A stretch of 64,000 bases of DNA from Isoetes taiwanensis (taxonomy: Eukaryota > Streptophyta > Lycopodiopsida > Isoetales > Isoetaceae): the NCBI GenBank assembly GCA_021234155.1, contig JAJEKV010000001.1, positions 14,062,356-14,126,355 of the forward strand, written 5' to 3'. The position numbers and the translations under genes are program-made. The notes under the pieces were generated by a model. The model ran no database searches, had not been told where the DNA came from, and saw only the letters and a program-made list of their open reading frames with translations. Below, in pieces: positions 1 through 64,000 of this stretch (position 1 is the first letter of the stretch; every line of letters begins with the position of its first letter).

Positions 1-575
1 TATAAGATGTTCGATAAGCCCATAATACAGCGGGTAGCTTTAATTCCCAATCTGAGCGCTTGGTTTCACAGATTTTTTTCAAGACTGTAACAAGAATTTT
101 ATTGGTCGATTCAGCTTGACCATTTGCCCTGGGATAGTAAGGAGTAGATTTCCGATGTACAATCATGAAGTTCTCTGTTAAGATTTGAATAGTTTCATTA
201 AGAAAATGTACTCCTCTATCGCCACCGCCTAAAGGACATCCAAACCTTGTGATAATCTGGGCTGGTATAGTACTCTTGCGACACTTAAAAGCAAGATTAT
301 CTTTTAGAGCGAAGCTTACCCCACTTTGTATTATAGTCTGTTAAGACTAAAATATATTGTGCTTTCGTTCTAGGCTGCGGAGGTTGGATTGGACCCACAA
401 ATCCATGCCCCACTTTTCAAATGGACCTAGAGGAAGAACTGGTGTGAGAGGCATGTAATTTCTTTCTCTGGTTTTCCCATGCGTTGGCAAATGTCACATG
501 TCCTTGCTTCTTTTAGACAATCAAGCAAATAGTGTTGGCCACCATAGACCGGATTGAAGAACTTTTCTTGTCAAG
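1..575 (-). pseudogene. Gypsy integrase core, frameshifted, truncated by window edge
   Basis: The minus strand reads the second half of the zinc finger (CDICQRMGKP), then an LGPFEKWGMDLW block holding the first catalytic Asp, and near the window start STPYYPRANGQAESTNK with the catalytic Glu, followed by a WELKLPAVLWAYRT block. At least two frame changes separate these pieces. The sequence between about 250 and 420 is degraded. No complete open frame remains. Confidence 0.85.
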
Positions 576-1067
576 TTATTTACTCAAGCAAAAGTGACCG
601 CCACTTAGACCTTGGTGTGCTTCCTCAACAATTCGTTGCGTCTCATGTGGTAGGACACATCTGCGCAGGATATTATCTTGCCCTCGTTTATATAATTGAC
701 CTGCAATTATACTAAATTTGGCCGCTCTTTTAACGAAATCTTTGCGTTGTGTAGCAGTAAACTTTGATGGTAGCTCCCCAGTGGATAAATATTCCACGAT
801 TCCCTTATACCAGGGAGGTGTAACAACAACCCGGAAGAGATTAACATCTGGTAATTCATCATTAATTCCGGTAGGCAACTCACCATTTGTTAATCGAGAC
901 AGATGATCAGGGACGGTATGGGCACTGCCTGGCTTGAGTATAATTTTGAAATTAAACTCTTGAAGTATTAATAGCCAACGGGTAATCCGACCTGTGACAC
1001 ATGGTTTATTAATCAAATACAAGAGAGCTTGGTGGTCAACATAGAAATGGAAAAAATTTCCAAGCAA
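576..1067 (-). pseudogene. Gypsy RNase H end and integrase zinc-binding domain
   Basis: The first ~60 codons are the end of RNase H: FYVDHQALLYLI, then TGRITRWLLILQEF, then VPDHLSR, the motif that typically closes this domain in gypsy elements. The rest leads into the integrase HHCC zinc-binding region (LRRCVLPHETQRIVEEAHQG, SGGHF). The stretch is open for 163 codons. It is separated from the RT piece by a short frame break near 1067-1104. Confidence 0.85.
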
Positions 1068-1103
1068 ATAGTGCCGAAACTTTTGGACAAAGAAAGACCA
1101 TTG

Positions 1104-2163
1104 CTAATCCCTCTCTTTAATGGTACTATAATTCCTCTTTGCATGATTTAACTGTTTACTAGCGAAATGAATAGGACGGTCCACTTTTGAATCCACTTGT
1201 TGGGCTAGCACTGCTCCAATGGCAATTTTTGATGCATCCACATGAACGTGGAATTGTTGATTCCACCGTGGAGCTATGAGTATAGGTGCATTAGTCATGA
1301 TAGTTTTTATTTTCTCAAATGCATTCTGACATTGAGTTGTCCACTGAAATTTGTTCTTTGGACTAACTAGCTCATTGAGAGGTGCTGCAATTTCAGCTAA
1401 TCCATGGCAGAACTTCCTGTAGTAATTAGCTTTACCCATAAATCTCTTAACTTGTGTAATGTTCGTGGGTGGTGGCATCTCTCTAATTGCTTGAACCTTA
1501 CTAGGATCAGTCAGCAGTCCTTTCTTGCAGACAATGTGACCTAACAAGATCCCATGTCTTACTAAGAAAACACATTTTTCTGGATTTAAAGAAACGCCAT
1601 ACTGTCTACACCGATTAAAGCATTGCCAAAGCTTTTCTATATGATCATTATAATTGCTGAAAACAGTAAAGTCATCTAAAAAGACTTCCATAAAATTTCC
1701 GATATAGCTTTTAAAAACCATTAACATAATCCTTTGGAATAATGACGGTGCATTGCTTAAATCTGTAGGCATAGGTGCCAAACTGGGTGATAAATGTAGT
1801 CTTTAATTGGTCTTCTGGATGAATTCGGATCTGGTTATAGCCGCTAAACCCATCCATGAAAGAGTAACACTCATTTCCTGCTACTTTTTCTAGTACTTGA
1901 TCGGTGAAGGGCAAGGGAAAGTGGTCCTTTTTAGTGGCATCATTTAATCTTCTATAGTCCACACAGACCCTTAACTTCCCATTTTTCTTCTTTACTATTA
2001 CAATGGGAGAAACCCACTCACTTGTTTCAACCTCATAGATGAAACCGACCTGTAATAACTTTTGAATTTCTTCCTGCACACTTTCGGCATAATTAGGGTT
2101 CATTCTATATGCCCTTTGGTAGACAGGCCGAGCATCAGGAAGCAAAGGAATCCGCATCAACAT
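1104..2163 (-). pseudogene. Gypsy reverse transcriptase and start of RNase H
   Basis: This copies element RNA into cDNA. The N-terminal half shows SPIVIVKKKNGKLRVCVDYR and the D-G-F-S-G-Y-N-Q-I block. The C-terminal half has the catalytic FLDD motif, followed by the thumb (SLNPEKCVFL, LLGHIV) and the start of RNase H (HVHVDASKIAIGAVLAQQ). The two halves are in different frames and overlap near 1711-1781. The frame breaks just after TYAYRF, where the conserved MPFGL-type motif is expected, so the RT is not translatable as read. A sequencing indel is possible. Confidence 0.9.
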
Positions 2164-2579
2164 AAGTTTGGATCAATACCTCGTAAGTCATTATAACTCC
2201 ATGCAAAAATGTCTTTGTATTCCATTAATAACTTTATAGCTGCTTCACGAATTCCAGGTGGAAGATTAGTCCCTATGCGAACTATGTGAGGTGATGCTTC
2301 TGTATTCAAATTTAGTTCCTCTGTTTCTGGAGTACTTAGATAAGGTCGTAATGTATTGTCTTGTACCTCATGAGCCGGAGTAGGTTCAAGAGTGATTTGC
2401 CCCTCATTAATTTCTTTAAAAGTTTTAGAAAAAGTTGTTTCCTTTTCCACTAATTCTGCCATGTAACAGATTTCTGTGTCTGAGGCATCATCTTCATACT
2501 CTTCATATGCATCATATTCTGATTCACTATCTGAAAACATAGGCATATCCTCTAAAGTGGTAGAATTTCCGGTGGGCAA
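2157..2579 (-). pseudogene. Gypsy protease-RT linker segment
   Basis: This 140-codon stretch opens with PTGNST, continues with a strongly acidic segment (DSESEYDAYEEYEDDASD), and ends with LPPGIREAAIKLLMEYKDIF and AWSYNDLRGI, the usual lead-in to gypsy RT. Its first residues (KIDLPTGNS, counting the codons just upstream) are the same as the last residues of the plus-strand protease at 5155-5180. The two pieces were therefore once contiguous, or come from the same family. Confidence 0.8.
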
Positions 2580-2590
2580 ATCTATTTTGG
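2563..2590 (-). repeat. 28-bp inverted repeat, left copy
   Basis: This is the exact reverse complement of 5153-5180. It lies at the start of the minus-strand pol segment, about 20 bases left of the plus-strand primer binding site. Confidence 0.95.
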
Positions 2591-2609
2591 AGATTTTCCT
2601 TTAACATTT

Positions 2610-2626
2610 TGGCGCCGTTGCCGGGG
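2610..2626 (+). promoter_or_regulatory. Retrotransposon primer binding site, tRNA-Asp type
   Basis: TGGCGCCGTTGCCGGGG is complementary to the 3' end of plant tRNA-Asp and is a known primer site of some plant gypsy elements. It lies on the plus strand, upstream of the plus-strand gag at 3108. No LTR precedes it. The sequence immediately to the left is the start of the inverted pol segment. Confidence 0.75.
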
Positions 2627-2640
2627 ATAGAATATAGCAA

Positions 2641-3032
2641 TTAATTTCTGAAATGAAAAGTTTGTCACAGCAGAAATTTTGATGTGTATCAGACTGTCAT
2701 TTGAGCAGGTTATACTAATTATTTTGAGCTAAGATTTGGTCACAAGGTACTCCTATGAGTCCTTTACCAGCCTGCAAAATTTCAGAACTCAACTCCAAAC
2801 CTACCTCGATTTGGATAGGGGATGATTAGTGCTGTCCTGATAATTAATTTCTGTAATGCAGAAATTGTGATGTGTATCAGACCATCATTTGAACAGGTTA
2901 CACTTATTGTTTTGAGCTAAGATTTGGCCACAAGGTACTCCTATGAGTCCTTTACCAGCCTGCAAAATTTCAAAAGCCAACTCCAAACCTACCTCGATTT
3001 GGGTAGATGATGATTAGTGCTACCAGGATAAA
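2641..3032 (+). repeat. Two-copy tandem repeat (~200 bp) in gypsy leader
   Basis: Copy 1 (2641-2843) and copy 2 (2844-3032) both run from TTAATTTCTG to a GATGATTAGTGCT...GATAA end. They share the block GGTACTCCTATGAGTCCTTT. The repeat occupies the untranslated leader between the primer site and gag. Copy 1 has extra bases near its start. Confidence 0.85.
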
Positions 3033-3107
3033 TTACTGCGCATCTTTTGTGACTCAAAATAAGTTATAGTACTTAATTAATGCTTCAAATACCCCATAAA
3101 TGGGTGT

Positions 3108-4110
3108 ATGAAAGGATATAAGGTTATTCTTGAGCAGAGGAGAGTTCAAGAAGAGAGAAGGAAGAAGCAAGAAGAGGAAAGGACAGCAAGACATAAAAAA
3201 AGAGCTCAGCATAAAATTGAACAGGAGAGACCGTCTCAAATTATTCCAGATATTAAGTCTTTGTACACAATGTCTACGTCTCATTCTAAGAGTATTCCAT
3301 ATCCCAAATATGGGGCTGGAAAAAGTATTCCATATCCCAAATATGGGGCTGGAAAAGCAGCTGAAACCCAACCAAGAACTCATATTAAACAATTTGAGAA
3401 TATTAGTACTATGAATGGTCAGGATTCTGATGCCGAGAGGCTTATATTATTTCCAACCACATTAGAGGGAAAACCAGCAGATTGGTTGATTCGTAATATG
3501 GATACAGTGAAAACATGGGTAGAAATTAAAGAGTTGTTTTTGAATACATTTCAACCAACTCCAACCTCTCGAGAGTTAAAGGAGGAATTAAAAACCATAC
3601 AGATTACACCTGGGGAAACTCCAAAAAGCTTTGCTATTAGAGTGTCTGAATTAGCAAGCCAATTAGAACATAAACCTCATGAAGAAGATATCATATCTTG
3701 GTTCATTGAGGGATTTCCAGGAAAAATTAAGCAACAACTCGAATTAGACTCACCGAAACTTTGGATGAAGTCAGAAAAAAGAGCAAAATTGCCATTGGGG
3801 AATTATGGGTCTTGAAAAACATGTCAAGCGAACTTGAATCTTTGGTTCGGGAAGAAAGTGAACCAGAGATTCGAGGAGTTCGAGAATTGCAAAATAAATT
3901 ACAATGGATGGAAGAAAATGTTAAGAAGTTAACTAGCGGAGAAACTCAAGAAGTTATGTATGGTGCACTAAGTGTTCTAGACCGGGACACTATGCAAATG
4001 AATCTGAAATTCCTATCAAGGAAAAGAAATTTTGTTACATTTGTGATCGTGATAATCATGATACAAAAGATTGCTATTTCAATTCAAGAAATAAAAACAA
4101 AATAGTACGG
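3108..4110 (+). pseudogene. Gypsy gag (capsid and nucleocapsid)
   Basis: This encodes the particle-forming Gag protein. The first ~60 codons are highly charged (Glu/Arg/Lys-rich). The capsid-like core follows: HIKQFENISTMNG, LFPTTLEGKPADWL, then PHEEDIISWFIEGFP. The main frame runs to 3815 and continues in another frame from about 3761. A CCHC zinc knuckle (CYICDRDNHDTKDC) lies at 4033-4074. A second knuckle at about 4165-4213 is broken by one base (CWKCN, then GHFARDC in the next frame). An 11-residue block (SIPYPKYGAGK) is duplicated in tandem at 3291-3356. Confidence 0.88.
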
Positions 4111-4789
4111 ATGCTTTTGTTGTAACAAAATACAGATACATCAAGAAAAAAGATGTCAAAAGAAGTTGAATGTTGGAAGTGTAATAGGAGAAAGGCCACT
4201 TTGCAAGGGACTGTAAATTCATTTAAAAGGAGCATTCCCTCTAAAAATATAGAAAAGAGTGAAGTCAAAATAGAGGAAGAATATGGTCACTGAGCGTAGA
4301 ATTGTTGATAATGTTGAAGCAAATGTAGTGACACTCAAAAAAAGTCAGAGAGAAGGGATTCAAGTTAAAGATATTCCATTGGAAAGCCTGCGTCGCGAGA
4401 ATCAAAGAAATATATCCGGAAATCCTAGAGGAGAATGAAATTTATAACTTTGCTAATGGAGCAAATAAATGAATTGCAAAATTCAGAAACTCACCTACAA
4501 GAGAATGATAGTGACTTGGATAAACTCCGGAGGATTAAAAGACAAGTTAAAGAATTGACAATTCCTACGCCATTGAAAATAGTAGTTAAATATTTGCCGG
4601 GTTTCAAGGATATTCGGAATCTCAAAATATAGATGATAATTTAAAAGCGTTGAGCCAAACAATTAAAAATACAAAGGGTTTTTACCTCTTGAGTTATTGG
4701 CAAAGTATATCGAGTTAGGAATTCCAAATGGAGGTCTACCAAATGAACAATTAATCCACGCATTTCAAAAGTGACCCTATTGATAAGCA

Positions 4790-5180
4790 AACTCCCGGGC
4801 TAACTCTAGAAGTAAAGGGACACACCATTCCCAAAGTGCCTATTGATGGAGGAGCGGAGTGAACATCATGACCAACAATTTGAGAAGGAAACTCAAGTTG
4901 GAAACGATCAGTCCGGTCGTCATTCAATGTGAGAATGGCGGATCATAGGCAAGTCGAGCCAAAAGAGGCATTATCAAGGAGTGCCATTTTCTATTGCGGG
5001 AATGAATTTCCAACGATTTTGTAATCCTCGATACTAATGCAACGGAAATATGGATTACCAAGTGTTACTAGGTAGGCCATGGCTACGAGAAGCCAAAGTA
5101 TTACATGATTGGGCAGATAATTCTGTTAAAATAACTAGAGAAGGAAAAGTCACCAAAATAGATTTGCCCACCGGAAATTC
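4790..5180 (+). pseudogene. Gypsy aspartic protease, frameshifted
   Basis: This is the protease that would process Gag-Pol. Reading IPKVPIDGGA, a one-base break, then VNIM gives the D-G-G/S-A catalytic region of plant gypsy proteases. The C-terminal block YQVLLGRPWLREAKVLHDW is intact, and the frame ends with KIDLPTGNS followed by a stop. The stretch between about 4270 and 4790 looks like degraded gag-pro linker in several frames. Confidence 0.75.
5153..5180 (+). repeat. 28-bp inverted repeat, right copy
   Basis: This stretch is the exact reverse complement of 2563-2590. It encodes the protease-pol junction (KIDLPTGNS) and marks the right breakpoint of the inverted gag-protease segment. Confidence 0.95.
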
Positions 5181-6548
5181 ATAGATGTCATATTTATTGA
5201 ACCTGGGTTCTCATCACTCTTCCCAATGGAATGTTTGATTTTTACTTTGGGTTTTGGTTCTTGTTGAAGCAAGGTGCCACAATGAATAAGCATATTTTTC
5301 TTTGTCAAGAAATCATTTATAAAGTTTCCTTGTTGGTCTATATGGCCCTGTTCATAACAATTTGTCCATATGAATGGATTTGCCTTGAACTTGGATTGCT
5401 CAAGATAAATCATATCTTTAACATTCTTCATGCCATACTTGTTTGCATTCTTTATGATTTGGAGTTCTTTAATATGAGGTCCTGTAGTGGCATTAACTTT
5501 TGGGACCACTTTTTCATTTGATAACATATTGCTCTCTTTATATGTAAGATTCTCTCTTTGGAGTTCTTTAAGGATTGGAGGTATTCTCACAATATTATAG
5601 ATAGCAACATGTGTTGCCAAATTTTCATCATCTGTAACATGTATTTCAATCGCTTGAGCGCAAGTTTTTTCCTCAATCCAAGTTTCCACCTTGCTTCCAT
5701 ACAGTGGATGATCAAACATATATTTGATTTCATTGCAATCAAATATCCTCTCAATTTCCTCTTTGAAGAATTCTAATTCATTCATATTCCCATTTTGAAG
5801 CTCTTGAGTTTCTATAGGATTATCAAGGATCAATTCATCATTTTCTATTTTCGATGCCTCAATCTCATTGCTTATAGATTTGCCACATTCACCTGAATTT
5901 ACATAGTCACATGTACTTTCTTCAAGTATATATTCCTCCATTTCTTTAATCCCTTGTGCCTCATTATACACATAGGGCTCTAGTTCTAGTTCATCATGCT
6001 TCATAACACCTAGAACTCTAGTAACCACAAATGACTCTCTCATTGCTTGGTTTAATGTAGGAGGGTTTTCTAGTTGTAACCTTTGGCATACTTCAAATGG
6101 AAATCCATTAATATACCATTCAATTATATCTTCTTCATGTGGTCTCGGGTTGCATTTTGCAACTATATCACAATTCTCAAAGCAAACTCTAGGGGATGTT
6201 CTCCTTCCTCAATTTTATTATATCCAATATTTTTCTGCATTCCCTATAAGACAATTCTTCTTGGAACATAGAAATAAAATAACTTTTCATCTCATTCCAT
6301 GTAGACAAGGAGTCAAAATTTGAGTATAGCAGGTTGGCTGCTACACCACGTAAAGTTATTGGAAAGACCAATACCCTTATGGCGTCTTCATCATGACCAT
6401 TGATTTTGCTTAGAGCTTCAAATTGCTTTACATGAGTCTTTGCTCTGACCTTGTTAGGATCATCATGATCATAGAAGGAATATTTTAAAGCCATTTTTTT
6501 CACGTTTGTTTTCAAATTATGTTTGTTTTGAAGTAATTTGAAATGCAA
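5181..6548 (-). pseudogene. Second gypsy-type gag joined to an unknown domain
   Basis: On the minus strand from 6548 a gag capsid region reads HVKQFEALSKINGHDEDAI and VFPITLRGVAANLL. After a frame change near 6190 it continues with PHEEDIIEWYINGFP, matching the gag at 3108-3815 block for block. From about 6043 the frame runs for some 280 codons into an acidic protein that I do not recognise (for example IERIFDCNEIKYMFDHPLYG and VPKVNATTGPHIKELQ). No protease or RT follows before the rearrangement breakpoint. It may be a Gag-only non-autonomous element, or a truncated autonomous one whose pol was moved. Confidence 0.7.
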
Positions 6549-6609
6549 GACGAAAAATCTAGCTCGTACATTTCAAAATCCACTTTATGAGTATTTTTGC
6601 TCAAAATTT

Positions 6610-6674
6610 ATGTTAAGCTGGATTTGAACCAATGACTTTGTAGTTTCCAAACAAAGCCTTTACCAATTATCCAC
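6610..6674 (-). other. tRNA-like sequence, possible SINE head
   Basis: The minus strand holds an A-box-like TGGATAATTGG and, 43 bases further on, a B-box GGTTCAAATCC. This is the spacing of a tRNA internal promoter. The acceptor stem does not pair, so it is not a functional tRNA. A tRNA-derived SINE head or a tRNA pseudogene fits best. Confidence 0.4.
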
Positions 6675-7059
6675 CATATACATTGTTGACATTTATTTCA
6701 ACGTTTACATTTTTTATGTTAACACCCTTTGAAATGTTTTTTTTTTTTTTCTCCCCTTTTTTTTTCTTTGCTATGGTGCAAACGAAGGTAGATGTAAGGG
6801 TTCATGTACCGTGTGGGAGATGATTAGGGTCGGATTTTGTCTTGCAGGTCCGTGAATGGAGATGGCGGTTCAGGGTGAGGCAGAAAGGCAAACAAAGTTA
6901 TGGCAGTATGATTTATGGCCTGGGCGAATCAACCGATTCCTCACCTCTATTTTTGTTTTTTTTTTCAAGTTCCATCTTTAACAGAGGCGCTTTTTGGCGG
7001 AAGAATAGCGACTATGGTGATGATTAGGGCTTGGTTTCTTAGGTAGTGTCTTCTTGAAC

Positions 7060-8570
7060 TACGGCAATTGTGTATATCATTAGAATTAGAGCAAAAGACC
7101 AATTTTTCTTTGCGGGGTTGTAAACACGGATCATAGAGGCTATGGTGCCATATTGTCTTGTTTGTAGTCGAATAATGACGCGTCTTGCCTCAAACAAAAC
7201 AAGGTCGATACCGCTACACTCTGTAGCTTTCTTTTCGATAAATTTCTTGTGCTTTGTTTCTTATAAATTTTAGGAACTCCAAAGATGTTGGGTCCCTACA
7301 AAAGTTGAAGAAGAAACTTTGTTCAATATGACACTTCGCAATCGATTCATTCTTGGAATCCGAATTGTTTTGTAACAAATGTTTTGGACAAATATGCAAG
7401 AGCGTAACAACTCCTTTCCTCTCTTTCTTATGCACAAGAATGTGCTTTTGATTTTTAGATTTATGCAATGTATAATGTTTGTTAAAACCATTTGAGTTTA
7501 TATAAATATAGAGATTTGAACTACGGAGAATTGTTTTTTTTTTAATAACATGGAGACCTTTTGTCCTAAAACCTCGAGATTGTTATTCATTTGAAACTTT
7601 GTTGAAATTTGTGTCCAAACCGCACTTTGATTGGATCAAGAAACAATGCTGAACGCCCAAGGTCCCTAAGACGGAACCAAAACTATGTTAAAGGTCATCA
7701 CCCCTCTAGCATAGCAACTCATTCTTTCATGAATTAATCTACCCAGAACTTGGAATATAGCAACACAAACTACAATGAAATTACAAACATACCATGGTGT
7801 CTGAAGCCATGCATCAAAGGTTTCATAATCGGTTATTTCCAATGACTTGGTGGTTGTCATCTCGCATCCATAAGAAACCCAGTAAGAATTATTTGTATGC
7901 TTATAAGTGAACAAGAATCAAAGGGACATCATGGAGGAATTGTACATTGTTGCCTTGTTTGCCTTAGAATATACATTGTATAAACAAAGTTATCGTCATT
8001 GCTAAAACAAAGGATGCTTGCATGTGAAGGAATGAATGAATACAACTCAGTTAAGCATCATAAACGAAATGAGAGCCAACAAATCTTCCATTGATTTCAA
8101 TTCATGAATACAAAGATAAGCATTGAAGAATGTCATACAAATCTCAAGGCCGTAATCAATTGCAAAGCCCCCTTTTCTTCCCAAATCGCCACCTTAAATA
8201 GATATCGTGCTCTTGATCGGGACCATTCTAACCGACCACGCTCCGAGATGTCCGCCTCGGTGCTTTGTGCTCTCAATCCTTGTTGGCAAGGCAAACCCTA
8301 ACTGTCTCAACGTGACTAGAAATTACATAAAAATATTTTTTGTATTTTTTATAATAAGAACAATAAACACAATGTTTGTTTTTGTCTTTTTTTTCATAAT
8401 GAAGAACTATAGAAATATTTTTGTATTTTTTCAACAATAGTGGAGCTTGACTCAAGATTTATCGCAGGTGCTCTCTTATAATGGTCACTATACTCTCGAT
8501 TCTTCTTGAGTTATCTCCGTCATTGACTTGTACATGATCATCCACAACGGGGTCAATAACTGGGTCAACT
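7060..8570. other. Non-coding stretch, nothing recognised
   Basis: This is AT-rich sequence with only short, unconvincing open frames on both strands. I see no known domain, RNA gene or clear repeat. Confidence 0.5.
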
Positions 8571-8578
8571 ATGTCACA

Positions 8579-8785
8579 AATTGCTTGGGTAATACATGGC
8601 CTATACAATATTTTATTTATATTTATGGTTGGTGTTAGTCATAAACATGCCTCCAGGTGCATGTCAATGTTAGCTTCCATCAAAGCTCTTTTTTGTGCTC
8701 AGTACATAGACTACTAATATTACCCAGGTAGTCAAGGCCTCTTCTTCAATGAGGAAAATGACTAGGTTCATCCCCATGTATAGAC
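8579..8785 (+). repeat. Dispersed ~205-bp repeat, copy A
   Basis: It starts at TTGCTTGGGTAATACATGGC and ends at GGTTCATCCCCA. It matches 12371-12577 closely in the same orientation. It ends directly before the WRKY exon, so the duplicated unit may be intron or upstream sequence of that gene. Confidence 0.85.
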
Positions 8786-9198
8786 AACGTGCGATATTGA
8801 CGTTCTTGATGATGGTTATTGCTGGAGGAATTATGGTCCAAAAGTTGTTAAAGGAAATCCAAATCCAGGGTATAAAACCAGTTGATATTCCGTTTTAAAC
8901 TAAAACAATTTGTAATATGCATTATTAATGTACTAACATGATGTCTGTTTCATCTCATGACATTGCAGGAGCTATTACAAGTGTATAAATTTAGGATGCC
9001 CTATAAGAAAGCATGTTGAAAGGACATTAATGATCCTAAAGTAGTCATAATTATATATGAAGGAAAACACAATCATGATGTCCCACCTACAAGAAACTGC
9101 AGCCATGACAGTGTAAATATAGATGCTATGGCAGCATCACATGTCCTTGCAATTGAGGCATGTGTACCTTCAACGTCAAGTTCATCTACAAACCAATG
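8784..9198 (+). pseudogene. WRKY group I C-terminal DNA-binding domain, decayed
   Basis: WRKY proteins are nuclear transcription factors that bind W-box DNA. An exon ending at 8869 reads [20 protein letters not shown], where WRKYGQK has become WRNYGPK. A GT-AG intron follows (8870-8968, with a TACTAAC branch-point match near 8931), at the position where WRKY group I C-terminal domains carry their conserved intron. The next exon gives SYYKCINLGCPIRKHVER and, after a one-base shift, NDPKVV and EGKHNHDVP. The zinc ligands C-X4-C and H-X-H are present. The intron-split Arg has become Gly. TAG at 8781-8783 is either a stop or the preceding splice acceptor. The changed core and the frameshift indicate a pseudogene. 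I did not find an N-terminal WRKY domain. The open stretch at 9123-9692 may be degraded C-terminal sequence. Confidence 0.8.
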
Positions 9199-11578
9199 AT
9201 CATAGATCAAGGACTGCCGGGGAGTTGCCAAAAAAGAATATGTTGTCTGAGACCAAAGTGAAAATTGGGCAGCAAATGACCAAAAGCTCAGTATCAGATG
9301 GAATGACATTCTTAAGTTCAGTAGACATGAGTAGCATGAGAGGCACCACAATGAAAGACCCTGTTAGGCCAAAAGAAGAGCATATGTCAAATTATGAAAG
9401 ACTCTTTGCTCTTGCCTCAAGCATTTCAAGAGGCTTCTTTCTGGATTGGTATTGGGGCCTTAATTTGTTAGCACTAACTCCTTGGGGTAGGCTCGCAGAT
9501 ATTGGAACTAGCAATGGGAAGAAAAGCTGGTCTTGCAGAAAGACAACTTGTGCGTCTGAAAAAGTTACTATCGAAAATGCATATTATTTCAACGGCTGTA
9601 AATTACCATGGTATTTCCATGGCATCCTGTTGGAGCTTATCTGGCCTTCACTAGGATTGAAGATCTACGCCAGAAGTATAGTCCAATGTTAAACATTTTT
9701 TGGGTTTGTATAATTTGTCAACCGAAGTTATTGTTTTCCTGGCGACGCAACTTTTCTAACACGATGGTTCCCGAGGGAAGTACAACAGTGGTAGCTCTGT
9801 TAACGTGATGTCCAATAGGTCATGGACACAAACATGGTCGATTGAAGTTTTGACACATTTATGTCAAAATTTGATTCAATGAGATAACGTTTAATTCAGG
9901 TCATCTGGGTGCACATTCCATTCAAAGTGTACTCAAGAAGAACCACTTAAACCAAATATGTCGATGTGCGATGTCAAAATTATGGAATATGCACATCCCC
10001 CTATTAGATGTAAAGTTCATATTTGTTACTACATATTTGCACAAAAATTTCTATGTTCAAATGTAAAGACAATAGGGTTTCTTGAATTTGAAATTTTGAA
10101 GCAGGTAAGTGTTTTATATTCCTCAATGCATGTTGAGATATTTGACTTTTAGAAAGTTACAAGAAAGTATGAATGGCATGAATGGCATCACAAGACTTGC
10201 CTATGGCTATGCTGCTAACAAAAGCATATTTGCATGGTGTTGTCAGTCTCATGACTATAAATTATTGATGGAAAGAAAAGCTCCAGTTCATGAAGCCATA
10301 CCATCTAGACACGCATCTCCTGCTCCAATCAATTTTAGAGTAGATTCTACATTCTAGAGTAGGTTGCCCTGAAATCCTTTTGTCTTTTCAACATTTTTGC
10401 TTTGTCTAAATACTGGTCCGCCATACTGGTCTTCTCTATTTTATTGCACATGATGATCCCGGACTAATAAGGGTACTGGACATGATACATTGCTTGTTAT
10501 ACTTGCAAATACATACAATGCATGAATATTCTATATATCACAAGCATAGTCAGATTAAAATGCTTCATATGTAGTTGTTGCTATGCACCAATGGTCGGAA
10601 AAATGAATGACCAGATCAAAATGTTGTATTTGTAATTATGTTATGCAACTCATATGAGGATAAAAATAGACCCTCTTATGGAACTGAGAACAGATCGGAG
10701 CTGCCATTAAGACAAGTCTTCGAATGTCATTCTTTTTATTGATAACAAGGAAGCAATCTATATATTTTGCATAGCTTCCACCAGAGTTAGAACATAACTT
10801 TTTCTCACCATATGCTTCTATCCAAAATTGGCCACACCCATTTTTGAGATCATTTCTAAGGTTGCGCCTTTGACCTTGACTAAAACACAAAAATTATAGT
10901 GCTCGAGAGTATATGATGCCGATTTACATCTAGCAAAGAATTTTGCATATGATTTTTTTTATCTTAGTTTTTTGGACATTTGAGTTCCAAGATGGATAGC
11001 CATTATATAATCTTCAAGCTTAAGAGATTATTGAGAATGTCATTTAAAAAAATGATCTATTTTATTGGAGATTTTCTATTCTGACCCTTCCGTTATGAAG
11101 AGGCTTCCTTGAAAGATATAGAAGCTGTTCAATTATAGAAGCTTTGCAAGTCATATGTGAAACTGGATGGTTGAAGAAAAACGGGACCAAACATGTCAAA
11201 TGTTGGTTTATTAAAGCAGGTAGATGAGACAGATAAATCTACATCATGTTGTGAATATTATTTCTTCATATTTTCATTTGGAACTATACAATACAACATG
11301 GTGAGCTCTTTAAACGTTCCCATCTTGTGGTATATTTACCATGTTGATTTGCAATGAATTGGGCCATACTTGTTGCCTCTTAATGTTATGCCATAAGCAC
11401 ATGGCAAAATGTATAGATTTTTATATGACATTTTGTCAATTCTCTCAAGAAGTTTGAAAACTTAGCCTTACTCAGCCACATTTAAGAGGGCTTTCAAAAG
11501 ATGCTATATTAAGTTCATTACTAAGGTAGGATAATTTCCATAAATTTCAGTGATATTGTTGCTAAGGATGCAAGTGCA

Positions 11579-11630
11579 ATAGATAGATAGATGGATGGAT
11601 AGATGGATGGATGGATGGATAGATGGATTT
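11579..11630 (+). repeat. GATA/GATG tetranucleotide microsatellite
   Basis: An uninterrupted run of mixed ATAG/ATGG tetramers of about 50 bases. Confidence 0.9.
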
Positions 11631-12370
11631 TTTTACGTCCACGAAAATCCCAACGGGTTATAAGATGGGTACATAGCACTGGGCGTAAGCCTAAATAAAA
11701 TTCAGGGACTAAGTTTAATTACAAAACAGAATAAAAAATGAAAACAATAGAGAAGAAGAACAAATGGGAGCAACTAAATATATTCCAGCCAGACGTTTTG
11801 AGGCCTATCTCATGTTCGCATTGAACACTCATCATGTAGACTTCATTCTGGGCTATCAACTCGACCTTTGCACGTCGAAAGAGAAATGGAAGATATAGCA
11901 TTGAGAAACTTTGGTGCGATAATATTATGCCTTGCTGGGGTGCTCCTAAAGTGCAAACCCTCGCTCATGTGGATAATGGGTACATTTTGGGTATATGCAA
12001 GTATACACTGAAATTTCTTTGTGATTGTCTTGTTGCAGGTAATATGCCTGCATTTGTGCTTTTGGGCACGACTTGATCGGATTTGATGGACGCAAGGACT
12101 CAAACCTTAGCACCGGAGGATCAAATGTGTTGTGAATATCTGATTCTCTTGCACTCAAGTGCAGGATTGGAGATAAAACCTATGTCCTTAGATGGACCAA
12201 TGTTTCTCCATAATTATCTGATCCCCATAACGTGGACTTCTAATTGGATTGTGAACTCGAAGCTGCCACAACTCTCATGCGAAAGTCCAATGATATGGAG
12301 CCAATGGAAAAATCTTCGCTCATTAACACCTTATACTTTCGAAATGTTATATTTATTGAAGCTAAGAAAG

Positions 12371-12577
12371 AATTGCTTGGGTAATACATGGCCTATACAA
12401 TTTTTTATTTATATTTATGGTTGGTGTTAGTCATGAACATGCCTCCAGGTGCATGGCAATGTTGGCTTCCATCAAAACTCCTTTTTGTGCTCAGTACATA
12501 GACTGCTAATATTACCCATATAGTCAAGGCCTCTTGAATGAGGAAAATGATTGGGTTCATCCCCAGGTAGGGCTCTA
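12371..12577 (+). repeat. Dispersed ~205-bp repeat, copy B
   Basis: Second copy of the sequence at 8579-8785, in the same orientation with scattered substitutions. It lacks the WRKY exon that follows copy A. Confidence 0.85.
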
Positions 12578-13356
12578 TAAAGACAACCCTATATTGCAGT
12601 CAGTTGGAAGTATCATATAGATGATCAACTTGTGCCAAGTATAAAACTTGAAGCAACAACGTAACTTATGTGACTTGTCGTCTTCTTTGCAAGTCTGATT
12701 TAGGCAGATGATACTGCACGGAGGGCACAATATTTGCCATATTATATAGTATTGGTACGGGGTAACACACACAAAAATTTCTCAAGATTCTACCATTAAC
12801 TTTAGCTCCACATTTACCACAACCCTTCTCATCATTCAACACAAGCCTTCTCAAGTGAAATATATCCACCATTTTTATTGGTTTTTTAAATTATACTGAC
12901 AAAAGCCCAAAGAATGCTGGCACTTTTCCTAGTATAATATAATATGGGAACAACAAGATGGATCAAGGCATTAATTATGGTCCTAATAAATGTGCAAATA
13001 AAATAAAGGTATTATTGGAATAAAATTTATTCATCATTCCTGCCTACAATACATATTTATGAAGCTATTTTTAACGAATAAGCTGACAAGAAAGTTATTT
13101 CTATAGTTTTTTTTAACCCAGCATATGGGAACACCAATCTTACGTTGGTCAAATTTATGACCACGTTAAAAAGACTCAACAATAAAAGACCCTTTTACAA
13201 GTTTAGTGGAAGCCATGCAACCATCAAAAAATCCTCAAAAGTCCACACGAATTGGAAAAGAATTGTAGCAGAACCAATGGCCATTGAAGATTTGAAAAGC
13301 CAAAGAATATTTCTTCTAGAAATTTGTTGTAAGCCTTTGTTCGTCCCTCTTTAACT

Positions 13357-15572
13357 CTAGCAACTGGGCAAATCTGAAGGTGGTCCAGGGATGGTTTCGT
13401 TTGCTAGAGCTCCATTTGTAACAATAAAAGCAGTCTCCATTCCCCATGACACATGTCCATCAAAGTGGCAGTGTATCAACCAAACACCTACACAAAACGA
13501 CATTGCAACTACTTGTAAGGCAAACATCTAGACTTCATGAAGATATTTGAGGCAAAATGTATAGGTAAGATAAAAAACCTGGGTTATCAGCCTTCCATCT
13601 GACAGCAGTCCAACCAGCCTTAGTAACCATGGCAGTGTTTCTTTTAGAAGGATCGACAAGGTTAAAACTAGCAGGATGTGTGTTAGGGTCATAGTTCCCG
13701 TCGCCATATCCAACAACATAGAAGTCATTACCATGCAAGTGAAAGGGGTGAGCCTCGGACTGGAAGTTAATGGTACCTTGAAAGACGAGTTGAACATTAG
13801 AACCATAAGGGATCTGGACAACCTTGGTACCAGTTGTGGATACAAGGCTAGAGATATCAAGCTGTTGGCCAGTGTAGTCATAAGAAGAAGAAGGGTTTCG
13901 AGGGAAATCCGTGGTGTAGATGCCAGGGGTGTTGTGGTAGTAAGCCTGAAGGATAGCAACATCTGACTTTTGGAAGGTAATGTTGTTAATGGAACTTGCA
14001 AAACTCATACCAGCAGGTCCTAAGCAGTTGGAAATACCGGGAACGACAGTGCAAGGCTCTACATTTAGAGAAAGTACCCAATATAGGCTAATATTTACTT
14101 CCTGTGGAACCTCTGAAGGATATGCTTTGGAATTTAGACTCTTGATTTGGGTTTGGGATTTTTCGAAGAATATGCTGTCATTTTTTAATGGCACATTGTC
14201 TGGATAAATTGGAGTTTTTGAAATATTTGCTCCATTGTATCTGAGAATTGCCACTGCTGGGATTTCTTGCACCCCCTGTGAGCTTCTCTGATATGGCGAA
14301 ATTACTATGTAATATTGGCCTATTGCTTGATTTGCATTGACCAGAAAACTGTATGTCTGGCCTGGAGAAATCAGAAAAGTAGTATTTGTAATTTGCTTTG
14401 TGTAGGATGCATCAGTTTCCACCACTGTTAGACTGTGATTTGCAATTGTGATAAAGAGATCCGTTTCTAAGGCATTGTTGATCACTCTCAGTAGATGTGT
14501 TGTGCCCTTTTTAACATTTACAATCTCTGTGTCTGCAAATCAGGACCCAAAAACAAAATTTGAAAATTCAGCTGTGTAGAATTGGGCTGATTATGATATG
14601 AATTTTTGTGGTGTTTAAGTTAAGCCTACCGTTGGTAGAGCAGTTGTAGAAAGGGCCAGCATGCCCGTTGATCAGGTAAGCATTGGATAAATTAGCTGCT
14701 AATCCGTTTATCCGAGCCTGATTTTCGACGTTTTCTATATCATCATTCCACCATTCTCCTACAAAATCAACACCAAAGTTCAGTTTTTTGAAGAACAAGC
14801 TTCAAAATTTTGAACCCAATATTCAAAATTTTTAAGGACAAACTTTGAAAAACAATCCTTGTGTATTTTTTTTAATTACCCAGTGTCAGAACGTGGTCTC
14901 CATCAGGCGCTGTAAAAGGAAGCTGTTTATCAGCAGAAGGGTCTATCACAAAAGCTCCATACACCGTACCCCTCAGCCAGGATATATGAGCATGCCAAAA
15001 CAGAGTTCCCTGTTGATCCGGCACAGTAAAATTGTATATGTAGGATCTGCCAGTTTGAATTGGGCACTGGGTTATATACGCAGGGCCATCTGACCAGGGT
15101 GACAGCCTCTGATTTATTCCATGCCTGCAGAAAACCAGAAATTCATTGGAAATTGGAAACTGGAAATTCATTCTGTTATGAACTTGTCCCTTCATGTTTC
15201 AGAAAACATAAAATTTAAACTCACCAGTGAATCGAGATGTTGCTCGAAACTAAATTGGTCACATTTATGATAACTCTGTCCCCTCGGGTAACCCGAATTG
15301 TTGGTCCTGGAGATTTGCCGTTTACTGCTACGATTTGCTTGGTTACGCATCCAACCGTGTAGTTTGCATAATCAATCTGTCATAAAAAATCGCCCATCTG
15401 TCAGAAATTTAGAGTTCAAGATTGAAAAATCAAGTATCTAAAATATGGCATATGGATATGCAGGCAGATCGACCTGAAAATTGTAGCTTTTAATGATAGC
15501 ATTTGTGCCGTAGCAGCAGCTCAGCCAGAACAAAAGCAGAGGTGCCAGATTTTTTAGAGTAAATATCTGCAT
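13357..15572 (-). CDS. Laccase (multicopper oxidase), six exons, complete
   Basis: Laccases are secreted blue copper oxidases that use O2 to oxidise phenolics such as monolignols in the cell wall. Exons on the minus strand: 15474-15572, 15225-15376, 14880-15124, 14630-14758, 13579-14532, 13357-13487. They total 1710 bases (569 codons plus stop), and all introns are GT-AG and 91-100 bases long. The start gives a signal peptide (MQIFTLKNLAPLLLFWLSCC). Copper motifs are all present: IHWHGINQ (HWH split by intron 2), FWHAHISWLRG, HPFHLHGNDF and HCHFDGHVSWGM with the HCH-X3-H-X4-M axial-Met ligand set. EWWND and PPSDLPSC at the C terminus are typical of plant laccases. Many N-glycosylation sequons occur, as expected for a secreted enzyme. 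No frameshift is present. The exact subfamily and natural substrate cannot be assigned from sequence alone. Confidence 0.95.
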
Positions 15573-15652
15573 TGCATATGTACTTAAGGGCTTTTTTCTC
15601 AAACTAGAAGAAACTTACCAAATGTAAGGTAAAGTACAACCTGACCAAGGAG

Positions 15653-15660
15653 TATTTATA
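15653..15660 (-). promoter_or_regulatory. Laccase TATA box
   Basis: TATAAATA on the minus strand, about 80 bases upstream of the laccase ATG. This would place the transcription start near 15625 and leave a 5' UTR of roughly 50 bases. Confidence 0.6.
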
Positions 15661-15735
15661 CTGCTCAAAGCTTTAACTTGAAAGGGCAAAAAAAAAAAAA
15701 GAAGGAAAAAGATGAGGAGTGCAACATTGGGCCTT

Positions 15736-16178
15736 TTTTCTATTCCACGTGAACACTTTGCAACTTCTAATATGTTTAGAATTCTCCTTTGTAAGGAATA
15801 CACTAATCATAGTGTAAGTCAAATGGCCAAGGGATACTTAAACTAATCTGTTTTTTAACTTGAGAGGCCTGAGATGCTTCAGTGGCAAAAACAAAAATAA
15901 AAACAAAGCGTAAAAACCTGCCCTTTAAGCCAATAACATTTTGACACGTGGCAGTTATTTGTTTGTATCTTCAGTTTCATTTTGCTGCTAGTCTCGACTC
16001 TACAGAAACACAATCATGGTCGTCCAATTGGCAAGGATGGGTGGCTGAAAATAGTCTAGCAGTTTTCTAATTGAGTGAATGGCGCACTGAGCTAGTGCAA
16101 TCAAATCGGCCGCTTCTTTCATTTTCCACGTGAACGCTTTGCAAACTCATAAGATGCTTAAAATTCTCTTTTGTCCAT
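15736..16178 (-). promoter_or_regulatory. Duplicated G-box segment upstream of laccase
   Basis: Two ~60-base segments (about 15736-15795 and 16118-16178) share TTCCACGTGAAC, then CTTTGCAA, then TTAGAATTCTC or TTAAAATTCTC. Each holds a CACGTG G-box. A third CACGTG lies between them near 15955. G-boxes bind bZIP and bHLH factors. A role in laccase control is inferred from position only. Confidence 0.45.
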
Positions 16179-16199
16179 CTCATCATTGTCTCCTCGCCC

Positions 16200-17550
16200 C
16201 TCGTTTTTGTTTTCTTTTTTGTTTAGAGATAGACCTCATCAGTATCTAACAGACGAAGTCCATAAACTAATCCTATATCAAAGTTGAACGTTGCTATAGT
16301 ACACATTGACTTTGTGTTGCCAAGCCTATGATGGCCCAAACATTACATCATTGGTGGCTTATATTGTCCTTATTATCAAGCTATGTTTATGAATGCCTAG
16401 TATCAACTATTGACAATGCGATAGATTTGTCTTCCAGTTCACTTTTCTTTGCTTCCACGACAACTCTAGGGATTGTATGCTTGTATCATCTACAGTATAC
16501 TTAGCTTGGATTTGTAGGGTGTCTTCAAGATACTTAGGGTGAAAATAGAGTTACCCTTGTCAGGCTGATGTGGCGCAATCTGATGATTCCATCATGCAGA
16601 ATAATTAACGTTCATGATTGTGTGACCCATAACAAGGGTAAAACTATATTTTATGACAAGATTATCAAATTATATTCTGTTCTATTCATGTGGTACATGC
16701 CTCATATTCCTTGGACATGCCTGTATTTTCATCTTAGTATTTATATCGTCTAGCCCTTTTGTATAATTTACACTACTTAGCACACTTACACAATATGTAT
16801 TGTGGCCGCACCCCTAAGTGGAAAATATTTGTATCATACACAACTATGAATAGAATTCTTCTTGTTTTTGGAGTGTAGGTTAGAATAGAATAGAATAGAA
16901 TAGAATAGAATAGAACCACGTGTATTTAAAGCACACGCCATAGAAGTTTGATGTGGAAGAAGTTTAACTACTTATATATCAAACATGTCATGAAGACATC
17001 CACTTGATTGCCAGATATTGATTCATGCAAGCAAACCAAAGTGGATATGTAATGATTTTGTTTATATAAATTGGCTTTTTTTCTTAGATGTCATTTTCTT
17101 TTCTCCTCCTCCCAACACTTAGCATGCCTTCAAGTTCCCTGCAAAACTATCATTTGTAAAGGAAATCGCCTCAGTCTATCCTACACAAGTAAATCTACAA
17201 GTGGAAACTGAGAAAGTATAGACATTCTTTCCAGTTCAAGCTCCCATTGTTATTTCTTCATCTATTCATGATCAACCTTTGCGGTTGCTTTGCATTCCTC
17301 GGTATAGAAGATGCTCTACATACGCCCGGTGGTGTCGCCCTTAGCACCATCACCGCAGCTATAGTTCTTACTACTCTACGTTGTTGCTTCGCCTCATGCT
17401 TCCGAGGTTGTTATGGCTAATGGTCCTAATCTTGGTCTTGCTAAAGAGTCATGGCAACAGTCAACCGAAGAAGGCAAAATGAGGAAGAAGTCTTATATGT
17501 CATCTCATGAGGCTATCCTACCTCACTATTCAAAGGATACATGATAATTT
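16200..17550. other. Intergenic region upstream of laccase
   Basis: AT-rich, with no convincing coding sequence. It contains the AGAAT microsatellite at 16881-16915. Confidence 0.5.
16881..16915 (+). repeat. (TAGAA)7 microsatellite
   Basis: Seven perfect TAGAA units. Confidence 0.97.
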
Positions 17551-17555
17551 GATGT

Positions 17556-17990
17556 CACAACAAGAGAATGGTCATTTAGCGGCGTGGGCTTGCGACGTTC
17601 TGCGGCGTGACGTCGCAATTGACGTGACCATGTGGCGCCACGTCGCAGAACGCCGCATGCGGCGTGTCTTCGCGTCGACCATTCGTGACGGCATATATCG
17701 TCACGCCGGTGGATGCTTGCCAAAGTGGGCGGCGGTTGCCACATTTATGACGCCACGCCGCATGCGACGCCGCGTCCGCGGGTCTATCTCTGCCACGCCG
17801 TGGATCGGGCGGCGTGGACGCGGCGGATTCCTGCGGCGATGGATGTCACCGGTGGATGTCTGCGGCGTGACGTCGCATGCCACGGACGCGGACATTACGT
17901 AACGGATGACAATGCGCCGCACGATTTGCCACGCGGTACCGCCAAGTCGTGGGTGACACGAAGGTGACCGTTACAATACGCCGCGTCTGC
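17556..17990 (+). repeat. GC-rich left subterminal region of CACTA-like element
   Basis: Dense short motifs (GACGTCGCA, GCGGCGTG, CGCCGCATGCGGCG) occur in both orientations. This is typical of subterminal transposase-binding repeats. The open frames here in every frame are a by-product of composition. Confidence 0.6.
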
Positions 17991-18029
17991 ACGATCCAAA
18001 TGGCATCAAAAACTCATTTCTTAGTTGGG

Positions 18030-21000
18030 TGAACATGTGTGGTCTTCCCCGCCACGGAACTTGCTCCCCTTGGGCAATGTCGGCGCCCCGAGTCCATTAT
18101 GAGACGCACCGTGCCCGGGGGGGAGATCGCCTGGCCCGCCCCCGGGGCCTTGGGCAGAGGAAATTCCGGGCAAGATGGCCTTAGGGATTTTAGGGTCTCC
18201 AGCTCTAAGCGTCAACACCCCCCACTCCACGCCAAGACCACGGCCGCAAGGTCCCTACCGAATCGATAAGGAGAGGGCCTCAAACGTAAACCCCGTGGGT
18301 TGCGGTTCTAGAAGGGTTTGCATTTTGGGGGCCGAGACTTGGGTCCATTGCACTTGGGACCTGCCGAGAAGCTGCAGAGAATACGGAGCAAGGGAACTGA
18401 CGGGCGGAGTTTGGGCCCGGCCCTCCTCCCCCATGTGGCAAGTAGAAGTCGGGGCGCTTTGCGGCAAGACATTCATAAATTAATTAATGCATTTATGCAA
18501 TAAATTCTGATTTTTTTGCCGGCTGGATTCCTAATTCATCTCCAAAGACACCAATTTTGAAATTTTCGGAGAAGGTCTAGGTCAAAGGGTTAGATTGAAG
18601 CGGCCGGGGCAGCCGTTGCGAGCAACAGCAGCCGGCACCCTTCCCCAAGTCAAACAGGGGGCCGACCTTGCGGGGATCCCTCACAAGAGGGGAGAGTCCG
18701 GACCCCAAGAGGCGGGATCCAAAAAGTTCCCGAGGCAGCCCTTCCCCGGCGCTCCCGGGGCCGTGCGCTAATGACCACCCTCCGGGCCCGTTCCCCTATC
18801 CGGCCGTTGGATCCTCCGCTCAGGGGCCCCTCTTCGGAAGGCCCGAAAGATTCCAGATCGGTCGGAGAGAACTTGTCAAAACCGCGCGGCGTCCCGAGGT
18901 CGGCCTTGTATAAACCGCAGTGTTTTGTCGTTCGGGCACCGGAGGCTCGGAATGGCAAATCGACCACCAAATCGTCGGAATGGCGAAATTACCCTAGGGA
19001 GCAAGTTACAAGGTCGGTTTTGCAAAGAAAGAAACACTCACGCCCTCCCGCAAGATCCCCGCATCCACATCCTAGGCCAATTGACTACGAGTGTGATGGA
19101 AGTGAGCTACTTTGGCTTCTTGGAGGTCGGGTGGTCTTCCGGCCATGGAAGCTTGGTCCCAGGGCAATGTCGACGTTTCGAGTCCATTGGCGAGCCAAAT
19201 CGCGATTCCCGAGGAGGGAGGTCGCCTCGTCGGCCCCTTGGGCCTTGGGAGAGGAAATTGGGCAAGCGACTTCGGGGGGATTTTAGGTTCAGCGTTTGCA
19301 GCATCAACACCCCCACTCCACGTCAAGTCACGGCAAGGTCCGGCTGAATCGACAAGGAGAGGGCCTCTCAAACGTAAACCCCGTGGGTTGCCAAGTTCTA
19401 GAAGGGTTTGCGCTTTGGGGCGAGACTTGGTCTGTACACTTGGGACTCGGCCGAGAAGCCGCAGAATACTTAGCAAGGGGAACTGATGGAGCGGAGTTTG
19501 GGCATGTCCTCCTCCCGATGTGGCAAGTAGAAGTCGGGGCGCTTTTGTGGCAAGACTTTCATAAATTAAGTAATTAATGCATTGTACAAAAATAAATTCT
19601 GATTTTTTTTGCCGGTTTGGATTCCTAATGCATCTCCAAAGACAACGTTAATTTTGAATTTTCGGAGAAGGTCTAGGTCAAAGGGTTAGCTAAGGTCAAA
19701 GGAATGGAGTTTGTGGGATCGTTGTACTTGGGGTTGACCTTGACCGTAGCCGGACGTTATACTTGGTCTAAGATTGCATTGAGAATATAAGCATCATAAC
19801 TATTAGAATGAAGATAAATGATTCTGAAAAAAGCATCATAACTACTAGAATGAAGATAAATGATTACTGAAAAGCAAAAGACTACTGCGGGTTTGGGGGG
19901 GATTTTAGGGTCCCTACTCAAGTCAACACCCCCACTCCACGTCAAGACACGGCGCCAAGGTCCCGCCAAATCACGACAAGGAGAGGGCCTCGGCGTAAAA
20001 TCCTGTGAGTTCCCGTGTTCTAGAAGGGTTTGGCGTTTTGGGGGCGAGTCTTGGTCTCATTGGGATTGGGACCCGGCCCGGAAAAATGGCCAGAACGCTG
20101 AGCAAGGAACCGACGGGCGGAGTTTGGGCTGTCCTCCTCCCGATGTGGCAATTAGAAGTCTGGGGCGCTTTGCGGGCAAGACATTCATAAATTCGTAATT
20201 AATGCATTGTACGAAAATAAATTCTGATTTTTGCCAGCTGGATTCCTAATTCATCTTCAAAGATACTGACCCAATTTTGAAATTTTCTGAGAAGGTCTAG
20301 GTCAAAGGGTTAGCATTAGAATCGGGGCAGCCCAAGGCAGCAACCGGGGCAATGGGCACACCCTTCCCCAAGTCAAACGAGGCCGGGACCTTGCAGGATC
20401 CCTCACAAGAGGGGAGAGTCCTGGACCCCAAGAGGCGGGATCCAAAAAGTTCCCGAGGCAGCCCTTCTGGCGCCGCTCCCGGGCCGTGACGCTAATGACC
20501 ATCCTCCCGGAGCCCGGTTCCCCTATCCGACCGCTGGATCCTCCATTCAGGGGCCCTCTTCGGAAGGCCCAAAAGATTCCGTGATCGGGTCCGGAGAACT
20601 TGTCAAACCCATGGCGCCCCGAGGTCGGCCTTGTATAAACCGGGCAAGCAGTTTTGTCGTTCCGGGCACCGGGAGGCTCGAATGGCAAATCGACCCTGCC
20701 AAATCGTCCGAATGGCGAAATTACCCTAGGGGAGCAAGTTACAAGGTCGGTTTTGCAAAAGAAAGAAACACTCACGCCTCCACGACAAAGTATCCCGCAT
20801 ACATCCTAAGCCAATTGACTACGAGTGTGATGGAAGTGAGCTACTTGGGTGCTTCTGAGGTCGGGTGGTCTTCTGGCCACGAACTTGGTCCCCAGTTCTG
20901 AGTCCATTGGCGCGAGCCAAATCGCGATTCCGAGAGGGGAGGTCGCCTCGTCCGTCCCCAGGCCTTGGGAGAGGAAATTCGGGGCAAGCGACTTAGGGGA

Positions 21001-24000
21001 TTTAGGGTCCGGTGCTCGGGGCGTCCAACACCCCACTCCACGCCAAGTCACGCCAAGGTCCCTATTGAATCGGGACAAGGAGAGGGCCTCCTCAAACGAA
21101 AACCCTGTGGGTTGCTGTGTTCTAGAAGGGTTTATGCTTTGGGGGCGAGACTTGGTCTCATTGCACTTGGGAGCTGGCTCAAAAGCCGCAGCCGAGAATA
21201 CTGAGAGCAAGGGGAACCATGAGGCCCGAGTTTGGGCTTGTCCTTCTCCCGATGTGGCAAGTAGAAGTCTGGGGCGCTTTTGCGCTGGCAAGACATTCAT
21301 AAATTAGCAATTAATGCACCATGCGAAAATAAATTCCTGATTTTTTGCCACCGATTCCTAATTCATCTCCAAAGACATGCCCCAATTTTTCAAATTTTTG
21401 GAAGGTCTAGGTCAAAGGTTAGCATTAGAACTGTCGGGGCAGCCCGTTGCCAGGTGGCAACCGAGCCGGCACACTTCCCCAAGTCAAACGAGGCCGAGGG
21501 ACCTTGCAGGATCCTCACAAGAGGGGAGAGTCCGGACCCCAAGAGGCGGGCTCCAAAAGTTCCCAAGGCAGCCCCTCAAGACGCTTAATGACCATCCTCC
21601 CGGAGTCTTGGTTCCCTATCCGACCGTTGGATCCTCCGCTCGAAGGGCCCCTTCGAAGGCCCAAAAGATTCCAGATCGGGTCCCGGAGAACTTGTCAAAC
21701 CGCTGGCGCCCCGAGGCTCCGCCTTTGTATAAACCGCAGTTGTTTTGTCGTTAGCACCGGAGATGCTCCCGAATGGCAAATCGACCCCGCCAAATCGTCC
21801 GGAATACGTAAATTACTCTAGGGAGCAAGTTACAAGGTCGGTTTTGCAAAAGAAAGAAATACTCACGCCCTCCACGACAAAGATCCCGCAGATCCACATC
21901 CTAGGCCAATTGACTACGAGTGTGATGGAAGTGAGCTACTTTGGCGCTTCTTGGAGGTCGGGTGGTCTTCGGCCACGGAACTTGGTCCCTGTGGCAATGT
22001 CGACGCTTCGAGTCCATTGGCGGGTAGCCAAAATCAAGCGATTCGGAGAGGGGAGATCGCCTGGCCATCCCTGTGGCCTCGGGGAGAGGAAATTGGGCAA
22101 GCAAAATGGGGGATTTTAGGTCCGTGCTCGCCGACAAGGAGAGGGCCTCAAAACGTAAACCCAATGGGGTTGCCGTGTTCTAGAAGGGTTTGCGCTTTGG
22201 GGGCCGAGACTTGGTGCTGCTGCAATTTGGGACTGGCGCCGTAAGTCTGCAGCCGAGAATACAGAGCAAGGCTTAACCGGCGGAGCGTGAAGTTTAGGCT
22301 TGTTCTCCTCCCGATGTGGCAAGTAGAAGGGGGCGCTTTTGCGGTGTAAGACATTCATAAATTCGCAATTAATGCATTGTCTGAAAATAAATTCCCGATT
22401 TTTGCCCATTTGATTCCTAATTCATCTCCAAAGACACACGGCCCAATTTTCTAAATTTTTCGGAGAAGGTCTAGGTCAAAGGGTTAGCATTAGACGGTCG
22501 GGGCAGCCCGTGCGTGGGCAACCGAGCTGGCACCCTTCCCAAGTCAAACGAGGCGGGGACCTTGCAGGGGATCCCTCACAAGAGGGGGAGAGTCCGGACC
22601 CCAAGAGGCGGGCTCCAAAAAGTTCCCGACCCTTCCTGGCAAATGCTCCCCTGGGTCGTGACGCCACGACCACCCTCCCCGAGCCCGGTTCCCCTATCCG
22701 ACCGCTTGGATCCTCCGCTTCGGGGGCCCCTCTTCGAAGGCCCAAAAGATTCCAGATCGGTCCGGAGAACTTGTCAAACCGGGAAGGGCCCCGAGGTCGA
22801 CCTTGTATAAAACCGCGGTGTTTTGTCGTTCGCACGGGAGGTTCTAATGGCAAATCGGCCACCGCCAAATCGTCCGAATGGCGAAATTGCCCTAGGAGCA
22901 AGTTACAAGGTCGGTTTTGCAAAAGAAAGAAACACTCACGCCCTCCACGACAAGATCCCCGCATCCACATCCTAGGCCAATTGACTACGAGTGTGATGGA
23001 AGTGAGCTACTTTGGCGCTTCTTGAGATCGGGTGGTCTTCTGGCCACGGAACTTGGTCCCTGTGGCAATGTCGGCGTTCTGAGTCCATTGGCGGAGAGCC
23101 AAATCGCTGATTCGGAGAGGGAGGTCGCCCGTCCGCCCCGAGGCCTTGGGGAGGAAATTCGGGGCAAGCAGCTTCGGGGATTTTAGGGTCTGTGCTCAAG
23201 GCCAACACCCCCACTCCACGCCAAGTCACGGCGCAAGGTCCCGGCCGACCGACAAGCAGAGCCTCCCAAACGTGAAACCCCGTGGGTTGCCAGGTTCTAG
23301 AAGGGTTTGCGCTTTTGGGGGCCGAGACTTGGTCTGCCAGACTTGGGACTGGCCGAGAAGCCGCAAAATGAGAATACGGAGCAAGGGGAACTGACGGAGT
23401 AGAGTTTGGGCTTGTCCTCCTCCCGATGTGGCAAGTAGAAGTCGGGGGCGCTTTTGGTAAAGGCAAGACATTCATAAATTCGAATTAATGCATTGTACGA
23501 AAAATAAATTCCTGATTTTTTGCCACCGATTCCTAATTCATCTCCAAGACACTGACCCAATTTTGAAATTTTCGAGAAGGTCTAGGTCAAAGGGTTAGTG
23601 ATTAGAACGGGTCGGGCAGCCCGCTGGGGGCAACCGAGCCGGCACCCTTCCCAAGTCAAACGAGGCCGGACCTTGCGGGGATCCTCACAAGAGGGAGAGT
23701 CCGGACCCAAGAGGCGGGATCCAAAAGTTCCCGAGGCAGCCCCTTCCGTGGGCTCCCCCCGGCTGCACGCCATTGACCACCCTCAGAGCCCGGTTCCCCC
23801 ATCCGACCGCTGGATCCTCCGTCAGGGCCCCTCTTCGAAGGCCCAAAAGATTCCAGACGGCCCAGAGAACTTGTCAAACCAAGGGCGCCCCGAGGTCACC
23901 TTGTATAAACCCCAGTGTTTTGTCGTTAGGCATTGGGAGGCTCGAATGGCAAATCGACCGCCAAATCGTCCCGAAATGGCGGTAAATTACCCTAGGGAGC

Positions 24001-24955
24001 AAGTTACAAGGTCGGTTTTGAAAAGAAAGAAACACCTCACCCTCCACGACAAAGATCCCGCATCCACATCCTAGGCCAATTGACTACGAGTGTGATGGAA
24101 GTGAGCTACTTGGCGCTTCTTGGAAGGAGGTGGTCTCTCGCCACCTGAACTTGCTCCCTGGGGCAATGTCGACGTTCTGAGTCCATTGGCAGAGCCAAAT
24201 CGCGATTCCGGAGAGGGGAGGTCGCCCGTCCGTCCCCAGGGCCTTGGGGAGAGGAAATTCGGGGCAAGCGCCCATGGGATTTTAGGGTCCATGCTCACGG
24301 CATCAACACCCCCACTCCACGCCAAAATCACGGTAGTCAGGTCCCGGCCGACCGACAAGCAGGGCTCAAACGTAAACCCCGTGGGTTGCCCTAGAAGGGT
24401 TTGGCGCTTTGGGGGCGGGACTTGGTCTGCAGCACTTGGGACTGGCCGAGTGGCTGCGCCGAGAATACGAGAGCAAGGGGAACCGAAGAGTGGAGTTTGG
24501 GCCGTCCTCCTCCCGATGTGGCAAGTAGAAATCGGGGCGCGGCAGCGGGCAAGACATTCATAAATTTGCAATTAATGCATTGTACGAAAATAAATTCTGA
24601 TTTTTTGCCACCGGATTCCTAATTCATCTCAAAGACACAGCCCAATTTTCGAAATTTCGGAGAAGGTCTAGGTCAAAGGGTTAGATTAGAACGGTCCGGG
24701 GCAGCGCTGTTGGCAACCGAAGAGCCGGCACCCTCCCCAAGTCAAACGAGGCCGGACCTTTGCAGGATCCCTCACAAGAGGGGAGAGTCCGGACCCGTGA
24801 GGCGGGATCCAAAAAGTTCCCGAGGCAGCCCTTTCACGCAGCTCCCCGGAGGGCGCGACGCGCTAATGACCACCCTCCCGGCAGTCTTCCCCTATCCGAC
24901 CGTTGGATCCTCCGCTCAGGCCCTCTTCGAAAGGCCTTAGATCGCCTAAATAAGC
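18030..24955 (+). repeat. Satellite array, ~1.09-kb unit, about seven copies
   Basis: The anchor CTAGGCCAATTGACTACGAG (or a near match) recurs at 19072, 20806, 21901, 22972 and 24071. Other landmarks recur once per unit, including GGTCTAGGTCAAAGGGTTAG and TCATAAATT-AATGCATT. The complete spacings are 1095, 1071 and 1099 bases. The first and last copies are partial. The 19072-20806 interval is 1734 bases because one copy is interrupted at about 19690-19893 by unrelated sequence. The unit is GC-rich and has no frame conserved between copies. Copies differ by many small indels. Confidence 0.9.
19690..19893 (+). other. Unique insert inside the satellite array
   Basis: It breaks the satellite periodicity. 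It contains a 45-base direct duplication around AAGCATCATAACTA (about 19787-19829 and 19832-19876). Confidence 0.7.
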
Positions 24956-25257
24956 CTAGGGGACAAACTTTAATGAACATCACATTTAAAAAGGCGTCAA
25001 AAAAAATATAAAGTCCATAACGTCGGCTATAACAAAATCGTGCCGCGTGGACGCCGTGATGCAACGCTCTAATTTTTGAAATCGCTGCCCCGCTTTCCCG
25101 TGACCTTTTCTTTTCGCTTCCTCTTCGAAGCCGCTTTGGACCGCTGGCGCTTACTACCCCCGATCGACCTGCAGTTTACTATTATTCTAAGGTTAGTACA
25201 TCATATTTTTAGATTGAATAGGTTTTTGATTGAAAGGTGCATGCCTAACCTAGGTTT

Positions 25258-26105
25258 TTGTGTTCTTCATTTTTTCTTCTTCTCATTTCTTCTCATTTCT
25301 TCTCTTCTATTCTTTCCCCTACCTTTCTTCTTCCTTCTCTTCTTCTCTCTTCTTCTTCTTGAATCTTCTCTCATTTCTCTTCATATTTCTCTTCTTTTTT
25401 CTTCTCTTCTTTCCCTTCTTTTCCTTTTCTTCTTTCTTCTTCTCTTCTTCTTCTCTCATTTCTTCTCTTTCTTCTTCTCTCATTTCTCTTCTTTCCTTCT
25501 CTTCTTCTCTCTTCTTCTTCTCTTCTTCTCTCATTTCTTCTCATTTCTTCTCTTCTTCTCTCATTTCTCTTTCATATTTCGCTTCCTTCCCTTCTTCCCT
25601 TCTCTTTTATTTCTTCCCTTCTTCCTCCTTCTATTCTTTCTCTTCCCCTTCGATTCTATTCTTCTCTTCTCTTATTCTATTCTTCTCTTCTCTTATTCTA
25701 TTCTATTCTTCTCTTCTCTTATTCTTATTCTCTTCTCTTCGATTCTATTCTTCCTTTCTCTTCTTCCCTTCTTCGATTCTTTCTTCTTCTCTTATTTTTT
25801 TTATCTCTTCTTTCCTTCTCTTATTTTTCTCTTCATATTTCTTTTCCTTCCCTTCTTCCCTTCTTCCTCCTTCTATTCTTTTCTCTTCCCTTCGATTCTA
25901 TTCTTCTCCCCCACCCCCCCATCATTTCTTCTTCTTCTCCTTCGTTTTCCCTTCCCATCTTGACCCTTCCCTCATTTCTTCTCCCCCTTCTCTTGTTTCT
26001 CCCCCCCTTATCTTCTTCTTCGATTATTTTTTTTTTTTTCTTGATTTTCTATTTTTCCACTTTAGTTTTTTTTTTTTTTTTTTCTTCTTCTTCTTTTGTT
26101 CTTAT
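25258..26105 (+). repeat. Homopyrimidine tract, mainly TTCTTCTC / TTCTC units
   Basis: About 850 bases almost wholly C and T on the plus strand, with only scattered A and very few G. Long open frames through it are Ser/Phe/Leu low-complexity artefacts. Confidence 0.95.
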
Positions 26106-26244
26106 TCTTTTAACGCTTTTGTTGCGGGTTTAGCAGCTGTCCTTTTTTATTTGGGCCCGCAGATCTTGTCCGCATTAACGTTCTTCATTTGGGTAAGTTC
26201 ATCACACTTGCATTTTTTTTAGCTTTAAATAGGTTAAACAAAAT

Positions 26245-26715
26245 TGACCAGGAGCTTGTTCAAGAACACGGCCGGCTCCACCCAGAGTGGAGAGGACCAT
26301 GTGTACCCTCCTTTCAAGTCCACTTCCACTATGATCAAATTTTATTTTCCTAGGTTAAGGAGTGGCTTGTTCAAGGGGGCACGTCGGCTCCACCTAGAGT
26401 GGAGAGGATCACTTATCTCGGTTCAAGTCGACTTCACTTGTTATTTGTTAAGTCTAAAATAAAATTGTAGTGGCTTGTTCAAGGGCACGGTCGGCTCCAC
26501 CTTGCGTGGAGAGACCAGATGTCCAGGTCCAAGTCCACTTTTCTTCTCATTCTTAGGTAGAGGTGGCTACGGCAAGGACATGGTCGGCTCCACCGCTGAG
26601 TGGAGAGGACCGGTGTTCAGCCTTAGTTCACGCTCATTATCAGTTTTAGCTAGAGGTAGCTAGGGCAAGGACATGGCCTCCACCATGAGTGGAGGGGACT
26701 GCATGTTAGGCCCTA
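26245..26715 (+). repeat. Five tandem units with a conserved stem-loop
   Basis: Each ~85-112-base unit carries GGCTTGTTCAAGG or GTGGCTA-GGCAAGGACA, then the hairpin CTCCAC-loop-GTGGAG. The loops are CCAGA, CTAGA, CTTGC, CGCTGA and CATGA. The stem arms are perfect in all five units while the loops differ. Confidence 0.85.
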
Positions 26716-27329
26716 GTCCCACATTTCTTATTATTTTTGTTAGGTAGAGGTATTATTATTTTTCTTATTATTATTATTATTATTATATTATTTTTTTTTT
26801 TTTTTTTGAAAGCAAGAGATGGTTTTGTCATTAATTATAGAATCTCAAGAACATAGCATGAATGTGCTTTATAGAGAAGCACATGAGAGAAAAGATGATC
26901 AGCATAGAGCTTCATATTATGGATTATGAGCTCTAGCACAAAAAATAGAGGACGAAATGTTAAGAACAATGTGCCAAAAGACAATAAGCTCCCAAATATG
27001 AACAAATTCATGAAGCCCCAAATAGATGAAACCTAAGCTCAGATAAGCCTAAAAAGACTGCAAAAAAGTACAATCCTTCCCAAAAAATAAACCGGATGAA
27101 GATTAGATAAGAGCAGAGGCATATTTAGGAAAAGGCTAGAGATGTGAGGATCATTGATCGAGAAGAAAGTGTCATTGAAATAGGCATTGAATGAGTCCGT
27201 GGATCCAAGTAGTACCGATTTGGACCCCAATTGTTGGTGTAGAAAAGCCGAATTTGTCCTTGTCCTCCGTATATCGTGAGGAACCATCTGATCGATCAGC
27301 TAGAGAGTTTATGATTGTAGTACATGGTT

Positions 27330-30300
27330 CTATATCCGATCAACCTTTCTCTGGAGGATGAAGTTATTATTGGCCGAAAAAGCCCAAAGACAAAGGATCC
27401 GCACCACTTCCCCACAGAATATGGATGCCCAAAGATCTTCCTCTCTTTCAGATATCATGTGTCCTTTCTTCATAAGGAAGGATTCCATGGAAGTAGCCAA
27501 ATCATTCTTCATGACCTTATCTTTGGAACCTTGGCTATAAGGCGAGACGCCATCAAATTTCCGAGCTCCCTCTCCATGCAAGAAGTTAAGATATTCTAGA
27601 ATCATCCGAGAGAAAAGCATTAGAATCCACCACATTTAGATTGGAAGCAAATAAATTATAGTGACCCCTAAAAGCGCCATGATTCTCCCGGTTCCCGCCA
27701 TTGTTAGCTCCAATGTTTTTGTTTTATGAGCAAAGGGCAATAGTCTCAAAGTCAAATTGGAAATTCATCTTAATCCAAAAATAGAGGGCCTTTTCTTTCC
27801 AAACAATACACGGTTTCTAGCTTTCCAAATATTCCAAAGAGCAATGAAAATTACGTGTTTTTGAAGCTATCATTGTTTTGGATGAAAGAAAGAAAATTCC
27901 CATCATACAAAATACCAAATTTATCGACAATCCAATTCCGAAACCGCACAACTTGTCACAAAGAAAAGATATGAATCATATCTTCAAAAGCATTACATCT
28001 TAAAGGACAATTAGCCATAATATTTGGATATCTCTTAGACATAGAATATAAATTGTTAAGACTGCCATTAGCAACAAGCCATATGAAATAGGAGATTTTA
28101 GGAGGGCAATAGAGGAATTCCAAACATTCTTGAAAAGAATTTTAAGCTGATCATGATTAATACCCCATTTAGCCATTGCTTTGATGTCTATAGGACCAGA
28201 GGCTATGGCCGTATACACATTTTTCACTTTATAGTCAAATTTACCATTCAAAGACCAGTCTCCTTTTCCAGAGTTAGGAGAAAGATTAGAAAGAAAGGGC
28301 TTGATAAGAGAATAGACCTTTCTATCCGAGGAGGTACCTCTAATAATGTTTTTTAAAGCAGTCCAAGAGATAATTCTATCTCCAACAAACAGATCTCTGA
28401 TGAAGTAAAGCCCAGCATCATGCCATTTCTTACAAATTTTGGGATGCTTGATGGCTAGAAAAGTAGAGTTTTGATCAGCTAAGATAGGGTTCCAAAAAAT
28501 AGGCATATCACAATGAAGCATATCAGCAGAGATGAACTGAAAATGCTGAGAAATGGAATTCCAAGCTTTAATCATATTGCTCATTAGAGGAGAGGTGTTG
28601 GGAGCAGTTTTCAGATGAATGAAAGCAGAATTAGGCAATAAGTGATGAATAGATGGGTGACCAGAGGGACGGCTTTGATTGATCCAAAATCTGACAAATT
28701 TGTAGGCTGGAGATAGATTTCCATAAATAGCCTTCCAGACAAATTTACCTGCAAGAGATTGAGCTTGGAGGAAGAGGTTTTTGCAGCCAAGACCTCCAAA
28801 ACTTTTTGGTTTACATATGGAGTTCCAGTTAACAAGATGACTACCTTTCCAAATGAAATTCCTGATAATTTTCTCTAGCTCCATGTAAACACATTTAGGT
28901 GCAACAAGAGCAGTGGAGAAATAAACATGAGAGCTTGCAAGGACAGAATTTGCTATAATGGTCCTGCCAGCTAGAGTGAGGTAATTCCTGTAGTTATTCA
29001 GCTTTTTCTTTATTCTTTGAATAATAGGATCCCAAAGACCCTTTAAGCTATGATCTAAAGATAAAGGCATCCCCAAGAGTTTAGTAGCTTGACCAGATGG
29101 GAGAACATTAATACCAAGCAATTGATGATCAGGAATATCTCCTATAATAAGGCTTTTGCTGATATTAAGATAGATACCAGAAGCAGCTGAGAATTTATTG
29201 ATTACATTAAGGAAGCAATCAATATTGGCCAGATCAGCATGAAGAAATGAGAAGGTGTCATCAAAGATATTGAAGCATAGTAAGATAATCATCTGAGTCT
29301 GGAAGCTTGAGGCCTCTAATTAAGCCCTTATCCTGATAATAGGAAATGACTTTGGATAAGAGTTCAGCTGCTACCAGGAAAAGATATGGGGCAAGAGGGC
29401 AACCTTGCCTAACACCACAAGATAAGGAGAAGAAACCTGAAGGCACACCATTAATAAGAACAGCAGACTTAGATCTCAGATTTAGACCAAGAATAAGTTT
29501 AATGAGCTTGGGATGGAAACCAAGTTTGGCCATAGCAAACTCTAGGAAATCCCATCTAACTGAATCAAAGGCTCTTTTGAAGTCCAGCTTGAGAAGAATG
29601 CAATTTTGATTAGAAATTTTATTCCAATGCAAACCCTCCATAGCAGCCACATAATTGTCAAGAATATATCTATTAGGAAGAAAGGCTGATTGACTTGGAC
29701 TAATATTTCTCTGCAAGAAGCTGTTAATTCTGAGAGCAATGATCTTGGCACACAACTTATAAGTAGTATTGGTAAGAGAAATGGGCCTCCAATCTTGGAA
29801 TTTACAGGGATGATCAACTTTTGGAATCAAAGAGATGAAACCACTAGCAATGGAGGTCTGAAGATAATCATTATTCCAAAATTCATGAACCATGGAGGTA
29901 AGATCAAATTTGATAATATCCCAGAACTTAATATAGAACTCAACAGGTAAGCCATCTGGGCCAAGAGATTTACCCTTTGCCAAGGAAGACAGAGAGGAAA
30001 GAATTTTCTTCGAGAAGGAGGAGTAATCATGGAATCATTCATCACTTCAGAGCGTAAGGCAAAATATTATTCACTATATCTTTAAAATCATCCTACCTCT
30101 ACCAAGTCATTAGGAGGAATAGGTTTATTCAGAAAATGTCCATATATTTACCTTGAAAAAGTGACAATGTCGAATGAGAAGACTGCTTGGTACCATTGTC
30201 ATCAATCACCTCGGATATAGAATTTCTCAACACTCTACTCTTAGCTACCCTAAAGAAAAATTTAGAGCTACCGAGTCCATTTTATTGGTGTACTTTATCT

Positions 30301-31410
30301 TACATCCGATAGCGTAGCCCTTGGCCTCAATCTCTTCGATGCTTCTAATTTTTTCTTTCCAAAATCTCCTCACCTATCTCAGAGATTTAAATTTGTAGGA
30401 TCCCACAAGTAAAGATCCGATATCTTTCATGAACATTAGAAGTTGGTTTCTTTCCTCCACAAAGAATTAAGGTGCATGGTTTTAGACCATGTTTTAATCC
30501 GTGACTTCACAGCCTTTAATTTTTAGAGTAGAAGGTATTCTTTTGTCTGCCTATTCCCATTATTAGCAGCCAAATTATTCATTCTCTCAGTTAGATCCTC
30601 ATAGAAGGCAACAAATTGAGAGCAGAAGTTCTCATTGTCTAAAAGAGAGATATTGAATTTGTAAGGAGTACTTCCTTGCCTCTGGATTTTGGTGACATGA
30701 GAAGTGTGAAGAAACTGAGGTTGATGATCAGAGATGGAGGTTCCTTCATCACTAGAAACATAGCTATTGCCCCAGAAAGAGGTGGCAGGGTTGGACACAT
30801 AAAATCTATCCAAAGTGCAGTACACACGGGCTTTGTCTTTCTGTTTATTGGACCAGGTATAAGTAGCAGTGGAAGATGGGATGTAAATCAGACCATTGTC
30901 ATTTAAAAGAGAATCCCAGGCCTGTTTTTCAGATCTAGTCATATTGATCTTATTCCCTAACTTTAATTCCCAGGAGGGCGTATTATTAAAGTCACCAGCA
31001 AGGATCCAGTTATCCAAATTTTGGGTGCATAACCATGAATTAATCTCATTCTAAACAGGTTCTCTATCACTTGGGGAAGTAGGAGCATAGACATTAACAA
31101 CCCCAAAGATGGAATTGGAGATGGAGAGAATGACAGCTTGCCAAGTTTTAGAGGGACCATTATGAATAGAGATATGAGTGATATCACTTTTCCATATTAT
31201 GGCAAGACCACCACTAGTTCCAACAGACTCAATCCAAACAGAGGAGGAGTTTGGGTGGATCCATTCACCTAGATTGCTACATTCAAAAGATGATAACTTA
31301 ATCTCTTGAAGAAGAATTATGTCAGCATTGTATAACTTGATCTGAGCAATGGCTCGTCTCCTTTTAAGAGGACCTTTGATGCCTCTAAGGTTCCAGGATA
31401 AAATCTTCAT
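27330..31410 (-). pseudogene. LINE ORF2: endonuclease and reverse transcriptase
   Basis: It starts at the Met of MKILSWNLRGIKG. Endonuclease motifs are LLQEIKLS (catalytic Glu), VNVYAPTSPSDRE, LAGDFNNT and SDHQP. The RT follows: KSLGPDGLPVEFY, RPISLTNTTYKLCAKI, LPNRYILDN, LKLDFKRAFDSVRWDFL and GVRQGCPLAPYLF. The active site reads QY then, after one extra base, FDDT, so the frame breaks exactly at the YxDD catalytic motif near 29270-29290. Downstream, KLLGMPLS, NYLTLAGR and FGGLGCKNL are typical of plant L1 elements. An IWKARNRVLFG block at about 27770-27840 marks the C-terminal region. A gap with frame changes lies at 29990-30520. Confidence 0.88.
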
Positions 31411-31443
31411 ATCCAAAAAAAGGAGAAAGGGCAAGCAGGGAAG

Positions 31444-33736
31444 TCAAATTCTGGATATTTTAGATTTCTTTTTGCTCCTGGTATTTTGAACAGGAGTCTT
31501 ATTCAAACCTGATAGGGTCTTCCCTATGTTATTCCTGGCTTTTTTAGCAGGTTTCTTACTAGGAAGATCAAAATCAGGCTTAGATAAATTAACTGTGCTA
31601 TCAATAAGATAATCCTCCTTACTCCAATTTTCTTTATCATTTACATAATCTTCACAATCACTATAGTCAGAGCAACCACCAGGATAAAAGTGAAACATAG
31701 AGTTATTATCAAGAGTATTTAATAAGATAGAATCTAATACTTGCCTTGAATTTTCTTGAAGCTCCATTTGCTCTTGTTTATCCTCTGGAGTCTCAGGAAC
31801 ATAGTCAGAAGTAGCTATCTCTTTGAGCTCAATATGTTTAGAGAGGCCTTGATCTGCTGTGTCATGAACCATTTGCATTTGCAAGGAAGCTAGCTGATCT
31901 GCCACCTTACTAGATATTCTTGGAGGACTGAAAGGTTCTTCCACAATTGGTGAGTCCAGATCAATGAGGGATGGGAGAGAGGACCGAATGGGAGGAATGA
32001 GTGGAATAAAATTATGTGCTATGGCGCCTCTCGAAGGATGTGATGGTGGAATGGCAGGTGAAGGTAAACATTCTCTGCTCTTATCTAAATCTAAATCTAG
32101 ATTATTGTTTAGGTCAGATAATACCTGAAAAGGGTTTTGACAATCGATATGCATCGTCGGTTTGATCATTTTGATGTTGAACCCGGGTTATCTTGATGCT
32201 TTGATTATCTTGATGTTGCCGATTATCCTTGAAAATAACATCATTGGTTTGAATTGTGGGTTTAGTCAAACCCATACCCAAATGACTAGGAGGTACATTA
32301 GAAGGTACTTTTAGCCGGACGGACTTGTCGAATGAGTGGAAAAAAGTCCGTGAAAATCCTTGGAGTAGGATTCATCTTTGCTTAGCTTTGCCTTGAGATT
32401 TCATAGTTAATGACCCATCTTTGCTTATGTTTTTGATGGGGAAGTCCATTAGACTGTAGGAGCATTGACCCTTATCTTGACTTTTGGCATCCTTGATGAT
32501 GTTGGTCAATGTCAAACATAGATCATGAGTGGCCTGTTTTGCTTTTACTGGAATGACCCCTTTGACCAGAAGTTTTGGTTCCCCAATTGTAATTCCATTA
32601 CTTCTCTTATATGAGAAGGAGTTGTCTTCATGACTTTTATCTTTGGCTTTCAATTGATCCCTTGCTGCTTTTTGTTTCTGAATCCTCTTGTAGCTGCCAT
32701 TTACCTTTGTCCATTTGAAATTCTTATTTCTGGCAATTTCTGAAATGTTTCCAACTCCTTGATGCTGTTTTCCTGAGTAACATCCCCATTGGATGACTTT
32801 TCCTTTACTTTACCTCCATTATTATGAGGGAGATCCCCTGTTTTTTCACCTGCATTCACATTCAATCGCTATCTTGTGAAGTTCTCACGATGATTTACAA
32901 TCTGAAAGTACAAGAAATGTCTTTGAAAAACATTTTTGGCATTGGGAAGGCAATCCGACCATCTAAGAGCTAATGATGATTCTACTCCAAAGGCATCTTT
33001 AAAAGGAATTGAGAGAGGGATATCTTTGGACAGTCTAATCGACAAAGGCTCTTGGAGGTCTCGAAGGGGAGTATTCAGTAGAGATGTAGGTGCCAATTGA
33101 ATTAAAAAGAAGCTTGAAGCATTCTTCATCCCAATATATAGGATTAAGACCGAAAAAGGGATGTAGAAGCAATACAAAGATTATTCATTTGGTCCATATC
33201 AAGTTTCGTGCCATTTCGTGAAGGTTAGTCAGAGGTCTCAAATGTCAAGGGACCATAGTTAAGAAAGAAATTTGCTGATCTGGCATTCCCACATTCAATC
33301 ATGATATAAGGAAAGTTAAGCCAGTAAACAGCTTGGATTATGATCCCTTTGTTTAGGTTAAGCAGATAACCCCATAATTTGTCAAGCTTAATACCACATT
33401 TTTGGACCTTGACTATGACAACACATTGAGACAAGGCATCAATTTTAGAATGAACAATCGGAAGATTGAGAGAAATACCATCATAGAGTCTCATTTTTCT
33501 TTCTCGGAGATAGGGATGTCTTGTCCTTTGCAATCTGCCATCCAATTCTTCATCCGACTGTATTTCCTGGTGCCGTCTTGAAACTCCATAAGGCCGGGGG
33601 ACTTGAGTGATTGGGTCGAGAGGATGCAGAATTCCCCTATGATCAGGATCAGCAGACAGATTATCCCAGAACGGGACTTTATGCGAGATTGGGTCCATTG
33701 CAGAGTCGACTGGAAACAAATTTTCAAAATTCCCAA
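31444..33736 (-). pseudogene. LINE ORF1
   Basis: ORF1 proteins of plant LINEs bind element RNA. The pieces at 33225-33736, 32869-33177, 32372-32653 and 31444-32169 are in different frames. The block around LRDLQEPLSIRLSKDIPLSI and the WGYLLNLNKGIIIQAVYWLN stretch resemble the DUF4283-type RNA-binding region of plant LINEs. The last piece is a 241-codon acidic and then basic tail (KKPAKKARNN, RSKKKSKISRI), and its stop lies about 33 bases before the ORF2 methionine. No zinc knuckle was confirmed. Confidence 0.65.
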
Positions 33737-34699
33737 AGAGAATGGTGTCCTGAGGCTTCTCTTAAAAGGAATTTAAGTTTTGGAGGACAGAGGCTGAGCG
33801 GAAAGATTGGCGAAAGAGTGAAGAAAAGCTAAATTTTTAGGGTTTTTCGAGAAATTAAAGGCCATCACAAAGGCTCAGGGTGATACAACAAAAGTAATTT
33901 GAACAAAATTGAATGACGAAAAAGGGGGAAAAAGGACAAACAGGAGAAGAGACCACTAGAAAGAACCACAATTAGCTAAAAGAGATCGGATTGCCAATCC
34001 AGAAGCCAAGATTGTTCGATTCATGATTTCTTGCAACAAAAAACCATTCAATAGTCAGAAATCTAAAGAAAGCACTACAACACTTTTCCTAATTCTCTGA
34101 GTAAACCTTCACTATGATTTGATTTTTTCTTCTGCCCAATCACAATTGACTCTGAAAATTCCTGTTGCTGAAACCTTGCTGTCACCTATAAATTCCTCCA
34201 ACCAAGAATTAAGCATCTCTGTTTCGAATTCAACGCATATTGGTTACTAAAGATTTCCATAATTATGAGGATGATCCTGATAGAAAACCACAGGTAAATC
34301 TCGGGCCATGCTTGAGAATTGTGAAAATTTTAACATCCATCAAAAGCTCAGAGCGTGAGGAATGTGTTGATGCTGGCCCTCTACAAGGGCCGCCAGCAGA
34401 TGTCTTTCAATTTCGATCCAATTCAAGCAAAAATCGGAGAGTTCCAAGGAGAATTGCCAAGAAAGGTGTTTGAACAGTAAAAATGCTGGAAAAGGACAAA
34501 AATCAAGAAAAATGGCGCCGCCATTTTTTTTTGTCGATTTTTTTTTTTTTCTCTCTGCTCGCATCTCCTTATTATTATTTTATTTCAAAAATAAAATGAA
34601 ACAGAGTTTCCCTTCGATGATGGGCGAGCTTCTACGAAAAAGGAGGTACATGACCTAATCATAGTCTTGTTTTTATTATTTTAATATTGCGTTGATCTA

Positions 34700-35418
34700 T
34701 CGATTTATGCCAAAGGCAAAGAGTGGTCAAGGAACTGAAGACGACTTGCGAAAAAGTTGGAGGCGATTGGTCAAAAGTCCCTAAACCACTTAATCTCCAC
34801 AAGGAAGATATCAAGGTATTTCCTATTTTTTTTGCCATTCGTTCACTTTAACTTGTGATAATGTTGTGTGCCTTGCAATTAGATTGCATTCGAACGTGCA
34901 AAGGATCCAGAACAGAAACATAGAGCTCGGACCGACAAAGCAACTAAAAGTGAACGAAAGCCGTCTCATTTGGGCTCAAATGGGTCGGAAAGGGTTTCAC
35001 CATAGATTCGTAAGAGCTATATTAGTTCACATTAATTTTAATAAGAACTTTAAATGTCATTAGCTAATACTCGTTATATTGTCATAGACCTATCTATACG
35101 GGTTTCCCCCTAGCAAGCAGCACGTAAAAATAGCCACGGAACGTGGAGCTGTTTATCTGTATCAACAGTTATACGAAGAGGGACTGTCCCATATCACGGG
35201 AATGCGGGGGTGCGTTGTAAAAAATTATTATAATTCTATGAACTACATTAATGCCATATTCTTTTGGTTTTTATAGGAAGCAGTGGCGGTTATGAATCAA
35301 GCCCTAGACGAGGACATGGGGCGCGGGGTCGGCGAGGGATCTGCAAACTATGGTGGAGGGCCATCCAATCGCAACCCCGAATCGGATGACTATTCCATTG
35401 AATCTGACAGAGATTAGC
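34700..35418 (+). pseudogene. Multi-exon gene remnant in CACTA-like element
   Basis: Three coding-like blocks are separated by possible GT-AG introns. About 34720-34815 reads VVKELKTTCEKVGGDWSKVP. About 34882-34997 (after an acceptor at 34881) contains HRARTDKATKSERKPSHLGS. About 35090-35210 contains ATERGAVYLYQQLYEEGLSH. The last exon (35278-35418) ends in an acidic NPESDDYSIESDRD and a stop. The middle block resembles the conserved part of plant CACTA-associated second ORFs (Transposase_24 type), by recall only. Frame breaks are present. A captured host gene fragment is the alternative. Confidence 0.4.
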
Positions 35419-35455
35419 TCTAGGCTAAAAGGGTGGATACTCCCCTTAACGAGTC

Positions 35456-35600
35456 TTTTGTGATTATTTAAAAATATAAATACAATTCACTTTTGTGATT
35501 ATTTAAAAATATAAATAAAAAATACTTTTGTGATTATTTAAAAATATAAATATAAAAATACTTTTGTGATTATTTAAAAATAAAAATATAAATGCCCTTT
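35456..35600 (+). repeat. AT-rich minisatellite, four units
   Basis: Four copies of CTTTTGTGATTATTTAAAAA plus an AT-rich tail, about 35 bases per unit. Confidence 0.9.
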
Positions 35601-35689
35601 TGCTCCTTGTACATCATATTGTAATAATTATCTAAGCCAAACATTTTTTTATTTTTTTTATTTTTTTATTATTTTTTTATTTTTTTTTG

Positions 35690-36137
35690 CACGTCGCATG
35701 CGACGTATCCACGTGGCTTTTTTATTGCCACGTGGCTTTTCTAATTACACGTGGATTTTCATAATTTTTCTGCGTGACGCCGCATGCGACGTATACACGT
35801 GGCTTTTACGGCACACGTGGATTTTTTTGATATTCCACGTGTATATTCCACGTGTATATTCCACGTGTCACGTCGCATGTGACGTCTACACGTGGCTTTT
35901 ACGGCACACGTGGATTTTTTTTATATTCCACGTGGATATTCCACGTGTCACGTCGCATGCGACGTCTATGTCACGTCTGTGTCACGTCTGTGTCACGTCT
36001 GTGTCACGTCTGCCGACGTCGCATGCGACGTGTCTCCAGCGACGTCTGTGTCACGTCTTTGTCACGTCGTCAGACGTCGCATAGACGTGACCTAGACGTC
36101 GCTATAGACGTCGCTAAATGGCCTTTCTCCTGTTGTG
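35690..36137 (-). repeat. GC-rich right subterminal region of CACTA-like element
   Basis: Contains repeated CACGTCGCATGCGACGT palindromes, CCACGTGTATATT units and a run of GTCACGTCTGT units. Composition and motifs mirror the left subterminal region, and it ends in the terminal inverted repeat. Confidence 0.6.
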
Positions 36138-36140
36138 TGT

Positions 36141-36328
36141 CTGTTGATGATCATCTCGATGACGCAGAACATGATGATTTTGATGAGGCCATTAAACGTC
36201 TCAAGGTGGCACAAGGAGTCAGCAAGGTATGCAAGGCAGATGAAATTAACTGCGAGCAGTTAAACAAAAGTACAGCTTATATGAATAATTCTTTGCGCCA
36301 TGGGCCCATGACCAATGAAGATTGTTGA
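36141..36328 (+). other. Short coding-like stretch beside the transposon end
   Basis: An open frame of about 60 codons beginning VDDHLDDAEHDDFDEAIKRL and ending in a stop at 36328. The composition is protein-like (acidic, then KVAQGVSKVCKADE), but I do not recognise the family. It may be an exon fragment interrupted by the element, or chance. Confidence 0.25.
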
Positions 36329-36329
36329 A

Positions 36330-38520
36330 ATGTAACAACATTGTTCCCAAATGAACAGTGTTTAGATCAAACACAAATGAACAGTGATAATGATCACACA
36401 CAACAAGAAACATGAAAACGTTACTGCAAGTGCTGATCTTCCATTCATGAACTTCAACTTAAATATATAACATATGCAATATTCTTGCCTAGATTTAAGG
36501 CTTAACCTTCTTAATTCCTAACTACAAGGTAGTTCCATAATTTAAGCAATTAACAAATAACTAGGGCTAGGGGATTCTTTGAGGGAGATTGATCCTGCAC
36601 CGCATTGTTAGATTTTTTCCTAAGATCCAGCAAATACAACCTGTTATGAAATGTTGACAAGAAAATCTGAAGTATAGACAGTTGATTTGAAAGTTTTGTG
36701 ATTGCATATTTTCCTAGGTTGTTATGCATCTGAATGCATAAGATCCTAGTCTATGGTTAGTTTCTATTGTGATGTTTTCTTTTTGTACACAGAAAATTTG
36801 GGCCACAATGTATTATGGCTGATAACGCAATTTAATCCAATGGTTGAGATCTAGTATTAGCTTGTAAATGAGAAGATCCGTTTATTAAGGTGGTGGAGAT
36901 CTCCCACTTCCGAAAAGCACAGACCATAGATTGAGAGCCGTCTGTTTTGGTAGAAATTACCTCCCAAACTCTGCTTCAATGGAGTTGAAGCGATATAATT
37001 TTTCCAGACCAATGGTCGAATTTATATATTGAAATTTGCTTAATCAATACTCTATTGTCAGATTTAAAAAGAAAAATGAATAACATAATTGTTGGCATCT
37101 GATAAATGGCATAATTGTAAGTTACCATAATTCAAATAGACTAAAATAGCAACATGACTATAATAGTATGATTGGGACTTACACAAAAGAGAGTGTTGCT
37201 ATTGTACATGATACATTTGAGGACCATTGATGGCTAGATAAGAAGATTCTTTCGACGACATTTCATTAGCGTAATTGGGTTCTTATAGTGATTGAAACAA
37301 GGCTTAAATAGAGGCATAGAAGCAGATAACTAATTGAACTTTAATAATATTGTTGGCTTATCATTTAGCTTATGCCAATGAATGCTGGGTACTTTTATTA
37401 GTAGACAATAAGTATATTCTAATTCTACCTAAATGTTATGGGGAACCGATCAATAAATTGCATCTACTTAATATTGCAGATAATCATATTCTAATTGTGC
37501 CAAAATATTGTGAAAAAAGTATAACTTAGAGAGGTTATCGCTTGAATGAACGTTGCAAGAGCCTTATGATTGAAGTCTTGAACACATGAAAATAAATATG
37601 GAAAGTAGGTTTTTCATTGCTGGAGTAGGTTCCCAAACTATGCACAGTAATGCTGAGCACTCTAACTAGTAGATATTATGATTTGGGATGACCTTTAGCT
37701 AACGCTATATTCTGGCACATGTCTACAATACACTTTGGACCTTGCACAACCTTGGGTGTTTTGCCATTTGCATTCCAGGCATAATGGATAGCATAAAATT
37801 TCTCATACCTTGCAAGGTCTGCAAGAATTGGTCGCCAATATTTAATCTAGTAACTTTTATAATGTCCAATAGGCATCCACGATGATACATAAATATTGCC
37901 ATAATTAGGTCTAAAATGACATCTTTTGTATAGCCTAACCAAGTTAGAGTATCGTCATCACAAACCTGACTAAAACAAACAACATTTTGTTAAAAATGCA
38001 TTGACCTGGATTCGAATGCGGCTTTGTCTCGAGATCTTTGTCTCGTATGTAACAAGAAATCATATTATAAGATGCCCTGGCATCTTTTGAAGATGCAAAA
38101 ATTTGGTTCAATATTCCATAGTCACTACTTTGCATATTTTTTGCATAGTGACATATACTTGTTGATGGTATTCTTCTTTCAAGGCAGGGATTATGACAAA
38201 AACAATAGAGAAGGAGGGTAAGGGAGAGGGAGAAGGAGAAATGTTATCATGCCATATTGGCAGCATCTGATTGGACATATGGCGCACACACCATACCTCT
38301 TTGTTGGGTCCTACTCCCAACCACCCTATATTCTAAACGAGGTGCATCCTGGACTACCACAGTCGTCGGATTCGCCGGATCCTACGCCCCGGTCGTATGT
38401 TGGGGCCTCTGGGCACCTCTCGTTTCGCTTATAGTCATTTATGATGGGAGGTCCCCTATGATTTTGAAATATGAAATACGATTTCACCTAAGGTTTTGAG
38501 GGAATATCAAACCTCTATAC
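36330..38520. other. AT-rich intergenic stretch
   Basis: No convincing gene. A B-box-like GGATTCGAATGC lies near 38012 without a matching A-box. A short GC-rich patch at 38330-38420 has no recognised feature. Confidence 0.5.
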
Positions 38521-38533
38521 GGCTTTGCTGAAG

Positions 38534-38632
38534 ATTTTAAAATATGAAATACGAGGGCTCGAACCTCTAGCAAAATAACTCAATGTCCTAATAAAACTAC
38601 TTTAACCAATGTATCCAGTAAGCTAATGTGAT
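38534..38632 (-). other. tRNA-like sequence, possible SINE head
   Basis: The minus strand has an A-box-like TGGATACATTGG and, 52 bases later, a B-box GGTTCGAGCCC. A 20-base direct repeat around AATATGAAATACGA occurs at about 38461-38480 and 38534-38553, next to the B-box end. This suggests a retroposed or duplicated unit. No full tRNA fold is evident. Confidence 0.35.
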
Positions 38633-38951
38633 TATTTTTTATCTTGAATCTATGTTTTTTTCATAACAACCCATTCAATTGTTTTAGGGATATATGATCT
38701 ATGATTTCAAGAATTGTTATTTTTAGATCCATATCAAATCCCCCTGGAACCCCCTGTTATTTTGCTACATCTTTGTTTTATATTTTTTGTACAATTGGCA
38801 CCAGTTTGGACTTGGGTTCGACACTTGTTTTCTACAAGCGTTAGTACCTAGAGGATTTTGTAGGGATACTCTCACAATCTTGGTAATCATTAACCCTACC
38901 TAGCTATAGGATCAACAATATGATATTGGCAATATGGACCTCTAGATTCAG

Positions 38952-40508
38952 TTGACGCGTCCCCTACTGCGTGTGCGGTGCTCTCACAGATACAAACAGG
39001 AGTTCTTCCCCACACCAGCTCCATGCCGATCTGAGGCCCTCCACATATCAACGCACCCGCAAGGTCCCAAAGGAAGAGTGAAGGTGTCATTCTACCCTGT
39101 CTCCCCTCGGGGCCTACCTAGCTCGCGGGCGTAAACATACATGTCGGCATACCAACAGAATCCTCCATCCACCCGGAGGGGTGGTATATCAACATCTGCA
39201 TAGACAAAGTGTCAAGACATCACATGGGGATCCTACCCAAGGCTCGGACTCAAGGGTGATCCGGCGGCTTGGGTCTCCGAGTTCATTGCGCATGGAATTC
39301 ATGGCAATGGATTTGGCTGGCATAAGAACATGGCATAGGGTTGTCCACTCCATCCGCCCCTCCCGTGCACACTTTGCGTAGTAGGTGAAAAGTGTCGGGA
39401 CCTGATTTGTAGCCAGCCCGGATGCATAGCGAAGGGGCTATTCCTCGGTCTCATCCTCCCGATTCAGAGGGTGTAGGTATCACTCCCTCCGAGATCTACA
39501 TGCTAACTCAAGGTGACTAGAGGGCCCTTTGCCTGTGTGGACCGAACCCACTGGAAAGTGTACACCACTTCACGGGTGTGAGCCCATGCCTTACCCTTTC
39601 GGTGGTAAGCCATTAGACCCTAGTCACAATGATCCCCGGTAGGCTTTACACACCGTGGGGATCGCTCAAGAGTCGACATGAACCTCCTTCTTAGCCAGTC
39701 TGGCCCCTTCACCCACAACCAGGTGTGGCTCTTGTACACAGGCCGAATCTACAAGGCTAGAGAGGCTACTCTAGGAGCATCAACTACAAGCTTTAGGGCC
39801 TCTACCCCCTTCCCAATACAAGGAGTTCACAGAGATACATCATCCAAATACATCACGGAAGAACTAAAGAACTAGATCTAATCATAGAGTTAGGTTCTTT
39901 AGTTAGTGTCCGAGATCTAAGATCTAGATAGCTACTATGGGCAATTTAATAGTCTAAACCTCTCGATTCTATGACTAGAAGACGCGGTTTAAGCTATTAA
40001 ATTGACCAAATACCTGATCCTTGAGTGGCTCCTCCTGACTGAGTTCAACCATCCCGCCGAGTGATCGAATTGAGGGAACCGATGGCAATTAAACGGGCAA
40101 ATGTCACGGGGAGGCTTTTTGGCTCTTGGGGCAGCCAAAACTGAGGCTCTAAAAACCCTAAGGGCGAAAAAACTAGCAAGCTAGGGTTTTCCTACCCTAA
40201 ATAGACATGGGGGTTTAGGCTAGGGTTTCCAATTACCCAATTTGGCATGTGGGATAATGGAAAGGCCCCACTTGCCTTTAATGGCTAGGGTGGCAAAATA
40301 TGCCAACATGGAAGGTGTGCCCTCATTAATGTGCACATGTGCACATTAATAATATATGAACACTCCTAGCAAGTTGCCCCTAGGGCTACTTACCTGGCTA
40401 TCCGCTTAAGCGTACGCGTCGGTCGGAATTGGCGGTACGCTGTGATTGAGGCGCAGCACAAAGATAATGCCTCTTGGGACCGTGATATCTTGTCTTTGGA
40501 ACGTCACA
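38952..40508 (-). repeat. Chromovirus LTR 1, apparently solo, inside copia sequence
   Basis: The same 1.55-kb LTR recurs at 44223, 55790 and 61030. Its left flank is TTCAG (38947-38951). On the right, copy 1 reads TTAAATGAGG and the duplicate at 57351 reads TTCGTGAGG, both explicable as TTCAGTGAGG with a corrupted CAG. This gives a 5-bp target duplication and implies that a solo LTR inserted into the copia element. It includes the CATGTGCACATG-centred palindrome at 40325-40350 and several AAACCCTA telobox-like motifs. Confidence 0.8.
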
Positions 40509-42505
40509 TTAAATGAGGAGAATCACTCCTAATATAACTAATTCATAATTGTCAATCAATATTACGGTGAGTTTCTTTCCAAAGAGTATAATGCACCTTT
40601 GCAATTGCTAGAAATATAAATAACTAACTTCGATTCAATTAACAATTGAGCACACAATCGATTTTCATATATTCCCAAACAAGGCAAGATACAATATATG
40701 CTTCAGATTTTCTGAGCAATTCTAGAACCTGTAAGAAGGTATACAACTATAAGACTAAATTTCTGGAATTTGCAATTGTGTCCAAAGATTGAACATAAGT
40801 CCCGAGTTTGCGGATACACGACAATTTCAACTTACACTGTTTGTGTATCTTTATGGTTCTAAATAATAGGAAGCCATACAAGGAGAACCTCATGCATCAA
40901 ATATGCACGCTTATTCGAAAGCCCGGTTCAAGAAACCTGAAATTTGTGTTCAATCTTTGAATGTACCTCTGGAATTACTGATTATTGGTTGCCCTTAATG
41001 AACTTGTTTTGCTTTCGGCTCATATCCTATTTGCAATCCGAGTAAATCGTCCCGGAGAACCTCTGCCCTTAGAAAAAAAATATTGTCTCCTTGTTTCAAT
41101 CAAGGAAAACTCCCATCCAAGGAAAACCCGACTGCTTTTTTTTAATTACGATAAAATCTTTCGCTGATCTTAGTCTTAAATATAGTGCTAACAATGTGAA
41201 GAGATCTTTGAAAAATTGGTTCAATGATCGACACGCAAGAAGCCGACCTGTTTTTCTTCTTCTGCCTCCTTTTTGTAATTCCTCCCTTCCTTCTATTTCT
41301 CCTATTAGATTGGGATCTTTGCCACGGGGATAGATTATGGGAAGCGGTGAGGCAAGCGATGGATGGATGATCGGCAAGGCATGATTCAAGGGAATGCAGA
41401 TACAGAAGCGGTAGAACGTATGATTTCCGCAAACTGAGGTTTATTAGTTATTAAATACTCACGTGGCCAACAAGAAATCTTTTAACTTGTCCAGATTTCC
41501 GATGAACAAAAATGTTTAGGGTTCTTTGAACCGTAAAAAAACGTCATGGCTTTCTCCCCCCTTTTTATTTTTTTTTAGGCTATAAAATTCATATTTTTTT
41601 CCTTGTGTGCCCATATTTCAAATGATAGCCATATAGAACAATATCTAGAACAATTGGGTATGCCATTGCCATATGTGGATGGATTCAACAGTAGTAGTCA
41701 GGGAAATTAGAACCTTTTCTTTGTGTGCCTATTCCAAGTGATAGCCATATAGAACAATTGGGTATGTCGTTGTCATGTGGAGCACAATAAATGCAGGATG
41801 GGTTCATCATAGTCGGAAATTAGAACAAGGAAACGACCCGACTAACCATGTCTTTGAAGGAAAGATAATCAGAGCATAGGAAAATAGCATGTTTTGGATG
41901 ACTGAATGTGTTTTTATCAGAAGACCTATATATTATACAGGGATCTAAGGTTGCACAGTATATGAAGGTGCAGAGACATGTGAACCTGATACTTAACCTA
42001 GGTTTCGCGAAGGTGCATTATTATTGTGCATAGGGTCGAAATTCCCTAAGGTCGAAATAAGGAAATCTAAAGGCGTATGGTTAATGGTTCGATAAAAAAC
42101 CGCTAAGTTAACCCATGATATATTTGGCGGTCAAATCTTTGTTTAAAAATTTAGCAAGTGACCAAGTTAGAAACGAGAAGCTTGAGGCAAATCACAGTGC
42201 CGATCAATTTGGATCGGTCTTAGGAGTAAACTAAGGATAAGAAGGATTGTAATTGTGTGATATTTTTGAACTGTGAAAATTTGTGCCGGATCCATAAGTT
42301 TATGGATGCCGTATTGTCGGGGTAAGATAGTTTATGCCAATGAATGCCGATTCATAAAATATTGCTCAAATGCTCAAATATTGTATTTCAATGGTTTAAG
42401 TTTTTCATTTGGGCTAAAGTTGTAATAAACTTTGTGTAAGATGTGATAAGAATTGAGGAAAGGAAATTAGATTTTGATTGATCTATTTCTAACCAAATTC
42501 TATCA
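40509..42505 (+). repeat. Ty1/copia 5' LTR, first copy (left part lies beyond LTR 1)
   Basis: This sequence ends just before a tRNA-iMet primer site and is repeated at 57351-59332. A TATAAAA-like GCTATAAAATTC lies near 41580. The short open frames on both strands here are not genes. The LTR start is not resolved, because LTR 1 is inserted in it or beside it. Confidence 0.65.
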
Positions 42506-42507
42506 AT

Positions 42508-42518
42508 TGGTATCGAGC
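42508..42518 (+). promoter_or_regulatory. Copia primer binding site, first copy
   Basis: TGGTATCGAGC corresponds to the tRNA-iMet site TGGTATCAGAGC with the A of CAG missing. The duplicate at 59334 is perfect. Confidence 0.8.
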
Positions 42519-42545
42519 TATAGATCCAAATCACGCTTTGCAATT

Positions 42546-44222
42546 ATGTCAAGTAGATTTGGTGCCAACTTGCTTAGTGTTTGTTGAAGTATTCAAAGGT
42601 GAAGGTGGTTTCCAGATATGGAAACAAAGTATTCGTGGAGGTTCTAGAGTTTGAGAACACAGTGGTATTTGATTGATCCAAACTCGAAGAAACGTGTTGT
42701 TACTAATGTGAGTCTGAGGGGTTAGCCAATGCGAGGAGGAGCTAGTTCTAGCTCAAGCAGGGCTCCACCCGGTTGGTGGAGATGTTGAGGCAGTAGAGGG
42801 AGAGAAAGTGGAAGTGCAACAATTGCAAAACGAGTCCTCAAGTTGATGAAGCTCTCAAGATCAAGGAAGCTCAAGCCATCATTTGTTTGCAAGGTCGAGT
42901 CTTTGTGATTAAACTGAAACTTAGAGGCTTAAGTCCAAGTGATATGTGGGCATACATGATTAAAAATTATGAGGCTAAGACCTCATCACCGCGGATCGAT
43001 GTCTTTGGAGAAACAACTAAGGAAATTAAAATTGCACGAAAAGGATAATATCACAGATTTCCTTGATAAATTTGATTCTATCATAGCAGACTTAGAGGGA
43101 GCAGGTGTGATTTTGAATGAACAGTATCAGCTGCTGGCTATCTCAAGGGCAGTGTCACATAATGCATACTTGGCTACGTTGTTAAGGAATATAGCTAAGA
43201 CTAAAGAGCAGGCAATCCAAATGATACGAACTGAGTTTGAACAAAAGCAAATAAGTCTTGAAGAGGAAGATCAGGCCACTGAGGTTTTGTACACAGGAAA
43301 GTACAAAGGGAAGAAAGAAAATGTTGACAGAATAGGACCTTGCTACAGCTGCAATAATTATGGTCATCTTAAGGCAGACTGCCCCAAGGGGAAAAGGAAA
43401 TCATATGTTACAATTGTGAAGGTAAAGGGCATTTTGCCTTCAAATGTTCTAGTCCAAGGGGACAGAGTTTCAGAGGAAAGGGCAGGGGCAGGGGTAACCG
43501 AGGGGGTGCAAACCTTAAAGCAAAAGGAGCAAACAAGGCAACACCTACCTTAAACCTGACACAAGGGACACAAGGTGATGAAGATGAATAGAATGAAGAC
43601 GAGGAGGTAAGTCTTTCAAAATTATGCCATCTCGTTCATGATGTAAATAATCATAACATGATGATTATAGATTCAGGAGCTGAGAGGACAGTGACATCCT
43701 CTCCACACTTGTTAAAGAATTGCACAAAAACAAAGGGAGGACATGTTCAGCTGGGCAATGGAGATTTGCAAGAGATTGAAGACTCTAGAATTCTTGAACT
43801 CTATGATTTAGATGGGAAGGCAGTCAAACTAGAAGATGTTTTGTGTGTTCCAGGATTAATTAGAAATCTGATTTGGTTCACCAGACTTTGTAGACCTTGG
43901 TTACAAAGTGTTGTTTGAAAAATTACAATGTAAAGTGTTTTTCAACAATCAATTGAAATTTATTGGAAAAAGAGTGGACAATTTGTTTGGTTTAAGCATT
44001 GATCAATGTCTTCCCAGTTTGAATGTTGTAACATGTGCAAATGTCAAAACCTGGCATGAGAGAATGTGTCATGTCAATTCAAAAACGGTGCAGCTTATGT
44101 TGAAAAAGGGGCTGATCAAGGGCACTGAACTAAAGGATGAGCAATTTAAATGTGTAGGATGCCTTTTGGGCAAACACAGACTTCCATTTAAGAAGTCAAC
44201 AAAAAGAGCAAAAGGGGCTTTG
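42546..44222 (+). pseudogene. Ty1/copia gag-protease-pre-integrase, first copy, cut by LTR 2
   Basis: Start MSSRFGANLL. The Gag region includes KLRGLSPSDMWAYMIKNYEA and YLATLLRNIAKTKEQAIQM. Zinc knuckles are CYSCNNYGHLKADC (about 43341-43385) and CYNCEGKGHFAFKC (about 43407-43450). The protease follows with IIDSGAERTV. The pre-integrase HHCC domain reads WHERMCHVNSKTVQ and CVGCLLGKH. The reading ends at KRAKGAL, where chromovirus LTR 2 is inserted. The frame is interrupted near the start (42575), at a TAG at about 43589, and at 43875. Most of these breaks are absent from the second copy and sit at CAG/CTG sites. Confidence 0.9.
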
Positions 44223-45776
44223 TGTGGCGTCCCCTACTGTTATCACGGTGCACTCACAGGTATACAAGCGAGGAGTTCTTCCCCACACCAGCTCCATCGC
44301 GTCTGAGGGCCCTCCACATATCCTTTGCACCCGTAACGAAGTCTACGATTAGGAAGAGTGAAGGTGTCATTCTACCCGTCTCCCTCGGGGCCTACTAGGC
44401 TGCCCGGCGTAAACATACATGTCGTTAGCACATACATCAACATCTGTGACCATCTCGAAGGATGGTCCTCCTCATATCTGCATAGACAAAGATCAGCCAC
44501 ATCACATAGGGGATCCTACCCAAGGCTCGGACTCAAAGGATAACCGGCGGCTTGGGTCTCGAGAGTTCGTTGGTGCATGAATTCATGGCAATGGAATTGG
44601 TGGCATAAGAACATGGCATAGGGTTGTCCACTCCATCCGCCCCTCACATTGCACACTTTGCGGAGTAGGCTGAAAAGTGTTGGGACTATTTGTAGCCAGC
44701 CGGATGCATAGCCAGAAGGGGCTATTCCTGGGGTCTCATCCTCCCGGTTCGAGGGCGGTAGGGATCACTCCCTCCGAGATCTACATGCTAACTCAAGGTG
44801 ACTAGAGGGCCACCGCCTGTATTCGATGAACCCACCTGGAAAGTGTACACCACTTCACGGGTGTCGAGCCCATGCCTTACCGCACTTCGGTGGTAAGCCA
44901 TTAGACCTAGTCACAATGATCCCCGGTGGGCTTTACACACCAGGGGATGGATTAGGAGTCGAACATGAACCTCCTTCTTAGCGGTCGGCCCCTCCACCCC
45001 ACAACCCGGGTGTGGCTCTTGTACCACAGTAGAATCTCGATTGTGCTAGAGAGGCTACTCTAGGAGCATCAACTACAAGCTTTAGGGCCTCTACCCCCTT
45101 CCCAATACAAGGAGTTCCAGGAGATACATCAACCCAATACATCACGGAAGAACTAAAGAACTAGATCTAATCATAGAGTTAGGTTCTTTAGTTAGTGTCC
45201 CAGATCTAAGATCTAGATAGCTGCTATGGGCAATTTAATAGTCTAAACCCTCGATTCTATGATTAGAAGGCGGTTTAAGCTATTAAATTGACCAAATCTG
45301 ATCCTTGAGTGGCTCCTCGACTGAGTTCAACCATCCTGGCGAGCTGATCGAATTAGGGCCGGTATGGCATGGGCTTGGCAGGCGTCACGGGGGCGGTTTT
45401 GGCTCCCAGGGGCAGCCAAAACGAGCTCTAAAACCCTAAGGGCGAAAACTAGCAAGCTAGGGTTTCCTACCCTAAATAGACATGGGGTTTTAGGCTAGGG
45501 TTTCCAATTACCCAATTTGGCATGTGGGATAATTGGAAGGCCCCACTTGCCTTTAGTGGCTAGGTGGCAAAATATGCCAACATGGAAAGGTGTGCCCTCA
45601 TTAATGTGCACATGTGCACATTAATAATATGAACACTCTAGTAAGTTGCCCCCTAGGGCTACTTACACAGCTATCCGTTAGGCATTACCGTCAATCGAGG
45701 TGGCGTGGTATGCAGCGTGGCGTGGGATTACAATGTGCGTCACGGGAGCGTATCTTTTTGTCTTTGGAACGTCACA
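44223..45776 (-). repeat. Chromovirus LTR 2 (3' LTR of the complete element)
   Basis: The ends are TGTGGCGTCCCC on the left and GGAACGTCACA on the right. On the minus strand this is TGTGACGTTCC...CA, the TG/CA form of an LTR. It is preceded (minus strand) by a polypurine tract and followed by the 5-bp CTTTG site. The 26-bp palindrome lies at 45600-45625. Confidence 0.9.
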
Positions 45777-45790
45777 TTCTCCCCACCTTG
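45777..45790 (-). promoter_or_regulatory. Chromovirus polypurine tract
   Basis: The minus strand reads CAAGGTGGGGAGAA immediately before the LTR. It primes plus-strand DNA synthesis. The same tract lies at 62571-62584 beside LTR 4. Confidence 0.8.
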
Positions 45791-46616
45791 AAATGATGTC
45801 TTTGTCCGCGACATCGTGGGTCTCCCACCTTGGGATCTTCCCTAACTTGCACCTACGCAATCAGCGTGATACCTACAATATAATCTTTATACATTTATCC
45901 GCGATTACTCTAAGGTAATTACTTTTAGAACATTATTACGTTATTATATTATGGAATACTTATCAATTCATAACACCATTAACAAGTTATTCACTATGTT
46001 AAGTTAGACAAAATTTCAACATTTCATATCTATAATTCTTGTCAGGGTACTCTTCATTCCTTGCAACACATTCCAACAAAACTTGTGTTTTGCAAGTCTT
46101 ACATCTTCGACCTCCTTGCCCTCCGGATGCTCTCTTGGCTGCAGTCGACACTCGTTAGTCAGTTAATTATTAATTAAAATTTTTGGTTATATGGTGACCA
46201 CCCCACCTATCTACATGAGTGCATGGCTAATCTCCGTAGGAAGAGGATGAATCTTCCATAATGGCCGTGGAGGCAGCCTATATGCCTATATGCCACTCAT
46301 GCCTACACCTCTAGTTGCCCAACAGGAGGATATCCTTCTCGCGTGGGTGAAGAAGGATGGATTCCTCCTATCAAAGCATATATGGGGCTAAAGGTGCTTT
46401 CCCTATCAATGCATTCCTTAATGACCTCTTTTCTCTGGTAGTCTCCTTAGTGGGACGATGATAGACTTTCTAATCTACCTTCCACTGCACCGCCCAGCGG
46501 AAACGCGGTCATGCCTTCATTGACATTACACCAGCCCCTAGAGATCACCGTAGTGGTCTCATCATTCGATGCTTGGCGCATCGCGACCCATACCAAGCAT
46601 AGGTTGCATCGTGGAA

Positions 46617-46973
46617 TTAATCTATACAAGAATTAACCTCATAAAATCGACATGCACGAGCGATTTCTTGGAGATGACCTTGCCGTCCCATTGCTCCATA
46701 AATTGTGGATGCTTGCTTTACTAAATCTTTCTTAAGTACCCACGTGGCGTCTTCCAGCGGTAAAGTTTTCCACTTGACCAAATCTTTGGGAATTCTGATC
46801 TCCTGCGTTTTCTTGAAAGCTTTATCAAGAATCAATGCGGGACTATTTCCAGCTTTTCCTCCGTCATTTCCAACAACGTTGGAGTGTCCAAGACCGTGCG
46901 GATTTGGAGTATGCTTCTTCAACAAACTCACGTGGAAGACCTTATGAATCTTTAGGTGTCTTTGCAAATCCAA
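46617..46973 (-). pseudogene. Integrase C-terminus with chromodomain
   Basis: The block HKVFHVSLLKKHTPNP marks the end of the integrase. The chromodomain follows: LILDKAFKKT, VKWKTLPLEDATWVLKK. The cleaner second copy (63420-63989) reads LVKWKHLPVEDATW. Chromodomains of this type direct integration to chromatin carrying modified histone H3, by family knowledge. The C-terminal tail after LVKQ shows frame damage relative to the other copy. Confidence 0.85.
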
Positions 46974-46979
46974 CTTGTA

Positions 46980-47900
46980 GGATTGATTACCTACTCTCTT
47001 GATTATTACGAAGGGTCCAGCCCACCTTGGAGCAAGCTTCTTGCAATTGCCAATCCCGAGCCGCTGCTTTTACCTTTATCTTGAGCCATACATCATCTCC
47101 AACTTTGAACTCTCCGGTTTGTTCGATGCTTGTCGGCGATGCTCTTGACGACTTCTTTGCTGCTGGCGGTAACCTCGAACTTCTTCCACGAGCTGCTGCA
47201 TATCGGCCAACATCTGGCTTTGCGAAACTTCTACTTTTGACCGCGGGGTTGTGCCAAAATGTGCGGAGTTAGGCAATCGATAGCCATAATTGATCATAAA
47301 TGGCGACATTTGGGGCCGATTCTGCTTGGTGCTATTGTATGCAAACTCCACCAAGTGAATAAATTCTTCCCACATACTTTGCTTATTCGGACATAGTTTC
47401 TTAGCATGTCTTCTAAGATCTGTTGGTCCGCTCCGATGCAGCCGTCCGTCGAGGATGATACGCCCGTGCTCATGGATAGCTTGGTGCGAATCGTTAAAGA
47501 AAGAGGTCTTGCCAAAAGGCACTCATGAACCGGGTCCACAGTGGGAGATAATCTCCCTTGGCATGCCATGAAGCACGAAGATCTCTTTGGTGAAGAGCTT
47601 TCTTTGTATCCATAGGCTGTATCGTGGTCACGCAAGGCACAAAATGTGCCATCTTCGACAACTTGTCGACCACTACCATCAAGGCATCCTTGCCTCTCGC
47701 TGTTCTTGGGAGTCCTGTGATGAAATCCATGCTTTGATGACCTCCCACTTAGCGTTTGGCACGCTAATGGCTCTAATGCCCACGGAATTGAAGCTGCTCC
47801 GCCCTTCGTCTGGCGGGCATAGGCGACATTCCTTGATGTAGCGAGCTATTTGCTTCTTCATTCACGGCCAATAATAGGCTGCTGCGCTTTTTGAAATATG
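46980..47900 (-). pseudogene. Chromovirus integrase, zinc finger and catalytic core
   Basis: The zinc-binding part (ARYIKECRLC) is at about 47860-47680. The core shows [20 protein letters not shown] with the first Asp, then [13 protein letters not shown], and further on WEEFIHLVEFAYNSTKQ. Several frame changes occur, for example near 47500 and 47680. The piece at 47522-47076 ends in the basic region after the core. Confidence 0.85.
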
Positions 47901-47975
47901 TTTTCATGAATCCATGACCCGGCTATTGGGCTTTGTGCGTGTCATGGAGGATCAACTTCCTTACACCCTGATGAT

Positions 47976-49450
47976 TCAGTTCGCTGATAACTTGTTCTTA
48001 TGGTATAACGGGTTGCCTTCCTTCTTATAATGCTTGAAGGCCTCCCGCTCTTTATCTGTTCTAGCCTCCTTAGAGAGGCTTGCCCATACTTCCCTGAAAT
48101 CCACATCCGTTGGCAAGGACTCTTCAATCTTCTTACCAAAGTCGCTGGAGAGCGTCGAAATTGCATTGCAATGCACTCTAGTTGTCAGGGGATGCCTTGA
48201 AAGCGCATCTGCTACCACATTGAGCTTCCGGCTTGTAGACTATATCAAAGTCATATTCTTGAGGAACTCCATCCATCTCCGTTGCCTCGGATTAAAGGTG
48301 TGGTTGCGTGAATACATATTGGAGCTCGATGATGGTGGTATCAATTGGAACTTCCTTCCCAAGAGATAGTGCCTCCATATTCTTAATGCCACTGACAACC
48401 CCAAGCAATTCACAGTGCGTCGCGTTGGGTAGCGCGTCTCGGCGTCGTTCATCTTTCTGGAATCATACACGCTACCACACGCTCTTCTTGCATAAACCTT
48501 TGCTGTAGCTATCTTACTGCATCTGTTGCTACAAGCTTATCTTTCTCGAGAGTCCGGCAAGGTCAAGGCAGTATGTCGTCGAGCTTCTTTCAACAATTCA
48601 AACCCCTTTTGGGCTTTCTTGTGCCAATGCTCTACCCGGTCTTTCACCTTCTACGCCCTCGTCGGTCTGTTAATCCGGGCTGCTATCTTAGCAAAGTTCT
48701 TCACGAACTTCTGTAGTACCACAACTAGGCCAGAAAACTTGACCTCGTGCACATTCTTGGCCCGCCCTTTGAATTCTTGCTTCAATCTTGGCGGGGTCGT
48801 CGAGATGCCTTCTGCTGAGATCACATGACCAAGGTATTCCACCTTCTCCGTTGCGAAGTGGCACTTCGACAACTTGGCGTACAACTGGTGCCTCTTCAAC
48901 TTCTCTAGCACCCTTCTCAAGTGTTGCACGTGTTCTTCAAGGGATCTGCTATACACCAAAATGTCATCAAAGAAAACAATCACAAAGGTGTCGAGGAACT
49001 CCCTGAAGATATCGTTCATGAGCCTCATGAACGTTGCGGGGGCATTTGATAAGCCGAAAGGCATCACCGTGAACTCATAATGCCCATCACCAGCGTCACG
49101 AAGGCGGTCTTGTGGATATCTTCCTCCTTTATCCGTATCGATGATAACGACCTTAAATTCGATTTTGGAGAAGATCTTTGCTCCTTGAAGCTGATCCATC
49201 AAGTCGTCGATCTTGGAAGCGCATACTTGTTCTTAATGGTGTGCTTATTCAACATGCGTAGTCTATGCATCCTCAAAGATCCATCCTTCTTCTTGACAAA
49301 AAGAATGGGCTCAAACGGCGGAGACACTAGGTCTAATGAAACCTAGGTCGAGCAGCTCCTGCAAATTACTTCTTGACTCCGACAACTCCTGCGTTGTCAT
49401 TCTATATGGAGCCTTGCTTGTAGGCTTTGTTCCCGGTTCGAGTGCTATCT
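47976..49450 (-). pseudogene. Chromovirus reverse transcriptase and RNase H
   Basis: The N-terminal RT is at about 49330-49200 ([26 protein letters not shown]). The main part reads YEFTVMPFGLSNAPATFMRL and the catalytic FFDDILVYSRS, then CHFATEKVEYLGHVISAEGI. RNase H is degraded at 48470-48240. VADALSRHP at 48218 marks its end. The frame breaks lie mostly beside CTG/CAG. Confidence 0.88.
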
Positions 49451-49735
49451 CGCTTTCGACTCCCCTATAAGGAGGGGCTGCTTGATCTCATCACGGAAAG
49501 AGATCGTGGAACTCCGTGATCAACTTAGCTATTTGCTTCGCAACTTCTTTGAGCATCTTGTCTTCTTTGCTTCCTTCCAATTCGGCTCGCTAATCTCAAG
49601 CTTGAAGATGTATGCTACTTGCTCACTCTGGATGCACTTGAACAGCCGTTTAGAAGACATGCACTGCATGATGGGAACAACTTCTTTACCTGTTATCTCA
49701 ATGATCTTGCCGTCGGGCGTTGGGAAGGAGTCACC

Positions 49736-50041
49736 TTAAAACTTTCCACAATCAATAATGGCCCTGCTGGTCCAAGGTACTCCATACCTATTATCAAGTC
49801 GTACTTGCCAATGCCCATTACTTACGCCCCCATCCCCGGATCTTAATCCCGGCAAGTCGATGTCAAAGTTGATTCTTTTTACTGCGATGCGCCTTCTTGC
49901 TCCACTTGCTAAGACAACGGGCCTTGGCTTTGACTTTAATGGTTTCAACTTCAACATTTGAACCGATACGGGAGATGCAAAGTTATGGCTACTTCCCGAA
50001 TCTATCAGGACTATAAATGACTTGGCCTTGGCCTTTCCCAC
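49736..50041 (-). pseudogene. Chromovirus aspartic protease
   Basis: SFIVLIDSGSSHNFAS holds the catalytic D-S/T-G and the SHNF stretch typical of chromovirus proteases. After about 50 codons the frame shifts (GGVSNGHW), so the C-terminal end is in another frame. Confidence 0.85.
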
Positions 50042-50049
50042 TGTGGAAA

Positions 50050-51437
50050 TTACTTTATACTGGCTCTCTGCTTGCTCTGTATCTATTGCGGCAAAGATAT
50101 GACACTCACCCTGAATGTAGTCGCGGGCCTCCTCGCCCGTCGTCGTCGATCAAAGTGTCCCAATCTCCCAACTCATTGTATTTTGCACTCATGACATATG
50201 GGCGGTTTGTTCTATGGCACATTTGGCTGGAAACACCTAAAGCAAAGGCGCTTTTCTATGCACTCTGTCTCTTCTCCTTGGGCATGGCACGAAGGATCGC
50301 CGCGGCTTTGGAGTAGTTTGACCCTTCTGTTTGTCTTTGAAGGATACACCGCTTCTTCTCCTGCTTTGCTTCCCTTGATTGCCACTATATGGGGCTCTAG
50401 CTGGTCTGGGGCACGTTCTCGGTGAGCTGAAGCTGCCACGCGCCTTTATCTTAGTATCTTTGCGCCTCGCCGCTATTAGAGGTCTGTTCGCTTGCAAACT
50501 TATTGCCTTGGACTCAGCTTTCGTCTTTGTTCTCCGGGTTTATTGCCCTTACAAACTTAAGGATCTCCTCGTTCGGGGCCTTCAATGTAGCTTTCCAGCT
50601 GCGTGCTTCTCACCTAACTTTGGCACATCTGACCTTAGCCTCATAAATTCCTCAGGTGTATTTACGTCTGATTTGTTGCCTTGCTTCTTTAACACGTAAA
50701 TTCTTTGCATCATCTTTGGACTTGTGTTCTCTTGGGACGTAATGGCGGAAGGCTTTAGCAAACTTCTTGAACACTGCAAGCATCCACAGCAAGCCATGAG
50801 CCTTGGCATAGCCCTTCCACCAAATGCGTCTTTGCTCCCTCAGGGTTATTTGCCACCACTGCCTTTATCCTTATCCTTCATACCATAGGCATTGCGTGTG
50901 TCGCTCATCTCGTCAAGCCAAGCCTCTTGCCTCCATGCGACCTGTTCTCGCTTTGAGAATTGCTTTCGAGCTTCACGGCCTTCAAACATTTCCCAATGCA
51001 GAGTCTACTTTCTTCTGATAGTCAGAGGTTCTTGTGTCCCTTTGTCGTCCGTCCGGGTGGTTCCTCTGCCTTTCGTCTGCTCGGACTTGGTTCTGCTCTT
51101 CTTCTTCCTCAGAATCGGAGTCTGAATCTGAGCTTGAGTCGGAGGAGTCCGAGCTGGGGGACCTTCCTCTCTTGCTCCTCTTCTTGTCTCTACCTGTTCT
51201 CCGAGCTGATGCTTGCGGCAGTTGAGCGTTACCCACCGAACCTGCTCCTGCTTGTGCGGCTAGCAAAGCCTTTATCTGCTCGAGGTCCGTCCTCATTTGC
51301 GATATTTCTTCTTCTGGGGTCATTTGTCCAAATTCTTCAAGCAGGTTCCTTGCCGGGCGTGGCCTGGGCGGGCTCTGTTCCCCTGTAAGTTCCCGCAGTT
51401 GTCGTTCTCCTGCGCTCAGGCCTCTAGCTGCATACAC
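50050..51437 (-). pseudogene. Chromovirus gag, capsid and zinc-binding part
   Basis: It starts with MYAARGLSAGERQ. A short coiled-coil-like segment (EEISQMRTDLEQIKALLAAQ) is followed by a basic RSKRGRS stretch and a Ser/Asp/Glu run (SSDSSDSSSDSDSDSEEEEE). The downstream part (VNTPEEFMRLRSDVPKLG) and a Cys/His region (CFRCFQPN, then CHEC) near 50170-50260 suggest nucleocapsid. Frame changes occur at several points. Confidence 0.7.
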
Positions 51438-51439
51438 AA

Positions 51440-53135
51440 GTGATTCATATCTACATGGTTAGTTTTCCTTGCTTTCTTGCATTATTTATGTTTGTTGGCA
51501 TGGTTGAGGGGACACAAAATATATCAACAAAACATTTATAGTGCCAGAGAATGTTATATTTATATTTTATATTACACTAATACAAGAACTTGCAACTCAT
51601 CGCTAATCATTTACATTGATGCGGTAAAGATGGATTATCCTCCAAGAACTTTTTCACTTGGGCTGTTCCCCTTTGAATGGCCCAAGTTCCTAAGAACATT
51701 GGCTGGAGATCCACCCTGTAATGCTCTTGCTAAATCTTCTATTCTGCGGTGGGAGGTATAAGGCCAGCATCAGCGTCTTACTGCCGCTGTAAGGTATGGC
51801 GAAGTCGAAGGCGCCGAGTGCTACCGCTCTTTTCACCGGGATTGCATACTTTCGGTGTTAAGGGGGTAGCCGTGCATGCCGGCGAATCTGAGTGCAATCA
51901 GCAGCGATACTCCTTCCTGCCTCCTCACGGGGGTGAACTTGCGGTGGATAACCGCTATTCTTCCATCCATCGGCTGATGGCGGTAATAAGCGTAGTGACT
52001 GGTTCGCGAGACGGGTCCTCGGCCACTTTCGGTATCCAGCTCGTAATGCGCTTCCCAAAATCATCAACCTCCACCGTGGTGAGCTCCCCTCAGAGTCCCC
52101 GGCTCTTGCTGAAGCCCTCGAGGTCGAATTAGCTGTCCTATCGAGGGGAGGTCTTTGGCTTGCGGAATGCTTGCCGTTAGGATGTTTGAGGTCGCATATA
52201 GCGGATCCCCATCTGTTCACGAAGAGCAAGGAACTCTTCCTCCGTCGGTAGCTTGTTCTGCCTTATGCGCCTCCATAATCTGCCTGATATTCTTTGTAGG
52301 CTTGGATGTCGGAGGTAAACTCTCCGTGTAAGTGTCGGGCTTCCCTTACTTGGAGGGGGAAGTCGGACTCTCCTCGACGATGAAGTCGTCCAAGTGCATT
52401 CTTGAGTTGGTGCAGCAACTCTTCGTCTCATTACTCCCTTTCCACGCATTCCGGAGGTTTTGAATGTAAACAGGGCAAACTCCTCACCTTCGATTATAAT
52501 GGGAGCTAGGCTTGTGATGCCTAACCCAAGGGGTGGCGCGACTCGAGAGTCTGCCGACTTCTTTGAAGTCTTGCCACTCCTGCTCTGCTTGTCGCCCGCT
52601 CCTCCGCTGGGTCGGGCTTCGACATCGTCTTCCCTCCTCCTCGGGTTCTGTTCATCGAGTCTTCTTCCTTCCCTTCACCTCCTGTTCATCTTGTGTGAGG
52701 GCCGGATTGTTCTATGCTATGGCTAATGGGTCCACGTCCATGGGGAATGGAGGTTTCCCCGGTGTTCTCGACGTACGGTGGGGTGAGAAAGATTGCCCGG
52801 CGGTGTTGAAAGAAAGTACTTGGTCCTGTTGTGATTAGGACCATTGGCTCGGTGTCTGGTCGCTTTGTTTGTGAGGTATTTGGCGATGTTCGGGACATCG
52901 TCTATCTTTGCCGAGGACTGCCTAGGAACAAAATATCCTACACAAGGGGGAGTTGCACTAAGCGGGTTCTACCCTAGCTTGAAACTTCGGTCGGGACTCT
53001 ACTATAAGCTGGGGTCGCGTGCAAGGTTGCTTGGACGTCTACCTCCTTCCTGAAGATCCGGAAGATTTGGTCGACGTCGGCCTCAGCAGCATGAGCGCTG
53101 GCGCTGTACCATCTCTGGAAATCAGAAGTTGCCAT
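51440..53135 (-). pseudogene. Extended N-terminal gag or separate ORF of unknown function
   Basis: A methionine at 53135 opens MATSDFQRWYSASAHAAEAD. Coding-like blocks continue in shifting frames: VPNIAKYLTNKATRHRANG near 52890, ELLHQLKNALGRLHRRGESD near 52400, and FTPVRRQEGVSLLIALRFAG near 51890. The region lies between the H3-like ORF and gag proper. I do not recognise a domain. Its length (~1.7 kb) is extra for a chromovirus. Confidence 0.5.
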
Positions 53136-53448
53136 TGATTAATTGCAGAAGAGGGTAACAAACGGTTGCAAGAGCGCCTCAGGGAGTTGGGAAATCGGCT
53201 AGAAGGGCAGGAGCAGATTTGTAGGGTGCTATCTGAGAAGTGAGGGGTCTATTTATAGAAAAGGGGAAAACCCTAATTTTTGGATGACTTGAAAAATTTC
53301 CTAGGATTGGGTAATTCTAACTTATCTGAGGTTAAAATAGGAGTTTGAGGACTATAGGAGATGCTTGAACAAGGCTAGGTTACCTTAAAGATGCTATGCA
53401 GTAGGTTGAAGGTGACTTTGACAAGTCCTGGTGAAGAATTGGTAAGAG

Positions 53449-53716
53449 GTCTCACAGACTTAGCCTCGCTTCAAAACTAACTTTTTTTTTTCGCGACGGT
53501 AGGTTTGTGAGACATCATCTCATTTCGATCAAAAGATGTCCAACTTGGGTAAACTAATGGTGTAAGGGTGATGGGCTCATCAAATTAGGCGCAGAATCGA
53601 CCCCTTATTTGGTCAATTTGGAGCTGTTTTGGTCAAGCTTGAAGGTCTCACGGCTTTTTAGCATACCTCGCTTCAATACTAACTTTTTGTTTTGCGACGA
53701 GGCGCGAGCTGTGAGA
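53449..53716 (-). repeat. Leader inverted-repeat motif, downstream pair
   Basis: Two copies (53449-53513 and 53644-53716) share the core CCTCGCTTCAA-ACTAACTTTTT. They are bounded by GGTCTCAC on one side and GTGAGAC on the other, so each could fold into a hairpin. They lie before the ORF starting at 53135. Confidence 0.8.
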
Positions 53717-53880
53717 CATCATGTCTCTCGGCTCCCAAATGTCCTATTCCACTGAAATAAAAGCTAAAACTTATTAATTTGCTCTAATTACCCAAGTTTA
53801 TGTCATCAAGGTACACAAAATTGCTCTATATTACAAAATTTTTAATTATTTACAACAAAAGTTTCTAAGATGCGTTCTCC

Positions 53881-55119
53881 TTATAATGGGGTCGCAAGAC
53901 TCATGTCTTGTCGCATTAAGGTTACCCGCTTGGCGTGGATAGTGCAGGCTGTTGAATCTTCAAAATGTTGTACTATCTTTGCCTCAGCCGCCTCTTGCAT
54001 TGCCAGCAGCGCCTCGTCCGTGACTCTAAAGTCTGTTCTGTAGGCCTGCATCACTTCACGCACCAACCGAGCGAAGGGGGCACGGGGGATTAGGAGACCG
54101 AAGCTGCGCTGGAAGTGTCTAATCTCCCTTAACGCTCTTCTCTCCACCTCTTTCCTATCAGCTTTCTTCCTGGGTGGCGGCTTAGGAACCTTGGGCTTCG
54201 GTGGTGGCGGCCTTAAGGTTTGCTGCTTCGTTGGTCGCCCTCCCTCGATGAACCTAACCCTGTTTTCTTCATAATATTGGTTGTAGGCCTCCCATTTCTT
54301 CATGTAGGCCTCGTGCTCTCTCATCTTCCTCTCGTAGATCTTCACCCACATCGGTGGCGTAGGCTTCGAGGGCGGTCGTGGTTCTTTCTTTCTATCCCAT
54401 CATGCGGTATTTTCGGGGGCTTACGCACTTGGTCTGCTTTGGGGTTGCTTTCAGTCTTTGGCTGCTCGGGTGCTTCTGTTAAAATTAGCTGGGTGCTTGG
54501 AAAAACTTCCACCTGCAACATTAGGGTCGAAGTCCTCCTCGAAGAAGAGTCGTCGGAGGGGTTTGGGGGTTCGTCGGGTTCTTGCGCTCCTTGATGATAA
54601 TATTGGGGTTCGGCCTCTTCCTTGGCGGGCGTCCTTAGTTCTCCTTATGCGATACGAACTTCCCTTTCTCTTTCTTCTTTTCTTCTTTGCTGCCTTTTGT
54701 TCCTCTTCCTTCCTTTTCCTCTTCTTGTCTTCCCTTTTCTTACGCTTTCGTACTTTCGATGAACCTTCTAAGGTCTGCTACCTCCGCAGCTCCGGACACA
54801 TCACACCCCATCTGCTTTCGAGGATTTCGGTGGGTCGCGTCTGAATGAATCCTTGTTCTACCTTTCTTGGATCTCCGGCTCTATTTCTTCATACACCTCC
54901 CTCGTCTCCTCGTCCATGGAGTTTGGTGATGTGGCCTCGTCTGCTCACACTTTCTTTGGTTGAAGCCCTCGATCGGATCGGACGTGTCTTGCTCCTCGTC
55001 CGTGACGTCCCCCTCGCGAGCCTCTCCGCGAAGCATCATCGAATTATCTCCGCCTCGGTTAAAGGCCTGGTGGCTTCGCTGGGCGGCGCTTCCTTCTTGG
55101 TCTGTTTGGTTCGGGCCAT
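53881..55119 (-). CDS. Retrotransposon-encoded histone H3-like protein (frameshifted as read)
   Basis: The ATG at 55119 opens [20 protein letters not shown], the canonical H3 tail start with K4. An in-frame TGA occurs at codon 28. Further frames give acidic blocks ([30 protein letters not shown]) and a lysine/arginine block (about 54740-54660, [20 protein letters not shown]). From 54351 the frame is open to the stop at 53881. It has a coil-like [19 protein letters not shown], a proline-rich [13 protein letters not shown], then an ungapped H3 core at about 54138-53890: [55 protein letters not shown]. By eye about 47 of 81 core residues match canonical plant H3. K115, C110, H113 and the arginines at 49, 52, 69, 72, 83 and 116 are kept. 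K56, K64 and K79 are Arg and K122 is Gln. The usual C-terminal RRIRGERA is absent. Loop 1 has canonical H3 length, unlike CENH3. Confidence 0.85.
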
Positions 55120-55331
55120 GCTTCTGGGATCGTCAATCGGATAAAAGCGTAGAGATCGCCTAAGTTGGGAAGAAGCCCGGATTTCTAGGGCTTGGACGAA
55201 AAAAAATGAGGGGTTCTACATCTATTTATAGCTTGTGGAATTTTAGGTCAAAACTCAAGTTGCTTTCGCTTAACATGCTAAGGCACCAAATTATCTAAAA
55301 CTTATACTTATTTCGGACTTTTCCTACCTAT

Positions 55332-55592
55332 TGGTCTCCACGGCTTAGCCTCGTTCCAATACTAATGTTTAGTTTTTCGACCACGGTATGGAAATGTGAG
55401 ATCTCATACATTTCTAGGGTTTTAGGTAATCAAAACATGCTATTCTAACTAATTCCTACCTTAGAATTAGCCTTACCATATTATTTTCTCCAATTCATCA
55501 TGTTTTGGTGTTCTTGACTCGATGTCTCCACGACTTGCCTCGCTTCAAAACTAACTTTTTGTTTTTGACCGGTCAGCGCGTAATGTGAGACC
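55332..55592 (-). repeat. Leader inverted-repeat motif, upstream pair
   Basis: Two copies (about 55332-55401 and 55522-55592) of the same hairpin-forming motif as at 53449-53716. They lie between the 5' LTR and the H3-like ORF. Confidence 0.8.
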
Positions 55593-55778
55593 ACCTCACT
55601 TGGGAAAATTTTGGCTCATTCTTTTAATCTTGTTAAATTCCAATTCACTTAATTGTTACTAGCTTAGCATAAACTACAAAGGTGAGAAAAAATTTTCCCA
55701 CTTTTCGAGGCTTGAGGATCCTATCAAGTTAGTACTAAAACATGGTCGAGTGCTTTGCTCTTGGTCTCCAAGAACATT

Positions 55779-55789
55779 GCTCGATACCA
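55779..55789 (-). promoter_or_regulatory. Chromovirus primer binding site
   Basis: The minus strand reads TGGTATCGAGC directly after the 5' LTR. This is the tRNA-iMet site TGGTATCAGAGC lacking one A at CAG. Confidence 0.8.
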
Positions 55790-57350
55790 CGTACGTCCCC
55801 TACTGGAGTATGCGGTGCTCTCACCAGTATACAAGCGAGGAGTTCTTCCCCACACCAGCTCCATCGCGTCTGGGGCCCTCCACATATCCTGTGCGCACCT
55901 GTAACGAGTCCCAGTGGGAAGAGTGAAGGTGTCATTCTACCCCGTCTCCCTCGGGGCCTACCTAGGCTGCGAAGCGTAAACATACATGTCGGTGCCAGCG
56001 AGAATCCTCCATCCACCCGGAGGGGTGGTATATCAACATCTGCATAGGCGATTGGGTCAGCATCACATGGGGATCCTACCCAAGGCTCGGACTCAAGGGG
56101 GTGATTTTGGCTTGGGTCTCGAGTTCATTGCAGGCCAAATTCATGGCAATGGATTTGGGCTGGCATAAGAACATGGCATAGGGTTGTCCACTCCATCCCT
56201 CCCCTCCCCACACTTTGCGAGTAGGTCAAAAAGTGTCGGGACAGAGTTCGGATGCATAGCGAAGGGGGCTATTCTCTGGTCTCATCCTCCTGGTCCCGAG
56301 GGGGCAGGTAGGTATCACTCCCTCCGAGAGATCTACATGCTAACTCAAGGTGACTAGAGGGCCACCGCCTTGATTTGCGAACCCACCGGAAAGTGTACAC
56401 CACTTCACGGTGTCGAGCCCATGCCTTACCCGCACTCGGTGGTAAGCCATTAGACCTAGTCACAATGATCCCCATTAGGCTTTACACACCGAGGGGATGG
56501 CTCAAGAGTCGAGGACATGAACCTCCTTCTTAGCCCGGCCTGGCCCCTTCACCCACAACCCGTGGTGTGGCTCTTGTACCGCAGGCGAATCTACAGGTGT
56601 GCTAGAGAGGCTACTCTAGGAGCATCAACTACAAGCTTTAGGGCCTCTACCCCCTTCCCAATACAAGGAGTTCCGCGAGAGATACATCATCCAAATACAT
56701 CACGGAAAGAACTAAAGAACTAGATCTAATCATAGAGTTAGGTTCTTTAGTTAGTGTCCTAGAGATCTAAGATCTAGATAGCTACTATGGGCAATTTAAT
56801 AGTCTAAACCCACTGATTCTATGACTAGAAGACGGTTTAAGCTATTAAATTGACCAAATACCTGATCCTTGAGTGGCTCCTCCTGACCTGAGTTCAACCA
56901 TCCCTGGCCGAAATGATCGAATTCGTGGGAACTGATGGCGCAATTAAACCGGGCAAAGGGGGAGGCGGTTTTGGCTCTTGGGGCAGCCAAAACTGAGCTC
57001 TAAAACCCTAAGGACGAAAAACTAGCAAGCTAGGGTTTTCCTACCCTAAATAGACATGGGGGTTTAGGCTAGGGTTTCCAATTACCCAATTTGGCATGTG
57101 GGATAATTGGAAAGGCCCCACTTGCCTTTAATGGCTAGGTGGCAAAATATGCCAACATGGAAAGGTGTGCCCTCATTAATGTGCACATGTGCACATTAAT
57201 AATATATGAACACTCCTAGCAAGTTGCCCCTAGGGCTACTTACCTGGCTATCCGTTGGCGTACACGTCAGTCGGAGTGGCGTGTACGCTGCGTGTGAGCG
57301 ATCTAAAGATACGCCTTGGGGACCGTGATATCGTGTCTTTGAACGTCACA
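55790..57350 (-). repeat. Chromovirus LTR 3 (5' LTR of the complete element)
   Basis: It matches LTR 2 over its whole length and lies next to the primer site. It is followed on the right by the same copia sequence that follows LTR 1, so it is the recombinant boundary of the tandem duplication. The palindrome lies at 57175-57200. Confidence 0.9.
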
Positions 57351-59332
57351 TTCGTGAGGAGAATCACTCCTAATATAACTAATTCATAATTGTCAATCAA
57401 TATTACGCTGAGTTTCTTTCCAAAGAGTATAATGCACCGCTTTGCAATTGCTAGAAATATAAATAACTAACTCAGATTCAATTAACAATTGAGCACACAA
57501 TCGATTTTCATATATTCCCAAACAAGGCAAGATACAATATATGCTTCAGATTTTCTGAGCAATTCTAGAACCTGTAAGAAGGTATACAACTATAAGACTA
57601 AATTTCTGGAATTTGCAATTGTGTCCAGCATTGAACATAAGTCCTGGAGTTTGCAGATACACCTGACAATTTCAACTTACACTCTGTTTGTGTATACTGT
57701 GGTTCTAAATAATAGGAAGCCATACAAGGAGAACCTCATGCATCAAATATGCACAGTTATTCTGAGCAGTTCAAGAAACCTGAAATTTGTGTTCAATGCT
57801 GAATGTACCTCTGGAATTACAGTTATTGGTTGCCCTTAATGAACTTGTTTTGCTCAGCTCATATCCTGCTGCAATCCAGAGTAAATCGTCCTGGAGAACC
57901 TCTGCCCTTAGAAAAAAAATATTGTCTCCTTGTTTCAATCAAGGAAAACCTGTCACAAGGAAAACCTGACTGTTTTTAATTCTGATAAAATGCTGCTGAT
58001 CTTCGTCTTAAATATAGTGCTAACAATGTGAAGAGATGCTGAAAAAATTGGTTCAATGATCTGACCTGCAAGAAGCCGACCTGTTTTTCTTCTTCTGCCT
58101 CCTTTTTGTAATTCCTCCCTTCCTTCTATTTCTCCTATTAGATTGGGATCTTTGCCACGGGGATAGATTATGGGAAGCGGTGAGGCAAGCGATGGATGGA
58201 TGATCGGCAAGGCATGATTCAAGGGAATGCAGATACAGAAGCGGTAGAACGTATGATTTCCGCAAACTGAGGTTTATTAGTTATTAAATACTCACGTAAC
58301 TGAACAAGAAATCTTTTAACTTGTCCGATTTCCAGTAGACAAAAAATGTTTAGGGTTCTTTGAACCGTAAAAAAACGTCATGGCTTTCTCCCCCCTTTTT
58401 ATTTTTTTTTAGGCTATAAAATTCATATTTTTTTCCTTGTGTGCCCATATTTCAAATGATAGCCATATAGAACAATATCTAGAACAATTGGGTATGCCAT
58501 TGCCATATGTGGATGGATTCAGCAGTAGTAGTCAGGGAAATTAGAACCTTTTCTTTGTGTGCCTATTCCAAGTGATAGCCATATAGAACAATTGGGTATG
58601 TCGTTGTCATGTGGAGCACAATAAATCTGGGATGGGTTCATCATAGTCAGGGAAATTAGAACAAGGAAACAGCCAGCTAACCATGTGCTGAAGGAAAGAT
58701 AATCAGAGCATAGGAAAATAGCATGTTTTGGATGACTGAATGTGTTTTTATCAGAAGACCTATATATTATACAGGGATCTAAGGTTGCACAGTATATGAA
58801 GGTGCAGAGACATGTGAACCTGATACTTAACCTAGGTTGCAGAAGGTGCATTATTATTGTGCATAGGGTCAGAATTCCCTAAGGTCGAAATAAGGAAATC
58901 TAAGGCGTATGGTTAATGGTTCGATAAAAAGCCAGTGGTTAACCCATGATATATTTGGCGGTCAAATGCTGTTTAAACAGCTAGCAAGTGACCAAGTTAG
59001 AAACGAGAAGCTTGAGGCAAATCTGGTGCCGGATCAATTTGGATCGGTGCCGAGTAAACTAAGGATAAGAAGGATTGTAATTGTGTGATATTTTGAACTG
59101 TGAAAATTGTGCCGGATCCATAAGTTTATGGATGCCAGGGCTGTCGGGGTAAGATAGTTTATGCCAATGAATGCCGATTCATAAAATATTGCTACAGTGC
59201 TCAAATATTGTATTTCAATGGTTTAAGTTTTTCATTTGGGCTAAAGTTGTAATAAACTTTGTGTAAGATGTGATAAGAATTGAGGAAAGGAAATTAGATT
59301 TTGATTGATCTATTTCTAACCAAATTCTATCA
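57351..59332 (+). repeat. Ty1/copia 5' LTR, second copy
   Basis: Repeats 40509-42505. Nearly all differences lie at CAG or CTG sites. It ends ...CTATCA before the primer site. Confidence 0.75.
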
Positions 59333-59333
59333 G

Positions 59334-59345
59334 TGGTATCAGAGC
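59334..59345 (+). promoter_or_regulatory. Copia primer binding site, second copy
   Basis: Perfect TGGTATCAGAGC, the tRNA-iMet complement used by plant copia elements. Confidence 0.92.
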
Positions 59346-59371
59346 TATAGATCCAAATCACAGTTGCAATT

Positions 59372-61029
59372 ATGTCAAGTAGATTTGGTGCCAACTTGCT
59401 TAGTGCTGTTGAAGTATTCAAAGGTGAAGGTGGTTTCCAGATATGGAAACAAAGTATTCAGGAGGTTCTAGAGTTTGAGAACCTGTGGTATTTGATTGAT
59501 CCAAACTCAGTAAAACGTGTTGTTACTAATGTGAGTGCAGGGTTAGCCAATGCAGGAGGAGCTAGTTCTAGCTCAAGCAGAGAGGGCTCCACAGTTGGTG
59601 GAGATGTTGAGACGAGTAGAGGGAGAGAAAGTGGAAGTGCAACAATTGCAACGAGTCCTCAAGTTGATGAAGCTCTCAAGATCAAGGAAGCTCAAGCCAT
59701 CATTTGCTGCAAGGTCAGTGCTGTGATTAAACTGAAACTTAGAGGCTTAAGTCCAAGTGATATGTGGGCATATATGATTAAAAATTATGAGGCTAAGACC
59801 TCATCACAGATCGATGTGCTGGAGAAACAATTAAGGAAATTAAAATTGCACGAAAAGGATAATATCACAGATTTCCTTGATAAATTTGATTCTATCATAG
59901 CAGACTTAGAGGGAGCAGGTGTGATTTTGAATGAACAGTATCAGCTGCTGGCTATCTCAAGGGCAGTGTCACATAATGCATACTTGGCTACGTTGTTAAG
60001 GAATATAGCTAAGACTAAAGAGCAGGCAATCCAAATGATACGAACTGAGTTTGAACAAAAGCAAATAAGTCTTGAAGAGGAAGATCAAAGCACCCAGGTT
60101 TTGTACGAGGAAAGTACAAAGGAAGAAAGAAAATGTTGATGAGAATAGGACCTTGCTACATGCAATAATTATGGTCATCTTAAGGCGATCGCCCCAAGGG
60201 AAAAGGAAATCATATGTTACAATTGAAGGTAAAGGGCATTTTGCCTTCAAAATGTTCTAGTCCAAGGGGACCGGTTTGAGGAGGAAAGGGCAGGGCCAGG
60301 GGTAACCGAGGGGGTGCAAACCTTAAAGCAAAAGGAGCAAACAAGGCAACACCTACCTTAAACTCCCTAAGGGACACAAGGTGATGAAGATGAATGTAAT
60401 GAAGATGAGGAGGTAAGTCTTTCAAAATTATGCCATCTCGTTCATGATGTAAATAATCATAACATGATGATTATAGATTCAGAGTCGAGGACAAAGGACA
60501 TCCTCTCCACACTTGTTAAAGAATTGTACTAAAACAAAGGGAGGACATGTTCAGCTGGGCAATGGAGATTTACAAGAGATTAAAGACTCTAGAATTCTTG
60601 AACTCTATGATTTGGATGGGAAGGCAGTCAAACTAGAAGATGTTTTGTGTGTTCCAGGATTAATTAGAAATCTGATTTCGGTCTGTCAGCTTGTAGACCT
60701 TGGTTACAAAGTGTTGTTTGAAAAATTACAATGTAAAGTGTTTTTCAACAATCAATTGAAATTTATTGGAAAAAGAGTGGACAATTTGTTTGGTTTAAGC
60801 ATTGATCAATGTCTTCCCAGTTTGAATGTTGTAACATGTGCAAATGTCAAAACCTGGCATGAGAGAATGTGTCATGTCAATTCAAAAACGGTGCAGCTTA
60901 TGTTGAAAAAGGGGCTGATCAAGGGCACTGAACTAAAGGATGAGCAATTTAAATGTGTAGGATGCCTTTTGGGCAAACACACGAGACTTCCATTTAAGAA
61001 GTCAACAAAAAGAGCAAAAGGGGCTTTGT
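59372..61029 (+). pseudogene. Ty1/copia gag-protease-pre-integrase, second copy, cut by LTR 4
   Basis: The cleaner copy. MSSRFGANLLSAVEVFKGEG opens a 255-codon Gag frame to 60139. The zinc knuckle region follows with small indels (60150-60260). The protease DSG is damaged near 60480 (DSES). The block from 60513 is open through the pre-integrase domain (LISVCQLVDLGYKVLF, WHERMCHVNSKTVQ, CVGCLLGKHTRLPFKKS). It stops at the LTR 4 insertion. RT and RNase H of this element are not in the window. Confidence 0.9.
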
Positions 61030-62570
61030 GTGACGTCCCCTACTCGTATACGGTGCACTCACCGTATACAAACAGGAGTTCTTCCCCCACACCAGCTCCA
61101 TGCTGATACAGGGCCCTCCACATATCACTGCACCCGTAACGAGTCTCAGTGGGAAGAGTGAAGGTGTCATTCTACCCCGTCTCCCTCAGGGCCTACCTAG
61201 CTGCGGAAGCGTAAACATACATGTCAGTAGCACATACATCAACATCCTGTGACCATCTCGAAGGATGGTCCTCCTCATATCTGCATAGACAAAGATCAGC
61301 ACATCACATAGGGGATCCTACCCAAGGCTCGACTCAAAGGATAACCGACGGCTTGGGTCTCGAGTTCAGTTCTTGTGCATGTAATTCATGGCAATGGAAT
61401 TGGCGGCATAAGAACATGGCATAGGGTTGTCCACTCCATCCGCCCCTCCCCTGCACACTTTGCAAGTAGGCTGAAAAGTGTTGGGACTTTGATCAGAGCA
61501 GCCGGATGCATAGCCAAGGGCTATTCCCGGGTCTCATCCTCCCGGTTCCGAGGGCGGTAGGGATCACCCCTCCAGAGATCTACATGCTAACTCAAGGTGA
61601 CTAGAGGGCCACCGCCCGTATTCGATGAACCCACCGGAAAGTGTACACCACTTCACTTATGTCGAGCCCATGCCTTTACCCCCTTTCGGTGGTAAGCCAT
61701 TAGACCTAGTCACAATGATCCCTGGTAGGCTTTACACACCGGGGGATCGCTTGAGTCGAACATGAACCTCCTTCTTAGCCGGTCCTGGCCCCTCCACCCA
61801 CAACCGTGTGGCTCTTGTACACCAGCCGAATCTACAAAGCAGTGCTAGAGAGGCTACTCTAGGAGCATCAACTACAAGCTTTAGGGCCTCTACCCCCCTT
61901 CCCAATACAAGGAGTTCACAGAGATACATCAACCCAATACATCACAGAAGAACTAAAGAACTAGATCTAATCATAGAGTTAGGTTCTTTAGTTAGTGTCC
62001 GAGATCTAAGATCTAGATAGCTGCTATGGGCAATTTAATAGTCTAAACCCTCACGATTCTATGATTAGAAGACGGTTTAAGCTATTAAATTGACCAAATA
62101 CCTGATCCTTGAGTGGCTCCTCCTGACCTGAGTTCAACCATCCTGCTGAGCTGATCGAATTCGGGGAAACTGATGGCGCATTAAGCGGCACGGGGGCGGT
62201 TTTGGCTCCTGGGGCAGCCAAAACTGAGCTCTAAAACCCTAAGGACGAAAACTAGCAAGCTAGGGTTTTCCTACCCTAAATAGACATGGGGGTTTAGGCT
62301 AGGGTTTCCAATTACCCAATTTGGCATGTGGGATAATTGGAAAGGCCCCACTTGCCTTTAGTGGCTAGGTGGCAAAATATGCCAACATGGAAAGGTGTGC
62401 CCTCATTAATGTGCACATGTGCACATTAATAATATATGAACACTCTAGTAAGTTGCCCCTAGGGCTACTTACCGGCTATCCGGCATTACCGTCAATCGGG
62501 TGGCGTGTACGTGGCGTGGCAAAGACAATGTACGCCCCGGAGCGATATCTCGTGTCTTTGGAACGTCACA
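61030..62570 (-). repeat. Chromovirus LTR 4
   Basis: TGTGACGTCCCC at the left, GAACGTCACA at the right, preceded by CTTTG (61025-61029) as at LTR 2. It is the counterpart of LTR 2 in the second tandem unit. The palindrome lies at 62405-62430. Confidence 0.9.
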
Positions 62571-64000
62571 TTCTCCCCACCTTGAAATGATCTTTGTCCG
62601 GCATGACGTGGGTCTCCCCACCTTGGGATCTTTCCTAACTTTGCACCCCGCAATCAACGTGATACCTACAATATAATCTTTATACATTTATCACGATTAC
62701 TCTAAGGTAATTACTTTTAGAACATTATTACGTTATTATATTATGGAATACTTATCAATTCATAACACCATTAACAAGTTATTCACTATGTTAAGTTAGA
62801 CAAAATTTCAACATTTCATATCTATAATTCTCGTCCGAGGTACTTTTCATTCCTTGCAACACATTCCAACAAAACTTGTGTTGCAAGTCTTGAGCTTCGA
62901 CCTCCTTGCCCTCCGGAGCTCCTCACTGGCTGCAGTCGACACTCACGTTAGTACCGATTAATTATTAATTAAAATTTTTGGTTATATGGTGACCACCCCA
63001 CCTATCTACATGAGTGCATGGCTAATCTCGGTAGGAAGAGGATGAATCTTCCATAATGGCCGTGGAGACAAAAGCCTATATGCCTATATGCCACTCATGC
63101 CTACACCTCTAGTTGCCCAACAGGAGGATATCCTTCGGCGTGGGGCGTGAAGGATGGATTCCTCCTATCAAAGCATATATGGGGCTAAAGGTGCTTTCCC
63201 TATCAATGCATTCCTTAATGACCTCTTTTCTCTCGAGGCCAGTCTCCTTAGTGGAGACCAGTAGACTTTCTAATCCTACCTTCCACTTTCGCCCAAGCGG
63301 AACGCTTGCGGTCATGCCTTCATTGACATTACACCCGCGCCCTAGAGATCACCGTAGTGGTCTCATCATGATAAATAAGATGCACCCATACCAAGCATAG
63401 GTTGCATCGCGAGATTAATCTATACAAGAATTAACCTCATGGAAATCGACATGCACGAGCGATTTCTTGGAGATGACCTTGTCGTCCCATTGCTCCATAA
63501 ATTGTGGGTACCTTTTACTAAATCTTTCTTAAGTACCCACGTGGCGTCTTCCACTGGTAAGTGTTTCCACTTGACCAAATACTGGAGGAATTCTGATCTC
63601 CTCGTTTTCTTGAAAGCTTTATCAAGAATCAATTCTGGGACTATTTCCAGCTGTTCCTCCGTCATTTCCAACAACGTTGGAGTGTCCAAGACTTCGTCTG
63701 GATTTGGAGTATGCTTCTTCAACAAACTCACGTGGAAGACCTTATGAATCTTTAGGTGTGCTGGCAAATCCAACTTGTAGGATTGATTACCTACTCTCTT
63801 GATTATTCTGAAGGGTCCAGCCCACCTTGGAGCAAGCTTCTTGCAATTCCCAATCTCGAGCCGCTGCTTTACCTTGATCTTGAGCCAAACATCATCTCCA
63901 ACTTTGAACTCTCTTCTGCTTCGATGCTTATCGGCGATGCTCTTTTGTCGACTTCTTGCTGCTAGCAGATACCCTCGAACCTCTTCCACGAGCTGCTGCA
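62571..64000 (-). mobile_element. Second chromovirus copy, 3' end only
   Basis: Polypurine tract, 3' UTR and integrase C-terminus with chromodomain, running off the window. It duplicates 45777-47180. Its H3-like ORF, if present, would lie outside to the right. Confidence 0.88.
63420..63989 (-). pseudogene. Integrase C-terminal region and chromodomain, second copy
   Basis: One open frame of 189 codons: KVGDDVWLKIKVKQRLEIGN, APRWAGPFRIIKRVGNQSYK, LPAHLKIHKVFHVSLLKKHT, and the chromodomain with LVKWKHLPVEDATW. The N-terminal side continues beyond the window. It gives the best reading of the damaged stretch at 46617-47100. Confidence 0.88.

Follow-up and report, generated by a model that had tools for sequence, protein, structure and literature searches.

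An H3-Like Gene in an Old Chromovirus Copy

The window, i.e., the whole 64,000-nucleotide stretch of Isoetes taiwanensis DNA analyzed here, contains on its minus strand a chromovirus with an H3-like gene, a further gene termed ORF2, and the remains of gag and pol (Table 1). The element displays the chromovirus traits of an LTR pair, a primer binding site (PBS), and a polypurine tract, and the PBS is close to the initiator-Met tRNA site. The K2P distance between the two LTRs is 0.175, which marks the insertion as old. In natural copies of the element, Retrotrans_gag and Ty3_capsid were matched in L015 and L028, and RT_RNaseH, Integrase_H2C2, and rve in L028, where gag, protease, reverse transcriptase (RT), RNase H, and integrase follow in this order within a single open frame of 1361 codons; gag of the window copy begins near 51.4 kb.

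Table 1. Coordinates of the H3-carrying element and its parts within the window, listed from the 5' LTR to the 3' LTR.
Feature	Position	Strand	Basis or remark
5' LTR	55793..57353	-	Self-BLAST
Primer binding site TGGTATCGAGCAATG	55775..55789	-	Sequence just after LTR end, read by eye
Leader of H3 gene, two shared-motif copies	55151..55591	-	Local alignment, motif count
TATAAATA box ahead of H3 gene	55223..55230	-	Sequence
H3-like gene, MARTKQT through core to GER	53872..55119	-	7 in-frame stops, tblastn frame reading
Helical segment and proline-rich linker ahead of H3 core	54141..54351	-	Helix predicted at residues 2-35
H3 histone-fold core	53893..54138	-	Pfam, PDB, tblastn, Foldseek
Leader of ORF2, homologous to H3 leader, two shared-motif copies	53190..53717	-	Local alignment
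TATAAATA box ahead of ORF2	53250..53257	-	Sequence
ORF2, between H3 and gag, broken here	51600..53136	-	Downstream limit approximate; ATG 53136
First part of gag, contains MTPEEEISQMRTDLEQIKALLAAQ	50982..51437	-	Same stretch near start of natural gag ORFs
Aspartic protease fragment	49736..50041	-	Pfam Asp_protease_2 19.2 bits, under cut-off; RVP_2 in L015 and L028
Reverse transcriptase fragment	48651..49202	-	Pfam RVT_1 3.7e-25
RNase H and integrase region, broken	46974..48500	-	DNA matches in 15/20 natural copies
Chromodomain-encoding integrase end, decayed	46617..46973	-	Pfam Chromo 22.3 bits, cut-off 25.1
3' LTR	44227..45778	-	Self-BLAST; purine-rich AAGGTGGGGAG ahead of LTR, read by eye

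An H3 histone fold is present in the element gene. In agreement with the original prediction of an H3-like product, the ORF at 53881-54351(-) matches the Pfam Histone profile (2.6e-28; 99.2 bits, cut-off 26.4), and a sequence search with it retrieved H3 chains from the PDB (7.1e-25). The gap-free alignment to the H3 fold that had been read from the sequence was reproduced by tblastn of canonical H3 against the window, with 55.7% identity over 88 residues, no gaps, and an E-value of 6e-27. The predicted structure of the ORF (mean pLDDT 74, pTM 0.38) has helices at residues 66-82, 90-103, 112-139, and 147-153, and all 50 Foldseek matches listed for it are nucleosome, octamer, or tetrasome chains. 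The helical segment ahead of the core is also seen in natural copies; this segment and its linker have no Pfam match.

The gene itself is longer than this ORF. MARTKQT, the N-terminus of H3, is encoded at 55119 in the same frame as the core and 328 codons ahead of it, and GER follows in the same frame beyond the stop that closes the ORF. The gene therefore occupies about 55119-53872, and its N-terminal part is very long. Seven in-frame stops lie in 53878-55119, six ahead of the core and the seventh where the core ends, so the window copy is unable to make the H3-like protein. This copy of the element is old, broken, and dead.

According to the original prediction, the gene was situated between the 5' LTR and gag; it does lie after the 5' LTR, but the adjoining gene is ORF2, which is open over 512 codons in L015 (L015:3208-4743) and has neither a Pfam match above cut-off nor a convincing one in the PDB. 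The leaders of the two genes are homologous: 55591-55332 aligns with 53717-53447 at a score of 78 (best of 50 shuffles, 32), and 55231-55151 aligns with 53258-53190 at a score of 30, which alone is not above the shuffle best of 32 (n=50). The motif GTTAGTWTTGAAGCGAGGC, with up to 3 mismatches, has 4 matches in the window against 0.03 expected. These four copies, two per leader (53440-53722 and 55328-55596), are flanked by GTCTCACA- and GTGAGAC-like arms. Of the four hairpin folds in the leaders, one is conspicuous at z -3.6, against -1.7, -1.4, and -0.4 for the rest, and an Rfam search of the whole window gave no match.

Among the 19 natural copies L010-L028, the TATAAATA box is found ahead of H3 in 17, ahead of ORF2 in 17, and ahead of both in 16. 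Where a start codon was found, the box precedes it by 104-121 bp (H3) or 122 bp (ORF2, two copies), and elsewhere on the same strand it occurs 0-2 times per 9-kb stretch. By its sequence, TATAAATA is a TATA box, conserved before the element H3 gene.

The window has further repeats. Positions 38957-47200 and 55794-64000 are two copies of 8.2-8.4 kb, 91% identical and 16.8 kb apart (self-BLAST), each made up of an LTR, a 3.7-kb flank, an LTR, and the start of the interior; the pair is a large tandem duplication that includes element and flank, and copia-like coding sequence was read by eye on the plus strand of the flank. GC-rich tandem repeats with units of ~1.1 kb, most ~78-83% identical, extend over 18039-24936 and have no Rfam match. 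Candidates read by eye at 576-2579, 13535-14485, and 28000-31434 are the remains of another Ty3/gypsy element, a multicopper-oxidase-like exon, and a LINE.

Recurrence of the H3 Gene Across the Genome

A genome-wide search with the 156-aa ORF returned 10,803 first-look candidates, the best 150 of which were scored, all with E <1e-76. The degenerate 26-base core motif of family 1, to which the window element belongs, is matched exactly at 1,219 places in the genome, a count of matches and not of individually inspected copies, and at 0 in the reversed control. Twenty natural copies, all chosen as having H3, were taken down the search ranking. The second leader and ORF2/gag DNA lie downstream of H3 in 20/20 of them, LTR and PBS DNA lies upstream in 18/20 (not L018 and L024), and RT DNA lies downstream in 16/20 (not L013, L022, L024, and L027). 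L024 (G000:C1032:11099177-11108176) has three tandem H3 units in one element copy, with a piece of the second leader after each.

Sampling was also performed in reverse, starting from RT matches and taking the DNA 3.8-6.8 kb upstream of RT at 16 places; two RT copies were passed over as their H3 was already in the H3-search set. An H3 or a piece of one is present (E <1e-6) in 14 of the 16 stretches, with fragments or decayed genes in L037, L040, L044, L045, and L050. Element DNA is absent from the L043 stretch, and L052 has the LTR, the PBS, and parts of both leaders with no H3.

A one-off insertion of H3, which would leave the gene absent from other copies of this chromovirus, is rejected by the 1,219 motif matches, by the same place in 20/20 copies, and by the 14/16 sampled through RT. 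The recurrent copies and the repeated gene order likewise reject a host gene caught by chance between LTRs. A chromovirus lineage of Isoetes taiwanensis has H3 as an established gene of its own, placed after the 5' LTR and ahead of ORF2-gag-pol; that the gene belongs to the chromovirus, as originally proposed, is borne out by its copies, its place, and the purifying selection described below.

A Related Family with a Near-Canonical H3

A plant CENH3 query against the same genome gave 7,706 candidates, and the 150 scored included host H3 and long-framed H3s unlike those of family 1. A second, related Ty3/gypsy family carries a near-canonical H3 in the same position. Its H3 genes in L031, L032, and L033 are open over 438, 458, and 452 codons, and their cores are 87-88% identical to canonical H3; the N-terminal part is unrelated to that of family 1 and has no ARTKQT start. 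In L031, H3 is followed by ORF2, gag (Ty3_capsid), RT, RNase H, and integrase. RT DNA is present in L032, together with integrase DNA, and in L033, with ORF2-like frames read by eye. In long matches, the RT DNA of family 2 is 69-74% identical to that of the window, and the ORF2 proteins of the two families are homologous (22% identity, E 9e-12). ORF2 is a second extra gene of ~480-510 codons, common to both families (L031:3538-4980). The family 2 core motif has 772 exact genome matches and 0 in the reversed control, and also matches L035, L036, and L060, a sister type referred to as family 3.

Selection, Gene Form and Conserved Residues

The histone core of the element H3 is under purifying selection across diverged copies. 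Pairwise dN/dS of the core (NG86) has a median of 0.076 in family 1 (182/190 pairs, median dS 0.84; 20 rows out of the 28 that were usable once a frameshifted unit had been omitted) and of 0.025 in family 2/3 (67/105 pairs, 15 copies). The RT-sampled genes, termed family 1b, gave 0.058 (22/28 pairs) for 8 of 14 H3s, in 4 of which an in-frame stop was skipped. For comparison, the RT value is 0.051 (10-90% range 0.025-0.249; 13/15 pairs) at 6 of 19 loci, only those with long gap-free matches, and H3 in the same six loci has 0.068 (14/15 pairs). The part ahead of the core has 0.135 with a wide spread of 0.065-0.857 (166/190 pairs). Median dS across these sets is 0.46-0.87, near saturation, with pairs that are non-independent; the family 1 and 2 sets, found by H3 match, are biased towards intact cores, and decay after insertion pushes the dN/dS values up.

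Open frames of family 1, taken from stop to stop, reach 493 codons and have at least 400 codons in 50 of the best 150 copies; such frames do not have the length of canonical H3 (short tail, ~136 aa). Complete genes from MARTKQTARK to GERP are open over 404 (L007), 429 (L011), and 444 (L022) codons. With L002 and L009 counted as one, L001-L028 make up 27 distinct family 1 copies. Of these, 14 have an exact MARTKQTARK, which is in frame with the core in 7 of the 14; a variant occurs in 7 more, and no such start was found in 6.

Relative to the host H3 of L034, which is 97.8% identical to the canonical reference, 34/92 core positions are identical across all 44 rows compared (29 of family 1 including 1b, 15 of family 2/3; L001, L008, L024_2, and 11 of 14 RT-sampled H3s were left out of the count). 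The invariant residues include R69, R72, R83, C110, H113, K115, D123, and I130. In nucleosome structures R69, R72, and R83 are DNA-contact arginines, and some of C110, H113, D123, and I130 are chaperone contacts; many of the kept core residues are H3-H4, H3-H3', and DNA contacts. In family 1, K53, R63, K64, and R131 are altered in every row, R63 always to P or S, and K56 is altered in nearly all.

The Chromodomain

The chromodomain claimed for the element scores clearly in L063, one of the natural copies reached through RT, which provides the family 1 evidence (Pfam Chromo 43.6 bits), but stays under threshold in the window copy (22.3 against 25.1 bits). In L063 the domain reads ELILDKAF...YLVKWKHLPVEDATW. 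When the HP1 cage positions are mapped onto it, a single aromatic residue of the three that form the cage is kept, and the domain in this respect resembles type II chromodomains. With two of the three missing, the cage residues do not support the proposal that this chromodomain reads modified H3. According to PMC6317226, the binding partner of type II chromodomains has not been identified.

Origin of the Element H3

Family 1 H3s form one clade in the tree (100/99) and family 2/3 H3s another (100/98). The element genes share the fold with plant CENH3 and canonical H3, with CENH3-like residues in family 1 and a near-canonical core in family 2; unlike those host genes, they are element-borne, have frames of up to 493 codons in family 1, and form clades of their own.

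It is possible, though less likely than not, that family 1 H3 derives from plant CENH3 and not from canonical H3, or that families 1 and 2 captured their genes separately. The tree places family 1 next to plant CENH3 with weak support (80/55) and family 2/3 next to host canonical H3 (88/45). Of 18 diagnostic positions, defined on 5 plant CENH3s, family 1 is CENH3-like at 9, H3-like at 2, and neither at 7. Constraining family 1 to plant CENH3 is not rejected (p-AU 0.35 and 0.45), and constraint to canonical H3 gives p-AU 0.044 with the window copy alone and 0.06 with 11 element rows. A CENH3 origin is at odds with loop 1 of the window H3, which has canonical length and aligns gap-free with canonical H3 where plant CENH3s are longer, with the canonical-like C-terminus and, in family 1, N-terminus, and with the greater number of canonical residues in family 1b. 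Such an origin looked likely from the window copy alone and appears weaker with 11 element rows and the canonical-like termini and loop 1. Separate capture has to contend with a single clade of all element H3s that is not rejected (p-AU 0.096), and with the shared gene order and the homologous ORF2 and RT of both families. The shared gene order favors a single capture, made by a common ancestor, after which family 1 changed fast; two captures would be compatible with the tree as well.

Possible Role of an Element-Encoded H3

Plants silence retrotransposons largely through marks on histone H3, one of the proteins that DNA wraps around. Considering the conserved fold, we hypothesize, at roughly even odds (about 50%), that the element-made H3 variant pairs with host H4, enters nucleosomes on element DNA, and keeps their chromatin accessible. 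That the product marks, packages, or de-silences element DNA, as originally proposed, is likewise hypothetical. Dimerization with host H4 is suggested by the fold and by the many H3-H4, H3-H3', and DNA contact residues that are kept. The product would then go into nucleosomes on or near element DNA, and its altered or replaced tail, devoid of most sites for host silencing marks, would leave the chromatin open to expression or integration. Since the fold is all that the two families have in common, the main function would lie there, and the N-terminal parts may act as family-specific adaptors. Nucleosomes with family 1 H3, if any, may be weak, given the changes at K53, K56, R63, K64, and R131. 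A purely mark-less histone fits poorly with K4 and K9 in exact H3 context in 14/27 family 1 copies, and L052, with LTR, PBS, and leader parts but no H3, suggests that the gene may be dispensable in cis. The wider proposition, that in both Ty3/gypsy families the H3 variants take the place of host H3 in element chromatin and thereby escape or divert histone-based silencing, is more speculative and would be somewhat less probable.

Two other roles are each unlikely to a similar degree. The histone could be deposited at chosen places and tether the integrase or pre-integration complex, as a self-made landing mark; the lineage has a chromodomain (L063) and 14/27 family 1 copies offer ARTKQTARK with its K9 context, but that chromodomain is without two of three cage residues and family 2 has no ARTKQT start. 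Alternatively, the soluble protein could titrate H4, histone chaperones, or H3-modifying enzymes and weaken silencing in trans. The exact H3 N-terminus of family 1 and the conserved C110, H113, D123, and I130, some of them chaperone contacts, would suit such a decoy, which as a tail mimic would not need the entire fold that is kept, including the DNA-contact residues R69, R72, and R83.

Condensation of element RNA or cDNA by the histone, in virus-like particles or the pre-integration complex, is less probable still: the long N-terminal part with a histone fold and the gene's place ahead of gag fit it, but gag has zinc-knuckle-like matches of its own, albeit under Pfam cut-offs, and the H3 gene's own TATA box suggests separate expression. 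A captured host H3 hitch-hiking without function, for which the broken window copy and the H3-less L052 might speak, is largely refuted and very improbable, as the median dN/dS values (0.025-0.076, with median dS between 0.46 and 0.87) resemble that of RT in the same elements.

If the proposed entry into nucleosomes is true, retrotransposons making their own nucleosomes would be the equivalent, in chromatin, of the anti-silencing systems of viruses, and the element might have a hand in shaping the very chromatin by which it is normally silenced. With a lineage that keeps its own H3 gene, one can ask directly whether the contest waged by transposons extends to the nucleosome itself, and the element H3s constitute a natural library of H3 variants evolving outside the extreme constraint on host H3.

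Comparison with Known Systems

In fungi, namely Pyrenophora tritici-repentis and the Mycosphaerellaceae, H3-like genes (H3L) are described in hAT DNA transposons (PMC3538342, PMC6710886). As here, a transposable element carries an H3-like gene in many copies; according to the same papers, extra H3L copies in Mycosphaerellaceae are RIP-inactivated and those of P. tritici-repentis are almost identical and recent. In contrast, the carrier in Isoetes is a plant LTR retrotransposon whose diverged copies are under purifying selection and whose H3 genes have long N-terminal parts and TATA boxes. An H3L-carrying hAT transposon, with terminal inverted repeats and hAT transposase, was ruled out as carrier, which is an LTR element with gag-pol.

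A fixed extra host-type ORF in a plant Ty3/gypsy lineage is likewise described for Phalaenopsis, where an AlkB (2-ODD) ORF has demonstrated in vitro activity; that ORF is an RNA demethylase, as opposed to the histone found here (PMC9289625). The screen of 121 angiosperm genomes in that paper lists 15 extra domains, and its section 12 text names no histone. Plant chromoviruses, as outlined in PMC6317226 and PMC3350952, share with the Isoetes element the LTR, PBS, gag, protease, RT, RNase H, integrase, and chromodomain; unlike them, it has an H3 gene and ORF2 ahead of gag. The terms 'additional ORF', 'extra ORF', and 'upstream of gag' do not occur in PMC6317226, and the main texts of PMC6431247, PMC5408684, and PMC8282616 contain no word beginning 'histone'. 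No histone gene in an LTR retrotransposon was found in searches of the open-licence literature, outside of which most subscription papers and preprints lie, and priority is unproven.

A protein database search retrieved no close relative of the element H3, the highest identity being 63% among 108 matches listed; further searches had a best score of 73 bits in one case and no close relative among the best 120 of 7,563 matches in another. Among viral contigs, neither the window ORF nor P0146, one of the cluster proteins from ENA contigs, had a relative. Those clusters (P0112, P0121, P0138, and P0145-P0148) have 5-121 members and consist of H3-domain proteins of 255-711 aa. In the six cluster proteins inspected, the H3 core is at the end, and P0146 and P0148 begin with MARTKQTARK; further multicopy long-tailed H3s may exist outside the Isoetes taiwanensis genome.
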